Shown here: in pieces, positions 1 to 64,000 of the stretch
Layout: the number at the start of each line of letters is the position of its first letter
How positions within the stretch are numbered: position 1 is the first letter of the stretch
DNA from: Schizochytrium sp. TIO01
Taxonomy: Eukaryota > Sar > Bigyra > Thraustochytrida > Thraustochytriidae
Direction: 5' to 3'
NCBI GenBank assembly: GCA_004764695.1
Contig: SMSO01000033.1
Location: 1,627,001 to 1,691,000 of the forward strand
DNA: 64,000 nucleotides
The notes under the pieces: model-generated
Told to the model about the DNA's origin: nothing
Database searches by the model: none
What the model saw: the letters and a program-made list of their open reading frames with translations, nothing else
Position numbers and translations under genes: made by a program

Positions 1-3000
1 ACCCATACCATGAACACTCACCCAGGTACCACCATCAGTAGGGCCATTGTCAGGAGAGAGCGAAAATATCTGAGGCCCATTCACGTATTGTAAAACCTGG
101 GCTCCATCAGAAAAGTCCACTCCATTATGCGTTACTTCTACAATAACAGGGCCAACTGCATGGGCAGGCGCAGTGCAGCGAATCTCTTTGCTACTTATAT
201 AAAAAGCAGGTACCAGAGCCTCGCTGCCTCCAAATTTGCATGCAAGAGCATCTGTATTCACAAAATAGTGTCCAAGAACCACAATTTCGAAGTTGCCCTC
301 TGTGTATCCGATCTCAGGAGAAAGTCTAGTGACTTCTGGACGACCAACATTCCGAAGGCGGTAAACCGGTGTGTACAGAACCTCTCCAGAGTCACCCTTT
401 GACTGCAGCTGCAAAATCATCTCATTTCCAGGTTGATTAGATAGAGATGGATTAATTTCACATGACAAAACTTTGGAGGCCGCATTTGAAGACAGCTCCA
501 CACAAGATTCACTTGCAGCGCCTTCTAAGTCTAGTAGACTATGGGAAGTGAAAATAGGGGAAACCTCAGCAAGCTCAATTTGAACAACCGTACCATCAAC
601 AAGGTCACTAAGTTCTGGGGTGACCTTGACCACTTTGGGGGCGCGAACATATGAGAAATCAAATCCAGTCTCCACATAATGCTGACCACCATCAAACGAT
701 ACCTGAACTTTTGTAGTTTGTACAGAGTGACCAGGGCTGGGTGGAACAATACAGGCTACTGTTCTAGAAACTTTGTCGAGCACAGCACGAGATGCAGAAT
801 CCCCAATCGAACACATAACTGAAGCTTTTTGTAATGTTGATGCAGAGGCCTCGGAGAGGGTCATATATGTGATAATGCCGCCCTCTACACTTCCTCCTGC
901 TGGTGAAAGGCTACCAATGAATTCAGCTCGCCACCAGCGCAGAAGATTCAAAGAATTGGATAGTTCTTGGCCATTCAATGTCAACTGAACAACCGAATTT
1001 TCGACAGTGACGCTCGATGCAAGGGGTACAGTGCACTCGGCTTCTTCACTGCTTATCATGACTGCCTGTGTAATTGCTGTGCTTCCATCCGGGTCTGTAA
1101 AAACGCATCGCATTGTTTCCATCTCCTGTCTGAAGTGATTACCAAAAAGCTTGATTGTCACTCCACCATCAACGTGAACTATACTCGGAGACGAATTATG
1201 TAAGATAGGATCGCGAATGTAATCAAAACGAGCAATTTCCGTTGTCGTTGCCCCAACAAGAGTGATGTAAGCATAATGAACCCTGTCGTCAGGACGCGCC
1301 GGGACAATGCATTCAAGACGAGTCTCAGTCACCGAAATCGCTTGCACACGTATGGCATCGCTTGCATCACCGCGCATGCGAAACTCGCAAAATTCTGTTT
1401 TGAGAAAGTTTTCTCCAGAGATTGCGAGGACAGTTCCACCCAGAAAGCTGCCAAAAGTAGGAGAGATATTAGATAGAGTTGGCGCTGCTACAACAGTCAG
1501 CTTTAGGGTCTCTGTATTTAATTTGGGTTTGTGGTACTCCACTCCATTTCCTCCACTGAGCTCAATTGCAAGTTCAAATGAATTCTCTTGTGGTCCAAGC
1601 TCACCAAGAGTTGACGGTGTCCGGCAAAGAGCTTCCGTTTCGCTCAGAATTGTTGCAGGGGTCATGACTAAACCACCAAAACGACACCAAATCTCACTAC
1701 CGTTCTCGAAATCCTTCAATGGAAAGAGACTTCCAAATAAAGTAATAGTTTCACCACCAAGGTTCCGCACAATACTGGGGCTCATCTGAATAATTCTCGG
1801 TAAAGGCACATAACGAAAGATAAGGGGTCCATTTACTTCAAGACCAACAAAGTCTTTCTTTCCATTCAAAAGAACGCTTACGATGACATTCTGGGGACTG
1901 TGCTTCGAAAAGTCTGGAGATAAACATTCTAGCAGTGTACTGCTTCTCCGCCTAGCATTCACCAAGTAACTCAAAGTTCCTTGGTTGAATTGGCAATGCA
2001 ACTGTCCAGATGCAGGAAAGCCAGAGCCTCTAATGAGCACAACTGTACCACCATACATCGACCCTGATGTTGGTTGAATTGAACGAATAACTGCCTGCGG
2101 TACTGAGGTGAATATCTGTTCGCTGATAGTCCAAGGACGACCATCCTCAATGCTTGCAAGCCCTACCCAGATTGTTCGATTTGTTAAAAACCGATGATGA
2201 TTTTCATCATCTTCGGCAAAGTCAGGTGTTGAGCAATGTCCTTCACTACCATGGAAATTGAAACTTTGCTGCAGTGTAAAGTGTTTGGCCTCCGACGCGA
2301 CGATGCTGAGCTGGGTTATCACCTGCAATCCAAGAGAAGCTACACACCAGCATGTCATGAAGAAGTCTAGGCACAGGATTATCCAGGGTTAAATTTAATT
2401 CTGTGCCGCCCCTCAACTGTCCAAAAGATGGACTTATGCTGATAAGATCCAATGGCGGGAAAGCCGTAAAGCTAATCTCTTGAGGTGCGTGAGATATATG
2501 AACACCGGCAATGAGAGATGATCGCAATGATACTGATACTTTACGATGCGACGTTGCTTTTTGAAGTGGTATGAATGAAAGAGGACAAATAACTTTGTCT
2601 AAAGTTTCATCCAGTGCTGCTGGAGTTTCTGCCCTAAAGTCATTATCAGCTGTAAATGAGCACATCAAAGCATATCGATGATCTGATGCATATAAAAGTT
2701 CAGAATGAACAATAGAAAGCTCAACAGAGCTCGGTTTCGTAGCATGTGTCGTTATATATCTCGGCTCGACCTCTCGGAGTTCTACCAGGGGCAGAACTTG
2801 AAGCTCTGCATAGTCAAGAACAGAGACGGCATTTGGAGTATTCGAAACTCGAACCAGGTAGACGCGCTCTGATTCGAGCGTTTCGGGTACAGAACAACGG
2901 ACTCTGTGTCTCGAGACAAAACTTGCTTCGGTTGACATAAAAGAGTCGCTATGCTCAGACAAAGGGTCCTCGAAAACGCAAAGCAGAGCTTGGTTGCTAG

Positions 3001-6000
3001 TAGAGCTAACAGAAAAGCCATCTCCTATTACATCAATGGTTGTTCTTCTGTTTGCAAACGTGCTCGATGGTTCAACAGCACGGACTACAGGAACAGAGTA
3101 AAACGTATAGGGTGCACCTCTGGACGTCGATGACCATTGAGCTCCATTGTTATAAGAAACAATAATACTCGTTGAAAGATGTACGTCTCCACTTTTGAGC
3201 TCCACAGCTGGAGCTTCGCAATAGAATCCAAAATCATCTGGCCTTTTCGCTGCAATTTGCGCAAATGGCAATTTCTCGCCAATTTTAACAAATCCACAGT
3301 GAGTAACCTTCTCATGATCAAGAACTCCTGTCATGTATATATGCTCTCCACCTTCGGTAGTCCCTAAGGTGGGATTTGCATTTGCATGAGCTTCGCTTAG
3401 GTCGTCAAAGTAAGTAAAAATCGAACCACTCTGCATTTCACTGTAGACTTTTCCATTCCATGATATTGAGAATTTGACCTCGTCTGACCCTTGCTCAGTG
3501 TTGGCAGAAGCTGGTGTGATACATGCGAGCCGACGGTACGATGGTGTACCTGAAAGCTCTGTTGCTTCAACCAAAGTGTTTCCAAACCTGCATGTGAAAC
3601 CTTGGGGACCATAGTATGCATCCAATATGCCTCCCCACAAGAATTTTACTTCGACCAATGTGCCGCCCGATCGGGGACCTCGCAAAGGCTCCGCGCTCAA
3701 GACACTAAGAGGTTCTGCGATAGAGATTGTATCACAAGCGACATCAGCACCGCCGTTTCCCGAAATGCATACCTCCAAGCTAGCAAGAGAACTCCACAAC
3801 ATCTCTGTGATAGAACCCATCTCACAGCTTGCGACATTATCTGTCTCAAGATATGAGATTGACTCGGTTATCGTATCATGTGTTTCAGGATCACGAAATA
3901 CACATGCCAATGTGTCCATTATTGGGAAGCCCTCTCCTCTTATATGGAATAAGGTGGACTCAGAAAATCGAATCACGTTAAAAGGCTCTATTCCCTCTGG
4001 AGCAATGAGTAGAACAGATTGGTATTGAAAAGATCCTCGGTATAACACATGGCGAGAAATCGTTTCTAGCAAAGTTACGATGACACTCTCACCATCATTT
4101 CCTTCTGGAGTTTGGCATGAAAGCGTAGAACTATCTAATTGGTAAGCGGGGACTTCACTTGCATCGGACCCAAATGTGCACGACCACATTGCAGCCCCGG
4201 CTGACAAAGCAATTCGCATATTCTGAAACTGCAAGACAGTTCCTCCACTGGCAGGTCCAAACTGTGGCTTCATTGTCCCATCAAAAGAATGAGCAACAAA
4301 TGTGAACTTCTGGTCTGGAAAGGTGTAAAAATCCTCCCCATTAAGAGTCACGCCAACAGAAACAGTCTCTTCCTCTTTTGTTGGCCACCCAGGGGATAGA
4401 CACTCTACTTCGACACGACGCAGATCTGAAATTTTTGCTGAAGAACTGAGTATTCGGCCAGGGACAGATGCAGAAGTACCAAATCTACACCTAATCAGCT
4501 CAACAGACTCTTCAGTGTGTTTCAGGTCTGTGTAGAACTCAACACGAACCTTGATTCCACCAAGGGCGCTACCTCGAGATGGTGTTACAGTCTTTGTTCC
4601 AAGTACTCGATAGGGCAGGAAGACAAGGTCTTTGGATTCGCACAATGCTGGTAAAGGTTGTCCTCTAGAGGTGACACCAACTTGAACCGGTGACCCACTA
4701 TTCCCGAATGGTGGAGACAAACACCACAGTTCAGTCGGTGATACATAGTGTGCTTCGGTACTTAAAGGAATTGCGGTAGCTGATCTTGAAAGAGTAAACG
4801 TGCACATCAAGGAATAACTAGGCTTAAAGTCGAAACCCTTAATACGAATGCGCGTTCCACCTTCCCAGGGACCTTTCGGAGTTTGAAGACCTAATAAGTA
4901 AGGTGGTGCAGAGTATGTGAACGAAAGTTCGTTTGAAGAATAATCGACACCTCCATTAGTCGAAATCCTCACTTTCACCTCCGCGGGAGAAAGATCAAAC
5001 GCAGGAGGACTGACGCACGATACCAAAGAGGAAGAAACTGCATTCCCTTTGACAACAATATCACCAAATTTACAGGTAATATTTTCTCCAAAAGGTTGCT
5101 TCCAGATACAAGAGCTTGTACTCCTCCCGTAGCAGGCGCTTCAAATGGAACAATAGACTCGAGCTCCGGGACGTGTCGATACGTGAATTCCCCAACATTG
5201 ACATAGCTCTCTTTGTCCAAAGATACCTTAAGATCAATAACAAATTCTGATTGCTCTTGCGTTGCCCATTTTAAAGCTGGTGCTATGCAAAGAAGTATAC
5301 CATTATCCACCAGCGTTGCCTTCACAAGACCAGCAGAACCGAATTGGCAAACTGCATCCCCAAGCTCTACTCCACTTAGCATACTTCCATAGAGATATAC
5401 TGGGGAGCCACCAAACAAAGGCCCCGACTTCGGTTCAAAGTTATCAATTCCGATACCATCGAGAACTTGGAAGGCAAGTGTTTTAGACGACTGCCGTTGT
5501 GGCACCTCCATGCCCTCTAGAACTAAAGAAAATGAATAAATACCTTGGCTCAAACTTTCTGGAACCTTGCACGAAAGAAGACTGGACGAGTGACGGCGAG
5601 CATCTGAGAAATAATCTGCGATTCCACTCTTAACAAATTTGCATTGAAACATATGATCATTTGAAAGGTCCGTGATATTGGGAAACCCTTCTCCTATAAT
5701 ATGCATAGTACTAGCCCCTGCTTGACTGTTATAAGAGAGAGGCCAAATGTTATGAACGAGAACCTTCTGATGATAAGAGAAGTGAAACTCCGATAGAGTT
5801 TGGTCTTCGTGTAGTAAAAGGCGGACAACTATGTCATCTGCGTAGCTCATTTTTGATCTCGACGGAGTGGTGCACATCCACACATTTGTTTCATTGGTGC
5901 TAGCCTTGGATACAGCTCCGTAGGACTTTACGTTTGCATGAAGGGCTTGAAACTCACATTTAAGAGTTTTTAATTCATCTTCCAAAGACTCTAAATCAAG

Positions 6001-9000
6001 TGTATTATCCCAGAGGAGTGAAAATCGAATGGAAGTTCCACCGCGAGCAGGACCTGCCCTGGGAATAATATTCTGAACCTCTATTGGTGGCACGTACGTA
6101 AACTCTCCAACACCGATGGCGTCCACTCCGTTTGTTGACAAGCGTATGTTGACTTTACCAGTACTAACAGCAGCTGGAGTTAAACATGTAACAGAATTGG
6201 GACTAAGCCAAGTCGCAGGAACTGCAATGTAACCGAACTCACAACGCAAGAGAGGTGAACGAGGGATGTTTGTACCAAAAATAGAAACTGCAGTACTGCC
6301 AGATTTCCACCCAAAAGATGGCGCAAAGCCTGCAATGGTCGTGACAGGATGAAACACAAAAGGCCATGGAAGAGATCCCGAGAAGTCAACTCCATTGCGA
6401 GAAATACTGATCAGAGCTGAGCCAGGCTGACTTACTCTGGGAGACTCACAGTGAATCTGAGACTCACTTACAAAATTTCCCTGAACAGAGTAACGGTCTC
6501 CACCTGGAAATTCAAAACGACAGACCAGTAGATCTCTAGAGCTGAAATGGTAACCTGAAACCACAATTGGTGTTCCACCAAATGTAGACCCTGAATTAGG
6601 CGTCAGAGAATCGAGTATGAGATCGTCCTGATAAGTAAAAGGTATATATCCGGACGCGGAGGATGGTTGGTCGCCGTATACAATTTGAATGCCTACCTCG
6701 GTAGTTTCCAAAACTTGAGAATCTGTAATACGAAGTTGCTCCAAGGGTGGTGCTATACATATAATCTCTCGCGAGGAAATTACTGTTGCGGGTTCCCGGA
6801 CTCTCAATTCGCCAAAAATGCACGCGGCATTTAAAGGAGAAGTTTCGGTGTCACTAAGAGAATTGAACGTACCTAGAATTCGAATTGGCGTTCCTCCTGA
6901 TTTGGGGCCTATTGTTGGTTCAGCGCGAGATACCACTACAGGGGCTAATAACTGGAAAGGAAAGCTCTCCGCACTGACCCCAAAGTTACCCTGAAGTCTA
7001 ACCTTCACCATGCGTGAAGTGCCAGGTGGCAGCTCAGATGGCCAAAGTGGGCTCTCACACTCTGCCGTACCATGACTTAGAACAGATGCACTTGTATGAA
7101 CCTGCAACTGCTGATCCTGACTTGACCAAACACACAAAAGTTCATCATCGGTGGCAAACCCGGCACCATAGACTGTTACAGAGGCGCCGCCGAGACTTAG
7201 AGCGATGCTAGGAGACACTCCCAATAGTCGAGGAGCAGGAAGAACCTCTAGAACCAGCGTAGTTGTCCCATCCATGGATGAAATAAGTCTATGTTCAAGA
7301 CCTTCCAGAACCACTTCTACTGATACAATGCCCGGTGTCGTCAAGTTGATTGTGTCGCAAACGATTAGCTCTGACGACTTTACAATGGCTCTCGACTGCC
7401 ATTTCTTTCGCATGCTAGCCTCGTCAAGCACTGTAAAAAGGCAATTGTACGTAGAATTGAATCGGAAACCTTGGCCTTCAAATTTGAGAGAATTCTGCAA
7501 TCCAGGTTGGATGAAACGTTTATCCATGGTGCTTGTGAGAATCGGAGCCAGAAATACGGCAGTGTTAGCCGAAACTTCTGTAAGCGCATGCCCAGGGAAA
7601 TTTGGGGAAAACGAAAGTGTTGCATGCATAGAATGATGAAAGTCTATTCGATTCCTCATTATTGAACCGCTGCAACGAACTACGTGTGGCTGTGAGAGAG
7701 AAACATTAAGTAGAATGGGTACTTGACCACTACTTCCAAAAGTGATTGCGCAGACTGGAGCTACCATTCGTAGGGCTTGACTCTTTTTCAAGACAATATT
7801 GAAGTCAAAGAGACCCGTTTTTGGATCTACTATTATGTTGCTAGGTTTAATGCTATCAACGGCAAATCTCTCAACAACAGTGAGATTGGTTGAAGTATAA
7901 ACGTAGTTTTCACCATTGATTGCAATTCCCACAGGAAATGTGTCTCCAGGGCGCGCCTCTAGCAGAGCGGGAAGGTGGCATTTGATAGCTGTAGCCGAGA
8001 GAAATGATGCGGCAATGTTGTAGCCTTGGACACGGCACATTAGAGTCGTGGCTGGCAGAAATCCTGAGCCGTGCACAACTATGTCTTCGACTAAAACTCC
8101 AGAAATCTGCGACGGAATCAAAGCTCCTAGCCGAGGTTCGGCATACACATCAAGGTGCCCAACCTCAATGCGGTAGAGAGGAGAATCATGTTGCAGTGTT
8201 ACGCTCAGACGCTGAGCTTGGAATTCTTGTTCAGATACAGCCTTTGGAACAGCGCATTTGATTTCACTTTCTGACACAACGACTGCTGCACTCTTTTGTT
8301 TTCGGTCACTAAAGATGCATGTATAAGATTTTGAAAGCATAAATCCTTGACCAACGATTCGTAGTACCGCTTCGCCATCTTGCGGAACCATTGTAGGTTC
8401 AAAGTATTCAGTGACGCCGAATGATGACCATGCTTCTACAGGAACTTGTACGTCAATCCATTGTAAGCCATCGTTGAGGGAAATCCGAATGTATTCAGAA
8501 GGAATCTCGGGAAGGGCGCACACAAGCAGATTTCCAAAGTCCAGATTTACCACAGCAAGATGATTTTCTCGGCTGTCTTTACATCGGATGGAGTAAGATG
8601 TCAAGTCATCAGCAAGTTCAGTGTTAATTATAAACACACCGCAACGCCCATGAAGAACGCAGTCCGAGACCTCTTGAAAAGAGATCGTAGGAGCTCTCTC
8701 TAGCACAAAATAAAGCTCGGAGTTAGAAATTTGGCTTTCACCTGGCCGATCCGTTACCCTTATCGACACAGTTTTATGTCCCGCTCCCGAAGAAAATAAA
8801 CCCGACGATAGTGGGCATAAAAGTGTACTGTTGTTAACAAAAGAGGCATTTTGCACTTGTTCGATATCGTTGTCATAAAGACAAAAAAGTTGTAAGTTTG
8901 CAGGAAAGTTTTTGCCGTATATTTTCAAAAATGAAAGAGGGGCGCCTAATCCTGCAAAAATCATTGCAGATTCTACTTCAACTATTTCCCAGTAAGGGAC

Positions 9001-12000
9001 AAGTTCAATTGAAACAGAGCTTTGTGAAAAGCTCTGACCCTCATCGATCGAGACGCAAATTTTTACATTGCTCCATGCACCAAAATAGTCATGAATACCC
9101 TCCGGTAACCAGCATATTGCCTGAGAAGCACTCAGAGTGTGCCCAGGTGAAACCAAAGCATATGTTGCATTCTCATGACACGAAAAGCAGTCTCTCAAAA
9201 ACTTGCATTGCAAAGAACCAGAGCTAAAACCAGACCCCGACAGTTCGATTACGTTTGAAGATACCGTAGGGGAATAAGGCAGCACTGAAGTTGTCGACTG
9301 TTCCACAAAAGGTGCTTGCCGAAAGGTGAAAGTTCCAAGAGCAACTACATCTACCCCATGTTGCAGAACACGAAGAGTTGATATTGTAGGTCCTTTTTGC
9401 TGGGGTGTGATACATGTGAGTCGCATTCCATCTTCAGAAAGTGTGTGCACAATTCCAAATTTAGTTTGACCTTGTGAGTTTATAAATTGGCATTCGATGG
9501 TGGACTTCGAAGATTTGATGGGCGAAGCAAGTGTCACTGTAACCAGCGTGCCTCCAAGGATAGGACCCGATTTCGGAATGAGCTCAGTAGTGTTAGCGTT
9601 TGAATGACTGTAGTCACTCAGGCTTCGACGCCTAAATCGAAGATGAAATGGGAGGGATTCAACTTGTACATCTGCACGAGAACCAAACAGCAGATGTAAT
9701 GTCACATTTTCATTCCGGAAGTCCATCTCTAGTGCAGATGGGACCACACAAGCAACTATGTGTTTGTCAATAACCATGGCCGAAGTTTGTACCATACCAA
9801 AGTCACAGTTAACCGGAATCTTAAGAGGCAGCATAGATACATGAAGGTTAACCAATTGACCAGGTTCAGGTATTTCAGGATCAGTACGCAAGATTGAGAC
9901 ATCTCCAATCGCTTGAATACTGACGAAGGCGATCTCGTTTTGATCGCCATATTTCTGAGAGATTATAACATCTTGTAGATTGTCATCGGGCCACTGGTTA
10001 ATGTCGTTTCGTACATAAAGGCGTGCAAGGTTGATCTCAGCCTCTTGATAGCCCAAGAATGGGATAAACCCAGGGATTTCACATGACACCATAGAATTAG
10101 AATGGTACAATACACGCCTTGATTTTATACACGATGAAAGCTTAGCATCGCAAATTGCACACCCCAAATCTATGGTGGAAGAAAACCCTGCACCCGATAC
10201 TCGCACAAGAGTTGCTCTAGTCGCTGAGATAGTCTTTGTTTGTGGGTTTGCGACAATAGCTTGGGGGGCCCTGTAGACTTGCAATTCCTGCCCATGGTCC
10301 CAAAATACTGTTGCACTATCCCGTTCAGTCTCGCCGATCTGTAGAGATACTGCATTGAGATCACTGCACTTAGCTGAGCTACACATGGGGACTTCACAAA
10401 CAATGTCCCATGTTTTATTCACCAAACCCTCTTTAGAGGATTTTGCGCAAACTCCTTTACCTTCTCCAACTTTTGCAAAAAAGGGCGTTTCCAGGGAAAT
10501 TAGTTTGTCGAACTGTGTTACACATGCCTCTACGAGTTTCAGTCGTAGTGTGAAAGGTGAGTAGGGGTCTGCCCATGCTGGAGCTGCGTCGACAACGACT
10601 GGATTACTAACAGCCTCAAAGAAGAGTGGACCTTCCGAACGAACCCATGATGACTCTCCTGATGGTGATTCACTGCGGACACGGATGTAGAATGCACCAA
10701 GTGAGTGAAACGCCGGGGATCTGCATTCTAAATGATGAGAATCTTGCCAGAATGCAGATGTGCTTGCAACTCGGTTCTGCCCTTCAACCGAATAAAAATC
10801 ACAGGTGTACAGAAACTCCACGAATAGGTTACGACCACTGATGAGAATGTGAGTCCCCCCACTTTGAAATCCAATAGATGGTTCATTGGAAACAATGGCC
10901 AACTCTGGAATAACACTAACTATTGCAAACGACTCGGTGAGATCAGCAAAGTTCGACGTCACGCGAACTTCAAACATTGTCTCATTTTCGTAAAGAAGAA
11001 GATCAGATGGCACTGGACAGTGCAAAACACTAGAAGAGATGACCACGGCTTGTGATGGGATCCCATCTACCAAGTTATTGTGCTCTTCAGATGCTTTAAA
11101 CCACATGCAATGCGTATGATCAACACCATCAACAAGAAAGTCTGCTCCGTTCATCGTGATTGTCGCCGCATTCTCTTTTTCAGAGGACATAACTTGCACA
11201 ATAGATGGCTCCACAGAGAAGATTTGCGGTTGTGCAACAAAATGAAATACTGCAATGCTCGATGAAGGTGTTTGTACAAGAAGATCATGCGCAGAGTTTT
11301 CGCGAAGTAAACGAATACTCAGGTAAACATCTTGTTCTTGATCAACTGTGGGTGTTTGACATACTATGCCATTATCAAGTACGTCGGTAGCTTCCACGTG
11401 AACTTCATCTGAATTTTCAAAGGTATAGATACAAGCAAAATTAGATGGGCTTGGAAAGGACCTTACGAGCTCTGAAGATGCAAGGAAAAGATTGACCAAG
11501 GTTCCACCAGACAACGAACCTGATGCTGGGTCGATTCCGGTAATTTGAAATGGGTGTGCAGCTGGCCTGACAACGACATTAAGATCCACAAAGGATTCCG
11601 GCGTTGTAAACGTGGAGAGTTCAACTTTCATTTCAGTTGAAGAGTCAACAAGCAAAGGAAGTGGGCATAATACAACACCCTCGCTTTGGTCAATATTAGC
11701 TGAACTCACCTCTTGTCCATTAAACCTGCAACGGAGGGCTATCGGAACTTGTAAGTCAACAAGAGTCTCTACAAGAGCCAAAGATGCATCAGTCAGAGTG
11801 AGGATGAGCTCTGAACTGGAGCTATAATCACTCCATGCCGTTTGCGTGGATACCAAACCTTGTTCCACCACTGAAAGTACAGACTCTGGCAGCATAGCAA
11901 TACGTACAGACTTTGTTGAATAATCCACACCGTTGTAGGATACGTCAAGATATACAAAGTCTTCACTAGCAGACCAGGTAGTACTATCGAGGGCAGCTTG

Positions 12001-15000
12001 AATTGATGCGACTCCAGGAAATGGGCAAGTAATCATTCCTGGAGCTGGACCAAAAAATCCTGTTTCAACCTGAAGAAAGTCGACTGGAGCACCTATGCTC
12101 TCATCCTCAAAGATGACCCTCTTGTAGAATCTATAACGACAATGTGGAACAATTGGTATATTCCAAGCTCCTCTATTTAATCTCAACTCTGTCTCGAGCA
12201 TTACTTGAATTGATTGTGATATGTCGGACGACATGCTTACAATATGAGTTACTTCTGTCCCAGTCTCATCTCGACTAACAACTTGAGGGGGCTTTGCGAA
12301 TGAGACAGGAAAGCCCTGTCGCTCGTCAAGCAACTTGCCAAGTTCTCCAGAAGAAACTTCATGCTGTGTAGCGAGATATAATGCGCATCCAGTTTTGAGG
12401 GCACCAGATTCTCGAAACTTCAAAGGTAAACTAGGGGACATACATTTACCAGTGTAAGATAAATTTGAAGCACCAAGGGTGAGTTCATCGCACTTGAAGA
12501 CACACTGCCAAGACAAAGTCTCCGTGTCCGGTAAAACTGTCGAAAATCCTACTGTTAATTCTGTACCTTCCTCTGAGAGGCATGAGGATGGGACTGATTC
12601 AACAATAGCAGGAAGTTCAGAAATTGATATGTCAATCGATGGGAAGTTTTCGAGTGGCTCCAAGTCATTAGCGCAGATGCGTAACCTAGCTACATTACCT
12701 AAATCGCCAATGACCTGCCATGACTCAGGCATTTCACACAGAACTGTTGTTTCGTTTATAAAAAAAGCTTCCGTAAATGCAGGCGTAGCACCGGTCAAAT
12801 AGCAGTATTGCGCACTTGCAGAAGTAAACTTATCTCCCTGCAATACCAACGTTTGTGGAGAAAGAACTTTTCCTGTGTGATCTACAATAATTTGCGGAGG
12901 CATTGTGGTAGACAAATTTGCTGATTCAATAGTCTGCATTCCGGTAAGGATCGGGAGAGAAAAATCAGCGCCGTTATTAGTACTAACTTCAACTGTGAGA
13001 CCAGCAAGGACTTCCGAGAAAAAGTTGGCAAGATCTGGTGTGATACAAACGAGCCTACGACGACCATCGATGTGAGCTATATATCCCAGGGTGTTGCCTA
13101 AGATAGTATTTTGATCACTAGCAAAACGACAAATGGGTGACGCATCAAGGGCTTCGAATCCATATCCATCCAGTATTACTGGCGCACCACCATAAGAGGA
13201 GATAAAGCTGGGTGCACTTGCTGTAACAAGCCTCAAAGGAGTGACAAAAGAGAATTGCGAGGCGATGACGACTTCTCCTGTTACCTTATCTTGTACTTGT
13301 ACTACGGCTTGTTGGGGATAAGTTTGGTTCAGGTATACGCTTTCTACATTGGGAGTGAGGCAGGCAACACTTGAGTTTTCAACCCACGCCAGAGCTTGAA
13401 TAGGAGACTCTCCAGGATTTGTGAATTCGAACGAACATACTAATGATCGGTCTGGATCGACGTCGTTAGAAATCGGAATGTTCAGCTTAGTTCCTCCTGA
13501 CAAAGGACCTGAGAGAGGAGTTCCAATTGGTAACGCATTTGAAGGCGCTGGCACTACCACGAGTTTGAAAGAAGAGTCAATACTAGTGCTGCTAGCATGA
13601 AAAGAAAGAGAAATACTATATTGCCCTGGCGTAAAAAGATATGCTGGTACTTCACACGAAAGTTCTTCTTCTGAAATGAATTTCGCACGTGTATAAAGCA
13701 AGTTAGGTCCAAAGACGCAAGACATTTCCACTGCAGGTACAAAGCCAAAACCAAAAAGTCGAAGATCGTTGCTTTCTCCAGCACGAATGTTCAACGGCTT
13801 CACACTAGTCAGAGTCATTGGGGCATGGATATACACAGGCGTTAAAGAGGGTGAAGAAACCTCATCCGCACTGTTACTGACCATTACTTCAAGACTATCG
13901 TACTTCTTCTCATCCGAAAGGGGCGCAATTGAAATCGGCTCGCAGAGTACCGATCTACCATCAGATGAGATGATACCAACTACCTTTCCTGCCACATCTC
14001 CAAAATGACAAGATAAGGAAGGCGAGCTAACTAAACCATTCGCATGAATGCGAAAACTAATTGCTGAAGTGCCAGCTGGTATGGCGGAAGGTGTGACCCT
14101 GAAGATCTCCGGTCGGGGTGCATAATTAAATTTGACTGTGCCGTACTGTCCTTGGTCTTGCTCCCAAAATGCAACGCGAAGTATTGCCACACCCTGAACA
14201 CCATGATTAGGAGTTACACAAGTCAGGTGGGTGCCATTAAGAACCTGTGCAGGCCTCGACACTTCAGAAAAACTAGCATGAGATGCGGTGCTTTGGAAAA
14301 TACATCTGGGAGCAAACACTTGCAGAGTTGACAAGTACAGGTCAAAGCCTTTGCCATCAATCGTAATTACAGTTCCTCCATAGATATCGCCAAAACGAGG
14401 CACCACATGAAGAAGACGAACATCGGAGATACCCTCTGCAGCAGCTGATGTTCCACTTGCTTTTACAACTCGAACAAATGGGGCTGTTTCTAAGGGACTA
14501 AAGTCAACACCATTGAGAGAAATTCTCACGGCAGTTTCCTCAACAACATTACCAGTGCTTATGAGTCTGTTATATATATGTCTAGGCATGTTGCACTCCA
14601 ATGTCTGTGCCTGTTCGTCAACAGTAGCTTCACTTGTTGCTATAATTGGATCTCCAAAACCGCACTGCATTGTTTCAGAAAACAGAAGATTGGAACCACG
14701 CACAAGCAGAGATGTACCTTCCGTTACGATCGAGGGCTCGACAGATTCTGCTCGGGGCGAACGTTCTAAAATCTGAATCGGTAGCCCTGTTGAAAGGGCT
14801 TCCTCTGTGTGAACAGTAAGCAGAATTGATCTCCACCATCCAGACATATTCTCCGAGATGCTGGACTCAAATTGAGTAAGTGAACACCCAATCACATCTA
14901 CACCTGGTTGAATATGAACCGGGACGTCTACAACTCTAGATCCTTCGTTTTGAAAGAACCTGCAAAAAATAGAATCAGAGCCAGACTCTGCAAAAACTTT

Positions 15001-18000
15001 CCACAGTGCCATCGATGAGGATGATGTAATAAATGTAATGAACTTTGTCATACCCAACACCACAGTTGATGGTTTGGCGCTCTCCAATACAAGCGTAGGA
15101 ATATAACGAAAGAATGGAGTTGCAGAAAGAAAATCCCGGCCATTCAACGAGACCTCAATCGGTATGAGCTCAACGCCTTCCGTATCTTGCGGCAACAAAG
15201 CTAATGATGGCATTTCACAAGCAAGAACATTTTGCTCGACAAGAGTTACTTTGACTCTTACACCACTCACGGAGCATGCAAGATGGTCGGCAAACTGATA
15301 GAGATTTGCTGATGACTCCAAATACACCAAAGATCCACCTAAAGATGGCCCAAAGGAAGGCTCAATAAGAGAAAATAATGACAAGGGAAGAATTCTCACA
15401 TTGTGCGACGTACTATTAACAGCTCCCTGTACGAGACGGCCAGATTCTGTCCAAAGACCGACTTCCAACTCCAAAACCTCAAGGTCTTGAATCGCTGAAA
15501 GAGGAGAGTTGTGATTCGGAACGGAGCATGTCAACTCGTTATTGCTAATGATGGTTGCACGAGAAGTGATGTGGGATGTCCAAGACTGTCCTACAAAACG
15601 AAAAACGCAGGCTTCAACATTCCCGTCAAGGAATCCGTGTCCGTTGACCGAAAGTTGATACCCGGGCCACAAAATTCGAGGATTTACTGAACTCAGCTCA
15701 AGAACAGCTTCAACGTACGTAAATAAACAAACAGTAGCATCCTTGGTGTTACAAGTCCATTGTTTGCCATTATTAAACGAAACGAGGACTGGGACAGCAA
15801 TATTTTGATCATACGCAGGAGAAACGCACTCCAAGGTATGATCTGAAATTAAACGAGCTTGGACAATTTTCTGACCAAATGCACACAAGAGATTGGTACT
15901 GGAAAAGTGTGCACCATTCAAGTGGAATCCCTGAAGTAAGACTTTCTCTCCACCTTCTTGTGTCCCCTTTATATGACTTAAACGTACAATGTGCGGGCGC
16001 TCGATCACACGAAAGAAGGGTCTTTGACCTGCCAGAAGCGAAACCTCATCTCCATTGTTCGAAACATACTGAAGGTCAATAGAACCCGAAGACTTTGTAG
16101 GCAATTGCTCGAATGGTAGACAAACAACTGTGGTTTCAAGGTTCTCTCCTATGTGCACACTTGCTGTACTTATTCCAAGTACTTGGCCTTGAAGATCTAA
16201 GAACTTACATGCAAGCTTTGCCTGAACAGATGGATCGAGTGCACCAATGCTTTCTACTCCTTCCCATGTAATTTTTAAAGAACCACTTTCATCATCTACC
16301 CACCATATGTTAGGCGAAAAATGAGCTGAATCCAAAGAGCGTGTAATCCGTGGGCCTAGGTGAATAGGAGAAAATGTTTCACCTTCGTCAATAGACAGTC
16401 TTAAGCAGAGACGGTCGCTGCCAAGGGTTGCATTATCCAATTTGCCATATAATGATTGTGGAACGTGGCAGTTGATCTGATTTGAGCTAGAGATTTTCCG
16501 CGTAAACTGATGCAGTGATGCTGGTTTTCTCCGTAGAAATCTCACATAAAATCCTTGAGGCATTGCTTGTTAAGAGTAGGGGGGGACTAAGCTCTACATG
16601 AAGAACAGAAAGTTTCGTATTTTCTCCCGTTTCAGCAAACATAATTATATCCGGCTGCACGTCTGAAATCAATGGTTGTGCAACAAAGTCAATCGTACAA
16701 TGACCTACGCACTGATCATTTGGAAGGTCTGAAATATCTTCATTTCGATGTAACACGTAGACATGCATTGTTGACATCGCAGTTCTGATGACAGGTGTAA
16801 CACACTCAACGAGAGAATGGCCAACTAAGTAAGCATCCTCGAGAAATGTCAATTGCGAGTCAGAATCAAAGAAGACACAAGAAAGAGAGACGCTATCCAC
16901 AGCGTTTTCGACATTCACCCTGATCAGGCTCCCTCCATTAACGAGCACGACACTAGGACTTACATCAAAAACACGGAGAGGAAAATGCAAGCTGAACAAT
17001 AATCCAGTGTCGACAAAGTCAATCTCATTCACTGCCACATAAATTGGAAGTGTTCCAGGGAAGAAACTTTGGGCTGGGTACCCACAAAGGAGTTCTGAGG
17101 TGGTCTCGTTGAAACCAAGTGTGGGTACAATATTCTCGGGCTGGGAAGGACTTCCGAAGCTACATCGAGCATTTGCCCAATCCTGCGTTACACCACTTAC
17201 AACAAGCCGTATGGCATGACTGCTTTCTTCTCCGATAAATCCATGATGAGGATTCACAGCATAAAAGTAAGGATTCGTCTCCCCAATTTCAACTTGAAAG
17301 CCAGAATCAACCCAGTGCTCCTGATCCACTGAGAGGAAAATGCCCAGTGACGAAAATTCCAGGAAGGAAGTCACAAGTGGAACACTGCATGCAATGCGAT
17401 CGCTGTCAAGCGGCATTGCAGTTTCATATACAAAACTACTATTGTTGCCGAATCCACATGACAAGGCTCTCACGTTGCCTAAGGCAGGACCAAAAATCTC
17501 AACAATAGATTTACCCAGCTGAACCACTGCCGGTGAAACAGCTGTTACGCTAGGTTCTCTAACGAACGTGACAGATAGAGGTTCCAATGTAGCCGAATCG
17601 GAGATAGAGACGAGAACGGATTGCTCGTACACGAGCTCTTCAACGATAGACCATGCTGGAACTACACATTGAACGGCATGCTCGCTGAGCCATGTAAACT
17701 GCGTCGCTACGACCTGCTTACCCTTGGTAAATGTACAAGTAATATTGCTAAAGTTTTCCTTTGTCTGAAGGTGCCTATTGAAGTTGACTCCGTGAAGTGT
17801 GATATGTCTTTCGTCTGCGATGGTGCTTTTCGAAGCATAGATCACATTTGGTTCAGCATATAAGAGTAGCGGAGCAGCACGGAAGAAAACGCTGGACGTT
17901 GAGGTAGAACCAAGAATGTTTTCCTCCCCATTCAAAGAAACTGTGACTGTAGCAGTTGCTTCGTACGATCTAGTTGGGGAAGGGCAGATCACCCATACTT

Positions 18001-19102
18001 CTGTCAGATCATCTGAGACAGACAAAGTGCCTATCATTCGTACAGTTTCCCTTTCGAAATGAAATGAGCACCACGAAGAATCAGCCAGAAGCAGAGAAAT
18101 TTCATCCACTGTAAAAGCGTTGGAAGAATAATCACCTTCCTTTGAGATGCTGATGTTGATAGGTATTGATGCGTCAATAGTAACTTGAGCTGGCGTTACG
18201 TCCAGAATGTGTAAGCTTGATGTGTAAACGAAGTCGTAGGTTGCAACCGTATGGTTGCGATACAGAATATTTAGTTCGACAACACCTTCATAATCCACAG
18301 ATGGTACCAGACAAGATGCGAGCGACGGCGATTCAACGAACATGGTCATGTGGGTTCGTTCGGCACCAAAAGAGCACACAAGGTCATTTTTAGCAGTGAG
18401 CAAATTAGATCCCGTAAGAAATATCGTGTATCCACCAGTTGCGGAGCCCCACAATCCTTTTGAAGGTTGGTTGAAAACAGGATCTTCCTCAACAATTAGG
18501 TTATGTACCTCAGGAAAGGATTGCGTTCGGCCTACAGTGAGAGTGACACTGATCTCACCAGGCCCTGAAAGCACACCAGCTGGTGTTGGGCATGTTGCTA
18601 ATGTAGATGATCTTGCAAGCGCTGAAGTATACGTCTGCGTACCGCTTACGTTGAAGAAACACTCCATATCATTGGCGTTGAGTAGGAAATTCTCGCCATG
18701 TAGGTAAAGTAGATCATTGCCGTCTAGACCGATATGGGTTGGGTGGACCCCTTGAACTTTGATTGCTGCATATGTAATCAGAGGAATTGCATTTGTCCAA
18801 CGATTTAAATTGTTGGTAAGACGAAGCAGGACAGCACCTTCTCGAGACATTCCGGGACTAGTTAGCGTATCGCACAAGAGCTCGTCGCTTTCAGGCGAAA
18901 AGCGAAGATCTGAAAGAAAGAGATTTTGACCAAACTGGCAGAACCAGCCAGTTTCTCTAACCATATCGCCATTTTGCAAACTTTGTGCATGCTGCTCTCG
19001 AAGAGTTACAAGCAAAAGGGGGGCATGTATACTAAGGACAGAGGGTGTAGATATCTCAAAACAGACTTTGCGTGGTGTCACGTGCTCCAGCGTGGGCGCG
19101 TC
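1..19102 (-). repeat. IPT/TIG domain array of the giant protein
   Basis: About 6,370 residues consist almost wholly of IPT/TIG units. The repeated pattern is P..G...GGT.(V/I).(I/L).G..F, then (L/M).C.F(G), then (L/I).C..P. At roughly 95 residues per unit this is on the order of 60-70 units, an estimate from length and not a count. The protein repeats are strongly diverged and I saw no DNA-level tandem identity, so the array is old. The glycine pair is replaced or lost in some units. Confidence 0.8.
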
Positions 19103-21836
19103 AACACTGTCACTATCAAACATAATATCCAGATAGCGGGTTGAGGCATAGTCGTCAGCGATGTCGCCATCTATTGAAAGCTTAACATCATCCCCACCTT
19201 GAAAGGAGTTTGTACGACTGTAGACTAGATCTGATAGGCCTGCGTTAATATCACGCAATGATCCTGTAAAGGTCATATTAGATTCATTTTCACCTGATCC
19301 ATTGATGAATGTTAAGCCAATAGCGCTGCCTAAGGAAAGTGTTGCTTGACCACTCGAAACGAGAAGATTGACAGTATAAATTTGCGTATCATCCTGTGTA
19401 GAACTGCTCAGGTCCATATCTGAAATTGCATATCCACGCAGCCGAAGGGCCGATGCTTCTGGAAGTACTACTGTTGGGGCATCATTGACAGGGAGCACAT
19501 CAATAGGAATTATAACACGATCTGTAAGGTTTGTTTGCGGGGAGGCCTCAGTATTTGCAGAACCTAGGCCTAAATCATTAACTAGTATGACCAGATTTTC
19601 TTCTGAGATTCTACCGTTAGAGTTTTCGTCACCAAGATAGATAATCCTTCGTACTGCATGATTAAGGGCACCAAGAGTGCCAAGTACAGTAATCGTGCGG
19701 TCATTTAATCCTGACCCAGTGATAAACTGCAAATCATTTGTGCTAGCAAGACTTATAGTACCTGCGGAAACAGAGAGGGAAACCTGGTATAGGGGTTCTT
19801 GACCATTGCTATGAATTGATCTCCAATGGTCCATGTCTACGTCATGTATAGTGACACCATAAATTGCAACAGCCTCGTCTTCGTCTGTGACTTGATCGTT
19901 TGGCATGGACAGGGATGGGGGATCATTCACAGGGTTGACATAAAGATTGATAGTCCTTGAGGCAACCTTAGGACCGTCGACACTAAGTCCTGCATTGCCT
20001 TGATCATTGACTGTGACTGTAATGTTATCATAGCCATTCCAGTTGAGAAGTCCAATGTACGAGAAACTTGAAAGAGCATCATTCACAGATTCAAGATCAC
20101 CTGAAAAAGTGACAATCTCATCTCTGTCTCCTGTACCCATGGCAAACGCAAGTTTGTTGCGCACATCTTCATCTAAGGTAATCATACCATTGAACGTTTC
20201 GACGGTAACCGAGAAAATTGAATCAGGGCTAAGTTCCACATCTTTGTCGGCGATTCGAAATCCAGTAATTCGACGTGCCCCATCTTCCTGCAGCTGTAAT
20301 GTAACGTTGTCTCCTTGCTCGACAAGAAGGATCTGAGTTTCTTGATCTGCAGGTTCATAGTATACCTCTGGAGCCTGATTGAAGGCATGGTAAATAGTGA
20401 TAAGAGCAGGTCCTCCACCGAAGCCGTTAAGCAGTTCCTGAGCAGTTTGCCATGCAATATTGTCGCCCCCTTCTTGTCTCCACTGAAGCTTTATGACATG
20501 GGTTCCTGGTGAAAGATTAAGCATTACAGAGCCACGCATAGTTTCAGTAGTGCGAACAAGTGTATCCATAGATGAGCCTTTACCATAAATAACTTGACCA
20601 TTTACCACTAGACGCAATGATAATGCGCTCCAGCGCTCCCAGGTCCAATAGTCCATGTCAGGACGGCCCAATTGAGAAGTAGTCAACGCAAAGCTCACGT
20701 GAACAGTATTAGTATTTGCTACAAGGTTTAAAACATTCACCGCGTTAGGAATATCGAACCATCCGTCTGCGTTAGTGGATGCAGATTGAAGAGCAATTTT
20801 AGTTTTGTCAAGCGTGGCTTTGGAGTTTGTTCTGCTCATAATTACGGCTGTGTGCTCGCCTTCGATGATGAGACTGCGCCCTGAGATGAACCCTCCAAAC
20901 ATTGATGGTTGGGAGAACCAAACAGGTACAGTTGTTCCCCATTTACGCCACTGCAAAGTTACGGTGTGCTTTCCAGCAGCTAATGGTAATAAGAGATCCC
21001 CCGTTAGTACTGAGGAACGATATGTGCGTGACACTGTTCTAAAGACAGAGCCAGATTCACGATATGGAACCCCATCAATAACAAGACGAGTTCCAAGAAT
21101 ATCTGCCTTGCTCAAGACATCTGCATTTGGTGCAGATTGAGGACGGACTTGGAATGGAGTATAGTAAGTGCATCGTCCATTGCCGTGGAAGCGCAAAACT
21201 AAGAGTGCAGTCAGGAACATCAACCCAATCTGCGCTGGAGCTGGAAATTCGAGCTCCGGTTAATGGTTGAGCAGTATAGAAATACTTGTGACGTGCTTTT
21301 ACCATGATACTTCGTGTGCCACCCTGGCCAAGAAGGAGTTGAGGCCGAATAGACCAACTTCGTACGCGATTTCCCCAGCGCCGCCATTGCAAGGTAGCCG
21401 TGTGGTTCCCTGCAGGTAAGCTGGCAATGGCATGGCCGAGAAGGTTTGTTCGTCCTTGTTCAAATGAACTAAGTGGACCTGTATGCGAGCCTGATTGTCT
21501 AAAGGGGACACCATCAATGACAAGACGCATTCCAAGCAAGTCGTCTCCCTCCGACCACCCCAAAGGGTCTGCTCCTGGTTCATAAGCTTTGTCTGCTAGC
21601 ACTGTTGCGGTGTATGTTACTCGAACAGTATATCCCTTATCGAGGACAAAGGTGACGCTTGTATTCGCAACGTCGAACCATGTACCCCCGTCTTCTGCAT
21701 TCAGGATAGCGCTGCTTGTAGGCTCCACGCTCCACAGCAGACCATTATCAAGACTTCCAGCTCCTCGAGCCAAAACAATAAGATACGCTAGGAGAAGGAC
21801 AACCATAGACCCAAATGACTGCCCCCACGAGTCCAT
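1..21836 (-). CDS. Giant secreted/surface IPT/TIG-repeat protein, 3' end outside window
   Basis: The reading frame runs about 7,280 codons and leaves the left edge still open (last visible residues SPDNGPTDGGTWVSVHGMG). I chose the ATG at 21836 because MDSWGQSFGSMVVLLLAYLI is a clear signal peptide; the frame is open a further 130 codons upstream. Order: signal peptide; three related sandwich repeats; a cadherin-like stretch; then dozens of IPT/TIG domains showing P..G...GGT.V.I.G..F, C.FG and C..P with spaced cysteines. IPT/TIG domains are immunoglobulin-like folds, common in plexins, MET and fibrocystin (PKHD1) relatives, so a fibrocystin-like adhesion or receptor role is possible; diagnostic G8 or PbH1 domains would lie off-window. 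No membrane span is seen after the signal. Single-base frame breaks occur near 21148-21160, 16487-16497, 5082-5085 and 2250-2262. No GT-AG intron fits any of them, since adjacent frames overlap by only a few dozen to 149 bases and the expected domain length is kept. Confidence 0.85.
19111..20326 (-). other. Cadherin-like/CSPG-like segment of the giant protein
   Basis: Three consecutive segments carry the marks of cadherin-like or CSPG-type repeats: ITVTVNDQGN, VNPVNDPPSLSMPNDQVTDE, IDVLPVNDAPTVVLP and DEDEAV motifs, with F.GSGLNDRTITVLG-type inner strands. VNDxPP and DxD motifs commonly bind calcium at repeat junctions. The segment sits between the sandwich repeats and the IPT/TIG array. Confidence 0.65.
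20380..21686 (-). other. Three tandem N-terminal sandwich-like repeats of the giant protein
   Basis: Three units of about 140 residues share a pattern. Each starts with W(F/V)D(V/I), continues with (L/M)RLV(I/V)(D/N)G and G.(S/G)S, and ends with L(P/A/S).G.H...LQWR. Examples are DDLLGMRLVIDGVPF, ADILGTRLVIDGVPY and ALSLRLVVNGQVIY. The spacing from WxD to the DG/NG is 52-57 residues in all three, which locates the frame break in the second copy. I do not recognise a named family with certainty; a PA14-like or jelly-roll ligand-binding fold is the nearest guess. Confidence 0.6.
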
Positions 21837-23035
21837 ATTTGCACGTGCTCGAGTTCTCTGCTGGCGTCTACACAGGGTAGCTCCTGTAGTAAGCCCTGTC
21901 TTGACATTTTTGTATCTTTGGTGGTGTTTTTGGCATTCTCTGATGTGTTTTGAGGCCTCTAATTTGTTCTTGAGTCCTAGTTCTTCAGATGCATAAGTGG
22001 CACTTAATGAGATACCAGCAATACATTGCCTCAGACCTCTTCGGCCGGTATTGGGGTCGTCTCTACGCGTGACCTCAGAGGCAAGTGTTGGTCTAGCCAC
22101 TTCCATTGCCACAGTCTTCATTTTATTGCATTTATGTGTCATCTTCTCTGCCTCGGACCACCTTGAGCTCCGACCGGTGGCGTTCCCGTTTCCTAATTCC
22201 ACATGCGCATTCGACTGTTGGAGCATTGCAAGTACCCAAGTCCTGCAGATCGAAGGTGCTCGAGACTCCGCTGAGAAATCCAGCGAGCGTAGGCGTTCTT
22301 CAGACGCTCTTGGCGTCTCTGCCTCTTGTCAATCAAGACGCGAGTTTCAAATTTCAACCAAAAACGTTGATTGACTGATGATTTTCTGATGTCTCGCTTT
22401 GGAAATGGAAAAGAAAAAAAAAAGAATGAAAGAAAACACTTGTCTTTCAATACCATGTTCCCCGTATTACCTCTCACTACCTCCCTTTAAATTATTTTTC
22501 CCCGTGTTCCCCATATCGTCCCAGTGAACGCAGCCTAACGGAAGCGCTGGCTTATTTTTGGGGGCAATCTGGCGCCGTACTTAATTTGGACTCTTTGTTT
22601 ATTTTCAGACGGGAAGTATTTTATTTGCGGCGAGTAAAAGAAAGCGAAAGATACATTGAATCGTTTAATTCTATGTTGGACATGGAGAAGGGAAAACAAA
22701 GCTCGAACCGAGTGGAGGTCGCTGCGCTGCTTGGACTGGCCTAGCTCGCTCTCCACGGCGCACTAGCTATTAGAGTGTTTCCTCAGCTAGCGAAACGACT
22801 GGGTTCTTGTAGCGTCTCGGTCCCACCGTTGGGGAGTTCGTTGAGGTTTGCCTCTTCGCACTTGCAAAGACGGGAGCGAGCGACTAAGACAAACAAACGA
22901 GAACCTTTAACAATAAAGGGGCCATCTCCAGGAGAGTTCGAATTGTGAACCCACCTCGAGGGTACCTGCTGTGCTAAAGCGGCTAGCCAGACACTCATTG
23001 AACCACGTATACGGTGAAGGCGAAATTCATAGAGG
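21837..23035. promoter_or_regulatory. Divergent intergenic region between the giant gene and the RMC1-like gene
   Basis: About 1.2 kb separates two head-to-head starts, so promoters for both genes should lie here. The first 390 bases are open in the frame of the giant gene but encode an arginine- and lysine-rich, low-quality sequence, probably 5' UTR. I see no tRNA, repeat or clear TATA box. Confidence 0.4.
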
Positions 23036-26000
23036 ATGAGCGTTGAGGTCGCAAAAGAAATCGCAGGACCGGGTTCTGGACGGGGATGGCTAGAGCTGTC
23101 TAAAAGAGCAATCAATGTTGATTTTTCAGGGCATAAAGTTTGGTATGACAATGCCAATGAACAGCTTGTTTTGATGAAGAAAAACGTGTATTATACTTTG
23201 CCTCTCAACTATGGCGCCAGACTTTCGCCTCCTCTCAACTTTGTTCATGCTGGACCCGTTCTCGATGTTAAATTCTCACTTTGCAAACGATTTATGGCTA
23301 TTCAACGGAATGATACAACTATAGAGGTTGTAGATCTCCTACTTGCTACAGAAACTCGCATCACATGTCGCCCTAAGCGAGGTAATCTCGTGCTTCGTGG
23401 TGGGGTGTTCTGGTTGCAACGAGACTCTCAGGGTAACAATACTGGGTCAAGCAGCATGTCTCTTGGTAGTGGAGGTTCCACAGGCGGAACTAAGTTCTTC
23501 GACTCGGAAGACCTACCGACATTGTGCATTGTTGCACGTTGTGGATTAGAGGTCCATAGACTGCCAAACACTGAACGCGGAGAGGAAACATGTAAACTGG
23601 TTGGCACAATCAAGCATGCAGTTCACTGCTTTTGGTATATAGCAGACCAACAGTTGGTTCTGCTTGCAACTGGGACTGGTACTGAGTTGAGACCTTATCA
23701 GTTCCAAAACGGACATTTGCCCATAAAACTTGCCAAGTTTAGCGTGGCAAAGGTTCTTTCACATCGAGATATGCTCGTGACGAAGCTGTATGGGAGCATA
23801 TATGCGATCGAGGTAGTGCAGTCCACACGGAAATTGCAGTTGTATAGACTCGGCAGAGAGACTTCTGCATTAGTTCGTGAGCTGGACCTTACATTAAGAG
23901 GAAGCGTGTACTTGAGTATTGTCGATAATTTAATTTGTGTCCATAACATGGAGGGAAAGTTTACTTGCATATATGATATACAAGCGGACACTAATCTCCC
24001 TTGTATTGTCCCTAAGAGCTTGCATTGCGCCTGGCAAGACCCTGCGAAGGAGTTGAGTCGTGCAAGTGCCACAAAACCGACATCTTTTGACATCGTTTTG
24101 CACGAGGGCGAGTCGATTGGCTTGGAGCCGATTGATCCACACAGTGCGCAAAATTCACATGAAAGAGAGAGTCTACACCAGAAAGATCAGCAGCAGGGTC
24201 AAGACGAGTTAACGGAGAACAAATTATGTCAACCAAAGGATGAGCTGAAATCCAAACCGTTTTGGTCTGCACGCCTTACCCAAATGTCTCTCTATGACAC
24301 ATATGAGAGCGAGGTCTTGGTTGGTAGTGCTCTGACACATCTCAATGACATGCCTCTTGATGGGAAAGCTTTTGAATACGTGCTAGATAGTATCGATGAG
24401 GCTGACCGTCCTGTGCGATTGCGTTTCGCCAGTACAACATCTTCAGCATCTTCGGGGGGTGCTTCACAAGAGAAAGGGGAATCAGAAGAAGAATCGGCCC
24501 CTCCTACCATTGCGCCACCTACTGATGATAACTTTCTGTATAGTACAAGTTGGGTTTTCTTGGCACCGCATTGGGTCCTAGACTCCAAGCTAGGGCATGT
24601 CTGGCGGTTGGAGCTCAATCTGGACTTTGTTCCACGGGAGGTTTTGCGCATTGCGCGCAAAGATATATCTTCGGTGAATGCAAACACAACAACAGAGATC
24701 GCTGAACCATCTTTTATTTTACAAGACCCTCGACGTCTTGTGAATTTTTTGGTTCACCGTGCTTGCCCCCCGCCAGTGAGTTCAGTTACTGAGTTTACGT
24801 TTGGGAATGCTCGGCGAGATTCGCATGCCTACTGTAAGGCTGTCCTGTTGCATTGTCTACGATCACTACTTGCTTCAAAGAACACTACCCCAGATGTGCT
24901 ACTGATGATCTTCAATCATATTAACGCAGTGTATTTACGAGCCTTGCGTGAACGCGCTGCAACATCCTCGCATGCTTCGCCAACGAGCTCAAGTAGCTTT
25001 AAAATGCGAGGAAGCGCTGCTTCAGCAGCGGCCGCGGCAGCAGCAGCAGCAGCGGCAGCAGTCTCCATAGGATCATCATCTTCACTAGCCTCGACTTCAA
25101 TCTCATCTACAGGCCGCACGCTTCGCTCGAGCTCCCTAAATGCAGGAACGCAAAGCCAGCAAGGTTCAGACTCATATAACGATTCCTTCCGTAGATCTTC
25201 ATCCAGCTCGAGCCTTACAAACATTTTTTCTTCAAACAAATCATCATCGTCATTCAGTGCTGCAGCTGCAACCCAAAATCGCAGAGGAGAAATTTATCTT
25301 CCTGCTTTCTCCGTGCCTGATGGACTTATTAGTGGAGCGTTAGGCGGGTCTAATGCGCAAGGCTCAAGTGAAAGTTGCGCAAATGACAGTAGGTCGTTTC
25401 GGCTTTCCAAGGCATCAACATCCATGCGAACTCGGTTCACCTCCAGCATTAAGTCCAAGCACAAAAGAACTGGCATTGTTGATACAGTAGCCCGGCTAGC
25501 AAGGTCTTCTAGTGGTGCAGATCTTGTTCAGGCGCCTAGCGCTTCGGCGCGTGACGAGCTTGAGGAAGGCCGCAACGTACTTTCATCGCCTCGTACCGAG
25601 GACCTCCACGGCCAAACAAGTCCAGGCTCGCCATGTCAAAATCTTCCAGAGAGTCCAAGTCGGCGCCGTCGTCTCCAGCAGCAAAAACAGCAAGACCAAG
25701 AAGATAGACTAAGCTACCAAAACTTGAACGAGAGCGCTTTGAGTGGTGACGAAGAAGATTCTCAGGATACAAAGAATTTAGTAGGTGGAAGTCAGCTGTC
25801 GCCAGTTTCTGTGTCTTCGTCTGAGTCTCAGCGTGTACTAATGCAACTCATGTCTGACTTTCGCGCTGCCGGGCGGGTGGCCCTGAAGGATATCAGATGT
25901 TATAATGGTGCGACCGTTATTTTACAGATTGACATCTTCACATGGGTTTTCATGCCATTAATGCCTGATACTGCCGATAACGAGGAAGGTTTTGATGCAT

Positions 26001-26635
26001 GCACAAAGATTTCTATGTTTTTGTTGTCTTACATTCAAAGTCTTCAATCATATGAAATTCCTACAGAGAAATACATCCATGAGTTGATGGCTTGGCTTCT
26101 TATTGTTGGTCGTCGTGAGCATGTTCTTCGGCAATTACTGCAACACCACCTTCCAACTGATTCGCGGAGACTTGCACGAGCTCTCATAGAGGCAAGCAAT
26201 CAATATCCTCCCTTCTGGGAACTTGCTCTTGATATGATGCATCGCCTAGGTCATCACGATTTGATTATTCAAGCGCTGCTTGATCGCCAAGAGCTCTTGG
26301 CTGCTCTTCATGTTATTCACCATCACCCCCAGTACTTTTTATCTGATACAGGTGTTGTACGCTCTGAGGCAGGGCTTCATGACGAATCTATCCTTGTAAC
26401 AGGCCAAGATCTCTTTGACTGTGCTCTTGAAGAATCCTACGCTAGAGCAGGATCCCCGGAGCCATTCTTTGCTCTCCATAGTTTCTTTATGAGTATATCC
26501 CCACGTACAATCACTGCGATTGGTAGCAAGCCTTCTCCTTTAGCACTGGAGATTGCTGACCTTGAGGAAAGGCTACGTGATGTTGTCGGGTCAGAGCAGT
26601 CTCAAGTTTTGGCTCGAGCTTTAGGTGTGTGTTAG
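23036..26635 (+). CDS. RMC1: RMC1/Mic1-domain protein (Mon1-Ccz1 complex regulator)
   Basis: 1,199 residues, intact. The N-terminal third (residues about 10-330) reads as the beta-propeller of RMC1 (C18orf8/Mic1/Bulli), with segments such as VLDVKFSLCKRFMAIQRND and GTIKHAVHCFWYIADQQLVL. The C-terminus (about 990-1165) matches the colon cancer-associated Mic1-like domain, e.g. YIHELMAWLLIVGRREHVLR and FWELALDMMHRLGHHDLIIQ. In animals RMC1 is the third subunit of the Mon1-Ccz1 GEF that activates Rab7 in late-endosome and lysosome traffic. Between the conserved ends lies a long low-complexity insert rich in Ser, with a poly-Ala run (about residues 661-674) and phosphosite-like SPR/SPS motifs, which makes the protein much longer than the roughly 650-residue animal protein. 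It is divergent to the giant gene and convergent with SPT5. Confidence 0.8.
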   Translation: MSVEVAKEIAGPGSGRGWLELSKRAINVDFSGHKVWYDNANEQLVLMKKNVYYTLPLNYGARLSPPLNFVHAGPVLDVKFSLCKRFMAIQRNDTTIEVVDLLLATETRITCRPKRGNLVLRGGVFWLQRDSQGNNTGSSSMSLGSGGSTGGTKFFDSEDLPTLCIVARCGLEVHRLPNTERGEETCKLVGTIKHAVHCFWYIADQQLVLLATGTGTELRPYQFQNGHLPIKLAKFSVAKVLSHRDMLVTKLYGSIYAIEVVQSTRKLQLYRLGRETSALVRELDLTLRGSVYLSIVDNLICVHNMEGKFTCIYDIQADTNLPCIVPKSLHCAWQDPAKELSRASATKPTSFDIVLHEGESIGLEPIDPHSAQNSHERESLHQKDQQQGQDELTENKLCQPKDELKSKPFWSARLTQMSLYDTYESEVLVGSALTHLNDMPLDGKAFEYVLDSIDEADRPVRLRFASTTSSASSGGASQEKGESEEESAPPTIAPPTDDNFLYSTSWVFLAPHWVLDSKLGHVWRLELNLDFVPREVLRIARKDISSVNANTTTEIAEPSFILQDPRRLVNFLVHRACPPPVSSVTEFTFGNARRDSHAYCKAVLLHCLRSLLASKNTTPDVLLMIFNHINAVYLRALRERAATSSHASPTSSSSFKMRGSAASAAAAAAAAAAAAVSIGSSSSLASTSISSTGRTLRSSSLNAGTQSQQGSDSYNDSFRRSSSSSSLTNIFSSNKSSSSFSAAAATQNRRGEIYLPAFSVPDGLISGALGGSNAQGSSESCANDSRSFRLSKASTSMRTRFTSSIKSKHKRTGIVDTVARLARSSSGADLVQAPSASARDELEEGRNVLSSPRTEDLHGQTSPGSPCQNLPESPSRRRRLQQQKQQDQEDRLSYQNLNESALSGDEEDSQDTKNLVGGSQLSPVSVSSSESQRVLMQLMSDFRAAGRVALKDIRCYNGATVILQIDIFTWVFMPLMPDTADNEEGFDACTKISMFLLSYIQSLQSYEIPTEKYIHELMAWLLIVGRREHVLRQLLQHHLPTDSRRLARALIEASNQYPPFWELALDMMHRLGHHDLIIQALLDRQELLAALHVIHHHPQYFLSDTGVVRSEAGLHDESILVTGQDLFDCALEESYARAGSPEPFFALHSFFMSISPRTITAIGSKPSPLALEIADLEERLRDVVGSEQSQVLARALGVC

Positions 26636-27008
26636 ACAATGTCATACTTAATTTTTGTTTGTGTAATCGATATGATCTTCAACTCTTTTAGAACGACTTG
26701 AAAGGAACGATTTCTTTGTATTGCAACCTGTATTTCGGATTCTAGATTTTGCTCTAGAGATAATAAGACTAAGAAGATGTCTTTCCAAAGAAGTGATCAT
26801 GGGAATATTTCATGAAAGGGTGCTGATAGAATAATCTAAAACAAGTATGGCTTTTACAAGCACGATTCTCTAATTGTGAAATACCATCTATATATTTTTA
26901 TACGGGTAGTCAAATACTTGCTTGTTGTTTAATTTTGCTATGTGGGAAAGTTGTATAGAGGGATAAAGGAGACAGAACCTTTGTGTGTTTGTGACAAGAA
27001 TCGAGAAA
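26636..27008. other. Convergent 3' spacer between RMC1-like gene and SPT5
   Basis: 373 bases of AT-rich sequence shared by two gene ends. They presumably hold both 3' UTRs and polyadenylation signals. I see no gene or repeat. Confidence 0.4.
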
Positions 27009-29951
27009 TTAAAACAATTTTTCGAACTGGGAATGACTATCCAACACACGCACTGAGCCAGCACAGGTTCCCTCGGCGACCTTTAAAATCCACTCCCCAT
27101 TATCGAATTCCTCGATCTTGGCAATTTCACTGGTCTCCTTAATGCGGACGCGGTCACCCTTGCTGAGGCCAAGGTGTTGTGGTCCAACGGGTCCATTGTC
27201 ATCATCATCATCGTGCATCATGCCGGGCGCAGCAGGCGTCTTGGGTACGGCTGGGGTTGCCGGAGTTTGGGGCACAGCAGCGGGTGTGGCGATGCTGCCA
27301 TAACTGGAGTTGGCGTAGGCTTCAAAACCAGGTGCAGGTGTTTTGGGCGGATTATAACTTGGCGCCGGAACAGCGGGGCCGTTGTTCCGGTTGGGGTTCC
27401 AGGCTGCATCATCGTCGTCACCAGGAGTTCCGGGACCTCCAGGTGTACCTGGACCGGGAGTACCCGGTCCTGGGGTACCGCCACCGCCTTGTTCCCTTCC
27501 TCCAGTAACCTCCGGGTTCCAAGCAGCTGCGTTGTCGTGGCTCTCGCTAGGGTGCAATGGCGTCGCTCCATAAGCGCCGCCAATTGCTGATGTGAAGGCA
27601 CCGCCTGCCCCACCCATGGGGTGCATTGAGGGAGCCCGCGCACCATTCTCATCGCCAACCACATTCACATGCTCTCGAGGAATTTCAATCATGAGTTTCT
27701 TAGAGTGAATCTCAACCTTGGCCTTACCCTCTGTAGCACTAACAACAATACCAATATAACCCTTGTGGCGACCACGTTTAATCTGTACGCTCTTGCCAAC
27801 AAGGCCATCATCGCGAGCAGCGTACGTTCCGACACCACGTCCACGTCCACGCCCGCGTCCGGCCGAGAAACCACTTCCGCCACCACGTCCACGGCCTGCC
27901 GTGTTGACACCAAACCCAGCCTCGTTACGAAGTTTGACACCAGCCAGCTGTACATTGCGAGCACGCTCAACAAATACACCTGCGTTAGCAAGGCGCATCC
28001 GAGATTGCAAGAATAGAAAGGACCGATGAACATGCTTCACAGTCGCCTCGAGACCAGCATTTTCGCCTGACACGACCTTGACTGCGCTATTCTGGCCAAT
28101 GGAATTACGTTCCTTATCCATTGCAGTTGTGGAACGACTTTTATGGTTGAGCTTGCCACGAATCTCGTGCACACCACAAGTGCGTACAGAGCCTGTCTGT
28201 AGTAAAACATCGACTGACTCACTTCCAATCTTGACAATCACACCAACCTGAGTACCGAGTGAGACGAGGTCCATAAGCTCAAAGCCAGAGAGTTTCTCCG
28301 TGATCTGAGCAATTTCAGCAGAAATGTGCAAGTCATCGGTAAAGACAACAATTTCCCTAGATGCAGAGTCTGTAAACACGATTGCCTTAACCTTGTCCGT
28401 ATCCTCAACGATCTTGACCACAGTACCAGTCTCACCTGCGTACCGACCATTAAGTACCTTCACATGGTCACCAACTTGGAATACTTTCATGAGATCAGAA
28501 GCTGGGAATTCAAGATAACTTCCACGAACGGCTTCATCGAGGGGGTTGATTGTGATTTCTCCGGTTGTTCCGTTCACAGCAGTGACTTCACCCTTCAGGT
28601 GGTGCAACTCACCCTCGCGAACCATAACCACATCGCCCTTTTGAAACTTAGGTCCGGTTGTGCCTTCGTCCTTGTTGCCTTCAGTATAGCCAATAGTCTC
28701 AAGCAGGTCACCGTCTTCAAGTGCATCGTTTGCGTCTTCCTCGTCGTCGGCATCAAGAGCCTTACCGTGACGGAATACCTGAAGTTCCTCCAGAGTGGGC
28801 TTGACGTTCTTGAGTTGCAAAGCCTTTTCGTTCACCTCCTTGAACATGTAACCATCCTCAAAGTAGTCCTTGCCAAGGCGGTCCATGACTCGGTCTAGTG
28901 CATCAAAGCGGTCACGCATTGGCATCTCACCTGCAGCAGCAAGGGAGTCAGCGTTGAAGAAACGTTTGGGCGGGATGACCTTCTTGGCTCGGTGAGCCTT
29001 GAGCTCATCACCTTCGAGCAATGACGCACCGACATCAATACGGGGGACGCATTTGATAATAACTTTATCCGTATCGCCAACGCGGACCACACGGCCAAGG
29101 TCACCCTTGTAAGGGAAACGACGAAGGCGAACGAAGTCGCCTTCCTTAATCATACGCTTCTTGGTAACAATACGCAGGACCGTTGGCATTTCATTCTGTG
29201 GCACAAGGGTCCACTTGGTACGGTATACGCCGCGGAGGCCATTGAGGGCTTCGAGAGCATGCTCCTTGGTGCGGGCCTCAATGTAGAGAAACTCGGGAGT
29301 TCCGGCTGTAAGGACAGAGTAAATCTTGGGTGCCATCTTAGTGCCCCGGTGGGCATCCCTTTCAGCCTCGAATATGTACTTATTCATAAGCTGCACACAA
29401 AGCATCTGCTCATCACCCTTTTTACATTTGACGCAGAACAGCTTGGGGTCCGTTGCCGTGGGTAGGAAGGCGTTTCGAGAGACTATTGCCTCGTCAGCGT
29501 CCATATCATCATGCTTGCGAGCGTCTTGACGGTGACGCTGTTCGAATTCACGAGCAAGCTCCTCAGCACTCTTCATTTGGAAGGCATCTCTCTCTCGTTG
29601 GCGGCGTTCAAGACGCTCCTTAGTCTCGGGATCGTACTCGTCATCTTCTTCTTCGTGTCCAACAGCTTCATCCTCATCCTCATCATCGTCATCAAGAGCC
29701 TCCTCCTCAAACATAGACGTCAGTGCACGTCTCTTGGTGTTATTCTTGCGTCGGCCCTGTTGCTTCTTTCGCTTTGACCCACGGTTGTCATCGTCGTCAT
29801 CATCGTCATCATCGTCCTCGTCTTCATCTTCATCGTCATCATCATTCTCAGAGTCCTCCGATCCAGAAGAGTCGTCTGAGTCCAAATTGCGCTTCGATTC
29901 GCGGCGTTCCTCCTCGCCGTCCGAAGAATCTTGGTCTTCATCGGAGCTCAT
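27009..29951 (-). CDS. SPT5: Transcription elongation factor SPT5
   Basis: 980 residues, intact, ATG at 29951. The N-terminus (1-110) is strongly acidic with long Asp/Glu runs, as in eukaryotic SPT5. The NGN domain (about 168-260) is plain, with TPEFLYIEARTKEHALEALN and GLRGVYRTKWTLVP, followed by a first KOW (KEGDFVRLRRFPYKGDLGRV) and further KOW units (GDVVMVREGELHHLKGEV, GDHVKVLNGRYAGETGTVV, GKSVQIKRGRHKGYIGIV). A Gly/Arg-rich RGRG stretch and a C-terminal region with GTPGPGTPG, two AAWNP motifs and PKTPA-type TP sites precede a last KOW-like end. With SPT4 it forms DSIF, which clamps RNA polymerase II in the nucleus and controls pausing, elongation and mRNA processing. TP motifs in the C-terminal region are the usual CDK9-type phosphorylation sites. 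Confidence 0.95.
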   Translation of the reverse strand: MSSDEDQDSSDGEEERRESKRNLDSDDSSGSEDSENDDDDEDEDEDDDDDDDDDDNRGSKRKKQQGRRKNNTKRRALTSMFEEEALDDDDEDEDEAVGHEEEDDEYDPETKERLERRQRERDAFQMKSAEELAREFEQRHRQDARKHDDMDADEAIVSRNAFLPTATDPKLFCVKCKKGDEQMLCVQLMNKYIFEAERDAHRGTKMAPKIYSVLTAGTPEFLYIEARTKEHALEALNGLRGVYRTKWTLVPQNEMPTVLRIVTKKRMIKEGDFVRLRRFPYKGDLGRVVRVGDTDKVIIKCVPRIDVGASLLEGDELKAHRAKKVIPPKRFFNADSLAAAGEMPMRDRFDALDRVMDRLGKDYFEDGYMFKEVNEKALQLKNVKPTLEELQVFRHGKALDADDEEDANDALEDGDLLETIGYTEGNKDEGTTGPKFQKGDVVMVREGELHHLKGEVTAVNGTTGEITINPLDEAVRGSYLEFPASDLMKVFQVGDHVKVLNGRYAGETGTVVKIVEDTDKVKAIVFTDSASREIVVFTDDLHISAEIAQITEKLSGFELMDLVSLGTQVGVIVKIGSESVDVLLQTGSVRTCGVHEIRGKLNHKSRSTTAMDKERNSIGQNSAVKVVSGENAGLEATVKHVHRSFLFLQSRMRLANAGVFVERARNVQLAGVKLRNEAGFGVNTAGRGRGGGSGFSAGRGRGRGRGVGTYAARDDGLVGKSVQIKRGRHKGYIGIVVSATEGKAKVEIHSKKLMIEIPREHVNVVGDENGARAPSMHPMGGAGGAFTSAIGGAYGATPLHPSESHDNAAAWNPEVTGGREQGGGGTPGPGTPGPGTPGGPGTPGDDDDAAWNPNRNNGPAVPAPSYNPPKTPAPGFEAYANSSYGSIATPAAVPQTPATPAVPKTPAAPGMMHDDDDDNGPVGPQHLGLSKGDRVRIKETSEIAKIEEFDNGEWILKVAEGTCAGSVRVLDSHSQFEKLF

Positions 29952-30660
29952 TTTGATCTAGACTTTATTAATGTGGAGCGCGGCGAAGATATAAACGAAA
30001 ATGACTTCTTGATATCAACGAAGAATGTTTCGAGGTGTTGATCTGCGCTGCGATGCTCTCCGCAGCCGCCAGACCGGACTACTTGCGAGAGATTCGCGAC
30101 GAACCAGGGTCCACAAGCAGAACGGAGCCCGCTCTGTATTCACTTCACCGTGCCTGCGCCGCCACTTGCGACCGCCAACAGTCGGCTCTGCTGTTTTGCT
30201 GCGCGCTCTTCGCGCTTCGCTCTTCGCCAAGATATACTACATAACACCGTATAAATCAGTGAGCCGAGCTCTATAACCCACTTCTTCTCCCATTCTACAT
30301 TGTATAATTTTCCATAGCCTACTGTAAACCTCTTGCACAAGTGCGTTAAAGCAGAAACAGTGCAACATTTAACAGATAAGGAAGGAGGGAGGGGCAAGCC
30401 CTATCCAGCACTATCTGACTACTAACAAATGGTGAAAAGTAGGGTCACGATATATCTACTAGGAGTTGCTTTGTTATGGTATCGAGGTGTTGTGCGGTTT
30501 GATATCCTAACGATAGGAAAGGGTCTAAGAGCGCGGACGTGTCGCATCGTGCAGCATCGTTAGACCTTTTTGTTCTTTGTTTAGTAGGACGTGTCAGCTG
30601 CTTTTTACTACGAGATACCAACCAATAGTGAATGAAATGTCTAATTGTAGTAGGCCTATC

Positions 30661-30838
30661 AACTTTTCGTCGTGTTATGGAGCGCCGAGAGATGTTATTG
30701 CGTGAGTTGAAGAAGCACTGCAAAAGCGTGTTTCCTGGGCAACAAAGGGAGACGGAGTGACCATAGATGGTGGGTATTTTGGTGGTCCAATGAAACATAA
30801 TTTTGAAGATGAAGGCAAGATAGCTCAAGTCATTTTAT
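30661..30838 (+). pseudogene. Possible relic of an IS1595/ISXO2-like transposase
   Basis: The frame across 30721-30838 reads GDGVTIDGGYFGGPMKHN and ends at a stop. In IS1595-family (ISXO2-like) DDE transposases the first catalytic aspartate lies in a V.(V/I)D(G/E).YFGG motif, which this resembles. An in-frame stop lies upstream (about 30706), and neither the second aspartate nor the last catalytic residue is seen downstream. The match is a single motif and could be chance. Confidence 0.25.
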
Positions 30839-33581
30839 GAACTTATGTTGAACGGTTTATGCGAGCGTGGCTCTCAGAATCTGCTCACGTGGGTAAAAAA
30901 TAGTGCATCTAATCGTTAGTTAAGTCATGTGTCGATTGCAATAACTAGTAAAATTGAGGAGTCCTTCGCCTTTCTAAGTAGGGTGTTGGAATAGAGACAT
31001 TTCCAGCTAACTTCGCTTTTACACCGGAATTCCAGGTGTTCTTGCACGCTAAGGATAGGTCTAATTCTAGCTTGACGCTAGTTGTATCAGTGCAATGTGA
31101 TAAGTGTGTCACATAGTGCAGGTTTTGTCAACAACGCATCTTGCTAAAGAAACAAAACTTACAGAGAAGAGTTCAACTAGAAATGCATAAATAATAGTTT
31201 GGAATGCTCTGATTGACTTCTTGCCTTGTCTCAAGAAATTATTCTCTAAGTCTTCTTCCACATGCTGAGCAGCTCGGCGCATATTTTATCCTACAATCGG
31301 TTCTTTCATATTTGGATGCAAAGTACCTAATAAACTTTTGAAAAAGGCTAGTTTTTAGCTAGTTGATCGGCACATTTCTTCTTCCTCTTTAACTGGATAA
31401 CTTCTTGTACGTGCTTGATTATTTCTTCTTTTGCCTTTCAACGCAAAAAGTTCACCTGAGCTATATATTAGCAAATTCAAATTTTCTATACATTTATAGT
31501 GCGTCAGCAAAACAGCCACGTGATTTCCAGCTAGCTCATTTCAAAGACTTCCAGAATTAATGCATCAAATGGGGCTTAGGAGATTCGATCGTGACAGGAG
31601 TATTCACAGCGCAACTGTACATGCTGAAGATGCAAATGTATTTTCCAGGTTTACAGATACAAATATATTCTTCAGGCACAAAGCCCTGTACAAATGAATC
31701 TCTCGAATCCCTTGAATCTCTGCCGTTGGTTCCTATAAGTACTCGCTGCGTAAGAGAGCTCATCTGTCTTTCTAACTAAGACTTATAAAATAATTGGAAT
31801 TAACGGACGGCAGTTGATAGTTCAATATTACATTTTTGTGCGAGATTGAAGGGCTGACAGCGCTCCAGATGCTTTTTTTCTCATGATAGTGCTTAAAATG
31901 GGAGATTCCAAGTAAATTTGTGTTTTCCTATTTTCATGGTTATTCTCATAGCCTCGATACTTAAACAATTTTTATTTTCTTCTGGTAAAATATGACATTT
32001 ACAAATAGGTAGAGGCTCTGGCTTCCAAGGAGTTTCGTGTGAGAAGTTGAGCCAGAGGGAAATTCCTCATTTTGTCGCCTTCGTTGGTCAGTTGCTTAGT
32101 TAGTACTGCAAATAGAAAGAGAGAGAAAGAGGGACTCTGCCAGCTGTCCTATCATGTTTCAAAGACTCTTTCCTGCCAAGGTGTGTCAAAGAATCTCTCA
32201 AGTGGTGAGGCATAGCTGAGGGTGGCTATTATTAAAAGTTTGTTACAGCTAAAAGAATGAGATCGGATGCTGACTGTTTTGTATCAGGGAGGGTATGCTT
32301 AGGCACATACCCAGCCATCAATTCGGCTCCCGATCGAGCCATCCAATCATCTTCGGCCAGTAAGTCGTTGTTTTGCAGGTGTGCTAAATCACTTAACGAC
32401 CAGAGTTGTACTAAGCATCATGACTTACAGCAAATAATAATTCCAGGCTGAGATTCCCAGCACTGGCAATAACCATGAGATCGATAGATTCGAAAAAATA
32501 ACGAGCGGCAAGAACTTCAGCTAGCATTATCGTCCACCAAGTTTATTTAAGAGTTGGAGGTTCGAGCCGATAGCTGTCAGCTTGTGAACTTGAGTTTCCT
32601 TTGTCCCCAGTGTTATCCCCAGCAAATCTGTGGCTCCGGCAACTTATCGAGCCTTGCGCGTTGTGCACGTTGAGACCCGCGAGCTACTAGTACGTCGAAG
32701 ACATACTTGATGACCGGCGCAGTGTGATGTCAGTTTGGCCTTGGGTATGGTAGGCATAGTTAGTATTACGGCCTTCCTGGTGTTTGCTGTCCCCTGAGCG
32801 AGGGAGTGTGCATCTGTGTTTTCCTGATACACCACCAGAATTTTTTTGGCATCAGACAGATTCAGAAAATGAAAGACCCCGTCCTTCCGAGGAAGAGAAT
32901 GGCGATGGTGGTGGCAAGGCATTTACAAAATGAACCAAAGAGAAACTAAAGCCCAGGTTTCGCTTTTGGGAGGAAATTAGACACTAAGTCATGCAGACGG
33001 GCCCTGCCTGGCACAAAGACTTGCATCTTTTTCGCATCTCTCGGTTGGGCTTTCTTGTTCTTCTCTTTCTGTTTATTTTAAAAAATTAAAAATTAAATAA
33101 ATTATTTTTTCCTATGACTTCTCATATTACAACACATGTTTTTTCACAAGGTAGGTGGTATCTAGGTATACTCAGTACCATTAGTTTTATGAATGCGTGG
33201 ACGGCCGCAAATTCAAGCGGAAGCCCAGTTATGATTTCCCCGCCGATCCCAGAAGAGATCAAAGTCTCAGCACGCTTTCACACGTGGAGCTTGTAAGGAA
33301 TAGATCCTCTTGAAATAAAAGAGTTGCTCTTGTCCCCTTCCAGTTGCTTCAAGTCTTTAAAAAATGTTCTTTTAATATTATTGAGAAAATGATCAGCAGA
33401 AGCTCCTTGTTATGTTGTTCCTCAGTTTTGGTGGATGGCTAAAAGCCTTCCGCTAAGCTGGGAGAATGTTTGAACGGAACTGTCTATTGGACTTCTCACT
33501 GCCAAGTCCTTGGAAAACTTGCCGTTTGGCACCCACGGAAGGTCCATTACGGGCTCACAAGCTACGGTTGTACGTACTTGA

Positions 33582-33636
33582 CTGGCTGGCTGGCTGGCGA
33601 ATATCTTGAGTGCTTGGTTGGTTGGTTGGTTGGTTG
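33582..33636. repeat. CTGG and TTGG tetranucleotide microsatellites
   Basis: A (CTGG)n tract covers about 33582-33599 and a (TTGG)n tract about 33614-33636. They are separated by 14 bases of unique sequence. Confidence 0.9.
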
Positions 33637-33721
33637 CTTAGCCGTCTGAATGGCTGGCTTGGCTTTCGCATGACCTGAATTGCCGCCAATTCCACGGCTG
33701 CCAAGGAGAAGAACTGCAAGA

Positions 33722-33749
33722 TAACTAACTAACTAACTAACTAACCAAC
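33722..33749. repeat. AACT tetranucleotide microsatellite
   Basis: About six uninterrupted AACT units, ending in an AACCAACT variant. The tract lies 85 bases from the TTGG tract. Confidence 0.9.
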
Positions 33750-33772
33750 TACATTGCATCGAATGCATCGAT

Positions 33773-33826
33773 TGCAATGCAATGCAATGCAATGCAATGC
33801 AATGCAATGCAATGCATTGCAATGCA
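33773..33826. repeat. AATGC pentanucleotide microsatellite
   Basis: Eight to ten AATGC units with a palindromic end (GCATTGCAATGC). The flank also carries ATGCAT-type variants (33750-33770). Open frames across it simply read a five-residue periodic peptide and are not genes. Confidence 0.9.
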
Positions 33827-34085
33827 TAGTGCCACGCATTCCATTTATTTCATTTCTCCGTGGTGGTTTCACGTGGTTTCATCGCGAGGGCCGGCAGCAA
33901 GACCGACCCACCTCGTCTTATCCAGCTATCCATCTGGCCACTACCACCGCCTCAGAGTCTCTTATTTCTTCCCAGCTCCGAGTTCTTCGACTCACGAGTG
34001 CACAAATCGTGCTGCTAAGCAAGCCAAGCCACCCGTTCAGGGTCCGCATAGTCAGTCATGGTCATCGGCATCAAGGCTTCTGAGG

Positions 34086-34114
34086 GCTAGCCAGCTAGCT
34101 AGCTGGCTGGCTGC
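34086..34114. repeat. AGCT/GGCT mixed tetranucleotide tract
   Basis: GCTAGC, AGCT and GGCT units follow one another without spacing. The AGCT part is self-complementary and could form a hairpin. Confidence 0.8.
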
Positions 34115-35889
34115 CGTTGGCTCTCGCCGCCTCTCCAGAGTCGAGTCCCGGCTCCCGAGGGCCTATCGCGCTCCATCCATTTGCAAGCAGGCCTGCGAGA
34201 GCGAGCTAGACCGACTGATTCCATTGCAAGCAAGCAAGCCTAAGTGTATGTATGTAGTACGGTCGAACCTCAGGTGCCCAGCTCTGTAGTTCCTTTTAAC
34301 TGGATTAAAAACTGTAGGCCTAGCTAGGAACTGCCTATGCACGTGGTACTTCTTCGCGCCATTGTTTTGGTAACTACAGTGTTTTGGTCTTCAACTTACT
34401 GTGGGCGGGTTCTTGGAGTTCTCGAGGGAGAGATCCTCGGCACGCCCTCCCGGCTTACCGTACGCTTTGAGAAAGAAAGCTGCAACGCACACGCCCTCGC
34501 TGCGAATCTTGCGAGGCTGCAGGGAGGCTGGCTGGGCCAGGCACTTGCTTCCGTCAAAGCGTGCAGGCAGACAGACCCGGTGGCAAGCAGCAGCGTGGTG
34601 ACAACGTGTAAATCCTGCTCTGCACAAGGCTCTCCTTTTGACGGGTGCAGGGGGGGCTGGGCTTGAGAAGCTCCGCGTGGGGCTCATAGCTCCAGACAGA
34701 ATTTGAGGTTGAAGCTTGAAGGTGAAAGAAGAAGATTTCGATAGCAGGTATGTGCAATCATGGCATGGTATGCAAACCTTTTGCAGGTGGCCGAAGCCCC
34801 CTCCACATTAAAGGTTCATGAAGAGAAGAGATAAATTCATTCATTCTCTATTTCTGATTGCTTAAAAGCGAGCGACCTTTTCATATCGCTTTGCTAGCGA
34901 TGAAGTTGAGGAGTGCGAAGCCAGCTACGGGTTAAGAATGCGCCGCGACTGTTGCCAGCAAGATCTTTTGTGGCGAATCTTGCAGGTATCGTCGAAGCGA
35001 GGTTGGCAGCAAAACCTGCAAAGTACTTTCAAGTACTATGACGCACGGGGGAAGAACCCATAAAGAAGTATCTACCTACCTTCACAAAAGTTGGGATTCT
35101 GGCTCTCCTCGAGCCAAGGGAAACTTCAAGCTGTCAAGTTTGTGTATCCTTCTAGGATCTAGTAGAAGAACATACCCGCAAAGTTCTGCATCTTTGGAGA
35201 GAAGACTTGCAATATTAGAATGTTGCCCAGAACTTCAAAAGGGTGGAGGAAAAAGAAAGATTGGGCGGAAGATCGATTAATAAGCATTTGTGTCTTTTCC
35301 TGTTTTCTTTTCCCTTTTTTTTTTTTCAATTTTCTTTGTCCTTTTCTTTAATTTGAACTAAACAGTAGGTAGTAAATTGTAGAGGAAACCAGAAAATAAA
35401 ATACAAAACGAAAAGGAATGGAAATTAAGAGGCGCAAGGTTCGGGGAACACGAGACGGGTGGTCAAGTAAGCAGGTAAGTTACTGGCATGTTGAATATTG
35501 TGGTGGGTCTTACGATGGAAGCTTCGGGAAAGTTTCCATAAAGGACGAAGGAGGTGTTAATAACTGGGCATAGACAGCCAGCCCTTCATGAGATTTGTGC
35601 TGCATCCTAAGTCATGGGAACATCCTGGGTGTCAAAGTAGTTTAGGATAGATAACAATAGGACTTTACTAACGATGAGTCAGTTCTGAAGCCAGATGCAA
35701 TGTAAAAGACCAAAACAAAAGCAAAGCAAACCCGAAACTTCAATAGCAGCAAGAAAGTAACCGTGACAACGAGAACACGAATAAAGAAGAAGAATACAGC
35801 AAACTCGTATCTATCTTTGAAGGTTCTCTTGATCTTACGGCATAGCACGTGCAGTGAAGAGCTCTCCATATACATTTCTAATTAATACA

Positions 35890-36402
35890 ATGGCAATCCA
35901 AACTCTGTACCAGCGCTTTGTGCAGGGCAACCGCCGCCGTAGTGTAAATGTGAACCACGTGCACCCTGGTGAACTTATTGAGGAGCCCGCTTTGGCTTCT
36001 TCTAATGTGAACGATCGTCCTGAGGTTTCAAGTGAAGTGAAGAAGAGGTCCATCTCTAAGAAGGCTTCCTCAACGTCGCGCGCTACCACAACCAAGGCCC
36101 CAGTTCGTGGAACTGCTCAACGTCCTATGCCGCAAAAGCTCACCTTGTACTGCTGGCAGGAGGGCTTTGGAGGCCACAAGCTTCCTGCGGCCACGATGGA
36201 TAGCGAGACAGTTTATGACTATGTAGCATCTAAGTGCAAGGTTCGCCCAACATTTGATGCTAGTGAGAGTGATTCTGATGCTGAATCTGTTACATCAGAA
36301 GAGGGGTATGCTAGCTTTGATTCGGACATGGAAGAAGACTCTGCGACTCTCCGTGCCCAGTCTTCTGCTTCATCGAAGCCTATCACGTGGAGAATGCCCT
36401 GA
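35890..36402 (+). CDS. Orphan 170-residue protein with Ser/Asp/Glu-rich tail
   Basis: The ATG at 35890 (MAIQTLYQRFVQGNRRRSV) is the first ATG in frame; the open frame extends a little further up only with a GTG. The N-terminal half is basic and Ser/Thr-rich (KKRSISKKASSTSRATT). A short block LTLYCWQEGFGGHKLPA with Cys, Trp and Gly looks like the conserved core. The tail is acidic with SD/SE pairs typical of casein kinase 2 sites, and ends in TWRMP. I do not recognise the family. A nuclear or regulatory protein is possible but not shown. Codon use resembles that of the neighbouring genes, which favours a real gene. Confidence 0.55.
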   Translation: MAIQTLYQRFVQGNRRRSVNVNHVHPGELIEEPALASSNVNDRPEVSSEVKKRSISKKASSTSRATTTKAPVRGTAQRPMPQKLTLYCWQEGFGGHKLPAATMDSETVYDYVASKCKVRPTFDASESDSDAESVTSEEGYASFDSDMEEDSATLRAQSSASSKPITWRMP

Positions 36403-36960
36403 ACGTTTTCTCATTTAATGCGCTCACGCTTGGACCTAAATTATTGTTGTCTGAACACCCCCTCTGATCAGTAATCTATCTTCGAATTTATCTACAATTA
36501 ATAGCTTTTATAAAATATTTCCTTTTCCAATCATTCCACATTTTTTGAACTCCAAGCTTGAAATCTATCGGATGCAAAGGGCTTATTTTTCACCAGAATT
36601 GTTCCTTTGCGGACTTTGCTTTTCTTATTTCCCTTCGGATTCAGACAGAAGCTCGAGGTTTGTTCCCTTTGGAGCTTTTCTTTGTAGAGGTCAACAGTAT
36701 GTGCAGATTTCATAATAGAAATTCGGCTCTGCTCAATTGTAAGATGGGAAGAGCCATCAGCAAGCTAAAGCGTGGTGTATGAATTATTTATTATGTGTAT
36801 TTTTTGCTTCTAAAAAGTGTTTGCATGCGCGGTTAGCGTGGCACGCTAGTCGCGCAATGGAGGGTGATATGTAACTAGATGAAGAGGAGCAGAAATGATC
36901 CAAATTGCATGCTGATCTTCTTGTTGCTGTCGCAAACCTGTTTCACGGCAAGTGCATGCA
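36403..36960. other. Convergent spacer between the orphan gene and the FHA gene
   Basis: 558 bases with no supported gene; presumably the 3' UTRs of both flanking genes. Small open frames here are mostly lysine- and phenylalanine-rich chance reads. Confidence 0.4.
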
Positions 36961-38019
36961 TTAGAGCATTTCGCTCTCCTCAGGAAACGATAAGTGTGTT
37001 TCTGAAGCGCTCGTCGCACTACTTCCATCCTCTTCTTTGTCATTTTCGTAGTGATGTGGCTGATGGCGTGATCCAGCATCTCGGTGATGACTTTTGGCAT
37101 GAGAAACACTGTGCGCATGATTGTGCATGCCTTCTGCTCCCTGTGACATTAAGAGGTGATCCAAGGCCTCCTGGAATTTGTCCAGATGCATCGCTTCAAT
37201 CGCCACATCCCGATCTTCATCTGAAATGGTAAGAGAATCCTCCAAGATTGCACGGGTCGTTTGCATAGCGCCAACCATGGCCTCAATAACCGCTGTCAAA
37301 TTTTCGTTAGCTGTTTTCAGGTCCAGAAGCGCATCTTCCGGTGAGTTGAAAATAGTGGTACCAGCATCATCTTCGTGGTCCTGCACATGGTCATGGTTAT
37401 GGTCATCGTCTTCATCATCATCATCTTCCTCTGGGGCACCTTCCTTAGTCAATTTGCGAAGATTTTCTACAGCAGCATCATTCATGTAAATGCTAGCAGC
37501 CAGCCGTGAAGCCTCAGAGGTAAGCTGCTCTTGTACCTTTTCTAGTGCCTGCCATTGCTCTGCACTCTTGCTTTGTTCCTCTCCTACATGATAAGAGCTC
37601 CCACTAAAGTTTGTGGATGGGTTCGCTTGAGTCTCGTTGATAGGTTGTGCAAGGTTACGTGGACTGTTCGGGTTAGGGTCTGCCACGATATTGAATACAA
37701 ATGCGTAATTTTTACGGTCAACGTCTTCGCAAGGGAGGACAACCTCGCTGCCATGGACTAGGCACACAGGCACACCGCGCTCTAGTCGCACACCATCAAC
37801 CCATGTGCCGTTCGACGAGGAGTCTTCGACCATGACCTCACGCAAGCCCTCAGGAGAGACCTTTTGTGAGATGGAAATATGTTTAGAGGAAATGTGCATA
37901 TCCGAGAGCACCAGCGAACATGATGGGTGACGGCCGAGCGTGAAGCTCGATCTTCGACCACTATCGAAGTGCAAAACCCAGTCGGGGTTACCCTCGCTCT
38001 GGAATTTTGCCCAAATCAT
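36961..38019 (-). CDS. FHA-domain protein with His/Asp-rich C-terminus
   Basis: 352 residues, intact, ATG at 38019. Residues about 22-110 form an FHA domain: FTLGRHPSCSLVLSD, ISSKHISI and VEDSSSNGTWVDGVRL carry the conserved GR, SxxH and SNGT(W) residues that bind phosphothreonine. After it come a helical, possibly coiled-coil region (about 150-190), an acidic-histidine block (EDDDDEDDDHNHDHVQDH), a second helical region and a His-rich tail (HNHAHSVSHAKSHH). No kinase, RING or BRCT domain is attached. FHA proteins read phosphothreonine marks in DNA-damage, cell-cycle or transport pathways; which applies here cannot be told. The His/Asp blocks might bind metal. Confidence 0.85.
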   Translation of the reverse strand: MIWAKFQSEGNPDWVLHFDSGRRSSFTLGRHPSCSLVLSDMHISSKHISISQKVSPEGLREVMVEDSSSNGTWVDGVRLERGVPVCLVHGSEVVLPCEDVDRKNYAFVFNIVADPNPNSPRNLAQPINETQANPSTNFSGSSYHVGEEQSKSAEQWQALEKVQEQLTSEASRLAASIYMNDAAVENLRKLTKEGAPEEDDDDEDDDHNHDHVQDHEDDAGTTIFNSPEDALLDLKTANENLTAVIEAMVGAMQTTRAILEDSLTISDEDRDVAIEAMHLDKFQEALDHLLMSQGAEGMHNHAHSVSHAKSHHRDAGSRHQPHHYENDKEEDGSSATSASETHLSFPEESEML

Positions 38020-41000
38020 CCTGCCTGGACCGCTTCAGCCTTTTCAAGCAAACAGCTCAGCTAGATCACGGTGTCCCACCTAATATCTCAACAACGCCGG
38101 CCCCTACAGAACTGAGGCCGACAGTCGTTGTCGCGAAAAATATTGCGCTCAGTTCTTTTTGTGTCTATTCCTATATTCCTCAAGATAGAGCTGGAGATAC
38201 GTCGAATTTGCCACAGCTGACCCAGTCTCAACGAGGATACAAGGTAAAGTTGGTCTCGATATAAATCTTCGAGATGGATTTAAAGGCAAGCTTGAAGAAG
38301 AAATCAAATATCTCAAGCTCTAGTTCGATCCCAGAACTCCCAAGATAATAGCACCTTGTAGTTGTTCACAGCAGCAGGGTTCCTTCCTTTCTTGAGCCTT
38401 CTTGAGTAAGTCCAAAAGTTCTGCAGCAACTGTTGTTGCTATTCCCCGTGATATTCGCAGCCCTCTCCCCAAGCCTGTACAAGCAAGAAACCCTTCTTGC
38501 CCCAGCTCAAGCGCGCGATTCGCTGCCTCAACTGTGTCAAATCTGCCAATTCGAGACCTGCTCGAAGGTGAGCAGAGCAACAGCTCCGACACCGAGCACA
38601 ATCTTGGTATCCGCTGCCACAGGTCTCCGGGCAGGCTTGCTCGCAGAACCTACGACGCAGTTCCGGGAGTCAGGTTGCGCAGAGGCTGCGGCGCTGCGGC
38701 GTAAGGCGAGTCTGGCCACGTCGCAGGCGTGGAAATGAAGTTGGAGCAGCAGAAGAAGCGACCTCCTGAAGAAAGAAGGAAACGAAGAAATTCGTCTTCT
38801 CTATTAAAAAGTTCCCTATTGATCCAATTGATCACTTCATAATGATTAATTTATTTTCGCTGCTATAGTTGTTATGGCAAAATAACGATGATGGCAATTT
38901 ATTTTCTTCAAAATAAGAGAATTAATTTATTCAAGTTATTCTTTCTTTCTTTCTCTTCAATCTTTTCTCGCCAGAACAAAAACTCGAAACAAAGGCAGCG
39001 AACTCAACCCTTTCGATCCCCTTAGCTTCTTGACGGTGGATGGATGGATGGATGAATGAGTCAATTGACCAGAGTAGAATGTCAATTATAAATGTGCCGC
39101 CCCGACCAACTCACCGGATACCGCGCGGAGCCGGCCTGAGAAAGATATGTGATAGAATGATGTAATGGGCGCTGCGATAGTCCGCCTCGCCTTATATATT
39201 GTATTATAACTAGGCGCTCAACTAGGTACCTTTTAAACTTATGTTTTGCCTCTGGAAAAAACGTTTTTATTTTAATTTCGTTTTAATTTCGTTTAATTTC
39301 AACTAATAATCTTAGTCAATTGATTAAGGGTGCCTTTTCCTCTTTGCTTTATTCAATATGCGATTGCCCCTTCTTTCCAATGAATCAAACCTAATAAATA
39401 TAATGTTTTACTGTTGCTTCTCCATAGCAACATAGGTCTCTCCATAAGAGTAGGTAAAATACCTACTTAGAGGAGTTATGGCTTGGGTCAGTCAATAGGA
39501 CCATCCCTCACACGCAGTTGGAGATGATAGCAACGAGGAGTTTTGGGCCAGAGCCGACGGCGCAAGGGTCAATGCACATAGTGCTCTCAGAAATGGCTGC
39601 CGTGCCTCGAGTATTCTGCACCCAATCGTCAGCTATAAGTTGACGTTTGGCATGCTTTGGTTTCTTTTCTTTTTTCTCAATCGTGCTGTTTTTACCTTAT
39701 GGTGAATTTCTTTCATTTCGATTTGGCCGATTCTTTTGCAGTTTTCCATCTAAATTTATCTAACTCTTTTTCTTTTCTTTTTTTCTTGTTTTTTCTTTTG
39801 CGTTGGTCGCCCCGGTGGAATGAATCCATGCCCTCATTTGACGCTGCCAGCGGCCAAAACTCGCGCCCAGGGAAGCGTAGGGCGCGCGGATTTCGAGAGA
39901 ATGTAGCGAGCCCATGGCACATACCTGGACCCGAAAAACACGGCCTCGTCGGCGCGATGGAGGCCCTGGAAAGACCGAGTTTCGGAATTTCGACCTGCAT
40001 TTTGGCTGGCCAGATTTGCCTCACTATGGTCGAGCGATTCCCGAAACCTGACAACTTGGCCGCCCCAGAGAATCCATGGAGACCTCAGCACCAACTGCAT
40101 GCCGACAAGACTCTGCGGAAAGACCAAGGAGCTCGAAACCTTCCCGTCCTCAATGCCTGAGATAGTTTGTGATGACTTGAGGCTGGTGCATCCGGTGCTT
40201 CGTTGATTGCCCATCGTCACATCGTCCAATCGTCACTCAGTCATCTATTCCCCAGATATCTCTTCAAGTTGAGCGCGGAGTTCTTGGGGCTGCCAGACCT
40301 GCTACCCCAGAGTCCTTGAGCAGGGCAGTTCTCGTTGTTATTTCGCTATCTCAGTCTCATACAATTAGAGACCAGCTTTTCACGAAATGGCAGTGGATTG
40401 ACGCAGGATGTCGAAGCTAGCGATAGACATCCTGCAGTTTGCTGGTATTGAATCACTATTTAGATGAACGTCGAACGAATGAATATGGGCAAAGAGGTTG
40501 GTTCTCCAGGGGAGTAGAGTATCAAATAGAAGCAGCGCTTGCGATGAATACGGTCATTCTGAGTCCACCTCTCATGTAACAGATATGTGATGCCTAGGCA
40601 AGGCCTATGCACTTCGCCGATGCTATTAAATGACAGTAAATGGATACGAGACACGGACTTACTTCCGACATCAAAGCGGCCAATTCCAAAACCATTGTGT
40701 TCCAACATCATAAACTTTGGACCTTACTTTTCCTCTCCATAATTCAATTCACGAAACTTTTGATGTTTGCTCTATTGCACCATGGTAACTTCACTATCTC
40801 CGAACTCTCGGCGTGCCGTCATCTTTTTCGAGGTCACTCGAAATTCACTTCTTCTACCGGTCAATCGTCAGGTAACATTGAGAGACATGCCGTAAAGGAA
40901 AAGGTCTATTTATCTCCGACCCGTTAGACCACTTTAGGGGCGCGGGATTATCAAGGGAACCCATTTTGTGTGCACTCCGCGGAGAGGCGGGAACTCCATT

Positions 41001-41360
41001 CTCATGTGGGTATGATATGATCATCGATAGTACTGAAGTTCTGCTTGCCAGATGGCCAGCGAATCCATCAGCGCGTGCAAGCGATTGTAGCAACTAGTGG
41101 AGAATAGAGTTTTTTGCCGGACCTGTACACAGCAAGTTTGTACAGGAATTGTTCTTCTCTGGTGTCAGAAACAAGGGAGAGGCGAAAAAAGACAGGTTAA
41201 GACGGAGGAACAAACCAACTCAGTAGCAGCAGCAGTAAAAAGGATAAGCAGCATAGGGTCGAGGAAGAGCAGTAGTAGGCACACATTTTCTGTTCTGTGA
41301 ATCCTTGAGACAAATTATTTGGCGAGAAAAAGTCGCAAAACGTAGAATCGAGAGTTTGCC
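38020..41360. other. 3.3 kb gene-poor stretch
   Basis: The stretch contains the FHA gene promoter, one doubtful small gene near 38.3-38.8 kb, AT-rich sequence around 38.84-38.95 and 39.25-39.35 kb, a (GGAT)n tract at 39037-39056 and a more GC-rich island near 39.82-40.15 kb. Open frames over the island exist on both strands, but the longest plus frame starts with TTG, and none shows a known motif. Confidence 0.45.
38320..38783 (-). CDS. Doubtful small gene, frame-broken or split
   Basis: Two minus-strand frames abut. The upstream one (to about 38537) reads ARLALRRSAAASAQPDSR, then DTKIVLGVGAVALLTFEQ, like a mitochondrial presequence plus one hydrophobic segment. The downstream one (from about 38560 to 38320) reads GRFDTVEAANRALELGQEGF and TTVAAELLDLLKKAQERKEP. 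Skipping one base near 38555 joins them. A pyrimidine-rich acceptor (TTTCCTTCTTTCTTCAG) sits near 38783, and no ATG is found, so an upstream exon would be needed. It could equally be a chance frame. Confidence 0.25.
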
Positions 41361-42722
41361 ATGGAGCCTACGCTTGAGGAGAAAGATGATTCGTACGGGA
41401 TCTCAGTCCCTGCAACAACGCAAACTCGCGTCGGGGAAGATTTCGAAGAAGCTAACCTCAATACCAGCACGATGAACATGCCAAAGTCTGCTCGGAACGC
41501 GGCCTTTACAGAATTTGGCTACGGCTTGTCTACACCCTCACTCGTTGCTCTTCTTGAACCAGATGCATCCCTTCCTAAGGGGGCACTTCCACAACTTGAC
41601 TTGCCGCAGCGAGTTGGACACCCAACAACAATAAAGGCCCCTCCCCGAGACGCCATGTCTAGCCGAGATGCCCGCATTTTGCAGGTTTTTGGTGCAAGTG
41701 CTGTTGAACAGCAACGCAACTCGACGAAGGACTCTCGACACGCAAAGACGTCAGGCTCTTCAGCTCGGAAGGCAGTTCAACAAAATAATAACACTGCAGT
41801 CTCACGGCTTCGAGACCTTGAAATGCTAGCCAAGTCAAGTCGCCGTGCAGGGAAATTAGTGCAAGAAGCTCATGCAGTTTACTCTCGTGCAGTTCTTTTC
41901 GATAATTTAGAGCGTTGGACCAAAGCTATTGCATCTTATGAACACTTTCTTGATCTTTCTGAGCGTCTTAGAGATGCAGAAGGGGCTGCAGTTGCATATA
42001 ACTGCCTTGGTGTCGCCTATTTTCATGCCGCTGTTGGAGGCGCGGAAGCTTCTTCAAGAGCTGTGGGCCTTGCAGAAGACACAGAAGGCCAGGAAGAGGC
42101 GGAAAACAACAAAGGAGAGAAAGTTTCATATCAAAAGTCTGGCGAAGTTGAGAGTAAGACTACCGATCTTAAAACGCATTTATCATCTGAGCAATTACGC
42201 TTGTTGGAATCTTCCCTCTCCTTTCACCAAAGCCACCTTGACTCTGCTGATGAGGCAGGACAATTTGTTGCATTGTGTAATTTAGGCTTAGTATATTCCA
42301 GGCTGAGGGAATTTGAGCGTGCAATAGATGCCCATCAACGGGCCCTCCGACTCGCAATTGATTTACGGAGCCCACATGGACAGAGCCTTGCCGTGGGGAA
42401 TCTTGCTCTATGCAGTGCTGAGATGGGAGATTTCGATACGGCTCGCGCTTGCATGGATAAACATCTCCAACTAGTTCGCGACCTGCACAACCCAGAAGCT
42501 GAGACCCTTGCATGCCAACAACTTGGCCAATTAGCCAACCGAGCGGGTCACTTCGAAGAAGCAGCAGAATACTTTGAAATGGCGCGCAGGATTGCAACAG
42601 AGTCAGGGGACCGAGGAATGCTAAAACTCATCAACTGTAGTATTGGGGTTTCCCACGGTAATGTTCGAATGCAAGAGTATCTTCAGAAGCTAGCCCAAGA
42701 TTTCAAAGGATCCAATGAATAA
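41361..42722 (+). CDS. TPR-repeat protein
   Basis: 453 residues, intact, ATG at 41361. Residues 1-150 are low complexity and probably disordered. From about 175 to 430 there are tetratricopeptide repeats: AVAYNCLGVAYFHAAV, FVALCNLGLVYSRLREFERA, SLAVGNLALCSAEMGDFDTA and TLACQQLGQLANRAGHFEEA show the W/L-G-Y-A-F-A-P pattern, with an acidic, lysine-rich insert between the first and second. TPR arrays form helical scaffolds for protein binding. The extended 'ID.HQRAL.LA' units recall GPSM2-like or TTC29-like axonemal proteins, but I cannot decide between them. No enzyme domain is attached. Confidence 0.75.
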   Translation: MEPTLEEKDDSYGISVPATTQTRVGEDFEEANLNTSTMNMPKSARNAAFTEFGYGLSTPSLVALLEPDASLPKGALPQLDLPQRVGHPTTIKAPPRDAMSSRDARILQVFGASAVEQQRNSTKDSRHAKTSGSSARKAVQQNNNTAVSRLRDLEMLAKSSRRAGKLVQEAHAVYSRAVLFDNLERWTKAIASYEHFLDLSERLRDAEGAAVAYNCLGVAYFHAAVGGAEASSRAVGLAEDTEGQEEAENNKGEKVSYQKSGEVESKTTDLKTHLSSEQLRLLESSLSFHQSHLDSADEAGQFVALCNLGLVYSRLREFERAIDAHQRALRLAIDLRSPHGQSLAVGNLALCSAEMGDFDTARACMDKHLQLVRDLHNPEAETLACQQLGQLANRAGHFEEAAEYFEMARRIATESGDRGMLKLINCSIGVSHGNVRMQEYLQKLAQDFKGSNE

Positions 42723-43080
42723 TTATGAAACCAAATATTATTGTAAAACAGCTTCGTTGGATGTATAGTATCTTAGTACGACCAAAATAAGCTATGAAGG
42801 GTAGGGAATGAACGTGTCCACTTTTAAAATGTTTCACTTTCCCTGCTTTATAACAGTAACAAGATTATGTCTCACTCAGAGGGTTGGGAATCTCGGAAAT
42901 GCCGGAAATGCTTTCTACGCATATGAAAACTAAAAACTAAAAACTATAAAAATCAGATTCTATCTTTAAATTCTCTAATTCTTCGTAGAATTGTCTGAGC
43001 AAAACATAATATAGTCACAGAACGACACATGGGTCTGGCGAATAGCATACCGTATGGCTACAAGCTACATATAGATCAAG
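42723..43080. other. Convergent spacer
   Basis: 358 AT-rich bases between two gene ends; no gene or repeat seen. Confidence 0.4.
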
Positions 43081-46000
43081 CTACTTCTTTTCATCAGCGT
43101 CTGCTCCGACTGCCTCAGTCACGGAAATAGGCTTATTGTTTTTATCTGCAAGATAGCTGACCATGTTCCACAGATTTTCATCGTCTGCAAGGCGCGGCTT
43201 CTGAGAGCGACGACGTCGGATGAATAGAGCAGTACCTACAAACAAAGCCGCGATACCAACGCCTCCACCCACAGCAATACCAATAATCATTCCCGTAGAT
43301 GCTCCCTCATCTTCATCATACGAAGGCATTGCAGCTGATAAAACCTGAACATAATCAATATCAGAAGCTGCAAGCTGGGCTTTCAGGACGTTCTGACCCT
43401 TGTTTGTGTTGAGCATCTTCTGAATAACACCCTGTTTTACGTTCAGCATTCGAAAAGCCACAACGAGATCCCCGTTTGAATCTTCTACAGCTCGGAAGTC
43501 TAACAGCTTTGTACCGCAGTTCACGTTGCTTAAGCTAGTGAGTTTAGAAATTGTTTTGGCCAAAGCCTTACAAACTGCACTGAGGAATGTATTCGTACTT
43601 TGTTTGGAAGAGTCGTATGCGATTGGGAAACTAAGCCCACCATACTTGTATGTCGGACTTAACCCAATGTATCCTACATCAACATTTGCAAACCCACTCT
43701 TAGCGTTTAACTCGGTTGCAATACTGCTTGTGAAGTCACTGCTGCTTGATGCTACTTCGCTAGATATGGACTCTTCATCGCTATTATCTTCAAACAATGC
43801 ATAGAAGATTACACGTACTTCATTGTACGGACGTGTGGTGTCCAGCTTTCGACGGTTTGAGTTACCTGATCGAAGCTCTAAGCTATTACCGATTAGAGTT
43901 CGAGGTCTAGCTGGAATGTTTACAAGTAGACTAGGATTTACTGCTTCATATTGAAATCGTTTCTGGTATAGCTGGCGGCGACGTCGTCCACCTGAGTTTG
44001 GTGCACTTGTTCGTTGTGAGAGAATGCTGTATCCATAACCTTCGTCTTCAGTATACTGCCATTCGCTTTCCTCAGTTGTCGGGCTTGGTGTATGGGAATC
44101 GTACGCTTCTTCATTTGCAGTATAATCATCTGATTCGGTAGGGCTGCGAGTCTCGCCTTCCACAGTTGGGCTTAGCGTGGTAGGTCTCTTGTCGGGCTAC
44201 GAGTTTCACCTTCTACAGTTGGGCTGTATGTCTGGGAGTCATAAGGGCTTTCACCATAATCATCGGTTGTAGGGCTACGAGTCTCGCCTTCCACAGTTGG
44301 GCTGTATGTCTGGGAGTCATAAGGGCTTTCACCATAATCATCGGTTGTAGGGCTGCGAGTCTCGCCTTCCACAGTTGGGCTGAGCGTGGTAGGTCTCTTG
44401 GTCGGACTACGAGTTTCACCTTCTACAGTTGGGCTGTACGTCTGGGAGTCGTAAGGGCTTTCACCATAATCATCGGTTGTAGGGCTACGAGTCTCGCCTT
44501 CCACAGTTGGGCTGAGCGTGGTAGGTCTCTTGGTCGGGCTACGAGTTTCACCTTCTACAGTTGGGCTGTACGTCTGGGAGTCGTAAGGGCTTTCACCATA
44601 ATCATCGGTTGTAGGGCTACGAGTCTCGCCCTCTACAGTTGGGCTTAGCGTGGTAGGTCTCTTGGTCGGACTACGAGTTTCACCTTCTACAGTTGGGCTG
44701 TATGTCTGGGAGTCGTAAGGGCTTTCACCATAATCATCGGTTGTAGGGCTGCGAGTCTCGCCTTCCACAGTTGGGCTTAGCGTGGTAGGTCTCTTGGTCG
44801 GGCTACGAGTTTCACCTTCTACAGTTGGGCTGTATGTCTGGGAGTCGTAAGGGCTTTCACCATAATCATCGGTTGTAGGGCTACGAGTCTCGCCCTCTAC
44901 AGTTGGGCTTAGCGTGGTAGGTCTCTTGGTCGGACTACGAGTCTCGCCTTCCATGGTTGGGCTTCTGGTTCCCTCACTGCTGTCGTACGGGTTCTCTTCA
45001 TCGCCACTATCATAAGTATCCCCGGTAGGACTCGCTGTAGGAGCTTGGGAGCTACTTGTGCTGGAGTCACTAGGACTTGGGGTGAGGTTCCTCGAGTCAC
45101 TGGGACTTGGAGTAGGGCTTGGTGTTGTTGGAGATGTTGGACCACTTGGGTGGAAAGTTGGCTCATTTGTCTTACCGCGAGTAGTTGGCTGCGCTGTTGG
45201 CGCTTTGGTTGGACTTGTTGGACTCGGTGTTGTAGGTGAGCGAGTTGGAGAAGGCGTCACGCCTGGAGTAGTAACTGGTGCGGTAGTAGAACCACGAATT
45301 GTTGGTGAAGGAGTTGGATTAATGTTCGTTGGCGCAGGAGTTCCAACCACTGGAGCTGCAGTAGGCAACAAATAGTCAACTTCGAAATGAAAACGTGCAT
45401 CAACACCTGAAATTGCGTTACATTGTGTGGTAGTTCCGCATGAACCGTCGTTTGAGCATTGAACAATACGGATTGCACTGGTGAAGAGGAGAGGATGCGA
45501 AATTGCCGAGATCGAAAGCTGGCCATTACATAGAGGATATGATTCAGGGATGGCCAGATAGTCAGTCCAAGTACCGTCTTCGTCTTCATATTGCAAAGTA
45601 ACACCAGACTGGCAGTCGTTTAGACTCGTTGGAAGTTCCTCAGTCGAGTTAGCACATGTCCCATTAGAGCTTGTGCTGGCAGTAGAGAGGTAGTCCGTAA
45701 TGATATCCTCATATCCAAAATCATTGATATTGTTGACGCACTTGCTTCGCGCACTTTCAAGAGAGCTTGTTACTGAGCAAAATCCCTCTGCAAGCTCTCG
45801 GTTGGCAAAGAGAGTAATGCAATCCTCGGCGTCAACGTTCGGAAAACTGTAGGCGTTGCAGAATGCAACGAAGCAATCATCCAGAGAGTTTGCGGTATAT
45901 CCAGCACCACAGAGCAGACTTGTGTAGTTAAGGGCTAGTTCCTCGCTCCAAGCAGGTTGGATGGTTGCACAAACAGCCTCGATTGCAAGGTGCTCAGTGT

Positions 46001-47450
46001 ATGACTCAAGTGCATATTTATCAGACGAGTCAACCAACACGTCATTGTAACAAAACCCACCAAGATTTGTACGTTCCGTAAATTCATCCGGTTCAATGAG
46101 TGATTCAACATTGATACGGTAATTGCCATACTTGTTACTCTTTTTGGGATTGCGTGTGCCGGTGCAGCGGATGACGGCCATAATTCCTGTGTTACCGTCT
46201 GCAATGTACCATAAAACATCAAAACTACTAGTCGTTGTGACGCGCGACCAGGATGAAGTCCACGAGGGAGCGTCACTCATGTCGCCATCGCTCCATACCC
46301 ATGAGTCAAGGTCAGTGCCAGAAATGCATGCAGAGGCAGATAGATAAAAGGTTCCATTTGCAGTCGTCATATTAACTGAACGGATAACACCACGTTCACG
46401 CTGGGTGATGCTGAAGCCAAAAGTATCAGCCTCGTACATTGTAATACTTGATACGTCAGAATTTGTGTCTACTTGACAGGGAGACCCATCGTGCCAGTTT
46501 GAGCTCCAATCCTGCTTCCACTTGCAAGCTTTGCCGGTATGGTCAACGCGGTCCTTGCATGCGAACTTTGTGATGGAGCACTCTTTTTCTGTCCGTGTAT
46601 CACGCCCATCACAAAGACGCCAGGAGGTCTCTGTGCCATTAAAAGAGACACAATGAGGATCACCATAACATGTGCATTGCTTGCAGCAAGTTGATTCAGT
46701 ACCAGCTTCGACGAACCCTACAATCAAATTAAGTGTAGCATTGTATGCCTCTGGCTCGCGAAGGGCCGCACATCGTTCACTGTCTCCATTTTCAACATCC
46801 TCACAAAATGCTTCGACGAGGCCAACCGAACGACATGCTCCTGTTGAAAGATCAATAGTCTGGCAGTCATCTGTTGTGACAGTGTCTTCAAGTGGACAGC
46901 ATTGGCTAAGCTCAGGCAAGATGACAGGTGCAGACCAATTACTTACAGACGAGATCATAACGGGATCATCACCACAAAGGGGTGCCTCGCCACAGGAGCT
47001 GTCACTTTCAATGGAGTATAAATACACAGCATTGGCACCGAGACTTTCCACAATGGCATCTTCTATGGAAGTCTGCATGCTCGATGAAATTGATGATGCT
47101 CGGTCCATATTAAACACCATAAGGCCCTCAGATGCTACGTATGGCGCTGTTGTTTCCAGAGGGCTCAGGGTAGGCGCAGGCGTGGGTGGTTCTGGACCAC
47201 AATATTCAGTATCTGCGTCATAGTATGCACAATTTTCCAAGCATCGAGCCTCGCTCGTAGCAAGACTGTCACAGCTGGTACAACTCGATATGTAAGTGTC
47301 TGTCTCCAGTGTCACAATCCAAGCACAATATTCATCTGCAAGGCACGTGGATGAGCTTGTTAGGCCCGAACAATCGTCTGTGGAGGCTTGCACAATTGCG
47401 GCCAGAACAGCCACGACGCATGCCGCAACAGGTGCCACCCGTCTTGGCAT
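43081..47450 (-). CDS. Type I membrane protein with vWD-like segment and PT-rich tandem repeats (one frame break)
   Basis: I take the ATG at 47450 because MPRRVAPVAACVVAVLAAIV is a clean signal peptide; an ATG ten codons earlier (47480) is also open. Order: Cys-rich head (CLADEYCAWI, CTSCDS); a region ending in CTCYGDPHCVSFNG, the signature of the von Willebrand D start, near residue 260, with many paired cysteines after it; a Thr/Pro/Ser spacer of PTPSPT type; the 44-residue tandem repeats; a folded extracellular part; a transmembrane span (MIIGIAVGGGVGIAALFVGT) with RRRR stop-transfer; and a short tail ending EKK. About 1,456 residues if the base missing at 44190/44191 is allowed for. A cell-surface or adhesion role is likely, with the PT-rich stalk probably glycosylated. 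The exact family is not recognised. Confidence 0.75.
44200..44965 (-). repeat. 132-bp in-frame tandem repeat (44 residues) within the membrane protein
   Basis: Unit starts spaced exactly 132 bases apart (44297, 44429, 44561, 44693, 44825) give about five full copies of YSPTVEGETRSPTKRPTTLS followed by PTVEGETRSPTTDDYGESPY. One copy (44219-44297) is 78 bases and lacks the KRPTT half. Copies differ by only scattered, mostly third-position changes, so expansion is recent. Both period lengths are multiples of three, as expected under selection for an open frame. Confidence 0.9.
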
Positions 47451-50400
47451 CGAAGCAGACGCAAGCTTTGGCTGGCCCATCGTGGCCAGAATCGGGCAGC
47501 GTGGCGGAAGCTTTCACGCCAGCACTAATCAAGGTTTGCTTTCCCGCAAGACTTGGAATGCGGCACTCACATTCGTTCTGCTTATTGTTGTACTTCAGTC
47601 CATTCCATACCCCATAAAGGCGGCACGTGCGATCTGCAAGCAATCAATCGTAGTAGCAGCAGTCAATTTTTTCTTTGTAGTGATTTTTTTTTTAATTAAA
47701 AAAATTGGACAAAAGATAAAAAGGATTTAGCACTAGCAATGGATATCAAGTATTAGTACTGCTCTTTTGTGCAAAAGAGCTTGAAATAAAAAATAGTTTG
47801 CGGTATGAAAAACACACATCAAGGAAAAGGACTACACGTTGATAGTATGGGAGGACTAAGTTCATACATCAAACTTTTCATTAAAACTTAGAATTATATT
47901 CAGATTTCAGTTGTAGGTAATATTTACGTTTACAACTTGGAAAGTTAAAGAAATTAGAGATTAACGGCGCGGCACTTAGGTAGATAGGTACATAACCTAC
48001 TACCTAACAGTCAGTCATTTTGCTTGATTAATGTTTCCTTTTCATGGTTGAAGTTGCTTGAACTCAAGCATGCACGTGCTCAAGTTTGATGAAGTTACGT
48101 ATTTGAAAGTCTGCATTTTAGTGAGAATGTGCTGCTTGCCACGCGGCATGACTGTCAAAGCATTGCCAGGAAGGCTGAAAGCTGCAAGCGTGACTGACCA
48201 CGATGTATTGCTTAGCTTGCACACAGATAGATATGGAAACAAGCAGAAAGCCTCATTACTACCACCACACCAATCTCACATGAACATTTTCTTCTCCAAC
48301 CATTTTAAAAGTTAAAAAATTATAATTATATATTTAAATTTATTTCAAGATTAAAATGTTTCTGGTCTCCTGATCAGTAAGGAGGCTAGGTTTGTCACAG
48401 GACCCTCGATGCTCATTTTGGAGATATACACCCGTGCGAACAAATCTGCCTCTGCATCTTCTTTGCAATTGCAGCTACTGCATATGGCCGCAATGCTTTC
48501 TCCGCCCAGCTTTTCCAAGCTGTGTTTTTGCGCGTCGTTGTGGCTGTGCACGTGCTCAAATTGAAAATGAGAAGAATCATTCGGTCCTATTGGTAGATAG
48601 ATAGTCATCTTTCTCCTTTGAGCGGTATCTCCGCAAAATAAAACAAGGCAAAACTTGAAAGTAAATTTGTAGAAAATGCAGAACAAACCTGCGAATGAAC
48701 AATCCTTACCCTATGCTGATTCCATTTTGATATAATATCTACTTGCCGCATTGCCCAAAGTAGCTCTGGAATGTGCTTGCAAGTATACTTGCTGACGTGC
48801 CGCGCCTGAGGCAGTCCAAGCGCGGCCACGAATCCGGAGAACATTTACCACGGAATGCTCTCTTTTTTTTTCTTCTTTTTTTTCCCGCTTTTTTTCTTTT
48901 TCTTCTTTTTTCAAAATATTTATAATTATAATTAAAATTAAAACGTGAAGGACATTGAAAAATAGACTACAGTTGAATAAATCGACCTTCACACCGCTGA
49001 CGCCAAATCTCCAGGTGACTAGACTCGGCGCAGGAGCGAGCATCGTTGTGGCTGACGGCCGGCCGCAGTGGCACGCGTCGAGGGGATCTGGCCGACGAAG
49101 TTCTGCTCAGGGACGAGGAAGCAGCATATCGTTGCTTCGCATTTACCTGAGAATACCTGCTCGAGATCGAGCGGCGTAAAAAGAGGGGCGCCATCTTGCT
49201 CAAGATTTCTTCTTAATTTTATATAGTGCCGACTTGTAGAAAGGAAAGAAGAAGATTATAAAGTCATGAAAATGGAAGAGAGCACTGCATATAAACTTTC
49301 CTCCTAATACGTAGGTCTATAAGGCTGTAAGGCTTCGAGGAGGAGCACATACATTTCGAGTGGGTGAGGGAACTTGTTTCTGTGAAGGCAAGAGACAGAT
49401 TTATTTCCTTTACCCTGAGCAAAAGCTCAGTCTGGCTGGTACGCACAGCCTCCGTTGATGGGGAACTTGACTCTAGTATCCCCGTAGCTGCTCCTACTAC
49501 ACATACTGCCTTTAAGCCGTCTGTGCTTACACTTTTACCTAAATGACCTAACCAGGAGAACAATCTCGTGCGATACTCGCATTAATTGATCAGGGCTGCC
49601 CTGAGGACCGGCGACGCGCGGCCCGGGAGAATCGACTTGCGAGGACTGAGCTGGAGCAAATGAGCAGGCGGCGATGGCATATGAACTTTGAAGGGGAAAG
49701 CCTGCAAGGTATGCAGATGCTTGCAAGTTCATCAAAAAAGGAAGAACTTTTAATTTTTTTTCATTAAAAGTTCTGTGGATGTGTGTACCGGTAGGAGCTA
49801 ATATGTGACGATTAATATTTTAATAGGGACTTTCAAAATAAATAAAAGAATATATATGCATGTTGATCACAATGACTTGCACACAAGTCTTCGCTCCGTG
49901 TTCGATGCAGAGTATGCCATTTGTGTATGTGTTGGCAGAGTCCGTCGTTTCCTAGGAGCCTCAAACCTCCAGAAGCGCCTACAATTCGCATCTCTCTATT
50001 TGCTTGCTTTCGAATTGGCGATAGTTCTGACATTTGCTCGCGCTGTGCACAAACTCAAAGTGGACACGGATGTGGGAATGGACGCGCGCGAGGTGTCCCA
50101 AATGGTCGTATCCACAAAAAGCTCCCAATTGGTTCTGCGCCTCGAATAATGGGTGATATCCAAATAGAATCTATCCAACCTGAGGTTGCTTGCTAGTGCT
50201 TCAAGATGTTCAAGTATTTGAAGAGGATGATCTTACATCAACTAGCCTCAGTCGGCCGACATATAGACCAAACAATTGACTAAGCTCAAGTCATTTCAAG
50301 CAAAGATAAGGGAGGCCTGATTCAAATTATCTTTCAACAAGCAGATGCAAAAGGATTGCCATAAGGCCGTGGTTCGGTTCAGAGCGAGCTGCTTCGAGTT

Positions 50401-51214
50401 TGTGCAAATAATTATCATTATCTATCCACCTTTGCACTTTCGCAATTCCTAGATTATTAGACCTCCATATTACTATTTGTTTCTACTATTTCTTCCAATA
50501 TACAAGGTGTCAAGTATCTTTAGTAAAGCACGATCACATCCTAAAACTAGTACCTAGGTACTGCTAATGTCCATCCACTGTTTTAACTGCATTGCACATC
50601 TTTGTAGATACTCATGTATGCGTAAACCCAGAATTGTAGTGGACCAAAAGAACTTCACTTTTAAAATCTTTTCTTAGATAGCTCAAGTGAAACCAGTCAG
50701 GAAGTGCCATATATTACTTTTGCTACCATTTTAGTTCCTCCACTGGCAGTGAAGACTTCAAGGATGTCTTACTGATACTTTGCCGCTATTTTCTTTTTTA
50801 GCAGAATGAAGACATATGCATACTCTGTGGCCTGACATTTACTACCCAGGTTTGAAGAACATTAGTAACCTAGCGCTAGCACTAGCTGCCGTTCTTTTAT
50901 TTGTGTCATTTTTCGCTTCTTTGCTTTCGATGTCCGATTATTCTATAGCTAAATTTAATTGCAAGGGCTCTAAAACAGTGGCTAGCTACCCCAATTATTC
51001 TACCACTGCCACCTGTTTGTATACGCACAAAGAACCATGCAGAGGATCCGCAAACCTTAGGCAAAAAGCATATACTAAATCACGATTTACTTATCTTAAT
51101 CAAAAAGAAAGAAGAAAAGATCCTGGTACCGAGCAATATTGGCTTCTTTTGATAGAAATACGCTCTTTGACAGGTGAGGAAAGCTAAAGTTGCCAATGAA
51201 ATTATAAAGTTGAT
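47451..51214. other. 3.7 kb AT-rich gene-poor stretch
   Basis: This holds the promoter of the membrane-protein gene and one possible split gene (48.35-49.19 kb). Low-complexity A/T blocks lie at about 47.68, 48.31, 48.87 and 48.92 kb. Open frames at 49.26-49.56, 49.8-50.2 and 50.8-51.2 kb show no domain and I regard them as chance. Confidence 0.45.
48351..49194 (-). CDS. Possible multi-exon gene for a small mitochondrial protein
   Basis: An ATG at 49194 in strong initiation context (CAAGATGGCG) opens MAPLFLRRSISSRYSQ, an Arg/Ser-rich presequence-like start, with two possible donors just inside (GTATTC, GTAAAT). After an A/T-rich stretch, 48721-48844 reads ARHVSKYTCKHIPELLWAMR and ends at a good donor (AGG then GTAAGG). 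A further open piece at 48351-48610 reads MTIYLPIGPNDSSHFQFEHV and contains CSSCNC. The pieces resemble exons, but I could not fix one consistent set of junctions, and no family is recognised. Confidence 0.3.
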
Positions 51215-52036
51215 TTACATCAATCCTTTTGTAAAATCAAGCTCGAGTCCTGAGAGTTCTTGTGAGAGGCTTAGAAACACATGGAATGTCGCAATCCACG
51301 CACGAGCTTTGATTGGGCCCTTCAATTTAGACAATATCATGTAGGCTAATGTGTAAATGACTGTTCGACGTATCGTGTCACTTGGTTGGCTCCACTCAGT
51401 TTGCTCATGAGCCCATCCACGCCCAAGCCTACGCTCAAGGTATCGAAGAATGCTACCACCAATGCCTGCCAGAAGGCTGGCAACGAACGGTGCCGCAGGT
51501 GATTCAGGGAATAGTTCTTGCGCTTTATCAACGCTACCGCAAAGAGTCGTAGATGAATCAATTGCTTCAAAAGTTGTGACCAGCAGACTTGTCAACGATC
51601 GAGGAGTAGACACCAGCTGAAAAACAGCGTCGAATGGAGACCAGTAGATAAGGCAATAGGAGAGAATCCAGGTTTGCAGAAGATCTTTGCTCCGAAAAAT
51701 GCTTGGTGGCTGAGCCATAGCTAAGTCCCGCACAGAAGTTCCACCAAATCCATGGCAGAGAAATGCACAAATCAAATCATAAAGCCAAGATGTTTGAGGT
51801 ACCAATGTGCTTCGGTCACCCTTCATGCTAGCTCCGGCACCTTCTGTAAAGGACCTCCAGGATGCAAGCGCCTTGAGGGAATGCACGAACATGAGATCCC
51901 AAGGATATCCGTCCTTCATCATGATATCGTCCCGGAAATAAATAACGAGACGATCCAGAGCACGACTTACAGATGTCTGTGATCTCAGAACATCTGAAGC
52001 AGGGGAGAGCGACCATTGGGGACTCTCAAGTGACAT
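51215..52036 (-). CDS. TRIC-type intracellular cation channel (TMEM38-like)
   Basis: 273 residues, intact, close to the usual length of the family. Conserved TRIC features are visible in order: a Trp before the first helix (ALASW), SWLYDLICAFLCHGFGGTSV followed by AQPPSIF, a helix ending in YWSPFD, a FEAIDSSTTLCGSVDKA segment where animals have the KEV.R..K...GV..A block, LLAGIGGSILRYLERRLGRG in place of the GAGGSII helix, and TIRRTVIYTLAYMI in the next helix. In animals TRIC trimers sit in the ER membrane and pass K+ to balance calcium release. The start at 52036 follows a good acceptor-like TTGGTGTTGCAG, so an upstream exon is possible. It is head to head with the 789-residue gene. Confidence 0.75.
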   Translation of the reverse strand: MSLESPQWSLSPASDVLRSQTSVSRALDRLVIYFRDDIMMKDGYPWDLMFVHSLKALASWRSFTEGAGASMKGDRSTLVPQTSWLYDLICAFLCHGFGGTSVRDLAMAQPPSIFRSKDLLQTWILSYCLIYWSPFDAVFQLVSTPRSLTSLLVTTFEAIDSSTTLCGSVDKAQELFPESPAAPFVASLLAGIGGSILRYLERRLGRGWAHEQTEWSQPSDTIRRTVIYTLAYMILSKLKGPIKARAWIATFHVFLSLSQELSGLELDFTKGLM

Positions 52037-52419
52037 CCTGCAACACCAAAAGGGCGACCTGACGGATGCAAAACTTAGACCTGCTAGCCCTTATCTACGT
52101 CGTTTCCCAAAACAGGTCGTAGGACCTGCTTGATATAAACCGTTCACAAGAGTCGCTAACACCACGGCTCTGCTTTTCACCTAGCGCTACAGCGGTGCTG
52201 CGACGTGATAGGCGGATTGAAGAAGTAAAGTAGTGATTGGGCTCGAGCAAAGTGTAATAATCAGACAGGGTCATGTGTTCCCGGAATTCCGGGATATTGT
52301 AGGCGCGGAGGTCATTTATGACTTCTACAAGTTTTGTCAACGAAATGCAAATGGGGAGGACAATAGGATGAATTGTGCGTCAAAGAAATAGTTCCTTGGT
52401 AAAACTTTTTATTCATCAC
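52037..52419. promoter_or_regulatory. Short bidirectional promoter region
   Basis: 383 bases separate the starts of two divergent genes. A minus-strand open stretch (52095-52340) begins only with TTG, so it may be UTR or part of an upstream exon of the TRIC gene. No core promoter motif is obvious. Confidence 0.4.
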
Positions 52420-54789
52420 ATGGACGTGTTCTTAGCCAATGCAAACTTTCGAAAAGCCCCTGATGCTGGAGACACTCCTGTAGAAGACGCTGCCACCTGC
52501 GAGAACCATGCGGCCTTGCCCCCAGTTCGAGCCGCATTAGTAAGAGAGGCTTGGCAGATCGTGTTGCGAGAGGTGCAAGTTGAAACTGCACAGGAAGCAC
52601 TTAAAACTTCAAGCTCCCCTCGTAAATCAGTGGTAAACTTGAAGTCTCAAAGAGTTTTGGCAGAGAGAAATGGGATCAAGAAAGCTGCGAAAAAAGGAGG
52701 TTCTCTGAGATCAAAGAAGAACATTCAAGATGGTCCACAAATGGTGCCATTAAAACGTTGTTTAGCAACATGTATCCCGGAAAGCCGAAATCGAATGTTA
52801 CAGGCGCTTCTTACATCACAACTCTCAGCAGAGGAGAAGTCAGTTAACGTTTTGGACGCTTTAAGAAAGAAAGACATTTCGCGAGACCAATTCTTTGAAT
52901 TTTGGCTGCAGGAAAGCATGCGTGTCGGAGATGATAATGTAGCTTTTCGTCATCTGTTTTTATTTCCAACTGGTGGACGCACTGATCTAGGGGAAGTTGT
53001 CCTTTCACATGCAATTGAGCGTGTTAGACCCCTCTACACAGAACAGTTTTTCCGACCTGTACGATCATTCTGGCCCCATCTTGTACGACATCATGTTTAC
53101 AAATTGCGATTCTCATTGCGTGGTCGCAGTCCTCGAGATTATAAGGTCCACCTTGAGAAATCATATTCCCTCAAGCAACGAGATCCTATTTTAGTGCTGC
53201 CTTCTGGGGTCCATTCTCTTGTGCAAACAGAGGAGCAAAACCCAGAACATGCAATACAGAGACAAGATATACTGCTTAAAAATGATAGTATTCTCACAGA
53301 GCTTGATCGACTGTGGAATCTTATTCAACCTAGCCCTACATTAACGCAAGTGCGTGCGGTTGAGATGTTGGAGCAAGGTCATGGCTTAGAAAGTGTTTGC
53401 CGCATTTTAAATCGCAAACGATACTTATTTTCGGACCGAGTTATTCGGTATCATGCAGACAAAGTTCGACGAAAGCGATCTGAGCAAGAACAAAAGGAGA
53501 GAGAATCGAAAGCTAAAAAAATTGACCGAAGATCCCGCCCAAAGTCAAGAAAAAAGAAAATAAACGATACGTTAGCCTCGAACAAAAATAATAAGAAAGC
53601 AGCCAGTGAGAAGAAGAAAGAGATGCTCCGAACGTACCGAGACCTTGCAGTGGAGCGAGAGGAACGTAAGTCGGTGCGACAATCAATTCTTAAGTTTGGT
53701 GATTTTGATTTCGATGCAGAAACTCTAGCAAGTGTAGGAAACCCGTTTAATCGACAAGAAGGCGTGATGATGCGCGAACAAGTGCGAATTGATAGTGTAC
53801 GTGCTCTGAAGATAAAAGAAGCTCAAACTGAAAAAGAGCAAGAGACAAGACTAAATCACGCTCGCCTAGCATTGGAGCGCTCAAAGGATCGTGATTGGGA
53901 TGTCATGTCGTGGGAAGATTTCTTGCTTTTCGAGGAGGCTCTCTTTTTTGCTCTTTTGGGTCCGCATCTCGCAAGATCACTTTTGCCGTTTATTCCAGAG
54001 CTCGCGATCAGAGATGTAAGAGCTCTGTTTCCTAATCAGATCGATGATGTGACACAAGGTTTTGCCAATCAAGGAGCAGATGCGAGCAATCACCACTATC
54101 TCTATAAAGGAGCACAGCAAATTGATCCTCAAAAGCTTGCACCCACTGAGGTTCCGCGTTATATTTGGAGAAAGCTTATGATCGAAGTTGCCGACCTTTG
54201 GACCAATACAGCTCATGAAAATGAATACACGGTCTTCCTACGTGATATCATGCAGCTTGTTAGTAATAGTGAGCGCTTTGTTGGAGCAAAGAATGCTCAA
54301 CAAGTGCAAGCTCTTCGGCGACTCGCAGAGATTGAGCCAGGTATGCGATTGTACCATGATGTAGATGATGATAGTGATCGTGTCTACAATGATTTACTTG
54401 AGACTAGTGCGCTTGATATTCTACGCTGGCCTGAGATACTTGGACCTGTCGAGCTCCGGTCACAAGCATGGACTATAGCATCTCGATGTAATGATGCACG
54501 CTATGAAATTCGGCGTGATGGTCCAGGTCCACAGGCATATTTTCCAGAATGGCCTAAACCTGGGTTCTCAGGACTTCATCACCCACCTGAAATTGTAATA
54601 CCATTAGAGAACCGTGCACGTGTAAGATCTTCTTTCGAACTTCAAGGGGGGGAAGTACCTTTCTTCCAGCGTGAATCAACAATCGAAAATGAACTTCGGA
54701 TATCTCGTCGTGTGTCTTCTCGAGCTCAACGTGAGCTGGAGTTATTGCTTTCTAAGAAAACTGTAGCTACACCATGCGAAATCCCTTAA
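52420..54789 (+). CDS. Unrecognised 789-residue basic protein with coiled coil
   Basis: The ATG at 52420 (MDVFLANANFRKAPDAGDTP) is the first true ATG; the frame is open 15 codons further up only from a GTG. The N-terminal third contains RDQFFEFWLQESMRVGDDNV, which reads as helical. The centre (about 350-440) is a Lys/Arg/Glu-rich coiled coil (KKINDTLASNKNNKKAASEK). The C-terminal third has a Trp- and acid-rich block (DWDVMSWEDFLLFEEALFFA) and a later well-formed region (DILRWPEILGPVELRSQAW, PGPQAYFPEWPKPGFSGLHH). The mix of folded-looking blocks with no known domain suggests a lineage-specific protein. The frame is intact over 2.4 kb and codon use matches neighbouring genes. Function unknown; a cytoskeletal or ciliary role would be a guess. 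Confidence 0.7.
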   Translation: MDVFLANANFRKAPDAGDTPVEDAATCENHAALPPVRAALVREAWQIVLREVQVETAQEALKTSSSPRKSVVNLKSQRVLAERNGIKKAAKKGGSLRSKKNIQDGPQMVPLKRCLATCIPESRNRMLQALLTSQLSAEEKSVNVLDALRKKDISRDQFFEFWLQESMRVGDDNVAFRHLFLFPTGGRTDLGEVVLSHAIERVRPLYTEQFFRPVRSFWPHLVRHHVYKLRFSLRGRSPRDYKVHLEKSYSLKQRDPILVLPSGVHSLVQTEEQNPEHAIQRQDILLKNDSILTELDRLWNLIQPSPTLTQVRAVEMLEQGHGLESVCRILNRKRYLFSDRVIRYHADKVRRKRSEQEQKERESKAKKIDRRSRPKSRKKKINDTLASNKNNKKAASEKKKEMLRTYRDLAVEREERKSVRQSILKFGDFDFDAETLASVGNPFNRQEGVMMREQVRIDSVRALKIKEAQTEKEQETRLNHARLALERSKDRDWDVMSWEDFLLFEEALFFALLGPHLARSLLPFIPELAIRDVRALFPNQIDDVTQGFANQGADASNHHYLYKGAQQIDPQKLAPTEVPRYIWRKLMIEVADLWTNTAHENEYTVFLRDIMQLVSNSERFVGAKNAQQVQALRRLAEIEPGMRLYHDVDDDSDRVYNDLLETSALDILRWPEILGPVELRSQAWTIASRCNDARYEIRRDGPGPQAYFPEWPKPGFSGLHHPPEIVIPLENRARVRSSFELQGGEVPFFQRESTIENELRISRRVSSRAQRELELLLSKKTVATPCEIP

Positions 54790-55354
54790 GCCATCTTGCA
54801 GTAGCACATTGCACGTTCTTCCAAATTAAATCCCGCCTTCTTAAAATCTAGAAATATTTTTTTGTTGTTATGCAATATGTACAAAGACTATATCCATTAT
54901 GCCCTTAGACACAGATAAAATTAAAAGCCAGGCTATGGTAGACAGCGAGTACTCTTTTCCTGTTATGTGGTAACTCTAATCCTCCACGCTGTTTGTTTTC
55001 TCAATTTTGCAGAGTTCCAATCCTTTCACTACCTGACTCCGCCACTTTTACCATCTTAGCATACCGTCCACTATATGAGAGGAGCTAATCAATCCCTACC
55101 AGGTACTAATAAATTCTTTGCATTATTATGCACGGTTCTTTGTTTCCGCGCTGGCGCTTTTCCAGGTTGTGTCTGACTCGCTACGAGATTAGATCATGTC
55201 ACATCAAATCAGAATCAAGGTGCTTCAGCTTCACAAAAGCCGTGGAGGTTGTCCCTCACTGGGCCTCAGCAGCGTGCGCATTGTGCGTGGTACTCTGTCT
55301 CTTTGCTTCGCAACAAAGTTCTTTTTGTGGATAATTTGACTTACGAGTGGAAGC
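54790..55354. other. Spacer before the SAM-domain gene
   Basis: 565 bases holding the 3' end of one gene and the promoter of the next, both on the plus strand. No gene, repeat or RNA seen. Confidence 0.4.
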
Positions 55355-56593
55355 ATGAAGGGTTTTCAAGCAGATGACATTGACGAGGACTTACTTATGG
55401 ACGAATTTGACGGTGACGAGGGAGAGGCTGCTGCTGCAAAGAAACCTTTGGCGAGAGCCCCCTTCTCTCGTAAGGTTGACCAGACAGCTCCTGCACCAGG
55501 GCCGGCACAGCGAAAATCTTTGTATCCCTCGTTAGATAGTCACGAACCAGATCCTGTTCGTGAGAGGGTTGCAAGAACCTCTAGCCCAGGCAGTGGCAAC
55601 GATACAAGTGCGGCCGGGCAAATCAAGTCGAATTCTCGAGGCTCCTTATATCCAAGTTTGCCACCTGAGGTGCCAAGTCGACCGGCTCGACCTCACAGGA
55701 AAGAAGTTAGCGAAGACGACTTGGCGTCAACAAGAGACGACCCATTCAAGTCTCATGTAGATAACAGCGCAACCCCTGCTGAAACTGCGGATGTTCCTCC
55801 CGTAGCCTCTCCTGCTGCAAAGCCCAAACGAAGTCTCGCATCCAAGCTAAAGTTCTCATTGTCAAAAAAATCCCTGGGACGCAGTGGTTCCTCTTCGAAA
55901 AATTCAAAGAAGAGCACCCAAGAAGAAAACTCGGATGATGGTGAAGTCCATGCAAAGCAGCTTAGCGCTGCTCAAGAGCTCCAGGGTGCTGGTGCAGAAC
56001 GTATCGAGGAGACGGAAGAGGAACCACCTCAACAGCGACTGCCTTTTGAGCAAGATGAACTTGCGCAATGCTGGTTTGAAGTCTTCCGTGAAGTTGGGCT
56101 TTCCGAGAGCGTAGCTAAAATGTATGCTATTGGGTTCAGCAAATATGGTATTGATGACTCAAATGCTGGAAGCTTGACCGAGGAAGATCTTGCAGCTCAC
56201 GGTATTGCCAATGCACAGCATCGAGGGATTATTATGCGGCTTATTCAGGGCCTTTTGCAGCATCAACAGGACCAAGCTGCTTTGGAGGGGGCGGCATCTG
56301 CTGCTCCTACCCAGGAACGACCTCAGCCTGACGAAGTAGTGAGTTGGGACGAGGTGGATCGTCAACAGCACAAAATGCAAGCAGAAATTGAGAAAGTAGA
56401 CCGCCTAGAGGCAAACTTAGCGAAGATCCTTGCTGGTGATACCGATCGCCAGCGTGCATTTAAAGCCCGATTAGCACGTGAACGATCCCTTCGCGAGGAG
56501 GAACGTAGTGAAGCACGTCGGCAGTTTGCTTTACGCAAAGCAAAACGCGCTATTGACCGTGTACAGAAGGAAATTGATGAATCTGCCAACTAA
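55355..56593 (+). CDS. SAM-like domain and coiled-coil protein
   Basis: 412 residues, intact, ATG at 55355. The acidic start (DDIDEDLLMDEFDGDEGEAA) is followed by a disordered Pro/Ser/Lys-rich half with two SLYPSL motifs (RKSLYPSLDS, RGSLYPSLPP) and a basic stretch (LASKLKFSLSKKSLGRSGSS). Residues about 230-295 read as a SAM domain: WFEVFREVGLSESVAKMYAI, KYGIDDSNAGSLTEEDLAAH and GIIMRLIQGLLQ carry the usual W..FL.xx..L..Y...F and I....L..LT..DL...GI...G.R..I pattern. The end (about 325-410) is a charged coiled coil. SAM domains mediate protein association, so this looks like a scaffold or adaptor. No enzymatic part is present. Confidence 0.7.
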   Translation: MKGFQADDIDEDLLMDEFDGDEGEAAAAKKPLARAPFSRKVDQTAPAPGPAQRKSLYPSLDSHEPDPVRERVARTSSPGSGNDTSAAGQIKSNSRGSLYPSLPPEVPSRPARPHRKEVSEDDLASTRDDPFKSHVDNSATPAETADVPPVASPAAKPKRSLASKLKFSLSKKSLGRSGSSSKNSKKSTQEENSDDGEVHAKQLSAAQELQGAGAERIEETEEEPPQQRLPFEQDELAQCWFEVFREVGLSESVAKMYAIGFSKYGIDDSNAGSLTEEDLAAHGIANAQHRGIIMRLIQGLLQHQQDQAALEGAASAAPTQERPQPDEVVSWDEVDRQQHKMQAEIEKVDRLEANLAKILAGDTDRQRAFKARLARERSLREEERSEARRQFALRKAKRAIDRVQKEIDESAN

Positions 56594-56780
56594 ATGTAGA
56601 GGAAACACATTCACGACTGTGACATGCCAGTATATAGATATAAATCAATTTGTTCAGTATTTCAAGTCCGATGAGTTCAGGCCTTTTGCTCATAAGATTT
56701 ACATTGTAGATTTAATAGAAAAGGAAGCATGTCGATTAGTTTGCTTACAATATAGGTAGATAACACTAAGAAAGTATCCC

Positions 56781-59700
56781 TCAAAGTTTAACATTACATC
56801 CTTGGGCAAGATACTCAAGACCTCTTCCTGATGCGGATGTAGTCGCTGCCGGTGCAGCCGCTCGTTGAGCTTTGGGCATACTTCGGCGCACGTTTCCCCC
56901 ACCCCCACTTTGACGATCTTGTCTAATAATCTGCATAACTTCCTCATGCACTGCCGTGTTGGGACATAAGAGCTTGTACAGTCCTGGGTCCTCAGGCTCT
57001 TCCCCAAGCTTTCGCGGGCGCTTCCCATGTAAAATTGCAGTTAGCTCACGGTCCAAGCGTTGTCGCTCTGAGTCCCGATTTGCAGCTGATTGTTTAAAAG
57101 GACGAACCCGATTTTCTTCCATTTCCTCACGACGACGTTGTAATACTTCAAGAAGAACAACTCGATTAAACTCAAGAGGATTGACAAGCCGCAGTGTATC
57201 GGCGATCAGTTTTCGTTTAACTTTACTGTCGAGTTGGTTTTCTTGTGCTAACGAAGGGCTTGAGTTGATCTCAATAAGCCATGGACGTGCATTCTCGTCC
57301 AAGAGCACATCATATCCGAAAAGTTCAAAACTATTCGGCTCCGATGACATGCTTTCGTCGCAGCATACAAGGCTTTTCAATATAAGTTTTTGAATTGATT
57401 TTTGAATCGCATCCACGTCGTGCCCTTGAGCGCGCAATCTCCTCCACAGGTAAGTCAAGCTAAGTTTTGTGCCGCCAGCTTCATCAATTGCAGCTTGGTG
57501 GCGCGAGATAGACTCCGCAGTTGCTTTCGTCCCAGAACCATTAGGTCCCATCTTTTGGATGGAGGAGTTTGTCAGATGGATGAATAGATTGTGCAAATCA
57601 ATCGACGCTGACGAGTATTTATGAGTGCAGACTCGAACGAAACCTTCATCGTAGATCCATGCCTCTAAAGGATCGAAGGATGTTACCAAGACATAAATAC
57701 GCAAGTCAAATTTATATCCATCCAAAAGCATAGGATTACTCACATAGCGTTGAATAATTACACTTTGTCCATAACAAACATCACCAATGTCCGATACAAG
57801 CGAAATGCCGCGTCCCCGAGACAGACCAACAGGTTTCATAATCCAAAAATTTCCATCAGGGTCCAGTTCGCTATATTTTGCAAATGCGTCAACAAACTGG
57901 AGATACTCTTTTGGCAAGATAAATGTGTCTGGAAGTAACTCAAATGCGGCTGAAAGGTATTTGCTCATAGATCGGTAGCGGTGTAGTTCTTGCTTAAGCA
58001 AGTCTTTACGGGTCAATGATCGTGCAGAGCTGAAATGGTTGACTCGTTGCCAGCTTAATAAAGTGTTACGATCAATTTTAGGCTTACTCCATGTCCATAA
58101 CAAGTTCCAAACTGGCCCTGCCCAGGCAGGAAGTTGTGACATTGGGGTTCTTGCCATAATACTATTATGAGTAATAGGCTGCGTACTAGTGAAAGTTTCC
58201 CGAAGCTTATCGCGCACTAAAGATTCTTCTACTCCTAGAGTATCTAAGTTTAGGGCTGCATCTCTTACGATATTGAATACCTCATGCCTCGACTTAGATA
58301 AAACACGGAAAAATCTATTTGCTCCTACATTAACCCACTCTTCAAAGTTATCGTTGCATAGTTCAAGGGTCAGTGCCTTGTTTGTGTGCTGAAAAGTCTC
58401 CAAAGTCTCCTCAAGGACAGCTTCGAGAATCTTCAGCTTGTTGGTCTTACGTGTGTCTTTAGCATTGTACACTGTGAAAATATCTCCAAATGACGAAAAG
58501 TATTCGGAGTAATCGACTGGGATACCCCCAAGCCCTTCAAGAACTCGTTGCGAAATACAAGGCGCAACGATTGCCTCCATTGTGTTGCTAAGTCCGCTTT
58601 GGGTAGATGAACTTTGCTGCAAATTGCCTTCATTAGCTTTTCCACTTCGAGATCTTGATTTATTAAGGGCTCTTCTTGTGCGTCTAGTTGAAGAAGACGC
58701 GGAGACTGGTGTTCCCTGGCCTTCGAAAGAAGGCTCTGCGGGAAGAAGTCGCAGACTCACTTTTTCTTCGTCCTTCAAAATTTCGATTGTTTTAGAAGAT
58801 TCGTCAGGCTTTTCCGAAAACCGTGAGTCAAATTTCTGCTGAGGCTTACGTAGAACGTTGTTATCATGTCTCTGTAGACTTTGCCGTTTTTTAATAGTTT
58901 GGTTATGCTTTGCAGTGGGTCTTTCCTCTTCATTATCTCTTTCACTTTCAGTTTCATTCAACATGTCATCCGAATCATCGTCTGATACGCAATCAATATC
59001 TGTTCGAAAGTTAGAGAGATCAGCTTCAATGTCTTTCTTCACGTTTAGCATATCTTGCCGAAGTTGATTGAGTAACGATTCCTTTTGAGATAATGTTGAA
59101 CGCGCACTTGATTGCCGGGATTGGTTTGATCGGCGCGTACGTGAGGAATTTGTAGATCTTGCTGATTCCTTCTCTGCAGGAGCATATGAGTTAACATTGG
59201 AACGTGCATTTACATCTATTTCATCAGTCTTTGCCTTTGATTGCGAAAGATTGAGCACCAACTTTTCCACTTTGGGATCTCCACTTCTTGTTGTTTCATG
59301 ACTGTGTAATCTCGGACCTGGCATTTGTTCGAGAAATTCATCAGGATCTTCGCTTTCTATACCAGAAATAGGGGAAATAGGTTGCAACCGCTCATCCAAT
59401 GGCCCAGGAACAACTTCATCACTGGCGGTTGAGTTAGGGGAAAACAAATTAAGTTTTTGCGGCCTGGAAGACTCTGTGACTAAAACTTCAATAGAGTTGT
59501 TTTCAACGCGTGCTCTTGTACTCTCGTAATTACCAAGGTGATTTTGTGGAGCATTTGGAAGATTTTTGATACCTGAAGCAGCAAAGTGATTCTCCACATG
59601 ATGACTATTTTCCATACCACTTTGATCCACTTGGCACTCGGATGTCTCGAGTTTAGAAATTCTCGTGATCTCTCCACTGTTAATATTTTGATGCTCCATA

Positions 59701-61907
59701 TTCGATGCTTTGTTCTCTAGCTTCGATAAAATCTCTGGATCTTGAGACTGCGAATCGCAAGAATGGTTCCCAGAGAGATCCTTAGCTATTGACTGTAAAT
59801 TTGTCTCGCGTGGCTTGTTTGCAACATATTCTGCAGGTTTCATGTTCTTTGCATCAACACAAGGGTAAAGGTTATCGGTTTCTATATTGCCTCTATCATC
59901 ATCCTCGTCGTCCTCACCATCGTCATCGTCATCTTCATCTTCATCTCCATCTTCCCCGTCAACATGGTCATTTGGAATTTTATTCTCTGTAGCTGCCATT
60001 TGAGCAGATTGTCGGTCATGCGAGTCTTCGTTTGCTGCTTTCTCCTCCTCGATCGCTTCTTCTAGAGCAACCACATCTTCGTCTTCCTCTTCCTCTTGAT
60101 ATTTTGTATCACGGTGAGAGTGGTGCGAGGACGTTGAGCTCCGCGCAGAACGGAGGTTCGTATCTAGCCCGCGTTTGCGCATCTATTAGCAATAAGGCGG
60201 TTCGTATGAATGCACGCGTCAGTTAAACCGGGATATCATGATACCCACTGGAGGAAAATAGGAATGTTTGATATTAAGAATCTATATTGACTTACCTCTT
60301 TGGCCATCGCTTCTGCTCTCAGTACTCTCTCTTGACGTTCTTGCTCCCAACGAGCTCTAGCTTCCTCTCTCTCCTTAAGTTTTTGACGAGCCTCTCGAAG
60401 CTTTTCTAAATGCTCTCGCTTCTCTTCGCGGCGCTTCTTTTTAGCTTTAGCTCGTGCACGAGCAAGCATTCGAGCTCTCTGTTCTTCTTGTTGAAGACGC
60501 TTCTCTCTGCGAGAAGTTTCTGCAAATACAACAAATTCTTTTGCATTCGATACAATCGCTCTTCGTGCCGATTGTGACATTTTCTTTGCTTTTAAATATG
60601 AATTCTCTGTTCTTCCATTTTCGAAACCTGTTGGGGCAGCTGGTTTGGTTGCCATTCCATCAGATTCTGTATAAGAAATAGGAGCACCACCATGCTCTGA
60701 TTTAGAGGAATCGCTTCTATAAATAGGATCTTTTGCTTCGCAAGATGTTTGGAAGGTTTCGATCGTTTCAGTCTGTGAAGAGTTCGCATGCGATTCGATA
60801 GGTGACGGACGTCGTAGTGAGCCAACATATTCCTCGTTCGAGGTATGACTTGAGTGACTAGGTTCCTTGGACCTTTTCGTCTGTTTCGTTTCTTCTAGTT
60901 GAACGGTAGCTAATGATTGTTTTGGCATTTCTTCATCTCTCAAAATACAGAGATCTGCGATATTTGGCACAGCTGTACTTTGTAAAAGGTTTGCAACGCG
61001 GGCTGAGGCCTCCAAAGCCTCCAGACGTCGTGTAATTTCTAATCGCTCACGCTGAGCATATTTGAAATAGCCCAGCTTCAGTAGGATCCATTGATGTATT
61101 CTCCATCATTGGTACCAGGAGTTCCTCTAAGGCTCTATCTGTTTTGTGAAGTTCAGAAGGATCTAATAGGGCAATCTGTTCCAAAGGAAACAGAGGAAAC
61201 GAGCTCCAATCTACATCTCCTTTCAGGGTAGAAGCAAAAGAGACTTCTGGAGTATATTCAAGTCCTTTAACAGCTGCTGGTGAGTCGACGGGTGCGCCAT
61301 AAGATTGATGAGCGACAGATTCTTCTTTTTCCTGTGAGTTTGGACAGCTCTCATGATCATGATGCTTTAATTCGTCCCCTAATGAAGATTTTGAGACAGG
61401 TGAAAGCTCTTGCTGCAGCTGGTTTCTCTGAGCGGAATCTGAGAGGACTATTTTGTGGTCCGGTGTTGACATTTCTGCAGTATCTGCAGTACGCTGGTCT
61501 TCTCCATCTGGGCTTTTGGGGCGCCTTGGAGTCGCTGATTTTGCAACCATGCCCCCGACACCGGCAAACACGGACCTCCTTCGGCCACCTTGCATGCTGT
61601 TCTACTCCAAATTTCTAGAAAAACTTCAGCAAGTCTTTACATGCAGCATCAATTCCAGCAATCTGTAGCCTCCGTTGATATGCGAGCTTGCTTGCTTAAT
61701 TTCTTCTTCTTACCCGTTGTTTTCCTGCTGTCCTAATAGCAACATAAATTTCTCCTTTCCAATCAGCCCAAGAACAGTCTCAGCAGCCTCGAGCACACCG
61801 CCACAGTTCTTCCCTAAAGTGCTCCAAGTAGCTATGCAGTCTGCAGTTGAATATTTTAACGAGGTCCACGCTGCTTTCCATTGCACTCCTGTTCTTCGCC
61901 ATCCCAT
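56781..61907 (-). CDS. TTLL2-like: TTLL2-like tubulin ligase (polyglutamylase family), three exons, one frame break
   Basis: Proposed exons are 61907-61714, 61596-60296 and 60182-56781, joined in frame across two GT-AG introns, giving about 1,631 residues if one extra base near 61071 is ignored. The middle exon holds a Lys/Arg/Glu coiled coil (about 60.3-60.55 kb). The third exon starts with an acidic, disordered part; the TTL catalytic domain spans about 58130-57180 with VWNLLWTWSKPKIDRNTLLS, FWIMKPVGLSRGRGISLV, RYVSNPMLLDGYKFDLRIYV, HLTNSSIQ and ELFGYDVLLDENARPWLIEI followed by NSSPSL. These carry the ATP-grasp lysine, the DxR and the metal-binding D and ExN. The WNLxW/VNH/LTRKD pattern is nearest TTLL2. 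Such enzymes add glutamates to tubulin tails of axonemes, implying a flagellate stage. Confidence 0.85.
60183..60295 (-). other. Intron 2 of the TTLL2-like gene (113 bases)
   Basis: Donor GAG then GTAAGT, acceptor GCTAATAG then ATGCGC, phase 0. Reading through gives a stop after SNIPIFLQWVS. A nearer acceptor (CTCCAG at 60248) is rejected because it leads at once to a stop. Confidence 0.75.
61597..61713 (-). other. Intron 1 of the TTLL2-like gene (117 bases)
   Basis: Donor AACGG then GTAAGA, acceptor GAACAG then C-ATG. The join keeps the frame (Gly codon GG+C) and links MGWRRTGVQWKAAW... to MQGGRRRSVFAGVGG. The size is close to that of the other two introns. An alternative is that translation starts at 61595 and this upstream piece is UTR. 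Confidence 0.5.
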
Positions 61908-62697
61908 TGAGCCGTTTACATTTATTTATCTCCAAGTCCTTTGTTCCCCCAAAGGTCTGTCCCTCCTACAGATTAGTCTAGCTGGTCACTATTCTCTTAT
62001 AAAATAGGATATCATGAAGAAAAGAGTATATCCTTGGATTTGCAGCATCACTTCCGACAAGCTTCTTGTACGAGCAGACCAAGAATTCCACCGAGCCCAT
62101 TAGGCGATTCCGGTTCAAGGCGACGGAGACAGGTGTTCTTGTGACAGTATGTTTGCAGATCAGTAGGCAGGAGGATCCTTAGGTTTGTGTTGCATGGCCA
62201 GGGACTAGGGCATGACAGGGACTAGGGCGTGCAGCCAAGTCTTGGCTTGAAGGAACGGATCTGATAAACCCTTTAAAAGTCGAATCACTAGAAAAGAAAT
62301 ATATTTGAGACAAGACTTCCTTCCCTGCCTTGAAGAGCGCGCTATCTACGAGACGTTGAAACAGAAGAACAAGGTATGGAGAGAGATGGGAAGGATTGCT
62401 GCTGAGTGCTGAAGAGCTATGTTTAGCGATCGCAAGGGATGCTGGGGGTTTTCAGGTCGGTCAGGTGCTGCGGCAAAATCAGTTCGGAGGTTACCAAATC
62501 TAACTAACTATTCTTTGCCATAAACTCATGCGGCCTTGCTGGTTCCTTTGAATGATAATGACTCGTGTTTACTATAATTGACTTTCATGGGTACTTCTGT
62601 AAATCTACCTTATACTAACTTTCTGGCGCTTTTCACATTGGAAGGCAGAGCAATCTCGTATTCTTCAGGACCCTTCTGGCCCCTTCTGGCCGAGACG
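61908..62697. promoter_or_regulatory. Divergent spacer upstream of TTLL and the 79-residue gene
   Basis: 790 bases between head-to-head starts. No gene or repeat is supported, apart from a short perfect direct repeat of CAGGGACTAGGG with 4-5 bases between copies near 62199-62227. Confidence 0.4.
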
Positions 62698-63069
62698 ATG
62701 CCTCGCCTCAGCAACAACGCCGTTGCCGGGTTGACTTTGTTGACTGCCACTGGTGTCGCCTCGGTGTGGATGAGCTGGGGTTACAAGCTCCATTGCGACA
62801 CAATCGCAGCCGCTAATGCCTATGAGCGCGGCATTGCACGCCGCTGCAACTGGTAAGTTCTGTTTTACATTGAATCTGTATTTACCTTCTATATTCTGGT
62901 GAAGCCGGGATTAGCAAACGATTGATCATACGACAGAGCCAAGATTACTTACAGTGAACTATGGTCTTATTATACGCGAAATAGGGATGTGGAAAAGATG
63001 CCTTTGCACGCTTTCCACCCGGAGAACATTCCGGCTCACGAACAGGGCGCCAATGTGGTGAACTTGTGA
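62698..63069 (+). CDS. 79-residue two-exon membrane protein, probably mitochondrial
   Basis: Exons 62698-62852 and 62985-63069 join in frame (TG+G, Trp). The protein starts MPRLSNNAVAGLTLLTATGV, with one hydrophobic helix at about 9-26, then YKLHCDTIAAANAYERGIAR and an acidic, His-containing tail ending GANVVNL. The size, a single N-terminal helix and the CNWDVEKM turn resemble accessory subunits of respiratory complexes (complex I MWFE-type and similar), but I cannot name one. The frame is open upstream to another ATG at 62587; I prefer 62698 because the sequence before it lacks protein character. Confidence 0.6.
62853..62984 (+). other. Intron of the 79-residue gene (132 bases)
   Basis: Consensus donor GTAAGT after AACTG and acceptor AAATAG before GGATGTGG. 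Splicing avoids the stop two codons past the donor and extends the protein by 28 well-formed residues. A nearer acceptor (CTTACAG, 62954) gives no sensible frame. Confidence 0.8.
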
Positions 63070-64000
63070 GGGGAAACATGTGCGTTTAGCAATGTAGCTC
63101 CCCATGGACTCGCTTTGAGTCAACTTGGACAATTTGACTCTCAACATCCTTCTCTTCTTGTGCTTTTTTGTACATCAACCCACTCGAAGGCATTTTCAAT
63201 CTCTTTCAAATTCTCTACTTGCATTTCATTCCTTCCCAGTTTGTTTTGTATTTTATACAATTTCCTGAATGTATTTCTATTGTGTCTTGCATGTATATGG
63301 TTGCAATTTTTCAAAATAGAACTAGCGTGTAACTTGTTAGACATTGATACTATTGCTGTCTTCTAAACTATCGGCCTGTGACGTGAGTTTGGCTGCACCT
63401 ATCTTAAGAAGAAATGAACAAGTGAAATTTCATCAAACAGGTGTCCAAATGAATGACGGTACGCTGTATTATCTTTTCTTAGCTGTGCTTGTCTCAAATG
63501 GCATTACGAAACAAAATTGCGAAATGATATTAGACCAAAGAAAGAAAAGACCTTTTGGTGATACTCATAGACCCAAGGCTTGAACTAATCTTACGTTAAT
63601 AGGCCATGAGCACAAAAATACTGAGGTAAACATGATCTGAGAATATCTTAATACATAGATACCTTCAAAACCTATGATCAACCATTTTGTGTTTTCTAAT
63701 ATTTTTGAGCGAGACGTTGAGTTCCAAGCCTGGCAAACTCTAGCTCTTAATTTTTTTCAGAACTTTAGAGAAGTCGCTTCATGTTTGTTAGCGCATACTT
63801 GCGGTAGCATATAACGTCGTTGCCAAGTTGCTAAGACCAGTTAGAGACCAATCAGATCAGATTAGCTCCGGGATAACCTGGCAAGCTCCCAAAACACAAG
63901 TGAGCTGAGATGTTGCCACACAAAACATGTTGTAAGCTGTTTTTCTGTATGTAGTTTGCTTCTCTACGTTTAGTGGGTAGTATCACTAGTACTTCTAAAA
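63070..64000. other. Right-edge stretch without a supported gene
   Basis: 931 bases. Small open frames are Phe/Leu/Cys-rich chance reads of pyrimidine-rich 3' sequence. No RNA gene or repeat was found. Confidence 0.4.

Follow-up and report, generated by a model that had tools for sequence, protein, structure and literature searches.

In polycystin-1 and the adhesion GPCRs, a multi-span anchor bears a long ectodomain that is built from Ig-like and other adhesive modules. In the CRMPs, a cysteine-rich (ephrin-receptor-like) ectodomain is joined to several C-terminal spans and a cytosolic C-terminus; these proteins function in the exocytosis of rhoptries or mucocysts (PMC9670195, PMC9815656) and have been proposed as contact sensors (PMC9670195). 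Among long IPT/TIG proteins, PKHD1L1 is a coat protein with 13 IPT domains in 4249 residues (PMC6707252). In the literature we found no giant TIG proteins of labyrinthulomycetes. Here, we describe a giant TIG gene of Schizochytrium sp. TIO01 located in a 64,000-nucleotide stretch (the window), which corresponds to C32:1627001-1691000 in an assembly of 64.06 Mb and 37 contigs. We read its product as a lectin-headed, long-stalked polytopic adhesion or contact receptor of the cell surface, and assign this reading a probability of about 0.55.

All features of the giant gene lie on the minus strand, and positions given without a contig are those of the window. The gene occupies positions 1..21836 (codons 1 to about 7281, according to the ORF list, the translation and the flanking DNA) and runs on to C32:1618639. 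A plausible translation start is the ATG at 21836, and residues 1-29 (21750..21836) form a hydrophobic segment like a signal peptide, with a hydropathy peak of 2.09 at residues 11-29. From about 22.3 kb down to position 1, the successive stop-free frames measure 417, 1590, 3864, 964 and at least 796 codons; when the window was shuffled 20 times, the longest frame reached 224 codons. The earlier note had read a single gene of more than 21.8 kb, apparently without introns, that ran off the window. It was right about one gene without a supported intron, but this is not one open frame, as the window contains four breaks and the adjoining sequence one more. The flanking DNA confirmed the overrun and located the C-terminus, with the stop at C32:1618639-1618641, 8.4 kb outside the window. 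The whole gene measures about 30.2 kb and its protein about 10,068 residues (with the five breaks joined by X), 7,281 of which are coded inside the window. At the level of sequence, the domain order, the continuity as one intronless gene and the existence of a paralog that shares the C-terminal half are established. Proteins of greater size than this one are known. The dynein heavy chains of this genome are commonly encoded in single-exon frames of 4,000-5,000 codons and, consequently, the missing introns are ordinary for it. The description of the gene as unusual has to be tempered for this reason, and also because it has company in the genome, namely a larger paralog and two more giants with TIG, cadherin and cysteine repeats.

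The proposed order of signal peptide, sandwich repeats, cadherin-like repeats and a very long IPT/TIG array was borne out, as the sandwich repeats, three in number, come after a signal-peptide-like start and lead on to cadherin-like sequence (Cadherin_4) and then to the long TIG array. The three N-terminal repeats can be aligned with one another. Repeat 1 (21285..21758) aligns with the other two and takes its fold assignment from the repeat 3 model, while repeat 2 (20849..21284) is cut by the first frame break, its second half being aligned and its first half read from the other frame. For repeat 3 (20375..20836), an AlphaFold2 model (pLDDT 58, pTM 0.58) was compared with known structures using Foldseek and VIA-align. 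Foldseek matched TNF/C1q-type jelly rolls, with 4-1BBL as the best (E 1.3e-4), and the best VIA-align match was the TNF-like lectin PLTL (9ib7; Z 10.9, 2.8 Å over 120 residues), the N-domain lectin of BC2L-C (2wq4) scoring Z 10.8. The structure prediction that had been suggested for the repeat units thus yielded a jelly-roll match for the repeat modeled, at modest confidence. With the same modest confidence, the "sandwich repeats" are predicted to be three tandem TNF/C1q-type jelly rolls, nearest to bacterial TNF-like lectins. The predicted fold is what they have in common with the TNF-like lectins (Photorhabdus PLTL and the BC2L-C N-domain) and with TNF/C1q domains (Z of about 11); in contrast to the TNF-like lectins, the giant protein carries three copies in a row on a single chain, at its tip, and identity to them is 11-16%. 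TNF-like domains form trimers, and sugar binding is not a property of all TNF/C1q-like folds. As three copies stand in a row here, the predicted trio perhaps folds as a trimer within its single chain. The head is followed by a cadherin-like or tandem-95-like section (19733..20380), which matches Cadherin_4 above the curated cut-off (E 5.3e-6) and tand_rpt_95 only below that model's cut-off (E 4e-4).

The TIG array (1..18757) makes up the stalk. Its units were counted with the Pfam TIG model and a local HMM seeded from the Pfam matches and then iterated, which gave 56 units in the protein, 51 of them wholly inside the window and the first at 18757. This is far above the limit of about 20 IPT/TIG units set beforehand. 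Furthermore, matches to PF01833 exceed the curated cut-off throughout the stalk (one translated segment reached E 1.3e-82 in 16 stretches), in agreement with the view of a giant IPT/TIG surface protein of a protist. The units are separated by gaps of about 100-320 residues, most of them with weak traces of more TIG, and these gaps probably hold further diverged units. The statement that known long IPT proteins have far fewer units also stands, since PKHD1L1 has 13 (PMC6707252) against 56 here.

Near the membrane, four Ephrin_rec_like (GCC2/GCC3) stretches score above the curated Pfam cut-off (E 1.5e-10), and one more TIG sits between these cysteine-rich repeats and the membrane module. Hydropathy gives 11 hydrophobic peaks at residues 9146-9693, from which we predict a module of about 11-12 spans. 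A GPI signal or a single transmembrane span had been suggested for the C-terminus; the multi-span cluster found there fits neither, and the protein would be neither secreted nor GPI-anchored. Beyond the last span, about 370 further residues form a tail that contains an acidic patch, a C-x2-C pair as a possible zinc site, and a short motif present three times, LSxASxxIxxxWLxxA (in its fuller form FGPVxLSxASxAIxxxWLxxAxxR). The membrane module and the tail had no match in Pfam, NCBIfam or PDB sequences, and the module had no relative in the viral and prokaryotic contigs scanned. As neither has a relative of known function in those three collections, signaling or channel activity is without support from homology.

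The only other copy of this membrane module (module A) in the genome is at C30:463.8-467.0 kb, within a paralog at C30:431.6-468.06 kb. This paralog is a single exon with two frame breaks and codes for Laminin_G_3 domains near the start, 61 TIG units, a cysteine-rich neck, the membrane module and a tail. The two proteins are collinear over about 2,800 C-terminal residues, with an identity of 32% in the last TIG units and the cysteine-rich part and of 27% (BLAST) or 36% (alignment) in the membrane module and tail; the tail motif, the C-x2-C pair and the acidic patch are retained. The paralog differs from the giant in its length (12,161 residues), its Laminin_G_3 head, also of lectin type, and an extra repeat of about 90 residues. 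This repeat has no Pfam name, and it occupies residues ~6345-6700 and 7390-8830 with the pattern F.L.F...T..L.F.ASA.EL..AL..L..I.V.RS....NGG..W.ITF....GDL. Two further giants, C34a and C34b, lie at C34:628.9-642.1 kb and C34:3999.2-4013.0 kb; of their frames, one runs to 4,611 and the other to 4,400 codons. Both have cadherins and TIG as well as cysteine repeats, and one of them also a C-type lectin domain. Their anchor is a different multi-span module (module B) arranged as in CRMPs, and one of them has a weak match to Pfam TRP (PF06011; E 0.025). By hhalign, with very shallow alignments, modules A and B showed no relation.

In the receptor reading, the signal peptide would make about 9,100 residues extracellular, and the tip of three jelly rolls would there bind a ligand, probably a sugar. 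An Ig-like unit is about 4 nm long. At that length per unit, a stalk of at least 56 TIG units would provide an estimated reach of roughly 0.2 micrometre if extended. The predicted 11-12 spans would anchor the protein and could relay contact or force to the putatively cytosolic tail of about 370 residues, which may tie the protein to the cell interior or signal to it, and the whole could serve in surface attachment or settlement. Support for this reading comes from the signal-like start and the hydrophobic cluster at the other end of the protein, from the above-cut-off domain matches (TIG, Cadherin_4, Ephrin_rec_like), from the fit of the predicted head to TNF-like lectins and from the comparable layout of the CRMPs as proposed contact sensors (PMC9670195). 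The retention of the tail motifs in the paralog argues for an intracellular role. Additionally, the head is swapped and the anchor kept between the giant and its paralog, which fits receptors of differing specificity, and the two C34 giants, with their cadherin, TIG and cysteine repeats and one C-type lectin domain on a multi-span anchor, favor the receptor reading as well. In a fuller and more speculative version, to which we give only limited credence, a TNF-like lectin, trimeric within a single chain, would sit on a TIG stalk of about 0.2 micrometre borne by a new class of polytopic module; contact with or a pull on sugars would lead to settlement or ectoplasmic-net formation, and the giants with other heads would represent other specificities.

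It is important to consider what else such a protein could do. A passive structural adhesin or surface coat, that is, a long anchored tether holding scales, wall or substrate without signaling, would account for a protein made up mostly of a repetitive TIG stalk, and coat proteins are known among comparable giant TIG proteins, for example PKHD1L1 (PMC6707252). However, a tether needs neither an anchor of 11-12 spans nor tail motifs shared with a paralog, and we find this explanation possible but doubtful. The predicted layout also resembles that of the CRMPs, exocytosis factors of rhoptries or mucocysts (PMC9670195, PMC9815656), and on such a reading the protein would be a trigger of regulated secretion: contact at the tip would permit release, at the bothrosome for example, or the discharge of adhesive material during settlement. 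With TgCRMPa/b and the Tetrahymena CRMPs it shares large size and an adhesive, ephrin-receptor-like ectodomain, and it would also share a signal peptide, a multi-span C-terminal module (predicted here from hydropathy) and a cytosolic C-terminus, whereas an array of more than 50 TIG units and a TNF-like head are undescribed in CRMPs, which have 9 spans rather than about 11-12. Moreover, profile comparison shows no relation between module A and the CRMP-like one in the C34 giants, which are better CRMP candidates. We therefore regard a secretory trigger of this type as unlikely and use the CRMPs as a working analogy only, drawn by layout from their descriptions, without claiming membership. The resemblance to polycystin-1 and the adhesion GPCRs is likewise one of design only, as GPS/GAIN, PLAT, REJ, 7TM and PKD_channel domains are absent from the giant protein at Pfam E values up to 1. 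Finally, a coat protein of the cilium (flagellum) of zoospores, akin to fibrocystin and PKHD1L1, would also be very large, mostly extracellular and rich in IPT/TIG units. The kinship with fibrocystin named in the earlier note was nevertheless rejected: PKHD1L1 has G8 and PbH1 domains, one span and an 8-residue tail (PMC6707252), whereas no segment of the giant protein matched G8 or PbH1 in Pfam at E up to 1, and its anchor is multi-span and its tail long. Membership in that family is contradicted, and we consider a ciliary coat protein of that kind highly improbable.

A last alternative to the receptor reading concerns the gene itself, as its frame breaks might be real and the locus a pseudogene or several genes. 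Three-frame reading places one-base shifts at 21160..21172 (about 21166), 16482..16494 (about 16488), 5077..5092 (about 5083, in the opposite direction) and 2250..2268 (about 2256), and a fifth lies outside the window at about C32:1623.1 kb. Decay would agree with the density of breaks, since there are five in 30 kb against two in 36.5 kb of the C30 paralog and none in 27 kb of C34a and C34b. On the other hand, more than 10,000 codons between the breaks are free of in-frame stops, every break is of one base, and the paralog keeps an identical domain order in its C-terminal half. TIG units also continue across three breaks, those at 16488, 5083 and 2256, as seen in the scores of the TIG model: the unit across 5083 scores 65.0 bits when joined and 47.3 and 10.4 bits in its parts, and the other two score 37.6 bits against 27.0 and 3.1 and 19.2 bits against 12.9 and 7.3. 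For control, the assembly has a dynein heavy chain (C34:2192976-2193949) with a similar one-base break in its conserved AAA region, and thus the assembly seems to contain residual indels. The five breaks are most likely such assembly indels and decay is quite unlikely, although they leave the intactness of this copy in some doubt. Introns at the breaks were rejected, because at all five the protein resumes directly in another frame after a sequence too short for an intron, the three TIG units align across without loss, and at two breaks no GT-AG pair offers a good donor; frame-bridging GT-AG pairs do occur at all five, which is what chance would give. Programmed frameshifting was also rejected, since there is no obvious common motif, the shifts go in both directions and only one break falls at a stop codon. 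Gene predictors faced with five broken frames may have cut the giant gene apart.

Thraustochytrids settle and attach by means of an ectoplasmic network, and giant, putatively lectin-headed surface proteins provide concrete candidate genes for its molecular basis. A proteomic study of the thraustochytrid ectoplasmic network listed 18 untested candidates, and its main text does not mention TIG proteins (PMC12221091). Gene replacement works in the thraustochytrid A. limacinum (PMC10016063). On the receptor reading, a design of lectin-like head, Ig-like stalk, cysteine-rich neck and multi-span anchor, known from alveolate contact sensors, would occur in a stramenopile with a different membrane module. 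The labyrinthulomycete source suggested earlier is supported by the genome itself, in which a single frame of 1345 codons fuses CrtI, CrtB and lycopene cyclase parts, a combination typical of thraustochytrids and 1329 residues long in A. limacinum (PMC10016063).

Some minor observations concern the surroundings of the gene and the dynein heavy chains. The neighbors of the giant gene at 23033-29957 and 56781-60182 are ordinary ones, RMC1, SPT5 and a tubulin-tyrosine ligase family protein, each in a single long frame. A dynein heavy chain match at C35:2220327-2221308, with four internal stops and a frame change, is possibly a pseudogene, and another dynein heavy chain, in a frame of 4266 codons, contains a TIG match (C32:2355740 and 2358692).
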